Positions 1-64,000 of a DNA stretch of 64,000 nt are shown in pieces. The stretch spans positions 27,758,501-27,822,500 of the forward strand of contig NC_080577.1 of assembly GCF_029962835.1 (NCBI RefSeq). Direction: 5' to 3'. The notes beneath the pieces were generated by a model, which was not told the origin of the DNA, did not search any database, and saw only the letters and a program-made list of their open reading frames with translations. This stretch comes from Magnolia sinica (lineage: Eukaryota; Streptophyta; Magnoliopsida; Magnoliales; Magnoliaceae). The stretch's first letter is position 1. Every line of letters begins with the position of its first letter. Made by a program: the position numbers and the translations under genes.

Positions 1-1090
1 TTGATTATCTTATGTTTGGACACCTTTATGAATGATTTTAGTAGATTCTCTTTAGACTAGGGTCGTTTTATTTAAAATTCATAAGACTGGGTGTTATTTG
101 TAATTTTTGAAACTTCTTGGAGCTATAAAAGAAGGGGGGGCATGCGACCTTTCTCCCATTGGGTTTTATGATTAAAAATAAATTTTAAAAATAAAATAAA
201 TAAATAAACAAAGAAAAAAGCTCTTGTTTTCTTCCTCTTCTTCCATATAAACAGAGAGAAAAGCTCTTGTTTTCTTCCTCTTCTTCCATATTCATGAGAT
301 TTGAAGATACTTCCATGTGATTTGGAAGGGAGATTAGCGTGAGGCCGATCTTCATCAACGTAGGTGCAAGGTCTCCATCTATACCCACATCATCATCCCC
401 TCATTCTCCATCAAGGTATTTTTTTCAAAGTTCTTCGATTCCCTCCATCCCAAACCTTCATTTTTTTTTTCTAATCTTCATTAGCCATACCCATCTACAA
501 GCCAAACCCTAAAAAGGCCCGTATAGACACCCCTTTGTTTCCCATCACCCATGAAGCAAAACCCTCTTCTTCTTTTTCCTAAACCCTAACCTAAACCTAG
601 AAATCCCAAACCTTCTTATTTTCCCAAATTAACAAACCCTAACTTCTCCCATTCTTCAATTAACCCAAAATCCTTACACCCCTTCAATCCAAAACCTTAA
701 TTCCCACATTCTAACATCTAAACCTATAGCTCTTCATCCAATTTGATCTCATAAACCCTAAATCCTAGATTTTCCCAATTTCCCTAACCTTAATTTTACC
801 CTAATAGTATTAGGGTTTTTACTTTGAAATAGGCTTTACCCTATGCTAATTGGATGTCCCTACATCCATTAGATCCTAGTTTCATTTATTTAATGATCTT
901 GTATGACGATGTTTAGTAACCTACGCTAGGATTATGCATGATATTCTTATGGTTTTTTTGGTATTAGTGATGATAATGGCAAGTTTTATGTTTTTTTTGT
1001 TAATTACCTTAATTTTGCTACTTGATCTCACATAATATTTGGTCCATGCATTGGTCCTACATCAATTGCCTTCCGGGCCATTTGGGTAGA
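1..1090 (+). repeat. LTR-like, AT- and pyrimidine-rich sequence
   Basis: No coding frame is recognisable. A TATAAAA box at 124-130 is followed by a G-run and a T/C-rich leader with many AAACCCTAA-type words (about 480-800). This layout resembles the promoter, R and U5 parts of a plant LTR. A 30-bp unit (AAAGCTCTTGTTTTC...) is present twice in tandem at about 217-291. If PCS extends to the left, this lies in its fourth intron or beyond. The partner LTR and the ends are not visible, so the assignment is inference. Confidence 0.3.
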
Positions 1091-1323
1091 GAGGAATTAC
1101 CATTGTTTCACGGATGTAAAAAGTTCGATCAGCAAGGTTTTATGTAAAGTTTTTCAGTCCGTCAAGGATTGGGATCCAGGTTGATGTTTGTGGACTGTGC
1201 TCGTCTGTTTTATGCTTTCTTGTTGGTCTTCTCTATTTTTGTTTTCTTCTGTTATTGTTGTCAATTGTTTGGTTTGTTTTCTTTTTTGGCTTTTGCCTTG
1301 TAATAACATTCTTCCTTTTTCAA

Positions 1324-1354
<31 letters not shown>

Positions 1355-2809
1355 GGCTATGGAAAATGGAAGAACAGAAATGCTAGTTAGATTAAAGTTC
1401 AACTACACAAACCAAAAGCTACAGCTAGGACATTCCCCTGACCAAATGCATCGAAAAATAAAACAGAACTAAAATCGTTACCAGGGTATAAAGCAGAGAT
1501 GGAGGATTATGAAGCCTTGAGACAAGCATGAACCTGAAAGAAAATTAGTGAACTTCAAAAGGTCAACAAAGCAGAATCTAGAAACAACTACAATGAAGAG
1601 TCATAGTCATTATTGAAACAGAGTCTAGACAGAACATAGGACTGGTAGAAAGAGTTGTTGCATAAAGTGATTGAGATCAGTCTGTTTAGAACTGAGGGTC
1701 TGAAACACAGTTACATATTCGGCTTTCTTTTGAAATCAATATCAAAAATGATCTTTCACCAGCCAATGAATTTGTCTATATCACCCAAGAATACTACATG
1801 GTTCCAAGAAACAAGTAGCTACTAAGACAGAGGAACCTGGGTTCATGTTTAGTTAGTTTTTCATTCTGTTTAAATTGTTAAATACTTGACGTATTCGGTT
1901 CACTCAGATCGACTCATGAAGCTATCCCAATGCCAAAACTATTTCCATGTTCAGTAATTCTTTTAATGGCTACCCCGCATTGCTGGGATCAAAGAGTGTA
2001 TTGCAGAATCAAGGAAAAGGGGCTATCTGGTGGTTGATTCGAGTTCAGGATCTCAGAGTAGGGAAATCACTCCAAGAAAATGCCAATAAGGATGCTCAAG
2101 CCCTTCTCAGGAGCCTGCTGCATAAATTAAATCACCTACAAGCACCAATACTATGAATTCAAACAAGTCCTAAACAATCTCTAAGTCAAATTTGCTTCCT
2201 TTTTTTTTGTTTTTTTTTTTTTAAAAGATAAAATTTGCATTATTCCAAACCAACTCTGACAAATAATATTGAAGATGCTACAAGTAACTACTTCTACAAG
2301 GCTCGCAGGAGCTAACATGGTGATCCAACCAAACTGAATCCTGTCACAATGTTATCAGATTTTTATCTTGGTTGCTCAATACCTCTGAACATAACACAGA
2401 GAAGCATAGCATACATGAAAACATGAATAGGATCTTTTTACATATTTTGATCTAGTGTCATGCTATATGTCACCAATCAGATTAGGGAACAAAGGCGAAT
2501 GACCGAACAGACATGCACTGAAGAGTTCTTTAAATTTCTTGCTAAAATGAAGATCCAAGTGTCTCCTTCTCATGCTTACAGGTAAACGTGTTGGGATTGT
2601 ATGGGAAAACATGTGCCTACCAATTTTATAAAAACAGAAAACAAAAAATAAATAAATAAATAAATAAAATAAAATAAAATGATATGCATGGTATGCTTCA
2701 TTGAGGACTAGCTGAGTCATATTTTCAGTAAAAGAACGTAGCAACTGCCAACCATTTGAACAGTAATATATTTCATTTCAAGTGATAAAAAGCAGGATCA
2801 AATTCATAC
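1091..2809 (-). other. Probable PCS intron 4 or downstream sequence, no gene recognised
   Basis: This follows the exon 4 splice donor of PCS in the direction of transcription. I looked on the minus strand for the next PCS exon, which should begin the C-terminal half, and found nothing resembling it. The sequence is AT-rich with short homopolymers. It is probably intron or degenerate repeat. Confidence 0.4.
1323..1353. repeat. (AAT)n microsatellite
   Basis: About ten uninterrupted AAT units on the plus strand. They produce a spurious polytyrosine reading on the minus strand. Confidence 0.9.
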
Positions 2810-2973
2810 CCCCTATGCTGACCCGTTGCTTCATCAATGGTACGCATGGCTTCCCATAGAAGCGCTAGTGGAACCCAATGCGGAGGATATTTAAAGCGGG
2901 CAACATCCAATATGAGAGCCATGTCGCTTCCAGCATGATAACCCCCAATAGGTGAAAAATGACCGCTTCCTGT
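2810..2973 (-). CDS. PCS: PCS exon 4 (contains His162 and Asp180)
   Basis: The acceptor GGTTGCAG precedes ACAGGAAGC. The exon encodes residues 158-211 plus two bases: [15 protein letters not shown], then [16 protein letters not shown], and ends near ATGQHRG. Donor is GTATGA. These are the remaining triad residues, so the catalytic core is complete within the window. Confidence 0.96.
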
Positions 2974-5900
2974 CTGCAACCAAACAGTAAAACAATCTTT
3001 CCAACACTAATAAAAAGTTCCAACTGGAAGGATTGAAGGAATGGGCTCGCAAGACATGACTGCCAGACATATGATCGCTGTTAAAGTTCACAAATATGTG
3101 AAGCATAAACAGTAATCCAATAATCAGAATCTTATAGACTATGGGTCATGGTAGTAACATCCATAACATATAAATCGCCATAACAGGCATTACACTGTTC
3201 TTCAAGCAGAATTTTGTTTGACCTTCTAATCACAAAATTAGTATAACATTCTCTTAGAAAATATCTGGCTGTCCTCTATTATTTACAGACTATGCATCAA
3301 GAGTAGAATGTTCCTACTTCAAGTTTTTATGCCTTGTTGATGCAGAAACTTGTATTGATTATCCACTTGAGAGAAGATATAATCAATACTACTACTGTTA
3401 CAACTTTCATGAATGGAATGCAAGTCAAAACTAACCTTAACACACACCAATCTTTGACCACTTTGGAGTCAAAATTATTCAAATCTTCAACCATTTTCGA
3501 GTCAAAATTACTCAAACTTTGACAGTTCCACTTGGAAATCAACTTGATGGTTTGTATCTATCTACATTCCACAGGATTTTAAATCTAAAACTCCCACTAG
3601 TGGCAACACACCAACACCTTTTTAATTTTTATTACACCTACAAATTTTCAAAAGGTTGGCCAGTCTGGTTTGCACCCAGAAAGCGCATACTTAAGACCAT
3701 TTGAACAAAAAAAAAAAAAAAAATCCAATCATCAATCTAAGCCATCCATTCAACAGCTATTTACCCTGCCTTGGATAGATTATGGTTCTCAGAAATCGAA
3801 GTGTGGCTTGGGAAACAGGCAGTTAAAGCAAAAGGAAAAAAAAAAAAAGTCAATGTCCGGATGGTTAGAACCATCATCTTGGCCCATGAAGAGTGAAATG
3901 GACCAAAAGAACCATCTAGCTGATCTGTATCAAATCACCTAGTTGCATTGTGGGCTTCCATGCTAGTTGCAAAGGTAATCCATCTCATAATCCTCTATTG
4001 CTCAAACAGACATCCCTTGGGAACAATTCTAGAGCCTGTGTATTTTTATTTTTGTTTTACTACTGGTTAATGTAATATCAGTATTCTTTTCTTGATGAGT
4101 CAATGTAAAGTCAATGTCGAGAAAAAAGAAGAGGACATCTGGTTACCAGAATGAATTACAATTTTTTTTAAAATTATAAAGAAAGATGATTACACAAATG
4201 ATTGAAAAATTACCTGCTTGAAAGGTCCTCTATGATATGATGTGATCAGATGGCAATCTTCAGAAGAAGAACATCTTATGACATGTTTACGGAAATCATC
4301 AATGGTGCTTTGGTTTGTCCGGAAAGATTCAACTTTAGCTCCAGCACAACGAGCCAAACATGCAACTTTCCCAAATGTAATCCCTTCAGCTTTAACCTTT
4401 TCCAAAGGTTCACAACAATCCAACATAGATTCATCAAACCATCGCCAAGGCCCTGCAAGAGATATCATGTTCTTCACAAGGTAAATGCTGTTGAAGAATA
4501 AAACAACAATAGCATAATCAAGATGCATAACTCCATCCCTTATCAATTATAGAACAGATCTCCTTTCGTGATAATTGAATTATTTTATTAAACCAAAAGG
4601 AGAGAATACAACAACGGATAGGAGGAAGAGGAAAAATGAGAAATTATAACATATCCTCCTATATAAAGGGAGAAAAAGAGTTCCTCACACGGCCCAGAAT
4701 GTCTTCCACATTACAGCCCTTGAAATGCAAGTTCCCTATAGCTTTCTGATATACCATCTCCATAGAAGCCACCTTATTGTTAAAGGTCCTATTGTTGCAT
4801 TCCTTCCAAATGGACCAAAGCGCTACTAGCATAGCCGATTTCCACAAGTCTCTTATCCTTTTCTCTGAAACCCCATTTTCCAGTTTGAATAAGAGCTTGT
4901 ACCAATCCTAGCAGCAGGACCCAATGTATCTAGACAAGAGAGCCAAAATCCTCCATCAGATTCCCAATGCAAATTTTGCAAATGCAAAAGGTAATTAACT
5001 GATTCTGAATCCTTCGAGCATAGGATACACCCATTTGTAAGCATCACATTTCTCGATTGGAGGTGATCAATTGTCAGGACTTCATCGTCAAAAGCTAGCT
5101 ATTGAAAGGCGACAACACGAGGGGGACCTGGAGATTGTCACAAATGTGCCAATGGAGCAAGCTGGTCATAGTTGCCATGATTCTTTAGTGGGCAAAAGGT
5201 GAAATTATGCCTGCACTCTTTTGTTTTTTTGCTTTTTGTGCTCCTTTTTTGCCTTTTTTCTTTCTTTCTTTTTTCCCCTTTTTTTTTTGAATGGTGATTT
5301 GGAATGCACACACAAGGAATTCCAAAATTTCATCGTCAGACAAGTTCCTGTGGAATGAGCAGACCATCTAACAGAATTCCCCCCCATATTAATGCACTAA
5401 GTATTTGTGAGTAGCAATTCTATACAGTAGAACGAACTTGGCAGCAATGATCTTCCAAAGCACCAGGGGTCTTCCCATAATCGAATATGTTATCCATCAA
5501 CCACAACATACAATAAACCATCTAAGAAGGCACCAATACCTCCTATCACAACATTCCAAATGTCCTGAGATCTGTAATCTGACAAGCGCAAGGTAAACCA
5601 CCCACTTCTCAAGCACCATATTTGCTAGTAATAACTTGGTTCCACAATTAATCATCCTTGGACCCAAATCTTTGCAGAAAGGGGCATTAATGATATCTCC
5701 TTGGGAGTTTAACAAAAAAAGGGGGGGGATTCGTGATAATCTTTGTGGAATTCATTGGAATCTGCAAATTTGACAACTACATTCAAATGTACATGCTGTC
5801 ACACAACAACGCTAAGCCTGCACTTTTACTTGCTTCATATAATTCCTTTGGTGATTCATCATATCTCTGCTTTAACAGCCCCAGTTCTCAGCATATCTCC

Positions 5901-8900
5901 AAGCCAAGTTGACTTAAATCAAATCAACTCATCAAAAAGAAAAATAAAAATAAACAAGCAGCAGACAATTACAGTCAATCACTTTTTTTGGGGGGGTTAA
6001 GGCATTACAGTCTATCAGATTGCTGTCTAACCAACCAAAAGAAGAAATAAAAAACCTGCCTTAGGTTAAGGAGCCTTGCGCTAGGGCTAGGCATGGCAAA
6101 TCAACAGAACTGAGCAAGCCCAAATACTCGCGATTCATCAATTCTCAACTCAAATATATTAGCCCATCTAACACCAGGAGAAGAAAAAGTATCCAGGCGA
6201 TGTTCATCATGGCCTCATTATATTGGTTCACGTTACTTCTGGCAATGATGACCATCAGAAAACTCATACTCATCAACCTTTGCAAGAAAGAGTAAAGATC
6301 TGGAAGTTACCTTTCCATTTTCTTCCGGGATCAATGGCGAGTGCATTCAAAACCACAGAAAGGCTAGCCAAACCACAGTATGCAGGCTCAGATTGTGTCT
6401 GGAAGTAAGAAATCAACTTGAAAAAACCTTCCATGTTTCCATTTTGAAGTGCTTCATTGAAGAGTTGCTGAAAATTTCCCAACAAAAAAATAACAGCAAT
6501 AAAAATAGGAAAGTAAAGAAAACAGACAAATGAGTGAAGAACTGCAAAGAGCACTGAGATGATATTAGAATTAAAAGGCTAATTGCAACACAAAAGCATG
6601 TAGACGCATGCAGTCACATGTGTTTGCACCGATCAATACATATTGATTATAACACAATTTATTAAATAAAGAAGTGAAGTTCTAGAAACCCCTTCATGTG
6701 ACCATTCACAGCCTCATTAGACTCATGACTCGTGAGGAATTTATCACTTATATAGTGAGAGATTAATAAATAAAGATTGGCTTTCTGTTTTATCACTTCA
6801 AGAATTGCGCCGAAACTCTACCGTCTAATGTAGAAATTTCAACTTTAATACACTTTTATCATTGATGTACAGAGGCACAAAACAAACTTGAACAAAACTA
6901 AGAAAGAAACATTTTGAACATACAAGAATCAACACATGAAACTTAGAAATACCAGAAGCCTAGGACATGAGCAAACACCCACACCACAGAAGGGAAATGT
7001 TTGGATTCCTAATCATAACTTCTCTCCTTTCGGCGACAACTGATTTAGACATCATTTCTTGTCACCACATAAAGTGAGAGAGGGTCCTATATTAGTCAAT
7101 CGGGAAACACATCTGAGACACTTTATTTTAATTTCATTCGTCTACAATCATCATCAGTGGTCCACAATAATGATATCTCTCAAATAAATTGACATGAGGA
7201 AAATGCGGTCATTGTCTTTGGCCCAAAAGTTCCACTTACCCGATTAAGCATAGAAGAAGCAATCAAAGAAAAAAAACAATAAAGGAATCCCTCCATAGCA
7301 ATAGTCAAGTGACACTCACGATAAATTATTAAACTTATAAGTCACATCTAAAAACGCATGTAGTGCGCAATGATTTTATGTGTTTTGCGACGAACAAATG
7401 ACACGTCGTCATGGGCCAGTATTGTGCAATGGCACACAAATGTTAAAGTAATTAGAAATGTATTGCTTGTTGGGCATTCCCGTGTAGTGTGACTTGTGAG
7501 GGCAATATCAAAAACCATTATCGTTTCCTTCCATTGGAATCACATGGATTGTTGCTCTAATACCACTGTTGTTCGCAAGCAGACAACATGATGGGTTACA
7601 TTTAAGTTATTATTTTTACGGATCGAGCAGCGCAATTACACATCTGTATTGAGGAGCCACATTATGGAAATCAGCAGCCCATTCAAATCAACAACACAAG
7701 GGGAAGACGAACCAACACACTTCCTAATCTGACAGCGACGATGTGACGAAGGGATCGATGTGATGAGGTCGATCACCGTCTTCCTCTAGGATAACTACTT
7801 TGAATCCATGGAGCTTCTCTAGAATCCTCACAGATATTCCTCGAATCGATGAGGAAAAAATAGGAAAAATATAAATAAATTCTAATAAGTTCGAAAATAA
7901 ATTGATCAATGATAAAAACGAATTTACAATCCTTTAAATAGTGATATCTAACCTACGAAGAAGTTTCACAATCAAACACCAACTCCAACTCCCTAAAAAA
8001 ACGTGACTTACTACAAATGGTAATCTTACTATTTATAGACGGCCATGATTTCTACTAGACTTCATGGTTTTCGGCCAAAAAATAGTAAGTGTCCAATTTG
8101 GCCTAACCACGTTATTCTTCTAATTTTTCTAAGCCCTTTTCATGTTTGGTAGGACTCCTAAAGCTCAAAGGATCAAGAGTTATGATCGAACTAAAACTTA
8201 CTATAAATAGTAAAAACGAAATTTAAATGGACTTTCGACCGTCGATCTGATGGAATCTCGCAAATCCAACATGGGAAACCCGGCGTAGTGGGGTTGGTTG
8301 GCTAAAGTAGCTTCTCCTACCCCAAAATCATATATGGTACGTCAAATAACTCATTTCGGTTTGCGAGATACACCTACTTTAGGGTTCTGATGGTCCTAAT
8401 CACTTCTGCCTTCGATCGGGCCTTCTCTAGTCCATCTTGGCCATGAAAGTGTCCGCGACCCACTCTACATCAATCCCCTCCACTTCAAAAGAACTTGTCT
8501 TCGAGTTCTCCCGCTTCGGTTCATGATACTCGGTTAGGTCCGCGACGTTAAAGGTACGCGAGATCAACAACGTAAGTATTGTCATTGATCTTTCGGAGGA
8601 TCAGTACCGGTCCAATCTTCTTATTCTTCAACTCGTTATAGGTCCCGGTCGGAAATCTCTCCTCTCATAGATGGACCATAACATGGTTGCCCACCTCGAA
8701 CACCTTTGTCGCCGATGCTTGCCGGCTTGCTCCTTGTACTTGTCATTCGAAGTATGCACCTTGGCTTGCACATCCGCATGAATGCCCACGATTCGATCCA
8801 CCATATGTTCTGCTGCAATACTCATGCCCTAGAGCTTGGGCAAAGGGACCAAATCAAGTGTGTGGCGAGGCACTCAACCATAAACAGTCTGGAATGAGCA

Positions 8901-11900
8901 CTTCCCTGTCAAGCGGTTCACCATATTGTTGATTGTAAATTCCACTTGAGACAAGGCTAAATCTCACTGCTTCGATTTGTCTCCTAAAATACATTGAAGA
9001 AGGTTTTCCAACATGCGATTCACAACTTCAGTCTACCCATCGATCTGTGGATGGTAGGCACTGCTGAACTGAAGTGTACCAAACTGATTCCACAAAGTCC
9101 GCCAGAAGTGGCTAATGAACTTTGTGCCACGGTCAGAAGTAATGGTTTTGAGAACCCCGTACAGCCGCACAACCTCTCTGAAGAATATATTTACCATGTG
9201 TGTTGCATTAAGGGTCTTCTTACATGGGATAAATGTTGAGGGTCAAATATTGCATATCAGACCCATTTATTGCATGGATTTACAAGCATGACACCGTTTA
9301 ATAGCCTAATTTAATTGAATTTGTGATGCAGGGCGTCTTCATGAGCTTGGACTGAGAAAGGACACTAAAAAGCATGGATTTACCGATCTGATGACACTAA
9401 AGCATGGGACGGACTCTAGAAGACCAAGAGCGACGAAATTATACACCAGGGGTCCGCGGAAATCGAGGAATCGAAGCTCAAGTGGCCTGAAAAGTGTCCA
9501 GAATGCAAGATCATAGGGTTCCCACCATCTGATCAGTTCGAAACTTCACACGTGGCTTGAGGACCATAAATAAACCGTACACGTAAAATTTCAGCCCCTG
9601 GATCACTGTGAAAGTGGCCCAACGGACAGATCAGCCCCTTAAATCCTTAAGTGGGGCCCACCTGATATCTGGATATTCTCCATTTTTGGTCTCAACAGTT
9701 TAAATGAGCTGACAAAACTGATGGACGGAATGGATTTCTCATTAATATCTCTGTGGGGCCCCGCCGGTGATGAATGTGCATAGCAATCACGTGCACCAGC
9801 CGTGCACCCGTGCATTCAAAGTCGGTCAGCAGGCGCTGACCGACTCAAACTCAGATTTTTTTTTTTTAAAAAAAAACGCAACAGCGTTTTCGCTGTCGTC
9901 CGCCGGTCCTCCTCAGTGGGGCCCACTCGACACCTGGAGTGATGATCCGAACCGTCCATTGTATCAAGAGGGTGGGCGTGAACATCGCCTAGGTGGCGTA
10001 ATCTCGGAAGATAATGGAGAGTGGATTTCAGCTGTTAAAACGGATGATTAACGGTGACTTGAAAGATAACGTGGGTCATATGGAATTTAATCCAAAAGTA
10101 GTGCTTCCCACCTGATTTTTCGAGTAGAACGCAGTGGACGGCTCGGATTTTTCAAAAAGACAGTGAAATGGGGCCCACCATCGTCACAGCGTCAATGACG
10201 CTACCCTGTTTTCGCAACCGGAAGCCGTCCGGTTTTTACGGCGGATTGTACGCCCTTGGGCGAGGTCGGACAGCTAATCTGAACCGTTCATCATGTAGGT
10301 GGGCCAGAAAGCTCCCAGAGGACGTTGTCCTTTTGGAAGGAAAGCAAAGAAGAAGAAGAGGAGGAGACTCCGAGTTAGGCTGCTGTGCGTGAAGACGTCT
10401 CCGCAACCAACTCGTCCACGGACTCCGGCCTTTCGCACGGACCTCCTGCTCTACATACAGGAGTCTCCAGCTTCTGCAGCCGAGTCCTGCAGGGACTCCA
10501 CAGCAGGGAGGTGAGAAGAAAGATAAAAGGAGAGGTCTCGGTTTGGGTTAAGGGGGAGAAAAAAGGCTGGAACGGGATCAGCGGGAGCTGGAAGTTGGAG
10601 GCTGGTTGCTGGGTGGAGACGCCAAGAGAGAGGCTCGGTTTGGAGGCTAGACAGCAGTGGCTGGAGGCAGGTAGACGTGAGCAAGAGGTTGGGTTTGAGA
10701 GAAGAAACAGAGAAGAAATAGAGAAGACAGGAAAGTTTTTTTTTAGTTTTGTTTTTCTTCTCGTTCTTTTTTTTTTCTTTTCTCTATTATCACTTGTTTT
10801 GTTTAGCCCATTAATGTGTGGCTAAACCCCTTAGCTAGGGCTAAGGGGTGAAGCTTGTAGTCTGAAGGGAGAAACTTTGCTGGTGCCTATTGTTTAGATG
10901 GACTGATATTGATTTTTGTTCAAATTAAAAAGGGTACTTTCAGTTATTTTTAAGGGTTTGTTGTGACTGAAATTACAATGGATCTGCGATGATTTTGAGT
11001 ATCTCTTTCTTCCTTTTGATGCTCATGACGTCAGGAAACCCTGTTGTTCACCATAGTCCCCTGGGCATGGTCGGGTGGCGGAATCCTTCCTAACTTTCAT
11101 GCATTGTTGATTGGTTGGTAATTAGTCTAATTCTGTTGTTTGCTCTGTCTCCTGGGCATGGTTAGATGATGGAATCCATTCTAATTCTATACTTTTCATC
11201 TCTTGAAAACCAGATCAAGTTCAGTTTGAATCCTTGGTGCAGGCATAAGATCTCCCTGATCTCTACAAGTGGATCCTCTGAATCCCTAGTTTCCTTCCTC
11301 AGAATTTCTTAAAGTTTTAGATAATTATTCCACAATTATTTCTCAAATTCTATTTTGTTTAGATCGCATCTTAGTCTAGTTCTAGTTCTACTTGGTTTCA
11401 GGTAACGTACAGGTATCAGTCCCTGTGGATTCGACCTCGGTCTTACCGAGTTTATTACTACATCACAACCCTGCACTTACTCCTCGACTTGATGTCGTTA
11501 AACAGATACCTTCATATGCCAAATTCCTAAAAGACTTATGCACGACCAAGCGACGGAAAATTATTCAAAAGAAAATCTTCTTGACTGAGAAAGTGAGTGC
11601 CATCCTGAAGCAAGACGTGCCGCAGAAATTCAAGGATCCCGGTAGCCCAACCATATCATGTGTAATTGGGAACCATCGAATTGATCACGCACTTCTTGAC
11701 TTAGGAGCGAGCGTCAATCTGATTCCCTACTCGGTATACAAACAGTTACGTTTGGGTGAATTAAAACCCACCCTAACCACACTACAACTTGCTGATCGCT
11801 CTGTTCGTGTACCAAGAGGGATAATTGAGGATGTGTTGGTCCAAGTTGATAGATTTTACTACCCTGTAGACTTTATCATCCTGGACACCGAACCCATCAA

Positions 11901-14900
11901 TAACATGAGCACTCAGATTCCCGTCATTCTTGGTCGCCCATTCCTTGCCACGTCAAATGCAATTATCAATTGTAGGAATGGTATCATGACTGTCTTTTGG
12001 AAATTTGACATTGGAGTCAAACATTTTTTTCAATAACGGCAGCAACTCAGAGGATGATGACGATTTCCACGACATTAACATGATTGACTCTTTCGTGGAA
12101 GATACGACACCTCTGACCTTATCCTCCGACCATCTAGAGACGTGCCTGGCCCACTCCCATGATTTTGATGATGACATGATTAGGGAGACGTGCACCTTGT
12201 TGGATACTGCACCGGTACTTGAAGTTAACCGATGGAGGCCACAATTTGAAGAATTACCACAAACTGATGTAGTGCCTCTACCGTCTAACCTCAAGCCGCC
12301 GAAGCTTGACCTAAAACCGTTGCCCTCTGATTTGAAATATGCATATTTGGGTCAAGATGAGACATACCCGGTGGTGATCTCTGCCCACCTGGAGAAAGAA
12401 CAGGAGAGTATGCTTATATCTACTCTCATTGAGCATAAAGGAGCCACTAGGATGGACGATAGCGGACCTCAAAGGAATCGATCCCTCGATTTGTACTCAC
12501 CACATATATCTTGAGGATAATGCAAAAACCGCTGCAACCACAACGTAGACTAAATCCAAATATGAAGGAAGTGGTTAAAGCCGAGGTTCTTAAACTATTG
12601 GACGTGGGTATTATATACCCTATATCCGATAGTCAATGGGTGAGTCCAACTCAAGTGGTTCCTAAGAAGTCCGGAATCACCATCGTAGCCAATGCTAATA
12701 ATGAACTCGTGCAACTAGAGTCACTACCGGTTGGAGAATGTGCATTGACTACGGGAAGTTAAATACCGTCACGAGGAAAGACCACTTTCCTTTACCATTC
12801 ATCGATCGAGATCCTGGAAAGGTTAGTGGTCATTCCTATTCGATTTTCTTGACGGGTATTCGGGCTATAACCAGATAGAGATAGCCCCTGAAGACCAGGA
12901 AAAGACCACATTTACATGTCCCTATGGCACCTTTGCCTATCGAAGGATGCCATTCGGACTATGTAATGCCCCTGCCACCTTTCAGCGATGTATGCTTAGT
13001 ATCTTTTCTGACATGGTGGGGCAATATCTAGAGGTCTTCATGGACGATTTCTCTGTTTACGGTCCATCTTTCAGCAAGTGCTTGGAAAGTCTTAAATGTG
13101 TGCTGAAAAGATGTGAAGAAAAGAACCTGGTACTTAATTGGGAGAAGTGCCATTTCATGGTTCAGAAGGGAATTGTCCTTGGGCATATCATCTCGGCCAA
13201 AGGAATCGAGGTAGATAAGGCAAAAATCGATCTTATCTCTAACCTACCTCCACCCAAGAACATCAGAGACGTGCGATCCTTCTTAGGACACGCAGGGTTT
13301 TACAGGCGATTCATAAAGGACTTTAGTCTCCTCTCTCGTCCATTATGTAATCTTCTTCAAAAGGATGTTCCGTACGAGTGGATCGAGCAATGCCAGAAGC
13401 TTTCACCAAGCTTAAAGGCACATTAACCATCGCACCTATCATGCGCCACCCGACCGGAACCTTCCTTTTGAGCTTATGTGCGACGCTTCGGATTATGCTC
13501 TTGGGGCGGTCTTGCCAGAGAAAATACAACAAGCCCTACGTCATTCACTACGCAAGTAGAACTCTAAATCCTGCCAAGTGAACTACTCGACTACGGAAAA
13601 GGAACTCTTAGCCGTAGTGTTCGCTGTGGATTTAGGTCCTACTGATCGGATCCAAGATCATTATATATACAGATCATGGCAATCAAGTATCTTCTTTCTA
13701 AGAATGATTCTAAGCCCCGCTTGATAAGATGGATCCTTCTACTCCAAGAATTTGATTTGGAAATTAAAGATTAAAAGGGAGTAGAGAACGTAGTGGCCGA
13801 TCACCTTTCTCGCCTTAATACCTCGATTCCCTTGAGACAACCCATATCAATGACATGTTCCCTGAGGAACAATTGTTTAGAGTCTCCCATTCACCTTGGT
13901 TCGCTAATATTGCTAATTTTCTTATCACAGGTTCTATACTAACACATTGGACTGCGCAAGATAAGAAGAAATTCTTTACCAAGGTGTGCAACTTTTTTTG
14001 GGACGATCCATATTTATTTAAATACTGCCCAGATTAAATCTTAAGGAGATGTATGCCAGACGATGAGCATTAGAGTGTCATCTCCTTCTGTCACTCGCAG
14101 GCCTGTGGTGGTCACTTTTTCGCTAAAAAGACCACGGCCAAGATTCTCCAGTGTGGCTTTTACTGGCCCACTATGTTCGGGGACACTCATGAGTTTTGCA
14201 AAGCTTGTGAGCGTTGTCGAAATTGGGAGCATTGTCCGTCGAAATATGATGCCTTTGAATCCCATCCTTATCATTGAAGCATTTGATTCTTTGGGGCATC
14301 GATTTCATGGGACCATTCCCCCAATCGCTTTGGAAATCAGTATATTGTGCTCGCCGTGGATTATGTCACTAAATGGGTTGAAGCGATTCCGGGTCGACAG
14401 TATGACCATCGCTCGGTCGTTAAATTCCTGAAAGAGAACATCCTTTCTCGATTCCGCCTCGAGCCATCATTAGTGATGGGGGCTCACATTTTTGTAATAG
14501 ACCATTCGAGAGCTTAATGAAGAAATACGGTATCTCTCATAAGGTGAGCACCCCATACCATCCACAGACAAGTGGACAAGCTGAGATTTCCAATAGGGAG
14601 ATTAAACACATTTTGGAAAAAACGGTTAACCCAGATCGTAAGGATTGGTCAATCCGATTGACCGATGCCTTATGGGCATACCGTACTGCCTTTAAAACCC
14701 CTATTGGAATGTCTCCCTTTAGACTTGTCTATGGGAAAGCTTGTCACTTGCCTGTGGAGTTGGAACATAAAGCGTACTGGGCGATCAAAAATCTTAATTT
14801 CAATCTGGACAACGCTGGCTCGCTACGCAAACTTCAATTGAATGAACTTGAAGAAATCCGGAATGATGCATACGATAATTCGAGAATTTACAAGGACAAG

Positions 14901-17900
14901 ATGAAAGCATTTCATGACCAACACATTTCGCGAAAATCATTCACGCCTGGTCAGAAGGTCCTTTTGTACAATTCTCGATTACATCTCTTTCCGGGTAAGC
15001 TTCGATCTCGTTGGACCGGTCCTTATATTGTTGTCACTGTTTTTCCGCATGGGGCCGTTGAGATAAGAGATCCCGACAATGGCAAGGAGTTTAAAGTCAA
15101 TGGACATCGATTGAAACCATTTGTCGAGAAATTTGATTCAGAGGACATGTCCATGCCTCTGGCTGATCCTGTTTACCAGGATTAATCTCCTAGTCTGATG
15201 GAGGTATAGGTAAGTTTCCTGTTTTCTTAGGACTAGGGTAGTTGCTTTCTTTGTCTGGCTAAAGACGGTAAACTTAGCGCTCCTGGGAGGCAACCCAGTT
15301 CTTCATTTCATGTCATTTTTTTTCATTAGTCAGTTCAATGTTTGTGGGTAACATTACTGCAAACCCTCACGAGACTACAACTCGTCCACTAGGGGTAACC
15401 TAGGGGTTTAAAGGCTTGTTGCATGCGCTAAATGCAATCGAGAGCACCTGCGAAAGTGGTATAGGTAGGATTTTATTTTTGTTAGTTCTGTGTCACTTTA
15501 TCTCTCGTGCTGACCGGATTCCATGCTGCGATCTCTTGGAAAGTCTCTCACGATTCATCATCCAGGTACTATCTTCCCTTCACTCTTTCTTTACTTTTGT
15601 TGTCCTATGCGCATTCCATACTCATATCCTTTACATTGAGGACAATGTAGCTTTTAAGTTGGGGGTGGGAGATTAGGTTACCTAATCAGTATTTTCTTGA
15701 GCAAAAATTGTGAAAATTTTTAAATTTTTTCTGGACTTTCTGGTGAATTCAAAGTGATTGGATGACCATCTTTGATTTAGAATTACAGGATATGGAATGT
15801 TGGTGATTTACTGCTCTTGGATTCAGTTGCTCGTTAGATTTCACAGTTAAGTTTAATTATTAATCCATGATTAGAAGTTGTAAACATTGATTGAGTCATG
15901 ATTTCACATGTCACATCTCGCTTACACATTAAGATTTCAGTTTGAAACTGATGGGTTAATTTGGTGATCAGTAAGCATAGAAGGAACCAACTTGAACAAT
16001 TGCCCGTCAAGATCAATTAAAAGGAAGAGATACCGTTGAAAAAGGTTAGGCAAAGAATCTTCACTATAGGTTTGCTCCCTATAAGTGTGGATTTCATTCC
16101 CCTTCTTGGTTTTTAGTCTAAAAACAAAAAAAACAAAAAAAAAAACAAAAAAACTGAAGGAATGAAAAGATGATCTTTGAGGCAAGCTTTGGTTATTATG
16201 AATTCTCTTGTTGATTACCAACGATATCCTGAAATAAAGAATTGAATATTAATGTTGAAAGTTGGGATTACACTTTACATCTGTGGAACTCAATGTTTAG
16301 GATTATTTCTAATTAAGGGACTAATACTTTGAATGAAGTTTATCGTGTGTTTGAGTCTAGGAGAGAGTAAGGCCCAACATTCATGAATTGTTGAATTCTG
16401 AATATCTAGATTGTTTTCCAAAATCACTCGAGTTCATAGAAATTCTCCTGTAATTCTCAACTTATTTTTCGCATACTTTGCTCGGGACTAGCAATAAAGT
16501 GCAGCATCTTTGAGAAATGATCTACCACCACAAACACTGAATCCATGACGCGCTGTGTTCGTAGAAGACCAAGCACAAAGTCCATAGATAAATTCTCCCA
16601 AGGGTCATCAAGTATAGGTAACGAGGTGTAGAAGCTCCTATTCTGATACTACCCCTTGGAGGTCTGACAAACATGACAATGTTGCACTGCTTTATCCACT
16701 TCGCATACCAATTGCGGCCAGTAACACCACTCCTCCACAAAAGCCAGTGTCTTGCCTCGCCCAAGGTATCCACCAAGGCCACATCCATGTAGCTCTTGAA
16801 TAATATGTTCCCTCAGAGAACTTTGGGAGATGCACAATCGATTCCCTTTGAAGAGGAAACCGTCTTGCATATGTAGGTGACTGGGATGACCCTCTTGGCA
16901 CCTTATCCATGCATCCTTGAAGTCCTCGTCCTTGGCATACAGCTCCTTGAGACAATCAAAGCCAACCACCTCATTGCTCACTATAACAAGTAGTCGTGAT
17001 CCACGGCGACTAAGTGCATCACCCACCTTGTTTTGCTACCCTAACTTGTGCTTCAAAACGAATGTGAATTCCTGCAAAAACGCAACCCATCTAGCATGCA
17101 CACGATTCACGTTAGCCTAACTATTAATAAACTTTAAGCCTTGATGATCAATGTAGAGAACAAACTCTCTCTGTATCAAATAATGCCGCTAATGTCGCAG
17201 CGCTTGAACAACTGCATATAGCTTGAGCTCATATGTCAATCACTTCTTTCGGGCTTCGTTGAGCTTCTCGTTGTAGAAGACTACCGACCCACCTTACTGT
17301 GATAAAACTCCTCCAATTCCAACATATGAGGCACCACACTCAAGACCGCTGTTGTGGACAATTGATGCTTGATTTCAGCAAAGCTCTTATCAGCCTCATT
17401 GATCCACTAAAACGGCCCATTTTCATGCAATTTATAATAGGTGCGACTATCGCGCTGAAAATCCACACGAATTGACAATAGAATGTCACCAACCGATGAA
17501 AACTCCTCACTTCATGAATGTTCTTCCGGATCGGCCATTCCCTAATAGCTCGCACATTTTCATCATCCACATGGATGCCTATAGATGTCACAACAAATCT
17601 TAAAAACAACAGGTTGTCTATTAAAAAGGTGCACTTGTTCAAGTTGAGGTACAACTTGTTAACCTGCAAAACCTGTAGCACCTGCCTAAGATGTTCCATG
17701 TGCTCCGTCTCATCTTGGCTATATATCAGGATGTCATCAAAATATACTACCACAAACCAGCCAATGAACAGCTTCAGCGCACTTTATTCATTAGACGTAT
17801 AAAAGTGCTTGGTGCATTCGATAGACCAAAGGGCATGACTAGCCACTCAAACAACCCTTCTTTGGTCTTGAATGTCGTTTTCCACTCATCACCGAGCCGG

Positions 17901-20900
17901 ATACAAATCTGATGATACCCGCTTCTCATATCTAGATTAGAGAACTCCTTAGCACCTTCTAGCATATCAAGCATGTCGTCTAACCGCGGTATTAGAAACC
18001 GATATTTGATCGTAATCTTGTTAATTACTCGGCTGTCAACACACATACGCCAGCTCCCATCTTTCTTAGGCATTAACAACGTCAGCACGGCACATGGGCT
18101 CATGCTCTCTCTCAAAAGACCCTTACAAATCAACTCCCCCACCTACCCCTGAAGTATCTCACTCCTTCGGACTCATCCGATAATGAGGGCGGTTAGACAA
18201 GCTAGCCCCAAAGACGAGGTCTATGTGATGTTGGATATCCCGCATGTGGGGCAATCCATTAGATAACTCTTCGGGCCAAATTTAATTGAATTCGTTTAGC
18301 AACAGCTTTAAACTTGGAGGAATGTTTAAGGGCTCTAATTCCTCTCCCTTTACGACTACAATGTACACCTCGCCGATTTCCTTGGATTCCACCATGAAAT
18401 CCGAATGGTCAGGAGGGAACTCCCCTCCACTTTAGAAGCTTCAGGGTGGTTCTCTAGTGTCATAGGGGCAAGGAACATCTTTCGACCATCCTTGACGAAG
18501 AAATAAACATTGTCTCATCCTTGGTGGGTCGCATCATAGTCCGACTGTCATGGTTGACCAAGTAACATATGGGATATGGCATGCTTCCATGTCAAGCATG
18601 TCACAAAATACTTGATCATTATAATTTTTACCAATTGAAAACGAGACAGTACATTATTCGATTACCTTGGTCTCGTTCACCTTTTTTATCTAGCTAATCG
18701 AGTAAGGGGAATGATGCTTTGTCATAGGTAGTCAGAACTTGTCCACCATCACTTTCGAGACGATGTGCTCGTTACGGCCATTGGTTATGATTACATCACA
18801 AACATTGCCACTAACGGTACACCAGTACGGTATATATTGTGCCGGTGTGGATGCAACTCCTTCCGTGGGGTGTACAATAATCGTCTTACGACCAAGGATT
18901 CGCCATGATCCTCGGTCAACCATTCTTCGTCAGCAGATCCTTCCTCAGTTGTTTTTTCATCTTCATCAAATCCAAGGCCTTCTTCCACTGCATCACCTTC
19001 AGTGCCCCCTTCGTTAATGGTCAAATGGGTTGCGTGGCGTTGAGGGCAAGTGTTTGATAAATGGTCCGGTTGGCCATAGCAGTAACAAGTGTTCGGCCTT
19101 TGCCAACCATAAGGATTTGTAATCCTACTCAGACCTGCTGTTGTGGGTGCTATACGTTGAGGCCAAGATGAGCCGCTCCTCGTGTCAAGATTTGTGGTTA
19201 CAGGAAGTTAAGGACATCCTCCTACTGGTTCTTTTCCTCGTGCCAGCACTGAATCTTGTGTTGGACCCGTCATAGGAGCCGAGTTGAAGGATAAGGCTGA
19301 GTAAGAACTATTGCAAGCTACATTTCCACCCTACTTGCCAACTGAACTGCTTCATCCATGGTCCCGACCGGGTACATCTGAACTCGGTCCTGAATCGTCA
19401 ATCATAACCCACCTATAAACCGTGCTACCTTTTGCGATTTGGTTTCTAACAGGTCATTCCGCGTTGCCAACCGCTGGAATTCTTCGATACAATATGTGAC
19501 GATTCAACTTCCCTATCTACAATTTTGGTATTGTTGGAAAAATACATGCTCGTAATCACCAAGGATGAATCGTGATCGAAGAAGGCGTCTCATCCATGGC
19601 CATGATCGGATGGGCACCTTGTTCTGTAGGGCACGTGAGAGTTATAATTGCTCCCACCATGCAAAAGCACCAGATTTTAATTTGAATGCTACTAATTTTA
19701 CCTTTTTATGTTTTGGCGGGTCCATGTAATCAAAATATTATTTTACTTCAACTAACCAGTCGAGGAAATCTTCTATACGCAATAAGCCATTAAAACCGGA
19801 AAGTTCGGCTTTACCTCGATAGTCTCTTTCAACAAGATCTAGTCGATGATCGCCTCCATGGACTGATCGTCGAGCAAAGCCGCCACCAATGTCCTTGTCG
19901 TTGGAGCTCGACCCATCTAGGGTAGTCCTATGATTCACCTCCAGAAGTGCCCTACGGAAATCAAGTTTGTGTTGTACAGCAACCACGAGCGATTGAGCAT
20001 CGCCTTGGGCTCGGGGCAGAATTAACGTATCTGCAAGATGATCGAGTGTTGCCTGCAGCCTTTGCATGGTCAATTGATTCTCCCAGTGAAAAGCTTGCAT
20101 TCTTTCCAAAAGATAACGAATCCCTGAATCACCGTCCACGGGATTTTGGTCCATACTGTCATTATTTTCCATTGGCCCGAGGGAAGTCCTCGCTCTAATA
20201 CCAATGGACGCAGGGATGGACATGATGAGGTCGATCACCGTCTTCCTCAAGGATAACTGCTTCGAATCCATGGAGCTTCTCTATAATCCTCACAGATATT
20301 CCTCGAATCCACGAGGAAAAAATAGAAATAATAGAAATAAATTCGAAAATAAATTGATTGATGATAAAAACGAATTTACAATCCTTTAAATAGTGATATC
20401 TAACCTAGGAAGAAGTTTCAGAATCAAACTCTAACTCAAACTCCCTAAAAAAAAATGTGACTTACCATAACTAGTAAACTTAGTATTTATAGACGGTCAT
20501 GATTTCTACTAGACTTCATGGTTTTCGGCTAAAAATAGTAAGTGTCTAATTTGGCTTAACCACATTATTCTCCTAATTTTTCTAAGCCCTTTTCATGTTG
20601 GGCACGACTCATAAAGCTCAAAGGATCAAGAGTTATGATCAAACTAAAATTTACTATAAATAGTAAAACCAAAATTAAAATGGACCTTCGACCATCGATC
20701 TGATGGAATCTTGCAAATCCGACATGGGCAACCCGGCGTAGCAGGGTTGGTTGGCTAAAGTAGCTTCTCATACCCCAAAATCATATATGGTACGTCGAAT
20801 AACTCATTCCAATTTGCGAGATACGCTTCCTTTAGTGTTTGGACGGTCCTAATCACTTCCGCCTCCAATCGGGCCTTCTTTGGTCTACCTTGGCCATGAA

Positions 20901-21022
20901 AGTGTCAACGACCTGCTCTACATAACGATGATATGCCGATATACACGACCTTGAGCAAGTATGAGAGTGGGCCCTTGTCTTCTTCTCTACCATGCTGCAC
21001 ACACTCACCCACAATGCACATC

Positions 21023-21081
<59 letters not shown>

Positions 21082-22025
21082 CTCTATTTCTCTCTTCCTC
21101 CCTTTCTCTTCTTCCTCCTATCCTCTTCTCTCTCTCCTCCCTTCTCTATTGTTTCTAACCTCCAACACGCGCCCCACCCCCCCTTAAATAAGGGAGAGGT
21201 GATGCAGACCATGCCAGTGGAAGAGAGATACTTGAAGGGGTAGGTCACATGTGCGGTGGGCCCCACTAGGGGTTGCCACACCCTGACACATATCAGCTAC
21301 ATGTCATGCATGCACGTTTCCAACATCATCAGCATACCATCTCCACCATCAAATAAGGGAAGTGAATTGGCTTATCTTCCCACATGTGGTTGATTTAAGC
21401 GGGCCACTAGGTCCTGTGTTTCAGCTCTCCAACTGGGTCATGTAATCGTGCGCTCAATCAATTATAATCATAATCATAATCATAATAATGATTTAAAATA
21501 TAACATGCAACACTTGCGCCAGATTGGATGCCATGAAAACATCACGGCAGGCCCCACACATCATGTTGTAGGTTAAGCTCAACTTACAAAGCTCTGTAGT
21601 GGATCCGACATCTTCCAGAAGACAAAGAAGCGATCGCATTTGTACAAATACAACAAAGACGGGAAAATCCCCACAATTCTCAGACGCAAACAGCAAGAAT
21701 CACAAACCCTAATCGAAAATTACAAGGAATCGAACAGATAAAACGAGAATTTGAGCAAACGCAATTCTTCGGAATTAGAAGCATCAGTCGAGTGTGAACT
21801 GAAACCCTATATTACACTGCGAATTCTTGAAATGTGGATAACGAAAACCCCTAGATAAATGGGATTTGAGCGTCGGATAAGAGAAATGAGGAGCGGAGAA
21901 ACGTGGGATTGATAAAGAGGAGCTGGAAATGGAAGAAATTGCGAAAATACCTTTCCTTCGGAAGAAGCGAATTCGATTGCAGGAGGAGATGGAAGGACTC
22001 GCCTGTAGAGACCTGCAACCGCCAT
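2810..22025 (-). CDS. PCS: Phytochelatin synthase, exons 1-4 (3' part not in window)
   Basis: Glutathione gamma-glutamylcysteinyltransferase: a cytosolic, metal-activated papain-like enzyme that builds phytochelatins from glutathione and so protects against cadmium and other metals. Four exons (21951-22025, 6311-6467, 4214-4452, 2810-2973) join in phase through GT..AG introns to give 211 codons plus two bases. That covers almost the whole N-terminal catalytic (Phytochelatin) domain. The catalytic triad falls at the family's standard numbering: Cys56 in [10 protein letters not shown], His162 in [11 protein letters not shown] and Asp180 in LILDVARF. No stop or frameshift was seen. The Cys-rich C-terminal metal-sensing domain is not encoded here; it should lie beyond position 1, or the gene is truncated. 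Intron 1 is about 15.5 kb and holds nested retrotransposons. Identity is very secure. Expression of a full-length product is not shown. Confidence 0.95.
2974..4213 (-). other. PCS intron 3
   Basis: 1,240 bp between exons 3 and 4. AT-rich with poly-A tracts near 3,706 and 3,837 and a short inverted ATTC/TTGACTCC-type patch near 3,470-3,520. No gene or clear transposon is recognised. Confidence 0.6.
4214..4452 (-). CDS. PCS: PCS exon 3
   Basis: Encodes residues 78-157, from [16 protein letters not shown] to SYHRGPFKQ. The acceptor is TCTTGCAG and the donor is GTAATT. The family-typical paired cysteines (DCCEP) and the conserved [12 protein letters not shown] segment are intact. Confidence 0.96.
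4656..5100 (-). pseudogene. LINE (non-LTR retrotransposon) C-terminal fragment
   Basis: Inside PCS intron 2. Minus-strand readings give a zinc-finger-like reverse-transcriptase tail, [13 protein letters not shown] then [18 protein letters not shown], followed in another frame by [17 protein letters not shown]. In plant LINE elements this order (the zf-RVT segment, then WxIWKERNNRxF) closes ORF2. Frameshifts and stops make it a dead fragment. No poly-A tail or target duplication was identified. Confidence 0.7.
5101..6310 (-). other. Remainder of PCS intron 2
   Basis: No recognised gene. It holds a C/T-rich tract near 5,215-5,290 and a G-run near 5,722. Part of it may belong to the LINE remnant, but I could not read conserved motifs. 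Confidence 0.4.
6311..6467 (-). CDS. PCS: PCS exon 2 (contains catalytic Cys56)
   Basis: The acceptor AAATTTTCAG precedes CAACTCTTC. The exon encodes residues 26-77 plus one base, including [20 protein letters not shown] with the nucleophile Cys56. Donor GTAACT follows AAAG. The phase matches exon 3. Confidence 0.96.
6468..7743 (-). other. Distal part of PCS intron 1, with a primer-binding-site-like motif
   Basis: AT-rich, no gene. At 7,554-7,565 the minus strand reads TGGTATTAGAGC, one base from the initiator-Met tRNA primer site TGGTATCAGAGC. It is immediately preceded (minus sense) by a CA dinucleotide-like edge at about 7,567. This may be the rim of an older LTR element that the 7,744 element then entered. 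Confidence 0.4.
7744..8469 (-). repeat. 3' LTR of the intron-1 gypsy element
   Basis: Matches 20205-20922 along its whole length, for example GAGGTCGATCACCGTCTTCC and CCCCAAAATCATATATGG. Minus sense begins TGTAGAG and ends CA. Related words recur in the LTR at 48,600-48,760. Confidence 0.88.
8470..8486 (-). other. Polypurine tract of the gypsy element
   Basis: Minus strand reads GAAGTGGAGGGGATTGA directly before the 3' LTR start TGTAGAG. This is the expected position for plus-strand priming. Confidence 0.7.
8480..9233 (-). pseudogene. Gypsy integrase, catalytic core remainder and C-terminus
   Basis: Minus-strand reading continues the integrase broken at 16,499. It runs [12 protein letters not shown], then [19 protein letters not shown] (the second catalytic Asp region), YHPQIDG followed by a stop, then the C-terminal module [19 protein letters not shown] near 8,560-8,620. 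Several stops interrupt it. The split from the first half is caused by the Athila-like insertion. Confidence 0.85.
9234..11478 (+). repeat. 5' LTR of the Athila-like element
   Basis: About 2.2 kb, from TGTTGAGGGTCAAATATTGC to the family-typical 3' edge CCTGTGGATTCGACCTCGG...TTACTACATCACAACCCTGC near 11,421-11,475. The primer site and gag that should follow are absent. Open frames inside (for example 10385-10825) have no retroelement homology. A stretch at about 9,650-9,765 resembles the end of the dispersed MITE family. Confidence 0.7.
11482..12036 (+). pseudogene. Athila-like aspartic protease
   Basis: Open reading of 185 codons in the frame that begins upstream at 11392. It contains [35 protein letters not shown] (active-site D-L-G-A), IPRG-type [15 protein letters not shown] and [16 protein letters not shown]. 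The domain looks intact but is fused to LTR sequence by a deletion that removed gag and the primer site. It cleaved the element's own polyprotein. Confidence 0.85.
12005..13426 (+). pseudogene. Athila-like reverse transcriptase, frameshifted
   Basis: Starts with the acidic spacer ([12 protein letters not shown]) and the conserved approach [16 protein letters not shown]. The RT itself follows in three frames: [28 protein letters not shown] and [11 protein letters not shown] (12511-12762), then [19 protein letters not shown], and [14 protein letters not shown] with active site FMDDFSVYG at about 13037-13063 and the thumb DKIDL-like [17 protein letters not shown]. At least two frameshifts (about 12,730-12,830) inactivate it. 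Confidence 0.9.
13430..13830 (+). pseudogene. Athila-like RNase H, broken
   Basis: Fragments in changing frames: [16 protein letters not shown] near 13,465, [17 protein letters not shown] near 13,580, IYTDHG near 13,668, and the tail FDLEIKD, stop, [14 protein letters not shown] near 13,750-13,815. These are the standard RNase H landmarks before integrase. Confidence 0.8.
13855..15185 (+). pseudogene. Athila-like integrase
   Basis: N-terminal spacer ([19 protein letters not shown]) from 13855. Then, in other frames, the zinc-binding segment [24 protein letters not shown]...CKACERC near 14,105-14,225 and the core [12 protein letters not shown] near 14,355. The distal core and C-terminus are one clean frame from 14517 to 15185: [46 protein letters not shown], ending at TAA. 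Frameshifts in the first half show it is dead. Confidence 0.9.
15186..16493 (+). other. 3' non-coding part of the Athila-like element
   Basis: About 1.3 kb after integrase. It contains ATTGAGGACAATGT followed by AAGTTGGGGGTGGGAGA (15,635-15,671), a sequence usual downstream of pol in this lineage. It also has an A-rich tract near 16,120 and the terminal TTTGCTCGGGACTAGCA. No env-like frame was recognised. The 3' LTR expected here is absent. Confidence 0.6.
16499..17000 (-). pseudogene. Gypsy integrase, N-terminal zinc domain and start of core
   Basis: Minus reading: [40 protein letters not shown] (H2C2 zinc site), then [18 protein letters not shown], where it is cut by the nested element. 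It continues at 9,233 and downwards. Confidence 0.9.
17003..18142 (-). pseudogene. Gypsy reverse transcriptase and RNase H
   Basis: Minus frames 18142-17774 and 17753-17340: [46 protein letters not shown], then active site [11 protein letters not shown] (YFDD at about 17744-17733) and [18 protein letters not shown]. One frameshift separates the two blocks. RNase H pieces follow towards 17,003 with stops, ending at the [12 protein letters not shown] junction with integrase. Confidence 0.9.
18732..18923 (-). pseudogene. Gypsy aspartic protease remnant
   Basis: Reads [32 protein letters not shown]. The active-site D-S/T-G is replaced by T-N-G, so it is catalytically dead as read. Confidence 0.7.
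19046..20172 (-). pseudogene. Gypsy gag remnant with CCHC knuckle
   Basis: Starts at Met 20172, just past the primer site, and is open to 19738 (ending [13 protein letters not shown]). Further down, frameshifted, is a zinc knuckle [14 protein letters not shown] at 19046-19087. Gag packages the element RNA. Confidence 0.8.
20192..20203 (-). other. Primer-binding site (initiator Met tRNA)
   Basis: Minus strand TGGTATTAGAGC, one mismatch from the consensus TGGTATCAGAGC. It lies one base inside the 5' LTR edge. Confidence 0.85.
20205..20922 (-). repeat. 5' LTR of the intron-1 gypsy element
   Basis: 718 bp, homologous to 7744-8469 with scattered substitutions and small indels. The divergence is readily visible by eye, so the insertion is not recent. 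Confidence 0.88.
20931..21950 (-). other. Proximal part of PCS intron 1
   Basis: Between the gypsy element and exon 1. Contains the long CT tract and no further gene. The exon 1 donor is at its right edge. Confidence 0.6.
21025..21078. repeat. (CT)27 microsatellite
   Basis: 54 bp of uninterrupted CT (GA on the PCS sense strand) within intron 1, followed by a longer C/T-rich stretch to about 21,150. Confidence 0.95.
21951..22025 (-). CDS. PCS: PCS exon 1
   Basis: Encodes residues 1-25, starting [15 protein letters not shown], the canonical N-terminus of plant phytochelatin synthases. This ATG is chosen because it matches the family start exactly; an upstream in-frame Met at 22070 would add only a Lys/Arg-rich stretch. 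The exon ends in phase 0 at AAG followed by donor GTATTT. Confidence 0.95.
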
Positions 22026-22600
22026 TTTCTCCCCTCTTTCTTCTCTCTTTTTTCTCTGTCGCTTCTCCAAGGAGAATGCGAGCAGGGATTTTTAAGTATA
22101 AATATGCGCGGGAAGAGATTGCTATACGCCATCCACATTCTCTACACGCGACACACGTGCTAAAGTGGCAGATTTTAGGACATCTGGTCGGTTGCATGAG
22201 ATGGGACCCAATATGAAGACGAAACAGAGAAAATCAGGTGGGTTGAATCGTCAGGTAGTTCACACATGTGCGTTGACGGTTGACCGTTGTAGTAAGTTCT
22301 TTGAAAAATGGCATGGATTTTGTATGGAGTGGCAGTGCTGATAAGTGGACAAGCGTCATTCCAGTCTAAGTGATCTTGACGGTGGGTTCCACAATATGAA
22401 CGGCTCGGATTTCACACATAAAAGACGTGTTGGCACGTGTGCTGGATATAAATGGTACCTGCGAGGAGCGTGCTTGTGGGAGTTGCGAACCTCTACTTGG
22501 AATGTGACGTTTTTCAAACGCGAAAGGCATTAGAACTTCCAAACAGCAGAATGCCTGGGCCTGTTTGGCCACGTGAATTACGGTGGATCACAGGGGATGG
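22026..22600 (-). promoter_or_regulatory. PCS 5' leader and proximal promoter region
   Basis: Upstream of the PCS start. The leader is A/G-rich on the sense strand (about 22,026-22,070). A TATA-like AT patch (TATTTATA, sense) lies near 22,097-22,104. Three palindromic CACGTG G-boxes occur at 22154-22159, 22434-22439 and 22570-22575. G-boxes bind bZIP and bHLH factors. Their role here is inference, and no transcription start can be read directly. Confidence 0.45.
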
Positions 22601-22763
22601 AATCACGACCATCCCATTAGTTATGACCTGCAGTGGATTGTCCATTGTCCGTTGCATATGGTGTACACCTCTATCCCAAGCGCCGTAGGTGAATTCTTTA
22701 GGTTTTGTGAGAAATCGGAAACGCGTCACTCCTTGCAACTTCACCCACTGTATGGATAACCAT

Positions 22764-23152
22764 GTGGGACCACCGTGATTTATGTCTTTTATCCAATCCG
22801 TCCACCCATTTTATTAGATAATTTTGTGTTCAGCCCAAAATTGAAGCACACCCAAGTTCAAGCGGACCATACCACGGGAAACAGTGTGAATTGAACTTCG
22901 GGTACAAAAGTTTTTGATCTATCTGGTATATTTATTTATTTTTTCCCTTCTTTTATTTCTTTGAGATCTTATGAACACTTTGGATGTGGGTCCTAGGAAG
23001 AATTCAATGGTGGGAATCATTATTCCCACTCTTTCCTATGGTATGGTCCAGTAGAGTTTTTGATATGCTTCAAGTTTCGACTCAATGCTTCAAACTAGCT
23101 AGAAAAACGGATGGACGGCGTGGATAAGCCACATACATTCGTTGTGGACCCC
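22764..23152. repeat. Long-TIR MITE, copy A
   Basis: About 390 bp. The left end GTGGGACCACCGTGATTTATG is an imperfect inverted match to the right end ACGTTGTGGACCCC-type sequence (TGGACGGCGTGGATAAGCC...TTGTGGACCCC) over roughly 45 bp. Internal words (AAGCGGACCATACCACGG, GGTCCTAGGA) are shared with the other copies listed. Confidence 0.6.
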
Positions 23153-23546
23153 AATACAGGAAAAATCATCTTAAATCGATAAGCCGCATATCTCGGTGGG
23201 ATGTTAAAATCCCACCGACTCCTCCATCGCACGTGCCAATCCCTCTTAATATGTAGATAGATGGACGCCATCCAAACACCACTCCATCCGTCACATCAGG
23301 GATTAAAGAATCCCATCCACCGTAATACCAATTAAGCTAACTACCCAAACTGGCCCTGATAGTTTTGGAGGAATTGCGGAAGTGCCCCTCTCACGAGGGA
23401 CGAGGATCATCGAATGGACTAGAACTGGCAGAAGATGTCCCCAGGTAGGGTGTGGCGCCGCAATGTTGCCATCGCACGGCCGTCAGGCGCGGGAGCAGAA
23501 TGGCTACTCCCCCTGCCACCAGCCAATGGCTGGTGGTCGATGATAT

Positions 23547-23946
23547 GTGGGCCCTACCATGATGTATGTGTTTCATCCATTCCGTCCATTCACTTTCTAG
23601 ATCATTTTATGTTATAATACCAAAAATGAGGTATATTCAGATCTCAAATGAAACACATTACACGAAATAGTATTGAATGAACTTCAACCATTAAGACTTT
23701 TTGGGGGCCAGAAAAGTTTTGGATCAAGTTGTTTTTTTTTCCTTCATCTGGGACTGTATGACCTAATCAACAATTTGGATGCCAAATAAACAGAACAGTG
23801 GGCATTAGGAGGATTTTAACGATGGATATTCAATCTCTATTGTTTTCTGGTAGGGGTGGCTCACCTGAGATTTACATTGCTTTAATTTTTTGCACTAAAA
23901 TAATCTGTAAAAATGGATGAAACACATACATCATGGTGGGACCCAC
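23547..23946. repeat. Long-TIR MITE, copy B (best preserved)
   Basis: 400 bp with nearly perfect inverted ends: GTGGGCCCTACCATGATGTA on the left, and ACATCATGGTGGGACCCAC on the right. The inverted similarity continues into the flanks (GCCAATGGCTGGTGGTCGAT against ATCAACCACTAGCCAACGG), giving arms of about 65 bp. No coding capacity. Confidence 0.75.
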
Positions 23947-24045
23947 AGAGCATCAACCACTAGCCAACGGGATGGTCGCTGGGGAGTAGCCAATCCATTT
24001 TCGTCGGGAGCAGAAGTGGATTGGCTAATGTCGTCACTAAGACCT

Positions 24046-24365
24046 GTGAGTCCCATCATAAGGTATGTGTTATATCCAAACCGTCCGTTCATTTGGCAAG
24101 CTTTCTTAAGGCGTGAGCTAAAAAATAAGACAGATACAAGTATCAAGTGTACCACACTGAAAATGCAGTGGAGATTGAACATCTACCACTGAAACCCTTT
24201 TGGGTCACGGAAGACTTCTATTAATATGATATTTGCTTTTCCTTTTCGTGCTGGTCTGTAACTTTACGAACTTATTGGATGGAAAACAAAGATTGTGTTA
24301 GGCCCTTACATGTTTTTAAGGATGGGAATCATTGTCCCACTACTGCCTGTGGTGTTGTAAACTAA
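24046..24365. repeat. Long-TIR MITE, copy C (right end missing)
   Basis: Starts with GAGTCCCATCATAAGGTATG and shares the internal words AAGTGTACCACACTGAAAA and GGGAATCATTGTCCCA with the family. The right inverted arm is not seen. Confidence 0.5.
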
Positions 24366-24571
24366 AGCTGTATATATAAATAAATTTTGGACTCAAGCTT
24401 GATCTCCTTTGAACCGTCAGTAAAACTCGGAGCTGGAGGAGGGGCAGGGCTCGTCTTGCACGACACGTACCTACACCAACCAAGCCGGTGGTCTGTGGTA
24501 CACCAGCCAATCCACTTCCGTCAGGCGGTACTACCCCGCCTATTCCAAGCTCAGGGCAGCGGAGGCACTGA

Positions 24572-24980
24572 GGGGCCACCGTGATGTTTGAATTCTATCA
24601 ACACAGTCCACTCATTTTCATATATAATTTTAAATTATAAACCTAAAAATAGAGAAGATGAAATGCTTAAATGGAGCACACAGTGGGGATAAAATTCCTA
24701 CCATTGAAATATTCTTGGGACCACAGGAGTTTTGGATCAAGATGATACTTGTTTTATCAAATCACCCAGGTGTATGTGACCATATCAACAGGTTGGATGG
24801 CAAATAAAAAGCACGGAGGACCTTAATGAAGGTCTCAATGATGGGCATTGCTGCATTATGTAGTGTGGTCCATTTGAGCGTTTGATCAGTTTTATTTTTG
24901 TCCACTGCTCTAAAATGAGATAGTAAGATTAACGAACAGTTTGGATAAAATTCATACATCATGGTGTCACCTCAATGGAC
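24572..24980. repeat. Long-TIR MITE, copy D
   Basis: Starts GGGGCCACCGTGATGTTTG and ends TTCATACATCATGGTGTCACC, an inverted pair. The interior holds the usual GAGCACACAGTGGGGAT and GTGGTCCATTTGAGC words. Confidence 0.6.
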
Positions 24981-24997
24981 CTCAGAGCCTCCACCGG

Positions 24998-25036
24998 TTC
25001 TGAGCTCTGAACAGGCGGTTCTGAGCTCTGAACAGG
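24998..25036. repeat. 20-bp tandem duplication
   Basis: GGTTCTGAGCTCTGAACAGG occurs twice back to back with one small variation (CGG/TAGG). It lies just left of the hAT target site. Confidence 0.8.
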
Positions 25037-25054
25037 TAGGGTGGTACCTAATCC

Positions 25055-25726
25055 TAGGGCTGAAAGTCATGCGGGTTGGGTCGGGTTGGTGCTCAACCCT
25101 AACCCAACCCACGGTTCCTATACCTCAACCCTAACCCAACCCAACCCAAATCTCGGGTTGGGAATTCTCAACCTAAGCGGGCTTGGTCGGGTTGATCGGG
25201 TTGGTTGGGTATATACATGTTAATATTTTCATTATTACATTAGTTTATTATATTTCAATATAGGCCTTATTTTTTGTATCTATAATTTTATTAAATATAT
25301 ATGTGATTATTCATTATAAAGAACTTTATTTTTTTTCTTTAAAAAACAAGCTAAAATATAAGACAACTACTCCTTTAAAAGTCACGTAGCATAGCATGAA
25401 GTTTATTTGGGAGAGAGAAATCTGGCATATCTTGTTAGCTTGAGTCCTTGGAAATGATGTGGACAAATGAGACTCGACATCACTAGTGTGCCTTCAACAC
25501 AAACGATCCACACTTAATTATACTTTATAAGTAACTTATATACTGATCAGGTTCGGGTTGGGTCGGGCAACCCGAGACCTCAACTTGAGCCCAACCTAAG
25601 TTTTATCGGGTTGGTGTTTGTATAGACCAAGCTTAAGATCGGACCCGAAATATCCTGCCCGAGCATAACCTAATGTCGGGTCAATCACGGGTAGGTCGGG
25701 TTGAACCTGCTAAACTTTCAGCCCTA
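25055..25726. mobile_element. hAT-type MITE with G-rich subterminal repeats
   Basis: 672 bp. The terminal inverted repeat TAGGGCTGAAAGT is matched by ACTTTCAGCCCTA. Both ends are flanked by the 8-bp duplication CCTAATCC (25047-25054, 25727-25734), the hAT hallmark. Subterminal zones are full of GGGTTGGGTCGGGTTGG-type words in both orientations, which are probable transposase-binding clusters. No transposase frame, so it is non-autonomous. Confidence 0.88.
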
Positions 25727-25762
25727 CCTAATCCGCTTGCGGTCGTCCTCTTGCTCGATAAG

Positions 25763-28700
25763 TGTGGGACCCGACCCGAGTTCACATGCGTGCATGTGTG
25801 TGTGAATATGCATTCCGTCTATTTTGATCTCGCGGTCCTACTGGTCGAATCTCGGCGATCCGTGACCCTTGAATAGTGTTTGCGGTCATCCATGAGCCCA
25901 GTCGTGAAGACCCAACTCGGATCGAGTTGAGACCTATGCCATTGTGACCGCATCGTCGTCGCGGTTCCAACGACGCATCCCGTGCGTCCATCCGATGTGT
26001 AGATCGTAAGTTGGGTGCATTTCTTTTTCTAAGCCCTTGATCATGATCATGTGGCCCACCTAGGGGTGGTGTGCACAGATTTTTAGGTAGGTCCCATCTC
26101 TTGGAACTATTTTCAACACACACTACACTATTTCCAACACACACTACACGCACACACACTACCTAGGCCCTATCCCTACACCACCCATCTCTAAAACACC
26201 ACCCACTAACCTAAAAAGTCTATTAACCCTACAACATTGTTTCTAACTCCCTATTGCCATGATTTCTCTTCTCTATCCAAAGTAAGAAACTCATGATTAC
26301 TTAGCTTAAAAGAGATTTTTCTCTCTTTCCCTTTCATTTCTCTCTCTTCTCTTCTTCCCTAGCAACATTCCTCTAAAAAATCTTCAAATGCTCTAGCCCC
26401 TTCTCCTCCTTTTTCCTCTTAATCCATGCATTGAAAACCCATCTCATCCATTTATATTGGTTCCTTGGAGCATTTGAAGCTTAGTGATCCAAGTTTTAGT
26501 GAAGATATTTAGGTGGGTGCTTCTTTATTCCATGCAATATCCTTTTCATAGTGTAGATCTTCTTCTTCTTTCATTCGGAAAGTGTATGACTCACCAATCA
26601 ATGGTGGAGATCCTACACAATTCCTTGGATATGGCCAAATGGTCCATCTTATGCATGCATGTCCCATGCATGGGGTTTCCTCTTGATGGACCCCATCAAG
26701 GAGGGTTCTCCACATTCCATAACTTGATAGGTCATGTAAACCCTTGCATCATGTTGGGATGGTATCTCATCCATTCATCTCAAGTGTAAATCATGCATGA
26801 TGAAGATCCTTGATGAAATATAGATGGAAATGCAATGTATAGGTATGATTGTGTTGGGGAAGGCTCAATAGTGACGGAGCCTTCTCTCAATGGCCGGAAT
26901 GTTTTTATTTCTCTTCTTCTACCTTTCCTATGATTGCTGATGATGTGTATGGTCCACTTCGTGGGCTTGGATAGTCCAGAAAAGTCCAGCTAGGGTGGGA
27001 CATCCATACCCACCTACACTATAGTTGGGTGTCTCATTTGCTGACCTTTATTGATGCATGCAAGTGTGGTAACCTTGAGATTTGTTTTGGACATTTGTGG
27101 GGCCCACTAAGAAGGGCCATAGCACCTAGTTCTTAGAGTATTTCCCCTTTTTATTTAACTTATATAATTAATTTTATCCAAGTACATGTTGCTGTCCAGA
27201 ATTTTCTGGACAGTTTCTGGTTGATTTTGGACCAGATTTTGGGACTGTTTGGGGGACTATTCATAACCACCAAATATACTTTTCTAAAAGGTGGGGATCT
27301 CATCTTGATGTCTCCCAAATTTTAGCCCCATCTGACATTCATTGGGTTCCCAAAGGTGTGGTCCAAGTGAGGTGGACAATCTGGATTTTCTGCACTGTTC
27401 CAGCAGCAATCCACCCTGGATAGGTTAGAATTTCAAAATTTATTAAAATAGTTTTGGGTGTGTAAAAATTATAAATAAAATTTACAGGAAGGTGGACCAC
27501 CCATGGTGGGACCCAACTATAAAATTTTGGGGCCAATGGACACCTGTACACACCATAGTGGTAGCTGGACCGGCCCATTACAACATGGTGTCCAGATCAG
27601 TCCGATTTTCAGGACAGATTGATTTCTTTAAATGAATTAAAATATTTATAAATGTCCAAAAATTCTAAAATTTTATGAGGGTGTGGCCCACCTATGGGAG
27701 TATCACTCTGTAAAATTTCAGCCCCAACTGATTTCATTTGGGAATTCAAAAGAATGGGCCAAGATAGTTGGACTGCCAGATTTTCTGCTGTGCAGTCCAG
27801 CAATATGCCTTGATAAAACCATAATTCAAAAATATTTCATCTGATGGTGGGCCACCTTTTTGAGTTTCCTCTCATTGTATGCATGATGAGGGGCCTTGGC
27901 CCTCAATTTCCAGAGTTTTAGAGGCCCTGGACCACTCCAATGGAGTGCCCAAATTTAGGACAACAACATGTTATAATTATGCTTGGCCTTTGGGCTGAAA
28001 TTTTGAAGAGTGAGGCCCACCACATTATGAAGATCTTAGAGGGAATAATTTATACCTTTGGTTCCTTAAATGTTGGGCTTAATAAATGCACTTTTGAAGC
28101 CCACCACAGTTGAATTTAATTGGGTCCATGAATGTAGCTAGTTGTTGAACTCTTATGCCCAATTGGGCTGGAACTTTCCAGATAGGCCCATTGAACTCTT
28201 GGGCCATTTTACCATACTATTGTGTTCGGTTAGTGGGCCGGATTACACAAGCAGATGGGCCCTTGGTTGCCCACCAAATCAACTTTAATAGTTGGGCCGG
28301 GTTGTAGGCCCAACTTACTTGACTAAGAGCATGACATTTGCCCATTTGGTTTGAGCAATAGGTTGCCCACTAGGCCACCACAATATATGGGATTAGTGGC
28401 CTTTATGTTGGGCCCTAACCTTTCTACTATGGGCCCATAGTGGTATATATGGTTTAGGCTATGTGTGTTTCCCTTGGACCCATGTTTTGGATACGCCTTA
28501 GGCCGCCTTTCTGAAACCCAATATGAGTATTTGTGGTATGATTATGGATACCCGTTTCTTATTTCTGATGTTGCGTGGGCCTTGGGCCTTGATCCATGAT
28601 CAATTAGAGATGGGCTACCTCTTGGGGACCAATTGTGGTTGGATGTCCACATTGGTGGCCCTAAGGTAGGCTCATGGGCTTCTATGGGTGGTTAAAGGTC

Positions 28701-30152
28701 CACCATAGACCTTTGCTAGGCCCGTTTCATCTATTTAGGCCCATACCATTATTTTCCTTACTCTCGTGGGCTACCCCAAGTATATGGGCCCCCACTAGAG
28801 GTTGTATTCCTTATGAGGAATTGGTTAAGTACCTATACCCTTCATGGTTAGGTAGAGAATTCATCTTCACCTCATTGGCACCCATATTCATCTTCATGGC
28901 CCACTCCCATGCGCATCATATGCATGCTTGATTGAGGTGTGATTGGTCATGGTTGTGTCATTGTGTAGGACATGTTAGTATCTCCCCGAGAGATGGATGC
29001 TTGGGATTGATGCATGGGTGATTATGTGATTCATGCATCTGGCATTGCATAGCTTGTGGATATCTGCCCTTACTTCATCAGGGCCTTACCTCCACAGGGG
29101 TATTTATGGATGGCCGTATGTCTGGACACCTGAAATATTAGTTGAGCATACCGGGTGCATAAGATGCCCATGGGAGAAATTTCCAAAACTTCCATGGTAC
29201 CAAGGATCTGCTCCAACGCCGTGACCGGGTGGAATACATGAGCGCACGAGGGCCTTATACCGTTAGGCCGTGACTCCCACTGTCGTGTAGTCGGTTGAAT
29301 AGGGGTGTGGTCTTACCTGCCTGGTGTGAGGAGGCATTGCTAGGCTGAGTCTGACCAGCTCGTAAATGGGTTCGCTACCTTTAGGCCTTGTTGGTGATCG
29401 GTTGTTCACAGGTGGATAGTGAGGTCTCTTACGCTCGTTTGACTGTGCGGGGTCTACAGAGCGGCAGTCATTCAACAGTGTAATGGACCCCGGTGATTTC
29501 CTTATGATTGGAAATGTACTTGACTTATGGTTTGAATATGAACACTGACATTACTTGCATCGCATTAGCATTGGCTGTACAAGCCTCCCCTTCATGCATA
29601 GCCTTGGTATGACACCCATTACTCATTGCATCGCGTTGATGGTAAGCCTTGGTAAGGCTAGTGATATGCTCATTGATCTTGCTTCTCTCCTTATACCTCT
29701 TACTATTCTTCTGTGCACCATTGTCATACACTTACACCACCCTCTAAGCTTATATAAGCTTATGCACGATTGATGCAAGCAGGAGACTCTAGGCAGGCGC
29801 CATAGCAGTAGAGCCTGGAGTAGAGTTGAGCAGTGAGGATTCCAGTGTTGCTGATTTCTCTCCCTTTTCCTTTTATTCTCATGTATGTCCTTTTGGACCT
29901 TATGGATGATGTAAACGTTCAAATTTTTAGTGGATTTTGCGATGTGTGCCTTTGTTATTCTCAGATGTACTTGTTGTGATCTTGGGTATGCTTGTATTGG
30001 AAATGATTATACTGTTATCAAAATCCTTCTTATAGGATTACAGGATCGGAACCTACCTCAGGAACCGAGAATGGGGTACTCCAAAGGTTGTAGCAGCTAA
30101 AACCGACAATCGAATTCCTTGTGAGTCCGGTTACCAAGTCTGGAGCGTGACA
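25763..30152 (+). repeat. Solo LTR-like block, 4.4 kb
   Basis: Starts TGTGGGACCCGACCCG and ends CTGGAGCGTGACA, with near-matching flanks ATAAG (25758-25762) and ATAGG (30153-30157). No gag-pol occurs inside. The last kilobase (about 29,150-30,150) has the layout seen near the window end, with phrases such as GGGCCTTATACCGTTAGGCCG and a closing AGTCCGGTTACCAAGTCTGG. This is typical of R/U5 of large gypsy LTRs. An alternative is an unrelated non-coding repeat. Confidence 0.55.
27240..27850. repeat. Degenerate internal tandem repeats in the solo LTR
   Basis: Two to three diverged units of roughly 300 bp share the phrases AAATTTCAGCCCCAACTGA / AAATTTTAGCCCCATCTGA and GGACAATCTGGATTTTCTGC / GGACTGCCAGATTTTCTGC, plus ATTCAAAAATATTT-type tails. 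They sit in what would be U3. Confidence 0.55.
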
Positions 30153-30235
30153 ATAGGTGGGCCCACTTTATATGGGAAGCAGATTGGCTGGTGTCCTGCA
30201 CCACCAATGTAGCTGGAGTGTTAACATCACCAAGT

Positions 30236-30768
30236 TATGTGGGTCTCATGAGGAGATATATGTTATATCCTAGCCGTATGTCCATTTGGTGAGCTTGTCC
30301 AGAGGCTTGAGCTGAAAAATGAGACGGATCCAGATGTCAAGTGGATCGTACTGAAAAAGGTAGCAGGAGATTATACGTCACCCTTGAACACTGAGGTCTT
30401 GATATCATTCCCGATTCCCTAGTGGGGTGGCTAACAGTGAAGCGTGAATGGGCGGTGGGTGTACTACCAAGCTAAATAATACATCTACAGTTGAAATTAT
30501 TTTGGGAGTCACTGAAGTTGCAGATCGATACGATACTTGGCTTTCCTCTTCATCTAGGTTTGTGTGAACTCGCGAACATATGAAAAATAAATATTACGGT
30601 CTGCCCTACGAATATTTTAACCTTGAGAATCATTGTCCCATTGATCTTTGTGGTGTGGTAGGCTCGAGTTTTGGATACGACTCAATTTTCCACTCATGCT
30701 CAAAAATTATCTCACCAAATGCATGAACGGTGTTGATATAATAAATACATCACCAGGGGCCAAATAAC
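30236..30768. repeat. Long-TIR MITE, copy E, with internal insertion
   Basis: Family words GTGGGTCTCATGAGGAGATA at the left and ATAATAAATACATCACCAGG at the right. About 110 bp of foreign sequence (30,389-30,500) interrupts the interior. Confidence 0.5.
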
Positions 30769-30958
30769 TTTTGATCTCCTTTGAACCGTTTGTACAACTT
30801 GGAACTAAGGAACACCAGCATTCAACTTTGCTTAATACGTACCCGCACGAGGCAGGTGGGTGGTGTGTGGTATGAACGGTGTGGTTATGATAGATACATC
30901 ATTTTGGTGCCACGTAACTTTGATCTCCGATTTTCTGCTATAGGTGCGCTGAAAACTT

Positions 30959-31369
30959 AGGTGGGGCCACCGAGATGTTTGCGAGGAATCCACCCCATCC
31001 ACCTGTTTTTTTAGCCCATTTTAGGACATGGGGTTAAAAATGAGCTGAATCCAAGACTTAAGTGGGCTGAAAACATGATTAAACGTCCACGGTTAAAATA
31101 TTCACGGGGCATAGAAGTTTTGAATCCGTCTAATATTTGTGTTTTCATTTCATCCCACTGGGAATCACGTTATGAACGGTACAAATGGCATGTAAACATC
31201 ACTATCAACCCAGGGAGGTTTCAACGGTTGGAATTTTCCTACCCACCTTTTCATTTAGTGCGGCCCACTTGAATCTTGGATCCTGCTCACTTTTGGTATC
31301 AAGCCTTAAAATGAGCTCAAAAATGGATGGACGGAATAGATTTCTCATAAACACAGTGGTCGGCCCCCA
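30959..31369. repeat. Long-TIR MITE, copy F
   Basis: The left end AGGTGGGGCCACCGAGATG inverts to the right end TCATAAACACAGTGGTCGGC. GGATGGACGGAATAGATTTC precedes the right end, and a near-identical phrase lies in the Athila-like LTR at about 9,721. Confidence 0.55.
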
Positions 31370-31854
31370 GCGCAGGAACTTCGTGCAAAAGGCGGAAATC
31401 CGCGTCCAGTGTCTGTGCTTTTTTTTTTAAAAAAATAAAAATTATTTTATACATACGCGCACACACTATCACACACTTACGCTGTAGTGGGATTTCATCA
31501 CCTATGGTTGCTGGTGTGTAGTACCCGAGCCAATCCGCTTCCACTTTAAATGATCCGGTCCTTTGGATTATCCGCTTTCCAGACTCCCTCACGGGAAAAT
31601 TTTCGAAATTAATTATTTGGATGCCAAGAAAAAAAAAAACAATTAAAATCATATAAAAACATTAAATAGTTTATCCTTAATCGGTATTGGTGGATGGACT
31701 TAACTGGATTAAGTGGGATGATGGTAATAATTAGGTACCATCGGGATTTTCGATGGATTATACCAATTTTCGTCTTCATATTTGGAATGTACGGTGTCGC
31801 ACCTAAATCCAAAGATATTAGGGTACACGCTTGGATGTTTACATCACCAACTCT

Positions 31855-32868
31855 GTGGGCCCAACATGTGTATGTATTATATCTACATCGATCCATTCAT
31901 TCGGGGAGATCAGTTTAGGTCATGAGCAAAAAAATAAGCTACATCCAAAGCACAAGTGAACCACACCACAAAAAGAAGTGGAAACAATGATTTCTACCGT
32001 TGAAACCTTAACGAGGCCCCACGGTGATGTCTATTTGTCATCCAACCTATTCATGAGTTCACATAGACCTGGATGAAGGGAAAAAAAACAAGTATCATAT
32101 TGGTCCAAACCTTCTGTCAGAACTAGGGGTTGTACATTGGGTTGAACCTCAGCCACTAGCTGACTTCAGCTTGAACTTAGCTCAGTTCGATCCTCGGCCC
32201 TGACTGGCCAGCTCAGCTTGGTTGAGTCAGCAGCTTGGGCCAGTTCAAGCCGAGTTCAATACAAGATTTAGCTGAGTTCACCTATGCAGCATTTTCACAA
32301 ACACATGGACTGTACCTTCAAATTCTTATTTAATGTAAAACATCAGCAACGGCTTTACAGGTATTTCATCAAATACCTTGTAAGCAATATCAAAATCAAG
32401 GAAAAAGGAGATTTGTTTGATGAAACATACCTTCCTTGCCACTAGCCTACACTTCGTTCAATCATTTTATCAAACACTTGGTAATCAACATCAGAGAATA
32501 CCCAAGTTGATCCAAGACGAGCCGGGTTCGAGCTATATATTGAACTAAGTCGAGTCGAGCTGGGGCAAGCTCGAACTCATTTTCGAGCTTTAAAAACCAG
32601 CTCGACTCAGATCGAACTCAGCTTCAAACTGAGCCGATTCAAGCTTTTTTTAGCCGAGTCGAGCGAGTTAACCGAGCTAGCTTGGTTCGTGTACACCCCT
32701 AGTGGGAACATAGGATGTTTTTAATGGTAAGCATTCAATCCCCACTGCCTTTTGAGGTGTGGTCCACTTGAGCATCGGATTTGTCTCATTTTTGGGTCCA
32801 TGCCCTAAAATGATCTCGTAAAATGGATAGACGTTATGGATATAACACATTCATCATGGTGGCACACC
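31855..32868. repeat. Long-TIR MITE, copy G, split by a hAT element
   Basis: Left part 31855-32115 and right part 32702-32868 together make a ~430-bp family member. It starts GTGGGCCCAACATGTGTATG and ends ACACATTCATCATGGTGGC. The interruption is exactly the hAT element at 32124-32701. Confidence 0.65.
32124..32701. mobile_element. hAT-type MITE inserted in MITE copy G
   Basis: 578 bp. The TIRs TAGGGGTTGTACA and TGTACACCCCTA pair. The flanks GTCAGAAC (32116-32123) and GTGGGAAC (32702-32709) agree at six of eight positions. The interior is rich in GAGCTGAGTTCGAGC-type words. A stretch of its left end is repeated at 59,205-59,241. Confidence 0.75.
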
Positions 32869-33651
32869 ACCCAATGTATAAGCATGGTTTCCAAAACTTT
32901 AATTTGTCATGGGTTGACTGCCCTTGACCAAACACAAGTGTGGGATTAAAACGCGGGATTAAAAAGTCCATCCCATCTAATCTATTTTAATACCATGCAC
33001 CAAACAGGACCAAAGCATTATCCTTAAAGCGCGATTCATTCCCACTCCTTAGTGACTAGAGATCTGCGAATGACAGATTATTGGCAAATTGCTTACGAAA
33101 TATGATAAGCTTGTTTAGTCGTCTGTGCAACAATCATGAAGGGACCACCTTAGGGATTTGGATAACACAGTCACTGTTTCTAGTTGACTCGATGAATATC
33201 CTGACTCAAAAATCTAAGTTTGAGTACTCAGTGTTATGAACTTATCTAATTAAAAAAGAGAAACTTTGTTTTCTTGTATAGGAGATCGATTTATTTTTTT
33301 ATGCTCTGGACCTGGAGGGGTCCGATTTATATAGATGGAGGGAATAGACCGTTACACCCAAAGCCATCAAAGCTTAGAGCATTGCAAAAATGTTTCTGAC
33401 TGTTAGCTCATTAATCCAAACGTTTCATATTGATAGATCATTAATCTAACCGTTGGACTAAAGATATGACCGTTTGGATCATTGAATGGTTGGCCATTTT
33501 CAGACCATTGATATTAATTAGAGTTAGTTTCTAGTCGTTCTCTACAATGGACGGATTAGACTACTTTCATGAACTAATATAAGCTGGCATCTCGCACACT
33601 ACGATCGCACCATCTCATGACGGTTCAAGTTAGGTCGCAAAGGAGTGTGTA
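32869..33651. other. Unassigned intergenic sequence
   Basis: No gene, TIR pair or LTR edge recognised. Confidence 0.5.
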
Positions 33652-34960
33652 ACGCCCCGATTTCGAAACCTGAGTATACGACTCATTTTCCAAAAATTCG
33701 AGTGTTAACCTTTAAAGATAGCCAAATTTCACATGTATTTTTTTTTCTTTTATTTTTACAGTTAACAGTTTAGTGGAAAAGAAACAAATCAGGCATGAAG
33801 AAAATTTGCATACATATTCGGAATATATGAGCGGCTGCCCATAGGACTTATACAAACCAATGTATCAATGCTAATAAATATATTAAATAAATAACGTAAC
33901 ACATGAAACATAATAAAATGCAGCTAGGCTTGAGCTGCAAGATCATACAGCTTCTATTGTACAATTGCAGCCATGCATCCCTGATAATTGTACCATGTTC
34001 TTCATCAATCCGAACATGGACGTCATTTAAACCACCTGTATTACCTGTATGGTTATATATTTAAAGGATGAGTGGATAGTTTAGTGTAAATCTCCCTCAA
34101 GATTACACACCATCACATTAGTTTAATATAGTTTAACAAGAAATCATATAAAATAATCCAAATGCAATCTTATTAAATGCATGGATCCATGAATGCACAT
34201 CAATTAGGGATGCTCATCCAATTGGCTTTTTGGGAGAAACCCATGCATGTGGCCAGCCACCAGTGAAAGTACATCACGTACGTGCGTAGTGATCTGCTCA
34301 CCAAAAGTGGGTTGATAGTTGGTGGTATGAGAGCTAGCGAAACGATTCTACGACAAATGGGCATGTGGTACAACATTTAGAATTAGCTACCCGTCATCGC
34401 CCGTATGCTATGAATACATGATTAACCCAACCGTTATTATTCCGATTGTAAAAAACCAATTTAGGAAAAGCTCAAAGGTCACTATGAGGGGCTCATCACC
34501 TAGCATAGGTCGACAGCTCAGGTATAGTGTCTCATACCGCCATCCCTGACTCACAAGACTCCAACATTAGGATGTTTAATGGTAATCTCCTTGATTAGTG
34601 GCTAATCATAGTTCAATAAGTGGAACTTACCATCTTAAAATTATACAAAAATAATCCATCAAGCCACTTAGTGCAAATATCTAATCGAAGCCACATGGGG
34701 CAAATATCAAATCGAAGCCACATACGGCAAATATTAAATCAAAGCCATGGAGGGCATAACGATCCACAAGATGGTAAGTTTACAACAAAATTCCATTTAA
34801 TCCATTAAGCGAATGGTCACTAGGTCGAGGGTCCATTACAATCACAATCAATCAAGTTATGTCCCAAGTCTGCATGTACATATATAAAGAGAGTTTTCCA
34901 CTAATAAATATAGCAATTCAAGTTTTACAAACAATCTGAAAGTGCCTTGGTTTGTCAATT
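33652..34960 (-). repeat. Fragment of a gypsy-type LTR
   Basis: The plus strand starts TGTAACGCCCCGATTTCG, which in minus sense is an LTR end ...CGGGGCGTTACA. Minus-sense sequence near 34,480-34,560 (GGTATGAGACACTATACC, GTCGACCTATGCTAGG) matches 63,930-63,990. The sequence is therefore related to the LTR at the window end, in reverse orientation. The other edge is lost near the copia-like LTR. Confidence 0.55.
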
Positions 34961-34969
34961 AGCTTGACT

Positions 34970-36997
34970 GTTGAGTCGGACAGACTGCAGAGGCTCATAC
35001 GAAGATCAATTAAAACGTCTGCCTCAACCGGGATGTGTGCAAGCTTGCCTTAGATAAATCTAAGCCTCACATCTCATATCCTAAAACACCAGGTATATAA
35101 ACCCTTAAAACAAACTAGAACATTATAGGGTTTTAAAGTTGAGAAAACTTTTTCAAAATCAGAAAATTCTCTAAGTTTTCTTGCTTTGTCGATTTTATCG
35201 GTACACTTCTCGATAGAATTGACTTGTGCTGTTGATGTCCTTGATACTTAAACGATATCATCGAAATGAAGACAAAATACGTCCATCAATCGTATATATC
35301 TCTGGACGGATTTATCAATGTATCGATATACCTATCGATATCATCGATATTTGAATCTCGAGTCCATCGATGGTGACTCGATAATATCGACAGACAAATC
35401 TACGGCGCCCCTGCTTTTACTTAAGAAAATCACATGTGCATTGATATATCGAAGTCGTTCTCGATACCATTGAAGTTCAAATCTTGATGATATCGGAAGG
35501 CTCTCAATGTTATCAGTCATGGGCGCCTAAGTTCTCCAGCAATTATTTCAGGATTGTTTATCTGCGATCAAGAGGCACTCAAGAGAATCGATATTTAAAT
35601 ATCGATGATATCAGTACGGTTTTGATGGCATCGAACAGGGACAGAAACTGTCCAGCAAGCTTAAACGAAAATCCTTTGGATTTATCGATGCATCGACACT
35701 CTATCAATATCATCAACATTCAAATTCCGATGATCTCGAAGATCTCTCGATCATTCTTGTAAACCTAAAATATTTCATAGCAAGTCTTTCTCATTTTCAA
35801 ATATCGATGAATCGAACCTCTCTTTGATGATATCGGAGTTCGAAATCCGATGACATCGATACGTGTTTTGATTCTCTCAACCAGCTGGCAAAAGGTTTCA
35901 AAAAGCGTATGACATTTGAGTTTGTGTCATCGAGTGGCCAGTTAATGCAATCGAGAGTATACGCTCGATGATATCGACCCCGCTCGATGATATCGAACTC
36001 TGTTATAAATGTGACCGTTTTATATCCGTTGGAACCTTTTGCCTATATAAAGAGAACTTGTCTATTGTTGCTGGTAGAGAAAGAAGAGAGTGCTTTTGAA
36101 TGTTTTACCTTAGATCATATACCCAAAGCCCTTTCTCTCAAGGGAGTTTATCCTCCAATCCACCCTCATCATTGATATTCAATAGAGTGGATTGGGGAAT
36201 GAACTTCCACATTCAAGGATCCTCCAGCTACTACCTTAATGGCAAATCATTAAGTTGGGATGCCTTGAATGCATAGATGATTGAAATCGCTCTATTTTCC
36301 TAATAGGAAAACATTTCGAAAGTAGGATTCCATCATAACCTTGACCCAACCCGTTGTCATATATTAGTATATCATTTGAGTTATGGATCAAGGAAGCAGA
36401 AGACTCTTTATCAATAAAGGATGTGATCTTCATTAACGAGTTGAATGAGACTCATCCACTTATCTATAATTAACTAGAGTTCAGAGGACCCTTTGATCAT
36501 TCCTCTGTAGGATTGAGTCTAAGGTGTTTCTCACCCTTGCAAGCCCTCATAGGAGGCCTCCGGCAGGAGTGTATGTGGTGAGTGCGTTGTATGGACCCTT
36601 GCTCTGTAGAGAGCATAAACATCTGATTGAAGGTAAACTTGTCTAGAACCTTAGGTTAGAGGTGAACAGTGTGAAACTTCAGTTAGGGTCTTATGAAAGA
36701 TCCTTAGCCAATGTGCCTAAAAGTGGGTGCGTTTTGTTGACCATTGCTCGTGAGAGCATAAACAGTTAGCCTCAGTGTAGCTTGTAAAGGTTGAAGGTGA
36801 ATCTGATTTAAAACCTTAGGTTTGAGGTGAACTGTTGTGAAACCTCCTTAGTGAAATCCGGTACACTCAAGGGTTAAGTGTGGTTACCGGGAGTGGAGTA
36901 GACAAGTAGTCGAATCACTATAAAAATGACTGTGTTTGAGATTGTTATTCTGTTGATTATGTAATTTACTCTAATATTTTCATATCTGAGATCACAC
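34970..36997 (+). repeat. Copia-like LTR, left part (split by a CACTA element)
   Basis: A TATATAAA box at 36044-36051 is followed by a leader and a region reading GGTGTTTCTCACCCTTGCAAG, GGTGAACAGTGTGAAACTTC and GAATCACTATAAAAATGACT. This architecture is usual in large copia LTRs. It resumes after the CACTA element at 43,314 and ends near 43,522. Upstream of the TATA box, about 35,180-36,000 is packed with ATCGAT/GATATCGA words. The left edge is uncertain. Confidence 0.55.
36044..36051 (+). promoter_or_regulatory. TATA box of the copia-like LTR
   Basis: TATATAAA in GCCTATATAAAGAGAAC, followed by a short leader. It sits between a putative U3 rich in ATCGAT motifs and R/U5. Confidence 0.5.
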
Positions 36998-37019
36998 CTC
37001 CAATACAAAAAAACAGGGT

Positions 37020-37205
37020 AACGCCGACGGCTAGAAGCCATCGGCAATATAAAAACCGTCGGACGGTCCGTCGGGAAATGGGCTTGGCGTTGCTCGCCGA
37101 CGGATTTTAGCCGTCGGCTTCTACGACGGTTAAACCGTTCCGACGGCTGACGAGGACGGCGAAAACCGTCGGCATTATCGACGGTGAATAGCCGTCGGCA
37201 TTTGT
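37020..37205. repeat. CACTA left subterminal repeat array
   Basis: Many direct and inverted copies of CCGTCGGC / GCCGACGG in under 200 bp. In CACTA elements such arrays bind the element's DNA-binding transposase product. Confidence 0.85.
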
Positions 37206-37718
37206 CATAAATATATATAAAAAAATTTGTAATAATAATTAATTACCTAATCAACGCACATATCCGAAACTAGATATACCGATTTCTCCAAGGCCCTAAA
37301 CCAACCAACCAACCAACCTATTTGAGAAGGCAAGTCTACAAAAAAGAAAATGAAGAAATCAATGGTGTTTATGTTGATCGACTGTTTCATTGATGATTCC
37401 ATTCTAGCTGGTATATTCCATTCAATGAACACCAAGAATACAAGGGAAAAAAAAATTCAAAATGTTAGCTAAATTTGAGTATGGGGTTTTTAAATAACAT
37501 GATTTGGTTAATTGTTTGCTGAATTAGCTAATACATATGAACATTTGAAATTGCGGCAGTTATTGGCCACCTTTAAAAGAAAATAATTAGAAATAGTATT
37601 GTCTAGTATCGAAACCACGTCTCCTAGTATTGAAACCAGTACGTATCACACAAAATGTACCGTTTTTTGAGAATATTTTTAACTTTGGATACCAATGAGG
37701 AGAATAGAAGATATTTAC

Positions 37719-37832
37719 CTTGTTGCAAGACATGCAACTAGCCTATCTGCATCCTTGACTGTATCATCCATCACACTACTCTCAGGATCAGTCAGTGGTC
37801 AGCTCATGACAAACAACTTTCATGCCTTGAGA
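37719..37832 (-). pseudogene. MOR1/XMAP215-like exon fragment (captured)
   Basis: Acceptor GTGCAG, donor GTAAAT. Reads SQGMKVVCHELTTD, then a stop; after a frameshift it continues PESSVMDDTVKDADRLVACL. These match the C-terminal part of the plant microtubule-associated protein MOR1/GEM1. A small deletion near 37,783-37,795 breaks the frame, so it cannot encode the native segment. Confidence 0.8.
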
Positions 37833-37996
37833 CTGCACAAAATAAAAATAGGAAGAAATTGTGTTCAAATTCTTCACATGAACAATTAACAGAACACTTG
37901 AGAGGCCTAGCTAATATAATTCTTTTCTCATGCAACAAAAGATGAATATTGGAAAGAAAAAAGAAGAATATAAAATGACTAAATCAAGTATACAAC

Positions 37997-38043
37997 CTGC
38001 TCAGGAGAACCCAAGGAAATAACATCCAAAGCTTCAGTCCAGT
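37997..38043 (-). pseudogene. MOR1-like exon fragment (captured)
   Basis: Acceptor CCGCAG, donor GTTGTA. Reads (D)WTEALDVISLGSPEQ, the exon preceding SVxGMKVVCHEL in MOR1. In phase with both neighbours. Confidence 0.75.
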
Positions 38044-38457
38044 CTGCGGAGCCATTTGCATCAAAAAAGAACATTAAAAAATAAATCCATATCATGAAAG
38101 CAAGCATACTTAAAAAAAACTAAATTTCTTCAAAACATAGAGGTTGTTTCTTTTAGTTACCGTGATTTCCAAAGATACGTGGAATGGTCAATGGTCAAAA
38201 AGCGAAATTTATCTCTCAGAAAGTGTGGAAATGCAAATTATTAAGTTCTTTGAGGAAAAGGAAAATTCTTCTATTTAAAGAAGAAGAAGACTATGAAAGG
38301 AAGACAGTTTTCCACATGCTACTTCATCATTGAGGAAGGCCCTAAAAAATTTGAGCTCAAAACCCTTGCACACCTCGAGTGCACCTACTGCCTTTAACTG
38401 CACTAATGATGGGCATAATTTACTAAATCAAAGAAAATATAAAGCCAAAAGGCTCAC

Positions 38458-38499
38458 CATTAGCAGGAACGCGTACTTTCTTCTTTTTCTTCTTCTTCC
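38458..38499 (-). pseudogene. Captured exon, lysine-rich (source unknown)
   Basis: Acceptor TATACAG, donor GTGAGC. Reads (G)KKKKKKKVRVPAN. In phase with the next and previous exon blocks. Basic, possibly nuclear-localising. Source gene not recognised. Confidence 0.5.
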
Positions 38500-38723
38500 C
38501 TGTATAGAAAAACAGAAAATGGAATACCATTAGAAGACCCTTAGTATTCTCATTACAATCTCATTTTGTAAGTTGTCATTCAGGCCAAAGAAACCAATGT
38601 GGATACAAAGTGAGTCACAACCAAAAGAATGTGTGTGCACGTGTAAATATCATTTCTAAGAACAGAAAAGGAAAAAATAAATAAAATTGTTAATATTATT
38701 TACAAAGCTTACAACTCATTCAC

Positions 38724-38873
38724 CTGGATCACTACCAGGCAGGTTCTGCTGAACATTCTCCTTTCTATTATGAGTATGATCTTCACAATGATCAGGCATA
38801 GTTTCCTCTTTGGCAGTGGCAGAAAGTGTAGGGGATGGAGCTTTAGGCAGAGGACACCGAGCAGACTCCATAT
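38724..38873 (-). pseudogene. Captured exon, hydrophilic (source unknown)
   Basis: Acceptor CTTTAG, donor GTGAAT. 49 whole codons without a stop: MESARCPLPKAPSPTLSATA to QQNLPGSDP. In phase on both sides. Composition is that of a disordered linker. Confidence 0.5.
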
Positions 38874-38960
38874 CTAAAGAAAGCAGGTTAGATCACTCCA
38901 CTGATATGAAATGTTTGATTTCAATACACTAAACGAGATTGTCATCACCAGCTTACAAAC

Positions 38961-39034
38961 CTTGCACATGTAATACACTTCCAGCATTTTCTGCACCACT
39001 GGTAGTTGACTCCAGGATGCAGTTGATAGTTTCC
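38961..39034 (-). pseudogene. Captured exon (source unknown)
   Basis: Acceptor GCATAG, donor GTTTGT. Reads ETINCILESTTSGAENAGSV then LHVQ. In phase with neighbours. Confidence 0.5.
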
Positions 39035-39121
39035 CTATGCGTCTTATTCGGTTACAAGTAATCTGCAAGTATATTTGTAGCTCCACATACACAGACTCTG
39101 AAATTATGTGGTCTTGGATAC

Positions 39122-39206
39122 CTGATTATATGCAAGACAACAGGGACAGCAAGCTTCTCAACAGGTACAACAGCCATCACAGCTTCAAGCATTGGAACAA
39201 TCATGC
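39122..39206 (-). pseudogene. Captured exon, helical repeat-like (source unknown)
   Basis: Acceptor GTTGCAG, donor GTATCC. Reads MIVPMLEAVMAVVPVEKLAV then PVVLHII, an amphipathic pattern like a HEAT or armadillo helix pair. In phase with neighbours. Confidence 0.5.
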
Positions 39207-39614
39207 CTGCAACACAAGAAAGAAGCATGTAAAGAAAGAAAAAAAAAAAAAACAGAATGAGTATCTGGTTAGGCATGCTAAGATCTTAGTTATCATGCAT
39301 TCAATCTCAGTCAACAAAGCATTTCTGGACCTTCCATTGTTGGGCCCTATGACATAATGGGCCACAGCCCAAAAATCACACTGGTTGGGTGATCCAAGCC
39401 ACTGATTGGATGCTTCTGAGAATTACACCTCCAGCCAAATATTGTCAACAGTAGATAGGAATTATGTCCCTTGATCAGCGGCTAGGAACATCTGATTTTT
39501 GGAGTATGGCACATTCAAGGCAGGGACAACAGATGAACAGTCCAGATCTCATACAAGGTTTCATCAAAATCCCATTGCATGTCATGATGTTCTAAAACTA
39601 TGGAAGAGAATTAC

Positions 39615-39697
39615 CAAAGCCACGTCCCGCCATCATCCTGCCACCCATCCCACCCCTTCCAAAACCTCTTCCAGGGACAAATGATTCCTGATTTTGC
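39615..39697 (-). pseudogene. Captured exon, Gly/Arg/Met-rich
   Basis: Acceptor TTTTGCAG, donor GTAATT. Reads QNQESFVPGRGFGRGGMGGR then MMAGRGF, an RGG-like box typical of RNA-binding proteins. It joins the next exon in phase. Source gene not identified. Confidence 0.5.
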
Positions 39698-39899
39698 CTG
39701 CAAAAGACCAATCTAAACCAATCAGAGAACAATACAGAAATCATAACCCAAAATCATATTAGAGCATCAATGAAAGGGAGATGTCTCACCGTGGCCAAGA
39801 GGATTATAAAAGAAATAAAGGCCATGGTCAAGCTCATTCCATCATAGCAGTAATTACACCATGAAGACAGAACAGTACCAGTTCCTTCATAATCATTAC

Positions 39900-40007
39900 C
39901 TGCATCTGTAGTAAGATATTCAGTGTTTCATGAACTACTGAAGGATGCATGTACTTAAGTGTGGCACCTAGTGCTTGAGCACAAGTTTCCCAAACAGGGG
40001 CAACAAC
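39900..40007 (-). pseudogene. BTAF1/MOT1-like exon fragment (captured)
   Basis: Acceptor GATCAG, donor GTAATG. 36 codons: [20 protein letters not shown] then [16 protein letters not shown]. This matches the HEAT-repeat part of the TATA-binding-protein-associated ATPase BTAF1/MOT1, where [14 protein letters not shown] is strongly conserved. Arg is Trp here. It ends in phase 0, which does not fit the next exon block. Confidence 0.8.
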
Positions 40008-40223
40008 CTGATCAGAAACATAATCACCAAAACTGCATCAACAGATCAAGGAAAAGATGTACTAAATGAAAATCACTCAACAAAAAGAAGAAGAGCAAGA
40101 ACATAGACAAATGCAAGAGCACTTTAATAAGAATGAATCAAAGCAGGGAAAAAATAAACATTTGAAAAGCTCCACTCAAAACCATGAAAGTAGCATTAAT
40201 TATGGTTCTTTCCTTTATATTTT

Positions 40224-40227
<4 letters not shown>

Positions 40228-40264
<37 letters not shown>
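40228..40264. repeat. (GA)n microsatellite
   Basis: About 18 GA units inside the CACTA element. Confidence 0.95.
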
Positions 40265-40265
<1 letters not shown>

Positions 40266-40645
40266 ATTAGTGACATGCAATGGGATTTCAATCGAGAACT
40301 GCAAGTTAAGGTTTTGGGTATAGGAAAATTAAGCCAATGACATGCTAAAACAAGCTCATCACTAAATTCACTTAATATGGTACCCTTTTTTTTCTTTCTT
40401 TCTTTTCAATTTAGCAATATTGAAGTTTGGAGAAGTTGTTAGATGACAATAGTGATCAAGGTTATTAAGAAAGACAATGGGAGCTAGCCTGTCTCATACT
40501 ATTTTACATGCATTCTCGTTGTTGCCTAGGCATCATATCCACTTGGAAAACACAAATAATAATAATATAATTCCAGAACTTATTGTATATCATATCATTT
40601 GGATGCAAACTCTAACCGAATAATTATCTGTAAAGATAAACAAAC

Positions 40646-40767
40646 CTATGAATTCCCCTTTTTCTAGGGAAAGCAGTGGACAGAAGGAAGCATGGATACC
40701 GTGCACCTGAGGAGCTACTTTGAGCGAACAACGGAGGGTCAAATAACCCTGTATCTCCAATGCAACG
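40646..40767 (-). pseudogene. WDR13-like exon fragment, distal (captured)
   Basis: Acceptor CCTGTAG, donor GTTTGT. Reads VALEIQGYLTLRCSLKVAPQ then VHGIHASFCPLLSLEKGEFI, matching the WD40 protein WDR13 family. The next WD repeats are absent. Confidence 0.8.
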
Positions 40768-40799
40768 CTACAGGAATTGACATTACAGCATTACAACAT

Positions 40800-40929
40800 T
40801 AGCCAAAAAAGAAAAGGTACGGTATTGCATAGTTGTGATTGGAGACTTGCGCTTACTACTGCTTCGATTGCGGTGCATCCTGGATAGTGCTCTTGTGCAG
40901 GAGTTCATATTGACAGTGTATATGCATCC
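40800..40929 (-). pseudogene. WDR13-like exon fragment, middle (captured)
   Basis: Acceptor TTTACAG. Reads GCIYTVNMNSCTRALSRMHR then NRSSSKRKSPITTMQYRTF, as in plant WDR13 homologues. The usual continuation (LARGPVLLTC...) is missing, so an internal deletion removed the exon end and the donor is unclear. Confidence 0.75.
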
Positions 40930-41015
40930 CTGTAAATTCCACTCATGTTACTACAAATGCTTAGATGTGATTTCTCAAACTAATAGAGTGCATAAATGAA
41001 TGAATAAGCACACAC

Positions 41016-41120
41016 CTGGGCATCAAAAATAAGCTGACCAGCATGATCATTGTCCATGGCAGTGATCTCATGCTCAAAGAGAGCTTTGTTAATGAAGCAA
41101 CCAGTGCTAAAATTGATCAC
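41016..41120 (-). pseudogene. WDR13-like exon fragment, proximal (captured)
   Basis: Acceptor CTCCAG, donor GTGTGT. 35 open codons: VINFSTGCFINKALFEHEIT then AMDNDHAGQLIFDAQ, continuing in phase into the 40,929 exon. Matches the WDR13 region around the first WD repeats. Confidence 0.75.
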
Positions 41121-43041
41121 CTGGAGTCAAATATGTTTTTCAAAAACATGGGCAAAGGAGGCAATCAGAACTCAATGATGTAACGAAAATACACTACCTT
41201 AATCTCTCACAATAAATGCATGCAGTTTTCATTGTTTCTGTCAAGTCCTGGATGAAAAGTTTAACTGACACACAACAATATAGAAAAAAGCAGCAAATTT
41301 ACAACCAAATTCCTGAATCAAGAGCGAGAGAACAATGCCAATGATCTTCGATTTACCTGTGTCAAAAGAACAATCTTGCAACCATTCTCGAATCATCACC
41401 ATCTCTAAGGTTGTTCCTGGGCCAGTTTCTATCTACACATTCAATCTATGTATGGTAGCCTTAGAAATCTGTTCTAAGTCTTCACAAGAATATTATGCTC
41501 GATTTGAGCAGTCTTTGAGCTACGAAAGGTGTGTGGAGGTCTGTGGTGGTAAGAATTCCCTGAACGGTATTAGCAGGGTTCTCTTAGTGGCAGAATTCTT
41601 TCGTTTGTATGGCAATGCATTCATTAAGGCACTGTCCGATCTCGGCATGAAGATGGTTTCTCTAATTTATAAGGATTTTTCTTTTATTAAAATTATAGGT
41701 GCAGTGACTGAAAGAAAGGCATAAGCTACTGACATCAGCCCAAACCATGGCTAAGGCTTCAACTTGTGCCAGGCTCAACCAAATCCCACTTGCCTAACCT
41801 GATTCTTCCAAGGTGGGGATATTTAATTCTCTATCAATGCCCTCAGTCAACTTGAGTTGGGTTAGTTGGTCTGGGATCGGGGTCCCAGCACATGCCAACC
41901 TAACCCAGTTTTCAATCTTAATCAGTGAGCTATGGAATCGAGATTTGGATAGGCCCAGTAACCAAATACATAGCCCACATTAGTTAAATAAGGCCATTGA
42001 GGCCATCCCCAATCAACTATTTTGCCTGGAACTCAGGCACAAATGCAGAGACCACATGGGGCCTAGGCAATGCAAACCCAAAACATTGAAAATGCAAAGC
42101 CTGCATGTGGGGCTGGCATCGGTTCAATATATGGGCCAGCCAACTTGAATTGAAGGTTTCCCAGTAATTATCGGTTAGGCGTCATGGGATTTGGACTAAA
42201 GCGATGGGATTCATCCAATACAGCATTGTGAGGGCCCACATTATTATTACAGGAACCGGACGCCGATTTCCTGCTAAAGACTCTCACAGGAAGTTCCTGC
42301 TCAGGGATGGTGGGTGGGTCCCACGTTGGAGTTTGTGAGAAATCCACACGTCCCGACAGGCCTTTGGCAAGCCCGATCCTCTGATCTATGCTTTCATCAA
42401 CCCAAGCATTCAAGCTGATCCACGCAGCATGAGGCTTATACTGATCTATGCTTTCATCAACCCAAACCCAAACGTTTGTGTGCTTACAACATCACAAGAA
42501 GAAAAGAGAAAAAGCAATGACAGATGGAAGGAATTCTGGAATAAAAACAGCAAGAAGAGGAACAGTCGGCGAGGAAAATAGGGGATTTCGAGAGAAGCTC
42601 ACCTATTTGAGATGAATCTTCAAGGATTCAGATCTCTGGCGAGGAAGATTGCGCCGTTCGAAAGAGGGAAGAGCTCTCGCAAGGAAGATCGCCCGTTCGA
42701 AAGAGGAAGAGTCGTGCGTTTGGAAATCCCTCATCCGAAATGAGGGGATAATTTCAAATCCGTTAATTGTGCGTTTACCATCATTTATAATATAGACATT
42801 ATTACCAACCGTACACGTAATGGACAATTTACTGGATGGTTACGATAGTTTTATATAATAAAGTATATAAATATTTACTATCTACGACTAGACCCATTAT
42901 TTGGTTGGTCTGGATAACCCTATATCATTACCACCACTATTGATATAAACAAGTCACCACATTTTTACGGAAAATGAAAAACTCACACACATTTACAGTT
43001 ATAAAAAACGCTACCTTGTCATAGGATCTGTTAGGGCTCTA
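41121..43041. other. Right half of the CACTA element, no identified gene
   Basis: A 24-bp unit CTGATCTATGCTTTCATCAA(CCCA) is repeated at about 42,381 and 42,441. Near 42,630-42,710 a GGAAGAT-GTTCGAAAGAGG unit is duplicated; this may be captured 5' leader or promoter sequence for the minus-strand exons. An open plus frame at 41335-41724 has no recognised homology. Confidence 0.4.
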
Positions 43042-43200
43042 TGGGACCCCACCATGATGTTTTTACTTCATCCACACCGTAAATCCATTTCTAAATATTC
43101 TTTTAAGAATGTTGAAAAAAAATGAGTTCTAAATAAATCTAGGTTGAACAACACCACAGGCTTAAAGTAGCGTTTGGACATCCACCATAAAAAAATGCTC
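43042..43200. repeat. Long-TIR MITE, copy H (left part)
   Basis: TGGGACCCCACCATGATGTTTT and the following CTTCATCCACACCGTAAATCC match the family's left arm. It lies inside the CACTA element just before its right subterminal repeats. Confidence 0.5.
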
Positions 43201-43313
43201 CTTAGCCATGAAGTTTAAAGCTTTAGCTACGGATTTTAGCCGTCGGAATTTCCGATGGATTCTCCAAAACCACTTCAAGCCCGTCGACTTTGCCCCATTT
43301 TTTGATAGTGCTC

Positions 43314-43522
43314 ACACACATACACAATCATATCCATCATAAATTAGTCTGCATATTGTTCATTTCTTAAATAGTTTGTGATTGGATCCTCTACTGGGAT
43401 TTGAAGCCATAAAGTTACTTTTAAGTAATCCTGATAAGTACAGTCTGTTAGGATTAGTGTAATAGGATTTTTAAATAATTCATAAAAACTTTAAAAAGTC
43501 CTATTCACCCCCCTCTAGGACA
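43314..43522 (+). repeat. Copia-like LTR, right part after the CACTA insertion
   Basis: Continues the LTR interrupted at 36,997. Ends with AAAAAGTCCTATTCACCCCCCTCTAGGACA, the closing phrase of many copia LTRs. No primer site follows clearly. Confidence 0.5.
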
Positions 43523-43908
43523 TATTAGCATATTCCTACTTTAACTAAAGCGGTCCTCACCGTAATTTCACAATCCACAAGTATGAGAATATATTCAAGA
43601 GCAACATGTAAGTATTTATACAAGATAAATGTTGAGCATACAAGTTGAGGATCAATTCTAATAACTAGCACAAGTAATTATGAAACAAAGATATCAATTA
43701 TCAACTGAAATTAGAATAGGAACTATCACTTAAGCTAATATGAAAGCAAAAAGCCCAAGGGGAAGAAGTCATTACTTTACGAGTCAATTCACCAACTAAT
43801 GTCGTTAGGAAGTGCGCACACCCTTATCGTCGAATCCTACCACGAATTATGAAATTGTATGGTTAGATCTAAGTTTTACACACTATTTTTTGTTAAGGTT
43901 CTAACCTA
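43523..43908. other. Unassigned AT-rich sequence
   Basis: No coding frame or repeat edge recognised. Possibly the interior of the copia-like element. Confidence 0.4.
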
Positions 43909-44750
43909 GGGTTTGGATTACTTAGGTTTAGGATTTCATCCTAGATTTTAGGCTTAGGCTTAGATTTTAAGATTTGAACTCTAGTTGGTGCATGATTAAT
44001 AACAATGTTAACTTAATAATTACAAAATAATTATTGACATTAATGATATAATTAATGTTGATGTAGAAATCTGGTCGATCCCGCCTCACCTCCTGTTGGC
44101 CGGAGTATCTGCAATTTATTGAAAAACAAGAGAAGACATTGGGAGTGCCAATTAAGGCCGAGGACCTTCTGATGCCTAAGTCAGAATCGAGATATTTGTT
44201 ATATGTACCTTTACTCATGACAGCAGGTGTATTGATAGGATTTTGGGGGAGGTGGCGCATATGACAATGCCTCTCTATGATAGATGTGTGTTGTGGAAGG
44301 GATCTTCTTCCGAATGCATTGTGGTTATCTCTCTGAGATCCACGTCAAAGATCTTGGAAAGATCTTCTTCAAATAAGATCTTCGAGTAGTTGAGATCCGA
44401 GAAGGTCTGGGTAGATGGTTGAGGCCGACCTCTAGGACGGCTGGGTCGAGATCTTCCAGACCAAACTAAACTGTCAGCTGTGGTCAAGAATGGTGCAGAC
44501 CGGGCTAAAGTGTTGATAATGATCGAGGCTCTTCTTTGAGGCCGAGGTTTGTATTCGAGGCCAAAGTTGGCACCTGAGGTCAAAGTCGGCATCTGAGGTC
44601 AAAGTTGGTAACCAAGGTCGAGATCGATATCCGAGGTCGACCTCCAAGGTTGGTAACTAAGGCTGAGGTCGAAGTAATCCATAGTCATCAAATTTGGCTG
44701 CTCAGCTCATCTGTCTCATATATCTAGTCAGTTCATTTTTACCCATAATG
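43909..44750 (-). repeat. 3' LTR of the gag-only element
   Basis: Shares GTTTGGATTACTTAG, TTTGAACTCTAGTTGGTGCA and CTGGTCGATCCCGCCTCACC with the right LTR. Contains degenerate GAGGTCGAAGTTGG-type tandem units at about 44,540-44,670. Confidence 0.75.
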
Positions 44751-44930
44751 GTAGCCCTCCTACTTCTAAGCATTCTTCAGGAGCTTAGGAAGTAAGTTAG
44801 TGTGGACGACTCATCTGTTTCATATATCTGATCAGTCCATTTTTACCCATAATAGTAGTCCCCCTACTTCTAAGCATTCTCCAGGAGCTTGGGAAGTAAG
44901 TTAGTGTGGATTGACATTGATGCCTCGCGC
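44706..44930. repeat. ~110-bp tandem duplication beside the LTR
   Basis: CAGTTCATTTTTACCCATAA...CTTAGGAAGTAAGTTAGTGTGG occurs twice in tandem with a few changes, duplicating the LTR edge and adjoining purine tract. Confidence 0.75.
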
Positions 44931-45829
44931 GAAAGAGGTCGGACGGAGTAGAGCGAGTAGGTCAAGCAATCGTAGGATCGATAAGTCGATTGTTCAGTGG
45001 TAAATCACACATGGTAGAATTAATAGGAGAGTTTTTTCTTCCTTTCAACTGAGGGAAGTCACAGTCGTTCACATAGTAGTAGGACGAGCACTCAGTAAAA
45101 GGAATTTCTTATCTTATACTAAGGGAATTCCCCATACTCAATCATAAGGTCAGATAGTCAGGAATTGAAAGAAATTTTCCTACCTTGACCTGGGGAGGTT
45201 CTTTCATAATAGAATTTACAATGGAAAACTTTCTTCCCTTGCACCAAGGGAAGCCCTCGTAGTCGGTCTTGTAATTCAGATAGTCAAGAAATCTTTAGAA
45301 GAAAATCTCTTCCCCTGACCAGCAGAAGTTCTTTTATTGTAGAATCCATAAAACAATAGAAAACACAATAGTAAAATCATGAGCACCTTTTTTCCTTTTA
45401 AAAAGGGAAGCCGCTCTTAGTCGAGTAGGTCGGGGTTGGCTGATGAGTCTTATTACCAAGCTCGGTTGATTGGTTCACATCAGTCGTCAGGTTTCCTTAC
45501 TCGGCCCAGCTTCCTCAAGTACCCGCTCTGGCTTGGTATTAAAGGGAGTGTACTAATGGAAGTGACTTTTCGAATGTCAGTTGGTACGATGGTCTCGGTC
45601 TTGGTCGTACTCTTTCTTTCTTTTGGCGTTAACAATAGAAGATTCCTCTTATTCCCTTCGCTTCATATCCTTACCTTGCTGTTTCATTCTTGAGCAGCTC
45701 TTCGTAAACTAAAGAACTCCTTGACATTAGAATATCTTTGAGCTCGGTTAATTAGCTCGGCGATGTTAGTCGAGGGGTTTTTACCAATAGAGAAGAGTTA
45801 ACTTTCCTCATTTAAGGCCGACTACCATG

Positions 45830-46290
45830 GAGGACAGAGATATGTGGTCAGAATAATCATCAATTTGGACAGCTTCAGCGTTGAAACGGATGACGTAGTC
45901 TTTTAGTAGCTCATCCTCCCTCTGAGTGATTGTGAGGAGATTAGTTGATGGCTTTCTTTTATCTTTCCCATCGATGAATTGTGTGATGAATGTGTTGCTA
46001 AGTTGAGTGAATGAGCTGATGGACTTTGACTTTAATTACCTGTACTATTTTCGTGTAGTTCTCGACAGAGTCAAGGAGAATGCTCGACACATTATAGAGT
46101 TCAACGCGCTGTGAAGCTCCATCCATGCCCTAAAGGATTCTAGGTGCTCAGCCGGGTCGCCAAACCCGGAGTATGGGGCGATTTGCCACATTTAGAATTT
46201 GGGTGGGAGTTATGCTCCCATAATGTCATCAGTAAACAACGGCTTGATCTCCTCCAGCATGCCTCGATGGAGGTCGATTATTGGGCATGT
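45830..46290 (-). pseudogene. Gag of the gag-only element
   Basis: Minus readings give HLESFRAWMELHSALNSIM, FTQLSNTFITQFIDGKDKR then KPSTNLLTITQREDELLKDY then VIRFNAEAVQID. This is the retrotransposon gag core of Tat/Retand-type elements. Frameshifts and stops are present. Confidence 0.8.
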
Positions 46291-46673
46291 TAGGCTTGAC
46301 AGATATCGCCGATTTGACCATGCAGTTCCTTAAATTCTACCTTCCAAGGGCCCTCGTTCTTGGCTACCGCCTCGGGAGCCTTTCTACGCTTCTTCTTCTC
46401 CAATGTGTGATGCAAGTCGGAGTTGGTGAGCATGGTAGTTCTCGAAGTGTGGGAGGGCACATGGCTCGACTGTCCAGGATGTTGTTTGGTTCTCTGGAAG
46501 TCGATCGGTGCTTAAGGTGGTGCAGAGACCTCGGTGGTTGCTTGTGCATCTATCCCTTGGTCGGGATGTGGGTTTTGTTTCTCTAAGATCTGCATTATCC
46601 GATTAATATTACCAGTCAAGGCTTCAACTTGAAGTTTCAGAGAGATGAGTTGACCTTCCCGATTAGTGACCTC

Positions 46674-47538
46674 TGGTTTGGATTACTTAGATTTAGGATT
46701 TCATCCTAGAGTTTATGTGTAGGCTTAAATTTTAGGATTTGAACTCTAGTTGGTGCACAATTAATTACAATGTTAATTTAATAATTATAAAATAATTATT
46801 AACATTAATGATATAATTAGTGTTGATGCTTAAATCTGGTCGATCTTGCCTCACCTCCTATTAGCTAAAGTACCTGTAATTTATTGGAAAACAAGAGAAG
46901 ACATTGGGGTGTCGGTTAAGACCGAGGACCCTCCGATGCCTAAGTCAAGTAGTTTCGAAGGAGGGGTAGAATAATCGGAATATTTGTTTTGTGTACCTTT
47001 ACTCATAGCAACGGGTGTATTGACAGGATTTTTGGGGAGGTAGCGTATATAGCAATGCCTCTCTATGGTGGATGCGTATTGCGGAAGGAATCTTCTTCCG
47101 AATGTATTTTGGTTATCTCCCCGAGATCCACGGTGAAAATCTCAGGAAGATCTTTTTAAGATAAGATCTCCGAGTAGTCGGGATCTGAGGAGGTCTGGGT
47201 AGATGGCTGAGGCCGACCTCTAGGACGGCTGGGTTGAGATCTTACAAACAGATCTGAATTGTCAGTCGTGGTCGAGAATGGTATAGACTGTGCTGAAGTG
47301 TTGATCATGATCGAGGCTCTTCTTTGAGGCCGAAGTCGGTATCTGAGGTCGAAGTTGGCACCCGAGGCCGAGGTCAGCATTCGAGGTCGAAGTTGGTAAC
47401 CAAGGACGAGGTCGATATCCGAGGTTGACCTCCCAGGTTGGTAACTGAGGCCGAGGTTGAAACAATCCATAGTCATTCAGTCTGGCTGCTCAACTCATCT
47501 GTCTCATACATCCGCTCAGTCCGTTTTTAACCATAACA
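46674..47538 (-). repeat. 5' LTR of the gag-only element
   Basis: 865 bp, matching the left LTR throughout, including the GAGGTCGAAG-type internal units at 47,330-47,462. Sequence inside its edge (GAGGTCACTAATC in minus sense) is not a recognised primer site. Confidence 0.75.
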
Positions 47539-48372
47539 ATTAATATTAGTTAATATGATAATAATAATTATTATGATGGTGATAATTAGTACAATCTACT
47601 ATCGATAAATTGTAAATAAAGTACTTTTGTCTAATAATTGTAGTTTTGTCTATGATAACTAATACTAAGATGAGTAACCTACTAATGACTAATTATGCCT
47701 AACAATTGCAATAATTATGGTAATACCGATGATAATAACAAACCAAAACAATCTACTTGGGGAGAAAAGTTGACTTACGTTACTCGATTTGGCAACTCGA
47801 CTCATTGTGATTTAATGTGGCTTGGAGACGAAACTCGCCTCTTGACTCGAACCAAACTAAGCAACACCTCACCTCCACACTCTACTTTCTTTTCTTTTCT
47901 ATCTTCTTCCTCGCCTTTCTTTTCTTCCCCTTCTCAGCTAGCCACATGCAGGGAGCAACTCGTGTAGCCTGACTTGGCAGCAAGTTGCTATAATGAGTTG
48001 CAAACTTGGTTCCTTGATCCCGTTCTCTTCCCTTCTCTAAATCTTCCTCTTCTTCTCAAGAGACTTGACACGAGCTAGACTTGGTCAGGTGGGATCATAA
48101 CACTGCCAATCTCACCTCGGGAATTTAACAAATCCAATAGCCAGCTGAATCAACTCAGTTGACTCAAGAGGCTCTCATTCTCTCTCTGTCTCTCTTTCTT
48201 CCTTTTTTCTCTTTCCTTTCTCTTCTTTCTTCTCTCTTTTCCACTCTCTACCCTACCAGATGAGTCTAGACTCAGCCAAACCCACACCCATCTCGAACCA
48301 AACTCAGTGGAATGATAGCTGAGTTGACTGGGCAACAATTCATCCTCCTTTCTTCCTCATTCTCTCTCTTTT
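47539..48372. other. Unassigned AT-rich then pyrimidine-rich sequence
   Basis: TTA/ATAATTA-rich to about 47,760, then C/T-rich tracts at 47,880-47,930 and 48,170-48,250. No gene recognised. Confidence 0.5.
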
Positions 48373-50059
48373 TGTAACACCCCGGATTTTTGCCAACTTG
48401 GAGTTAGGTGTCCTTAGGTAATGGGTCAATCCTAACACCTTATTAACTTCTCAAAACTAAATCCCAAAGTCCAAAATCCCCTTTTTACCCATTTTCTTCA
48501 AAATCTCACCTTTCACCACCTTATTCTTCAAATTTTTCCTAGTACTTTCATATTAGACATGAATCCTAAAGTTTAAGTGATGAAGAACAATGCTTAAACA
48601 AAAATTTACTATAAATAGTAAATAAATAAATAAAATAAATTTTTTAACCTTAACCTTTTGGAATATCATGAAATTAATAGGTTATTTAGATAGATTAGCT
48701 TCTCCTACCCCAAAATCATATATTATACGTCAAACAACTCATTCCGTTTTGCAAAGGGGACCCGAAAACACATCAAACGAACTCGGGGGGCCAAACGATG
48801 CAAAATAGGGGGACCCGAGGTGGCTCCCGCACATTTTCGGCACCCCGAGCCATCACCCCGGGGTCCAGGGACCGGCGATGACATCGCTGAATCGGCGAGG
48901 CCTCGCCGTTTAGCGGGCCGGGCGGCCCGTTTTCTGCGATTTTTCTACATTGTTCGTTTAACTTCAAAAAATCATATATCCCTCGTTATAACTCCGATTT
49001 AGGTGATTCAAAATCCAGATTTAAGCTTAATAAGTCTAGTTTTATATAAAAATAATTAAAAATATAATAAAAAATTAATATAGTTAAATATAGGTCGTTG
49101 TGATAACTATCTGAAAATCATTAGTTTGGACAGCTGCTGCTTCTAGAATTTTTAAAATTTTTCTACGGCACGAAATCTATTGAAATTTGGTAGAGATGAA
49201 CTAGAATTGATGATAAACTACTAAAAAAATAATTAAAATAATATACTAATTAAAAGTGCCAGAAAGGGGCGTAGAACTGCCCTAGGACCATATTCTATCG
49301 TAATTAGGGCATAATTTAATTAAGTACTAAACTGAATACTCAGTAGAATTAGCTTGAACCACTTTAAATATGAATTACAAGACCCAAAATGAGTAGAACC
49401 GCTAACTCTATGTTACCTAGAAACCTACGATCAATCTCTAAACCTAGTTGCTCTTGGGACCACTTTGAAACTCTATATCGAACCTAGACTGCGCGTCGAA
49501 AGTCCGATGACGGCGAAACTATACGGTTATGACCGCCTTATTGGACTTGACTACCATCTCAGAAATCAAGTCCTAATAGTAACTAGAAACGCACAACTTG
49601 AGCCCGGAGCGAAGTGTGTGAGAAACGCGAATCTTTAGAAAATGAACTGAAACTTAAGTGAATTGAGTCGTTCACTTGCAGGCTAAATCTAAAGATTCTG
49701 ACCGTTGGAATCTGACCCAATTACACCCTCGGACCAGGAGAAATTTTCAACACATGCAGTATACTTGTGGCCCTGATTGAGTATCGGTGACCGTTGAATT
49801 GAAACTAGTCCGCCACGGTCGATCCACAAATCCGATCGGGCTGAAAACTTAACTCGACCTAGATCCAATGTCAGAGAGCTTAAGTCTGACCAGACGTAGA
49901 AAAGGAGCCTCCAGATCAGCTCCATTGGACCGAAACGGATGCATTTTGGCTATAACCTAAGTATACCATGGCCCTGGGGCCATTGACATCGATTTTGGGC
50001 TTAGAAATAGCCCTTAAACCCCCTCACTCCTAATCCATACGAATTTCTTAGAAACCCTA
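48373..50059 (+). repeat. LTR of a large element, left part (split at 50,059)
   Basis: Starts TGTAACACCCCGGATTTTTG. Contains CTTCTCCTACCCCAAAATCA and ACAACTCATTCCG, shared with the intron-1 gypsy LTRs. The sequence breaks at CCCTA|TGTAAC and resumes as CCCTA|GGTGAGAGAG at 62,724. This is a single LTR interrupted by the 12.7-kb insertion. Confidence 0.75.
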
Positions 50060-50357
50060 TGTAACACCCTGAAAATCGGGGGTCGTGCATACGCTCGACT
50101 CTTGAGTTTCCGGGGTCACTTATAACCAGTTTTCATTAATATGCGATTAATCCAGTTTAAATGCGCATTCTGGAACTTCCTGGAACATGAAGCACAACCA
50201 CACAAGTCTACTGAAATAGAAGAAAATCAATTATACTTATATATACATGCCCAGAAGAATACAAATGGGCGCACAAGGTGACGCCCAACAAATTCACAAA
50301 AGAATGACATGATCAAAGGAATAAATCTGAGCCGCTACTCGGCAATCCAAGACCCAT

Positions 50358-50441
50358 CTACTGATTCGACGGGGTCCCGCTCATCAACTGAAAGTAAGGA
50401 AACTCGTCCTCCTCCTCGAGGCTCGCGTCGCCAGGCTCCAT
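50358..50441 (-). CDS. Possible 27-codon ORF in the 3' LTR
   Basis: ATG to TAG encodes an acidic peptide, MEPGDASLEEEDEFPYFQLM then SGTPSNQ. The other LTR (59542-59625) encodes the same peptide; the two nucleotide differences (Phe TTT/TTC, twice) are both silent. It lies far downstream of the LTR TATA box in the transcribed sense. Function unknown; may be chance. Confidence 0.3.
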   Translation of the reverse strand: MEPGDASLEEEDEFPYFQLMSGTPSNQ

Positions 50442-52196
50442 GAAATCTATATCACCTGCATATATGAACGGGTCTGGTTGGTGTTTTAAAACACCGTCCC
50501 AGAGTGGGAGTGAGTGATCAACTCAGTGGGTGCTATTAATCTCAAGTTATCATATGCATCAATTTTAATATGGTCTTAATGAAAAGCATACAATCACATA
50601 CATCTAAGTAATCTTATTAATGCGCATGTATGCAGCATGACATGATGCATGCCCTCACAATAACGCTCCCTCGTGCGACAACATCTAACGATCGCCAATG
50701 CCAACACTCCCTCAGTGCGACCTCGACTGCCGAGTCGCTACCCTAACTAGTGCGATGCGATGCGATCGTGTTAGCCTAGTTATTAGTTAAGTCCATTCAT
50801 CCAGCAGGTTTGGGAATCTGTCACACCCCACATATCAAATGCCCTGAACTAGTTGCGAGGCCAAGGCCCCCCAATGCGTGAGGCCGAGACCCCGCGGTCC
50901 TTGACCCTGTCGGGTTTTCCCCATCCCCGACTTCAAGCACATGGGGGTGCTGAATGTGGGGTCGCTCGCGGTCACTACGGGGAGGCGCGTCACCCCAGCG
51001 TAGGCCACAGCTCGAACACAGTATCCCATTCCACCATGCCCGGCTCACGAGGCTGTGGACCATCTTCCAGTGGATTATTGATGGGCTACTTCGGTTGTAG
51101 GGTGTCACAGGTTCCATACAGATGTGAGCAAACAGGGTTAACAAATCATGGGTGGTCAAACAGTAGGCTAGACCGCACGAGTCCAGGCGACTACATGGCG
51201 GTACGACATCGGGTGCAAGCAACCCATGTAGTCCAACTACTGTCGCCCACACGCACTCGCCCAAATCCGCGGGTTTAGCCTCAAGGCGGTCCTACCAACG
51301 GGACCGCCTCAACTTTCCTTGTTTTCTTGACCAACCCTAGGGTTCGAATGGCGGTCCACAACATGTCGACGGACAGGGTTATCAACTAGCAAAATCATCA
51401 TAGCATTCTCACACACAAACATATAATTCAAATTTATCTACTAAGCAAGGTATCACGATTTATGAGTAATGGTGCATGTATGTTGTGTGTGTTAGTGAGG
51501 AAGTTGCTCACTTCCCACAACTCATGGAGAACAATTTGCACCGGAATAATTAAGGCATGCATGCTATAGGGCAACATCATAAAAGCAATCCGACAAGACA
51601 TCAACAAGTAATCAACAAATTTTACAACAAGTCATGTAAGAAACGAGAACAAAAATCATGTGAGGAAATCAAATAAATCATATAATTCCACACCACTCCA
51701 ATAAGCACAAAATCCTAGGTTCTTCTCTATATTCTCTAAATGCTTCAACCAAGCAATCAAAATCATTAATCTCATAATGAAATTGGTGCTAGACCACTTA
51801 GGAGTAATAGTCCGCACCTCTGGATTGTTGAAGGCTTGAAAGACGACCTAGGAAGATGGATTTTTGGAGTTGAATGACCGGAATCCCTAAAGCAAGCATT
51901 TGTATGTTAAAATCCATGTCAATCTCTTCTCAATACATGGATTTCAAGAAAAAAGGGTGAGAGGTTTTACCTACATGATCAACGGATGATTCTTGTGGTT
52001 GTAGTGGAGGGGTCTTCCTTGAAGAAGAGGTAGGGAGGTGCAAGATTGAACTCCCTTGTGTCCCACCTTGCCTATGGTCCACCTTCACTCTCACCTTCAC
52101 TCTCTTCTTCCTCTCTTCCTTCTCCTTTTTCTCTCCTCTCTCCCTTTGTTCCCTAGGGCAAATTCGTATGGGGGAGGGGGTGCCCCAAATAAGGCC

Positions 52197-52205
52197 TTTA
52201 TATAG
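52197..52205 (-). promoter_or_regulatory. TATA box of the 3' LTR
   Basis: Minus strand CTATATAAAGG, the LTR's only strong TATA motif. The same site lies at 61380-61388 in the 5' LTR, where it would drive the element. Confidence 0.55.
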
Positions 52206-53534
52206 TCCCAGGTTTGGTGTAAATGGCCCTAAGGGATGGGTTTTCACTATACTAGACCTATGAGAAGGTCTTTCTAGCCTCAAGGGCCCACTATGGGGTG
52301 TACAAGTCAATATACACCGCAAAATAGTTAGCCTTAATGATGATCTACGTATGGATACGATCGGCCCACCATTTGGATGTGCCGATCGACAGATATGATA
52401 AGAAGTCTATTCAACGGTCACCGTTAGTCGATCAGGGCCGCGGCTATACGGATATGAGCAAGAAAATATTCTTACTCCATGGGTAAAGTTTGCTCACAAA
52501 CCGACGGTCCGAAATCCTCAACTTTGCATAAGAATGGACGACTCAATTCACTTAAGTTTCAACTCATTCCTTTAGGGTATTTGCACTTCTCATGCACTCA
52601 TCCTTCAGCTCAAGTTGACCGGTTCTGGACCATACCCAGGTCCGATTCCCGCGATGGATGTCAAGCCCAATGGGATGGACATTATTCTATAGTTTTGGAA
52701 CCAGTGGTCCACCATCGAGCGGTCTAGAGCTTGTTTGGATAACCGGGGTAGTTCTGGTGGTCCTCTGACTATGAAACTTATAGGATAAGTGCTCCATGGC
52801 CCGATGAAGGGCCATGCAAAATTTGGGGATGATCAGACATGAGTTTGGTCGCACGGGTTTGATTCGCGGTCAACGGTCACCGTGCCACGATCGGGTCCTA
52901 GAGTTTGCGGACGGGCGTAGAAAAATACATTAGACCCTCATCGTAAATTATGAAGAAATCCGACGGCTGAAATGTCTTACATTTCAGTTTTTATTTACCC
53001 GTGCCAGATTCCAATTTTGGCATTGGTGGGGCGCATCTGGCAAATGCAAGATTACACTTCTGGGTGTCCACTGGGTCCGTGGTCCGCGATGGTTCCCAAG
53101 CCCAGTGAGATCTATGCTTCCCTCAATTTTTATAATTTTTTGACCTTCCCATGTCGCGGTATAGCCCGCACGGGCTGCTGCCAAGTGTAAATGGCCATTT
53201 GGCTTAACGGCCCGCACTTGGCCCAATCACAACCCGACTGGTCTACTCTAATGGGCTAATCCTAACTTAATTTAGTTATGGCACCAAACCATGAGTAGTT
53301 TAAACGAACGGTCCTGCAGCAAATCCTACGAGGACGCCTCAGTACACTGTTCTGGTTGGACGGGACGTTACCTGATTAACCGGACTTGTGCGGTTCTTCA
53401 CTGGTACACCCTGTATAAACTGACATTGAGTGCTAATGGTCATTACGTAATATTTAGGTTAATTAAATAAAATAAAAAAATAAAAATTGATGGATTTTTG
53501 AAAATCCAAAATAGTGAAAATCAAGGATGTTACA

Positions 53535-53565
53535 ATCTACCTCCCTTAAAAACAATTTCGTCCCC
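53535..53565 (-). other. Polypurine tract region of the 12.7-kb element
   Basis: Minus sense GGGGACGAAATTGTTTTTAA then GGGAGGTAGAT directly before TGTAACATCC. This matches the usual 3' border of large plant gypsy elements. A second, similar tract (TTTTAAGGGGGGTAGACT, minus) is at about 53,683-53,698. Confidence 0.65.
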
Positions 53566-55924
53566 GAAATTGCCTAAGGGTAGTGAGTAAAGACTTCATT
53601 ATTTCATTTGCCTAGGTTTGTTGATTTCAAGTTTATATGCATGGTAGGGTGTATACTATCTATGTTAGGCTGGCTCATTTTAGTCTACCCCCCTTAAAAC
53701 TTTTTCACCCTAATAGTTTACTAAAATTTATTTATAAAGATTTAGATTCATGGCGACGATTTTCTTCTATCTAGAGTAAAAATATTTGTTTTCAATAGTA
53801 GATCAATACGGAGAGACGGTTGTAGTAGGCTTGAACCCGATACGCCGATCATCTACCTGATCAGGGTAGAAGGCTCATCGTATCCCTTCTTCGTCCTGGT
53901 GGATCCTGGTCTTCTGCTCGACCAAAGCAGTGAGTCCATTGGTAGTCGCCCAGGATTAAGAATTGAGTCAAGCCGCGAATGCTTTGCAGGCGTATACTTT
54001 CGTAATTCCGTAGTCCGATCAATTTAAATGTTTAGGAAACGACCATTATTGAAATGTTTAAATCTTCTATTTATAAGGTTGTCCTTTGGGTCTTGGTCCG
54101 AGAGAGTTCTCATTTTAATTCTTGTCTAACTTAGTGATTTAAATCTCCCACAGTGCTTATGGTCAAATGATTATCTTAAAAAGGTTTCTAATAGTATAAA
54201 ATCTTATATGTATATCACAATTTCGATCCCATGTCTAGTGGGTTAAGAGCAGACTGCATTTTAGTTTCATAAATTTCAAGAATAAAGGAATGGTTGAAAA
54301 TTTTAAAGTATTCTGGTGGTTTGAAGTGCTAATAACGTTAATAAGGACGTAGTAAGGCAATCATACATACAAGCATTCACAAGGTAACAAGAAAATTTCA
54401 AGGCAATCCATACATACATATTGGATTCAAAGTGTCATTAGTATGGCCAGTTACATCCTACAATATGGATTTCGGCATAGATATTCCAAATGTAAGGGAA
54501 ATATAACCTAGTTAAGCAAAAGTTCTAATTATCCTTCAACACATGGAAATGGTCTTAACTGACTCAAAACAACTACTAATTATCTGTGTGTTAAGCTTCT
54601 ATTCTTCTGGGTTGGATGAGGGTGGGGGTGCTTCTTCCTCATGAGGAAAAGAATCACCGGAATGGAGAAGAAGGAGGCAACAGTTGTTAGGAATGCCACT
54701 TCCCTCGGTAAGGAAATGGATTGTTGATGAGAATGTTTTTGAAAAAATGAAATGGATTTAGTGTTGGATTTGTGAATGGGGTTTGAGATGGGTTTTTGGA
54801 GATGGGTTTGAAGTAGATCTAGAATGGGAGAGTTCTCTTTAGGGTTTAGAAGGGACGGTGACCCTAGAAAGGTCGCGGGAATGAAAAGAGGAAGAACATC
54901 ATCTTCTCAATGTGGTATGAATCTTGATTACATAAGAAAATAAGAAAATTTACAATATTTTAGTGAAGTCTGCATCAAATATGAACTTAGAAAGAATTAA
55001 ACAATCAAACTCAACCCTATTTAAGAGTCAAAGTTCAACAGTACTAGAAACTATTTGAAGTAGAAAAATATACTAAAAATAATCTAATTTTAATCATACA
55101 AGACGATTTCCATCATAGTTAGAATTAATTTTTAAAAAGAAACAAAATACTAAAACTCAAATATGAAAAAAATGAAAAAAAATACACTTGGTTCATTGGC
55201 AACTCACAGGGCATCAATCTTCATCTGTTAACTGATGTTATGGATATACCAGAAATTTCAAAGAGGCTATTCCATGAAATTAGGCATTTTGGCACATTTT
55301 GTAGGTTAAAAGGTTCCTACGTGTATAGAAAATTCTAGAGTGATAAAAGAATGTATTGTAGAGACTACGTATGATTATCTACATGGTTTCTAAAGTTTTC
55401 TCAGCCGCAGGATGACATCGTAAGCCTTATCTTAACTATCCATATAAGATACCTAAAAGGATCTTAGGTCTACATAAGGAAGACGGGTCCTCATTTATAA
55501 CTAACCAAATAAACCTCATTATTCAGTTCTAGTATAAAAAATTCGCTTACCTTGAAGGCTCTCTCATGTTACTCTCCTCTCCAAAATAGCGTGACTACAC
55601 TATGGTGGTAGGCTGACTCATTAGCAACGAGGGTTTGTGCGAATGCTTCATAGTCTGTACTTAGGGAAGTACTTGAGATATGACACATTAGGATCCAGGA
55701 GCCAGCCATGGCAGAGCCTCACATTAACTACCCTCGCATCTTGACATGGTCCCATCTAGTACTAAACCCAACACAACTATTACATACACACCTCAAATGG
55801 TAAAGCCGAGCAAGCAAATTAAGCGATAGAGTCAAACGAGCTATATCATGTATATACAAATATATATTTTAAATCTCGCTTTCTTTATAGTAGGCTTTAA
55901 TCGATGAAGTATAATTAACCCCAT
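53566..55924. other. Interior of the 12.7-kb element, no recognised domain
   Basis: No retroelement domains on either strand. A minus-strand open stretch of about 95 codons without ATG (roughly 54,577-54,872) includes PILDLLQTHLQKPISNPI and a hydrophobic VAFLTTVASFFSIPVILFLM. It could be a captured exon or chance. Confidence 0.4.
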
Positions 55925-56070
55925 TCGATAAAATACCCTTCTCACCCATTAACAGCAAAATGTCTGATGCAACTTCTGTCTTACCCAACTCACACCATCC
56001 ATCAATCAATGAATTACAAGTAACCACATTTTGGCTCAAACCCCTTATCTTCTACACCTGCAACAAACTC
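55925..56070 (-). pseudogene. Pentatricopeptide-repeat (PPR) gene fragment
   Basis: Minus reading NVVTCNSLIDGWCELGKTEV then ASDILLLMGEKGI has the P-class PPR spacing and residues (N-V-V-T-x-N-S-L-I-D-G-x-C-x-x-G-K). Upstream sequence continues in other frames with stops. PPR proteins bind organellar RNA; this is a non-functional scrap carried inside the LTR element. Confidence 0.65.
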
Positions 56071-56280
56071 AGTTGGCCTATGCATCATCTCATTCTAAAA
56101 GCAAACATTCACCATCGTTGTAAAAGTGAAAAGATCAAGCATGATCCCAACTCAAATTATCTTATCATACACATGAATCGCTACACGGGTTTCACAGCTC
56201 CTAACCAAATTATTAAAGAGACTGTTACAGGATCTCAAAATAGGCCTCATCCACACCTCCCCATATTATGGAACATGTAG

Positions 56281-56465
56281 AGTGCGTTCTTTGACATGCC
56301 ATTTTCCACATATACCTCAAAAATATTTTTAGTGGTGGGAGTTCAGTCCTCGCTGTGTGGTTCACTTCAACCGCTTATTTGTTTGGCCCATACCCTAAAA
56401 TAATTCAGAAAAACTGAATGAACGGCATGGATACAATCCATATATGACATTGGCCCCATGAAGCC
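56281..56465. repeat. Long-TIR MITE, copy I (partial)
   Basis: GTGTGGTTCACTTCAACCGC, CCCATACCCTAAAATAATTC and AATGAACGGCATGGATAC match the right half of the family. Confidence 0.5.
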
Positions 56466-56525
56466 CTTCGATTTGAGAGGGGGGAGTGGAATATGGAGGA
56501 AATGGGTTGGGATTTGGAAACCTAA

Positions 56526-57035
56526 GGGCTTGTTTGGTTAGTGGAATTGAATGGTGTTGAATTGTATTAGATGAGATTTACATCATTATTTCACAATGAT
56601 TGCATGTCTGGAAAATACCATGGTATTGTAGTCATCTAATCCCATGTTTGGGATAGAAAATTTTTTGCCACGGAGAACATCGGATTAAGCTAAATCATGT
56701 TTGGTGGACCATGAAATTTTGTAATCAGCAAACCAAATTCACAATGGATGTCGTTCATTTGTACACGTATATAATCAGAATGTCACATGTAAATGGTGCA
56801 TATGAATGGATGGCATGGTTTAACGCATGCCTCAATGTAGGGCCTACATGTGTAGTAGGTTTCAAAATCCATGGAATTCATGCATGGGATCAAATGTAAT
56901 TTCATGGAATTAAATGCAATTTCATCCCACCAAATCTTACCCTTTCCATCCTCTTCAATGTTGGATGTAATTACATAGACCAAATGCAATTTCATCCCAC
57001 CTAATCCTATCAAATACCATGTGCTAAACACCCCT
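56526..57035. mobile_element. Tourist-like MITE
   Basis: About 510 bp. The left end GGGCTTGTTTGGTTAG inverts imperfectly to the right end GTGCTAAACACCCCT, flanked by TAA (56523-56525 and 57036-57038). Interior repeats ATTTCATCCCACC. Consistent with PIF/Harbinger-derived MITEs. Confidence 0.6.
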
Positions 57036-57038
57036 TAA

Positions 57039-57290
57039 GGGCCTATTTGGACAGTGGAATTAGAGCTACTTGGATTTAGAACCCCCAGGATTCTCCCAAT
57101 GTGTTTGGACAGTGGTATTAAGTAGTACCAAATGGGATTACATTACTAATCCCACTTTAAAATTGGAAATGACATGTTTGGAAGGAGTTTGAGATGAGAT
57201 TAAAATTAACTTTCTAGGTGTGGAAATGAGCCTTGTGTTAGAAAGTGTGAGATGGGATTACCAATCCCATGGATTATGGATTTTTGCTTC
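57039..57290. repeat. MITE fragment, related to 58,540-58,870
   Basis: GGGATTACATTACTAATCCCA, GACATGTTTGGA and TTAACTTTCTAGG recur with changes at 58,580-58,670 in the same orientation. The two sit on either side of the inverted LTR piece. Confidence 0.5.
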
Positions 57291-57329
57291 ATCTAGTTCA
57301 ATTCAAGTGTTATTTGAAAGTAAATCCTT

Positions 57330-58420
57330 GCCACTTTAGCTACTAAATTATTATTATTTTATAATTTTTATAGTAATTCATTAATAATTTAAATTTTATT
57401 CTGCAAAATTTTATTTTATTTCAAGCTTCATAAAAATCATGGAAATTCTAGAAGTATCAGTCATCCAGTACCAATGATTTTCTATTTGTTTCTAAAATAC
57501 CTCTATTTCTGGTAATGTCTTTCATATTTATAGTAACTAAATTTTATTTTTTTATTTTTGTAAGTTATCAATAAGTTTACTCTCAAATTACAAAATTTCA
57601 TCTCATTTTGAGTTATAGAAAAATTATTAAGACCTTAGAATTGACATTTGTCTGAAACTAATATTTTTTTCGTATGATTGCAAAAATGTCTCTATTTATT
57701 GCAAGGTTTCTTATACTTTCACTAACTAAATTATTTTTAAAATTTTTTATAATATTTTATCATTAAGTTTTAAAGACATATCACAAAATTTCATCTCATT
57801 CGGAGTTGTAAATAAATTATTAAAATTCTAGGACCAACAGCTGTCCGAAATTTATAATTTTTGGGACAGTTGGAAAAACATTTTAATTTTAACTATATTA
57901 TAATTTTTATTTTATTTTTTAATTATTTTTATATAAAACTAGACTCATCAAGCTTCAATTTAGATTTTGAATCACCTAAATCGGAGCTGTAACGAAGGAG
58001 ATATGTTTTTTTGAAGTTGACATAAAATTGTAAAAACTGCGGCGGGGGCAACGCTAATTCGGCGGGGGCCACGCGGTCCCCTGGACTGTTGGCGGGGGCT
58101 GCGGCGGGGGCCATGCGGAATCAGCGGGGGCTGTGGCGGGGGCCACGCGGAATCGGCGGGGGTAACTTTCCACGGCCATATCTCGCAAACTGGAATGAGT
58201 TACGTGACGTGCCATATATGAATTTGGGTTAGGAGGATCTGATCTACACAATGAGCCTATCTATTTCATGAAATTTCTCCTGGTTAGGGGCCAAAATCCT
58301 ATTTTTTCTTCAGTTTCACTATTTTCGGTGAATTTTCGTTCACCCCTAACTCTTTACCCCCAAATGGGTCAAAATTATCAAATTTGGCCCGATATTCGCT
58401 CATTTAGTGTAGGATGATGG
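57330..58420 (-). repeat. LTR fragment, inverted relative to 48,540-49,260
   Basis: In minus sense it reads CTCCGATTTAGGTGATTCAA and AGTCTAGTTTTATATAAAAA, matching 48,989-49,057 on the plus strand. Between about 57,380 and 57,900 a ~185-bp AT-rich unit is repeated roughly three times (AAAATTTCATCTCATT...GAGTT). A GGCGGGGGC-rich patch is at 58,040-58,165. Confidence 0.7.
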
Positions 58421-59204
58421 CTTTGACCGTCAAATCGTTAAGTCTCTGGCTCGTTTCTATCAATGTCCCGGAAAAACCTAATGACAGAGTGATGTTAGGT
58501 GAAGATTTTAAGGGGATAGGTTGGGGAGAGGGATTTCAATTTAGGCCGGTTCGCCTAGTGGCATTAAGCTGTACGAAACGGGATTACAACGCTAATCCCA
58601 ACCCACAATTGGGAAAGGCATGTCTGGAATGAGTGTGGTATGGGATTCCAGATTAACTTCCTAGGCTTGCTAGATAAGCCTGGTGTTGAGAGGCGTGATG
58701 TGAGATTTCCAAATCTCATAATGATGGACTTTCCAAGTAAATTTCAGAAGGAAAACCTAAAATTTACCTCTAGTTGGATACATTCCAACAGGTCATCATG
58801 GAACATGGGATGTGCTCATCCCATAGACAATACCTTACACCTACATTAATCGTTGCTCTAAAATTCATTTCACCCTAATCTCACCTATTTCAGTTGGCCC
58901 AACGGACCCTAGGAATTTGGTGGACTAAACTAGCTAAATTTCCTAGTCAATCATATCGAGTCTTACCATCCACTTTCCAATTTCTTGCCTGGGAATGGGT
59001 CGTGGCATTGTAAGACTCTCAGATCCTCCTCTCTAGCATTACTATTCCCTTTCTCGCTACCCATTCTTAACTCCTTAGAAGTCTTACCCTCCATCTACAA
59101 TTGTTGGTTCAGGGTCTGGGATGGTTCCTAGCGTTCTAAGTCCCAGTTACGTTTTCAAATACGTATCCTCTCAAGTCAGCGGATGCGTTAGTGAGTTCAT
59201 GACC
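58421..59204. other. Interior of the 12.7-kb element: MITE relative and unassigned sequence
   Basis: 58,540-58,870 is a diverged copy of the 57,039 MITE fragment. The rest holds no recognised feature. Confidence 0.4.
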
Positions 59205-59243
59205 CATGGCTCAGCCACTAGCTGACCTCAGCTCGAACTCAAT
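59205..59243. repeat. Scrap of the 32,124 hAT family at the 5' LTR border
   Basis: CTCAGCCACTAGCTGACCTC then AGCTCGAACTCAAT matches 32,148-32,185 with few changes. It occupies the position where the primer-binding site should be. Confidence 0.6.
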
Positions 59244-62200
59244 TGTAACACCCTGAAAATCGGGGGTCGTGCATACGCTCGACTCCCGAGTTTCCGGGGT
59301 CACTTATAACCAGTTTTCATTAATATGCGATTAATCCAGTCTAAATGCGCATTCTGGAACTTCCTGGAACATGAAGCACAACCACACAAGTCTACTGAAA
59401 TAGAAGAAAATCAATTATACTTATATATACATGCCCAAAAGAATACAAACGGGCGCACAAGGTGACGCCCAACAAATTCACAAAAGAATGACATGATAAA
59501 AGGAATAAATCTGAGCCGCTACTCGGCAATCCAAGACCCATCTACTGATTCGACGGGGTCCCGCTCATCAACTGGAAGTAAGGGAACTCGTCCTCCTCCT
59601 CGAGGCTCGCGTCGCCAGGCTCCATGAAATCTATATCACCTGCATCTATGAACGGGTCTGGTTGGTGTTTTAAAACACCGTCCCAGAGTGGGAGTGAGTG
59701 ATCAACTCAGTGGGTGCTATTAATCTCAAGTTATCATATGCATCAATTTTAATATGGTCTTAATGAAAAGCATACAATCACATACATCTAAGTAATCTTA
59801 TTAATGCGCATGTATGCAGCATGACATGATGCATGCCCTCACAACAACGCTCCCTCGTGTGACAACATCTAACGATCGCCAATGCCAACACTCCCTCAGT
59901 GCGACCTCGACTGCCGAGTCGCTACCCTAACTAGTGCGATGAGATGCGATCGTGTTAGCCGAGTTATTAGTTAAGTCCATTCATCCAGCAAGTTTGGGAA
60001 TCTGTCACACCCCACATATCATATGCCCTGAACTAGTTGCCAGGCCAAGGCCCCCCAATGCGTGAGGCCGAGACCCCGCGGTCTTTGACCCCGTCGGGTT
60101 TCCCCCATCCCCGACTTCAAGCACATGGGGGTGCTGAATGTGGGGTCGCTCGCGGTCACTACGGGGAGGCGCGTCACCCCAGCGTAGGCCGACAGCTCGA
60201 ACACAGTGTCCCATTCCACCATGCCCGGCTCACGAGGCTGTGGACCATCTTCCAGTGGATTATTTATGGGTTACTTCGGTTGTAGGGTGTCACAGGTTCC
60301 ATACAGATGTGAGTAAATAGGGTTAACAAATCATGGGTGGTCAAACAGTAGGCTAGACCACACGAGTCCAGGCGACTACATGGCGGTACGACATCGGTGC
60401 AAGCAACCCATGTAGTCCAACTACTGTCGCCCACACGCACTCGCCCAAATCCGCGGGTTTAGCCTCAAGGCGGTCCTACCAACGGGACCGCCTCAACTTT
60501 CCTTGTTTTCTTGACCAACCCCAGGGTTCGAATGGCGGTCCACAACATGTCGACGGACAGGGTTATCAACTAGCAAAATCATCATAGCATTCTCACACAC
60601 AAACATGTAATTCAAATTTATCTACTAAGCAAGGTATCACGATTTATGAGTAATGGTACATGTATGTTGTGTGTGTTAGTGAGGAAGTTGCTCACTTCCC
60701 ACAACTCATGGAGAACAATTTGCACCGGAATAATTAAGGCATGCATGCTATAGGGCAACATCATAAAAGCAATCCGACAAGACATCAACAAGTAATCAAC
60801 AAATTTTACAACAAGTCATGTAAGAAACGAGAACAAAAATCATGTGAGGAAATGAAATAAATCATATAATTCCACACCACTCCAATAAGCACAAAATCCT
60901 AGGTTCTTCTCTATATTCTCTAAATGCTTCAACCAAGCAATCAAAATCATTAATCTCATAATGAAATTGGTGCTAGACCACTTAGGAGTAATAGTCCGCA
61001 CCTCCGGATTGTTGAAGGCTTGAAAGACGACCTAGGAAGATGGATTTTTGGGGTTGAACGGCCGGAATCCCTAAAGCAAGCATTTGTATGTTAAAATCCA
61101 TGTCAATCTCTTCTCAATACATGGATTTTAAGAAAAAGGGGTGAGAGGTTTTACCTACATGATCAACGGATGATTCTTGTGGTTGTAGTGGAGGGGTCTT
61201 CCTTGAAGAAGAGGTAGGGAGGTGCAAGATTGAACTCCCTTGTGTCCCACCTTGCCTATGGTCCACCTTCACTCTCACCTTCACTCTCTTCTTCCTCTCT
61301 TCCTTCTCCTTTTTCTCTCCTCTCTCCCTTTGTTCCCTAGGGCAAATTCGTATGGGGAGGGGGTGCCCCAAATAAGGCCTTTATATAGTCCCAGGTTTGG
61401 TGTAAATGGCCCTAAGGGATGGGTTTTCACTATACTAGACCTATGAGAAGGTCTTTCTAGCCTCAAGGGCCCACTATGGGGTGTACAAGTCAATATACAC
61501 CGCAAAATAGTTAGCCTTAATGATGATCTACGTATGGATACGATCGACCCGCCATTTGGATGCGCCGATCGACAGATATGATAAGAAGTCTATTCAACGG
61601 TCACCGTTAGTCGATCAGGGCCACGGCTATACGGATATGAGCAGGAAAATATTCTTACTCCATGGGTAAAGTTTGCTCGCAAACCGACGGTCCGAAATCC
61701 TCAACTTTGTATAAGAATGGACGACTCAATTCACTTAAGTTCCAACTCATTCCTTTAGGGTATTTGCACTTCTCATGTACTCATCCTTCAGCTCAAGTTG
61801 ACCGGTTCTGGACCATACCCAGGTCCGATTCCCGCGATGGACGTCAAGCCCAATGGGATGGACATTATTCTATAATTTTTGAACCAGTGGTCCACCAACG
61901 AGCGGTCTAGAGCTTGTTTGGATAACTGGGGTAGTTCTGGTGGTCCTCTGACTATGAAACTTATAAGATAAGTTCTCCATGACCCGATGAAGGGCCATGC
62001 AAAATTTGGGGATGATCAGACATGAGGTTTGGTCGCACGGGTCTGATTCGCGGTCAACGGTCACCGTGCCACGAACGGGTCCTAGAGTTTGCGGACGGGC
62101 GTAGAAAAATACATTAGACCCTTATCGTAAATTATGAAGAAATCCGATGGCTGAAATGTCTTACATTTCAGTTTTTATTTACCCGTGCCATATTCCAATT

Positions 62201-62718
62201 TTGGCATTGGTGAGGCGCATCTGGCAAGTGCCAGATTACACTTCTGGGTGTCCACTAGGTCCGTGGTCCGCGATGGTCCCCAAGCCCAGTGAGATCTATG
62301 CTTTCCTCAATTTTTATAATTTTCTGACCTTCCCATGTCGCGGTATAGCTCGCACGGGCTGCTGCCAAGTGTAAATGGCCATTTGGCTTGACGGCCCGCA
62401 CTTGGCCCAATCACAACCCGACTGGTCTACTCTAATGGGTTAATTCTAACTTAATTTAGTTATGGCACCAAACCATGAGTAGTTTAAACGAACGGTCCTG
62501 CGGCAAATCCTACGAGGACGCCTCAGTACACTGTTCTGGTTAGACGGGACGTTACATGATTAACCGGACTTGTGCGGTTCTTCACTGGTACACCCTGTAT
62601 AAACTGACATTGAGTGCTAATGGTCATTAAGTAATATTTAGGTTAATTAAATAAAATAAAAAAATAAAAATTGATGGATTTTTGGAAATCCAAAATAGTG
62701 AAAATCAAGGATGTTACA
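59244..62718 (-). repeat. 5' LTR of the 12.7-kb element
   Basis: 3,475 bp, same length as the 3' LTR. In minus sense it contains U3, the TATA box at 61380-61388, a T/C-rich leader (on plus: CACTCTCTTCTTCCTCTCTTC) and the 27-codon frame at 59542-59625. Confidence 0.9.
61380..61388 (-). promoter_or_regulatory. TATA box of the 5' LTR
   Basis: Minus strand CTATATAAAGG. This is the copy positioned to start the element's transcript. Confidence 0.55.
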
Positions 62719-62723
62719 CCCTA

Positions 62724-64000
62724 GGTGAGAGAGAAAGAAAAGGAGAGAAAAGAGGAAGGAAGGAGGAGAGATTCTTGGGGATTGTTGTTGGGATCTTTTC
62801 CCATAACTCCACACGCCGTTTCGCTTCTCTACCACGCTACTTAACTTATTTCGGTTCCGATTTGAGTAAGAAATCCTAACCCTAATCTTGTTTTAGAAAT
62901 CCAAATAGAGATATCGACGGAATAGCCAATCTATTTCTTGATTCAGGTAGCCGTTGTGCCGTAGACAAAGACGTAGTGTTCAAACTGAGCTCGGTACGGG
63001 TTTACCGGCGAAAGGTACGGACTATAAACGTTTAGGTTATGGTTTTTAAGGCTTTCAATGTTAGTAATGGTTTATGACTGACTTGATTGCCACCATATAC
63101 CCTTAGATACGATGTTTTTCATATATCACATGTGTATAAACTATGTTTACTAACTATGCATTTCATGTGTTTGTTGAAATGTTTAAATGAATATGGAATT
63201 TCGATTTGTGCTTGCCATGACTAATAATCTAGAATACGTAATTGTTATAGGTATGACAACTCCTATGTGAAAGGATTTGCCCTAATATATGTTATAACTA
63301 AGTTATATCATGTATGTTGAAATATGTAGCCTAAGTGTTTGATAAAATGTCTGAATGAGCAAGTGTTTGATGAATTGTACTTTACAAGGGTGTTGAGATA
63401 AGATTCTCAGCTACCTTAACTATATGAATAAAATTCCTTCATGTAATTTAAATCCAACTATGTGATTTATGTATGAGATGTATATGTGTGATGATATGTT
63501 CATCCTGTGTTTCATAAAAAAAATGCTCAAATGACTGAAATGTTTGAATTGCTTGCTCAATATTGTTATGGCTATCACATGTAATTACCTGCTGCATTTG
63601 ATTGTGATTGGGACTACTATTTAGTCCAGGCAATCGGTAATGGTTCCCGATTGAGTGGCCGAACTAGTCTCGCCACGTTGGATAAGTTCGATGAATCCGA
63701 GTCGTATGCTGCTTGTCGACAGTGGTTAGGCCACACGGAATGCTCATGCGCTCCATGTCGATCGGCTCGATGTACGCTCGTACTAGTCGAGCTCGTCAAG
63801 TAACCCGATTGGCCCAATTTATATTTACCATGTATGGACGCTACTGCTTGAACTTAAGGTACCAAACTCACTAGTGGAAACCCCGTTAACCTTGGTACCT
63901 CGATCCGCTAAGACTCATGAGCTGGACATGGTGGTATGAGACACCGTGGTCGTGCTGTCGGCCTACGCTAGGGTGACGAGCCTCCCCGTAGTGTCCAGTG
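62724..64000 (+). repeat. LTR of a large element, right part, running off the window
   Basis: Resumes after the CCCTA duplication with GGTGAGAGAGAAAGAAAAGG. 63,600-64,000 carries the block with GATTGAGTGGCCGAACTAG and GGTATGAGACACCGTGG. This block recurs in reverse near 34,480-34,560, and its layout recurs in the solo LTR near 29,200. Minus and plus open frames here are short and unremarkable. The 3' end and any coding part lie outside. Confidence 0.65.

Follow-up and report, generated by a model that had tools for sequence, protein, structure and literature searches.

Structure and ends of the element

Within the 64-kb window (the whole stretch of Magnolia sinica DNA analyzed), positions 37001-43310 are occupied by an element whose degenerate CACTA-type ends face each other. 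Between these ends, five host genes are represented: WDR13-like, BTAF1/MOT1, PQT3-like/RBBP6 and MOR1-like pieces on the minus strand, and an NLR piece on the plus strand (Table 1). Direct reading confirmed both the span given by the original prediction and the 3-bp CTC duplication claimed to flank it. The predicted terminal CACTA-type repeats are also present and correctly oriented, but the left terminus reads CAATA, one mismatch away from CACTA. A 3-bp flank match by itself has a chance of 1 in 64.

Table 1. Features of the element and its target site, in window coordinates.
Feature	Position	Strand	Basis
Target-site duplication, left copy, 3-bp CTC	36998..37000	.	Direct reading
Left CACTA-type terminal repeat CAATACAAAAAAACAGGG, first pentamer degenerate	37001..37018	+	End-pair comparison
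Left subterminal region, 8 CCGTCGG/CCGACGG motifs in both orientations	37023..37199	.	Motif count
MOR1-like fragment, exon pieces 38059-37997, 37832-37797 and 37792-37718	37718..38059	-	Protein search, alignment
PQT3-like/RBBP6 (DWNN E3 ubiquitin ligase) fragment, later exons, residues ~326-497	38456..39125	-	Protein search, alignment
Exon-like stretch GMIVPMLEAV...	39121..39207	-	Clean acceptor; joined mid-exon to PQT3-like sequence
PQT3-like/RBBP6 Arg-Gly-rich exon, residues 175-202	39613..39696	-	Alignment
BTAF1/MOT1 exon, Magnolia sinica BTAF1 residues 543-586, 41/44 identical	39900..40031	-	Protein search, alignment
WDR13-like fragment, exons 41120-41016 and 40929-40647, residues 279-416	40647..41120	-	Protein search, alignment
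Exon-like stretch IETGPGTTLEM...	41355..41432	-	AG and GT borders
NLR fragment (At4g27220-like disease-resistance protein)	41464..41664 (approximate)	+	Protein search, alignment
Right subterminal region, one exact CCGTCGG (43240) and degenerate relatives by eye	43229..43287	.	Motif count, inspection
Right CACTA-type terminal repeat CACTATCAAAAAATGGGGC, inward reading	43292..43310	-	End-pair comparison
Target-site duplication, right copy, 3-bp CTC	43311..43313	.	Direct reading

We compared the two ends with all comparable pairs in the window, defined as CANTA/TANTG ends with at least one exact CACTA, 300-20,000 bp apart and with identical 3-bp flanks, taking the element's own end-to-end score for CAATACAAAAAAACAGGG and CACTATCAAAAAATGGGGC, 13, as the threshold. 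This score was reached by 1 of 145 pairs, the pair that bounds the element, and by none of 174 pairs in the reversed sequence used as a control; random 34-mer pairs reached it in 5 of 100,000 draws. Because this pair stands alone among the 145 and the reversed control gave none, a chance origin of the end pair is unlikely. The same counts weigh against a rival reading, in which the ends match by chance and the region is an unstructured graveyard of pseudogene fragments put together by double-strand-break repair or segmental shuffling, as does the packing of five unrelated genes into 3.9 kb (37718-41664) enclosed by precisely these two ends. In favor of a graveyard are the CAATA left end, the almost complete loss of subterminal motifs on the right, and the mid-exon junction of the PQT3 piece with unrelated sequence at ~39121; on balance we consider it very improbable. 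No uninterrupted (empty) CTC site was found in the window, BLAST searches with the two 3-kb flanks separately returned no match spanning the site, and no second copy of the element lies within the 64 kb.

Gene fragments within the element

Searches with joined-exon queries gave E-values of 2.7e-55 for WDR13, 2.0e-42 for the PQT3-like gene, 1.9e-17 for MOR1, 1.9e-14 for the NLR, and 5.4e-9 for BTAF1 (Magnolia row, 92% identity). These matches bear out the WDR13-, BTAF1/MOT1- and MOR1-like exon fragments of the original prediction. Its fourth gene, left unidentified there, is indeed present and proves to be PQT3-like/RBBP6, while the claim that all pieces lie on one strand fails at the plus-strand NLR piece (~41464-41664), which had been missed. 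That piece is identical to Magnolia sinica P0241 at 43 of 60 positions (residues 551-610). Of the minus-strand blocks aligned to Magnolia sinica proteins, 10 of 11 show 84-93% identity, and the eleventh, which bears a deletion, matches at 39 of 49 positions.

The best Magnolia sinica relatives of the pieces lie on five different contigs, of 141,926,363 (WDR13), 105,460,429 (PQT3), 77,824,990 (MOR1), 84,602,008 (BTAF1) and 88,541,654 bases (NLR), and the region therefore does not correspond to a single native locus there.

Three of the pieces (WDR13, PQT3-like and MOR1) are damaged by stops, frameshifts or deletions, and no intact protein was seen from the element's exons. The WDR13-like fragment retains one intron and has a damaged stretch at ~40800-40770. 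The later PQT3-like exons comprise ~39120-38959 (with an in-frame stop), 38874-38722 (with ~54-55 codons missing) and 38500-38456. The MOR1-like fragment, which covers residues 1472-1531 of Magnolia sinica MOR1, carries a frameshift near 37796.

The pieces retain introns. The original prediction gave all exons splice borders; among the nine minus-strand exons, scoring GT and AG at the block end or at most 2 nt away, this is true of the GT (9/9) but of the AG in only 7/9, the AG being absent from the second of the PQT3-like exons and the first of the MOR1 exons. These mostly intact borders, the location of four of the five pieces on one strand, and the splicing of captured pieces as cassette exons in soybean Tgm-Express1 (PMC1947982) are consistent with an addition to the Pack-CACTA reading favored below, and one that does not compete with it: the pieces might have come to be spliced into a chimeric transcript, or might serve as a source of small RNAs acting on the parent genes. 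Given the stops, frameshifts or deletions borne by the WDR13, PQT3 and MOR1 pieces, we judge such recruitment highly unlikely.

Two further exon-like stretches (Table 1) gave nothing beyond short, weak matches among the 360 proteins compared, and neither matched any entry in the PDB. We considered the first of them (39207-39121) as degraded PQT3 and rejected this: in a frameshift alignment it scored 25, while shuffled sequences averaged 23.7 and 22.8 for the two query lengths, and 22/60 and 18/60 shuffles scored at least as high. As a positive control, the adjoining true PQT3 stretch scored 191 in a frameshift alignment. It is possible that 39121-39207 stems from a sixth source; the stretch at 41355-41432 may be of chance origin. 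A more far-reaching proposal, which we hold to be very doubtful, is that the element draws on at least six sources from at least five chromosomes (the sixth at the mid-exon junction at ~39121) and, by virtue of its mostly intact splice borders, would yield chimeric or small RNAs; in this early-diverging angiosperm they would simultaneously touch an immune receptor gene and genes of chromatin, ubiquitin and microtubule function.

Domain content and subterminal motifs

The absence of a transposase, as originally predicted, agrees with our Pfam search, in which none of 86 ORFs (stop-to-stop, at least 40 aa) matched a transposase family at E 0.1, although a badly broken transposase could escape a scan with this length limit. 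The 86 ORFs yielded seven families with one member each, at E-values of 0.018-0.069, which we read as noise, and the seven joined peptides of the element gave zero Pfam matches. A PDB search with the joined exons returned just three weak rows (E 6.2), and an Rfam scan of the window gave no family at or above its gathering score.

The predicted subterminal arrays are dense on the left, with eight copies of CCGTCGG or CCGACGG at 37024-37198, but nearly lost on the right, where a single exact copy persists. An 18-nt subterminal word common to both ends had no match in the viral contigs searched and matched three bacterial genome contigs, which by our estimate does not exceed chance expectation. 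Among the matches listed by a literature search on this motif in CACTA subterminal regions, none was recognized as describing it.

The interior (37200-43238) is devoid of the subterminal motif, even allowing 1 mismatch in 8, and the restriction of the motif to the two ends speaks for the Pack-CACTA reading. A motif-free interior would also fit a rival scenario, in which a Helitron or Pack-MULE nested at a later time in an already decayed CACTA element and was the true collector of the gene pieces. Both kinds of element likewise carry multiple host gene fragments (PMC1947982), and an exact 18-nt inverted repeat (39567-39584/40271-40288) surrounds the PQT3 Arg-Gly-rich and BTAF1 exons. The gene pieces are of mixed orientation, however, and a pattern devised for this analysis, which variant ends would escape, detects no 3' end of Helitron type (a hairpin followed by CTRRT) on either strand of 36901-43400 (mean of 0.15 per shuffled strand). 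Nor were long internal terminal inverted repeats of the Pack-MULE type present among the longest 25 of 50 pairs. A nested collector is thus, in our assessment, quite improbable.

Origin of the element

We conclude that the element is very probably a non-autonomous CACTA transposon (Pack-CACTA), carrying genomic-DNA pieces that derive from five or more unrelated host genes and inserted with a CTC duplication. This is the best reading because the ends are accompanied by the duplication, the search for a transposase domain gave none, the relatives of the pieces lie on five contigs, and introns are kept; the original prediction of multi-gene capture with introns is supported on the same grounds. 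Counting against Pack-CACTA are the CAATA left end, the single exact motif at the right, and the lack of an empty site in the window. The two exon-like stretches without an assigned gene, one of them joined mid-exon to PQT3-like sequence, likewise count against it.

We infer that the host gene pieces were acquired at the DNA level in several steps; in the published model, capture would proceed via aberrant excision of neighboring CACTA copies. The element would then have been mobilized in trans by a transposase encoded elsewhere and inserted at its present site with the 3-bp CTC duplication, and decay presumably followed. Its mobility has probably been lost, since the left end is mutated and the right subterminal repeat nearly empty.

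Relation to known elements

The closest parallel is Tgm-Express1, a 5.7-kb CACTA element in the soybean wp allele that carries fragments of five unrelated host genes (PMC1947982). In both elements, exon and intron sequence from five unrelated genes is present, with GT-AG borders kept in Tgm-Express1, and the mix of genes in Magnolia, originally predicted to be unusual, is therefore not unusual for its kind. The two differ in that Tgm-Express1 carries other genes, lies within a gene intron and is transcribed (PMC1947982), whereas the Magnolia element has decayed ends. A study of Pack-CACTA and other Pack-TYPE elements deals with Arabidopsis, rice and maize, with a pipeline that discards singletons (PMC8903248); the element described here, in contrast, comes from a magnoliid. 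The target-site duplication of CACTA elements is given as 5 nt in PMC8903248 and as 3 bp in PMC8978399, and the 3-bp duplication in Magnolia agrees with the latter and differs from the former.

CACTA elements of Chenopodium share CACTA ends, subterminal repeats and captured host fragments with the Magnolia element, but those described bear transposase coding regions (PMC8978399), of which none was found here. Of the papers listed by a search on CACTA elements in Magnolia, the same source describes a CACTA transposase (Transposase_21) from Magnolia ashei, and elements of this class are therefore known in Magnoliaceae; its passage naming the genus Magnolia makes no mention of gene capture. A search for literature on Pack-TYPE elements in Liriodendron found no paper.

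The element is a well-described kind of genome litter and not a new system. What it contributes is a five-gene Pack-CACTA with clear boundaries from a magnoliid, an affiliation to which its best protein matches also point. It fits, without changing, the view that the capture of several genes by CACTA elements occurs widely among flowering plants.

Results

The left end of the element begins CAATACAAAAAAACAGGG and the right end, read inward, CACTATCAAAAAATGGGGC, and the predicted CTC duplication is present at both flanks (see table). The similarity of the two ends was matched in 5 of 100,000 draws of random 34-mer pairs from the window. We also compiled all end pairs in the window with a CANTA start and a TANTG end, 300–20,000 bp apart, whose 3-bp flanks agree and in which at least one end reads exactly CACTA: 37001/43310 is the sole pair of 145 to score at least 13, while the reversed sequence, used as a control, gave 174 pairs, none of which reached that score. 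The cut-off of 13 is the pair's own score, and the test measures how often other pairs equal it. CCGTCGG/CCGACGG occurs in 8 copies within 37024–37198 and in 1 copy at 43240, and elsewhere in the window only at 52501, 52960, 60091 and 61684; the 8-mer subterminal motif, with one mismatch allowed, is absent from 37200–43238. Taken together, the chance tests on 34-mers and end pairs and the motif distribution indicate that the two ends belong together. The original prediction of CACTA ends with subterminal arrays thus holds for the pairing and the left array, but the left terminal pentamer has mutated and little remains of the subterminal repeat on the right. As predicted, no transposase was found by Pfam searches of the 86 stop-to-stop ORFs (six frames, 40 aa or longer), which shorter transposase pieces could escape; seven weak matches (E 0.018–0.069) fell in one ORF apiece. 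A Helitron-like 3' end was not found in the element, in a test of little power.

Coordinates of the element and of the exon-like blocks within it
Feature	Position	Strand	Remarks
Element	37001-43310		6,310 bp; flanked by CTC on both sides; read directly
NLR fragment	41464-41664	+	43/60 residues identical to P0241; no stop
Exon-like stretch	41432-41355	-	three-frame reading
WDR13-like exons	41120-41016, 40929-40647	-	protein search, tblastn
BTAF1/MOT1 single exon	40031-39900	-	41/44 identical, Magnolia sinica BTAF1 residues 543-586
PQT3-like/RBBP6 exon	39696-39613	-	24/28 identical
Exon-like stretch	39207-39121	-	preceded by AG; joins PQT3-like sequence mid-coding-sequence
PQT3-like/RBBP6 exon	39096-38959	-	38/45 identical; in-frame stop
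PQT3-like/RBBP6 exon	38874-38722	-	39/49 identical as aligned
PQT3-like/RBBP6 exon	38500-38456	-	13/14 identical
MOR1-like piece	38059-37718	-	19/21, 10/11, 21/25 identical in three blocks

Exon-like blocks showed up in a three-frame reading of the minus strand and were identified by protein searches and tblastn, which recovered the expected WDR13-, BTAF1/MOT1- and MOR1-like pieces. The fourth gene, present but left unnamed in the prediction, is PQT3-like/RBBP6, its best match being the Magnolia sinica protein P0121 (E 2.0e-42; best 120 of 376 matches). The joined WDR13-like exons best match the Magnolia sinica protein P0001 (E 2.7e-55; best 120 of 366 matches), three blocks of the alignment having 32/35, 39/43 and 38/41 residues identical, and the MOR1-like piece best matches Magnolia sinica P0167 among the matches listed. 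The BTAF1 exon is too conserved to indicate lineage, because its Gossypium relative scores slightly better than that of Magnolia sinica (E 4.3e-9 versus 5.4e-9; best 120 of 174 matches). The NLR piece best matches Magnolia sinica P0241, "probable disease resistance protein At4g27220" (E 1.9e-14; best 120 of 174 matches), and lies on the plus strand; the claim that all pieces share one strand therefore fails, the other four being on the minus strand.

Splice borders, said to be retained throughout, were seen as GT at all nine ends of the minus-strand exons and as AG before seven of the nine starts (allowing an offset of up to 2 nt from the block end), the exceptions being the second PQT3-like and the first MOR1 exon. 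Introns are kept between exons of the same gene, as predicted, and this favours captured genomic DNA over an origin by reverse transcription. None of the pieces covers a gene from start to stop. In the second WDR13 exon, ∼17 residues have no good match and are replaced by 31 nt containing a stop; the PQT3-like piece has a stop and a deletion; and a frameshift separates the second and third MOR1 blocks. The deletion amounts to ∼54–55 codons, since 38874–38722 spans P0121 residue 383 to ∼420 and then jumps to VQQNLPGSDPG, ∼55 residues further in that protein. The BTAF1 and NLR pieces are free of stops and frameshifts, and both are short and internal to their proteins.

Nothing marks 39207–39121 as a decayed part of PQT3: its frameshift-tolerant alignment score was 25, reached by 22/60 and 18/60 shuffles at two query lengths; the adjoining true PQT3 stretch scores 191. 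This stretch may represent a sixth source of captured DNA.

Several repeats lie inside the element. An exact 18-nt inverted repeat (39567–39584/40271–40288, 686 bp apart) surrounds the PQT3 Arg-Gly-rich and BTAF1 exons, and may be a relic of the joining of the pieces. Between two PQT3-like exons, a MITE-like stretch of 160 bp (39356–39515) is bounded by imperfect 23-nt inverted ends (83%), and the right part contains an exact 25-nt direct repeat (42381–42405/42441–42465, 60 bp apart).

Elsewhere in the window, phytochelatin synthase exons occupy 4190–6461 on the minus strand (Pfam PF05023, E 6e-25 and 1.2e-19, two ORFs). What look like remnants of two retrotransposons lie at 11386–15182 (plus strand; matches to aspartyl protease and reverse transcriptase, and one below threshold to an integrase core) and 16652–18142 (minus strand; integrase zinc-binding and reverse transcriptase). 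To the right of the element, direct repeats at 43904–44748 and 46669–47536 (82% identity, 869 aligned bases) are perhaps long terminal repeats.

Discussion

Since the top matches of the WDR13, PQT3-like, MOR1 and NLR pieces all come from Magnolia sinica, the host plant is probably a magnoliid near Magnolia. In Magnolia sinica, taken here as a relative of the host, the five pieces do not form one native locus, because their counterparts there, among the matches listed and with other paralogues possible, sit on five different contigs: WDR13 on one of 141,926,363 bases, PQT3-like on one of 105,460,429, both MOR1 relatives on one of 77,824,990, BTAF1 on one of 84,602,008 and both NLR relatives on one of 88,541,654. 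A contiguous native gene was not seen among these matches. Most likely, a CACTA copy without a transposase acquired host DNA stepwise, was mobilised in trans, duplicated 3 bp at its site of insertion and then decayed. The pick-up of host DNA would be the inferred step; a model described for Arabidopsis has neighbouring copies, aberrant excision and complementary terminal deletions yielding a hybrid that contains chromosomal DNA (PMC13317346). Subterminal repeats and a duplication of 3 bp are described for CACTA elements, and a CACTA transposase is reported from Magnolia ashei (PMC8978399); a 5-nt duplication is stated for the element set in PMC8903248, at odds with the 3 bp.

The gene mix had been thought unusual. 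Tgm-Express1 of soybean, as described in PMC1947982, is a 5.7 kb CACTA element. It carries exon and intron fragments from five unrelated host genes, and chimeric transcripts make use of the captured splice borders. The element described here resembles it in size, in number of source genes and in keeping introns. It most likely belongs to an already known kind, the multi-gene CACTA elements, among which its mix of genes is not unusual.
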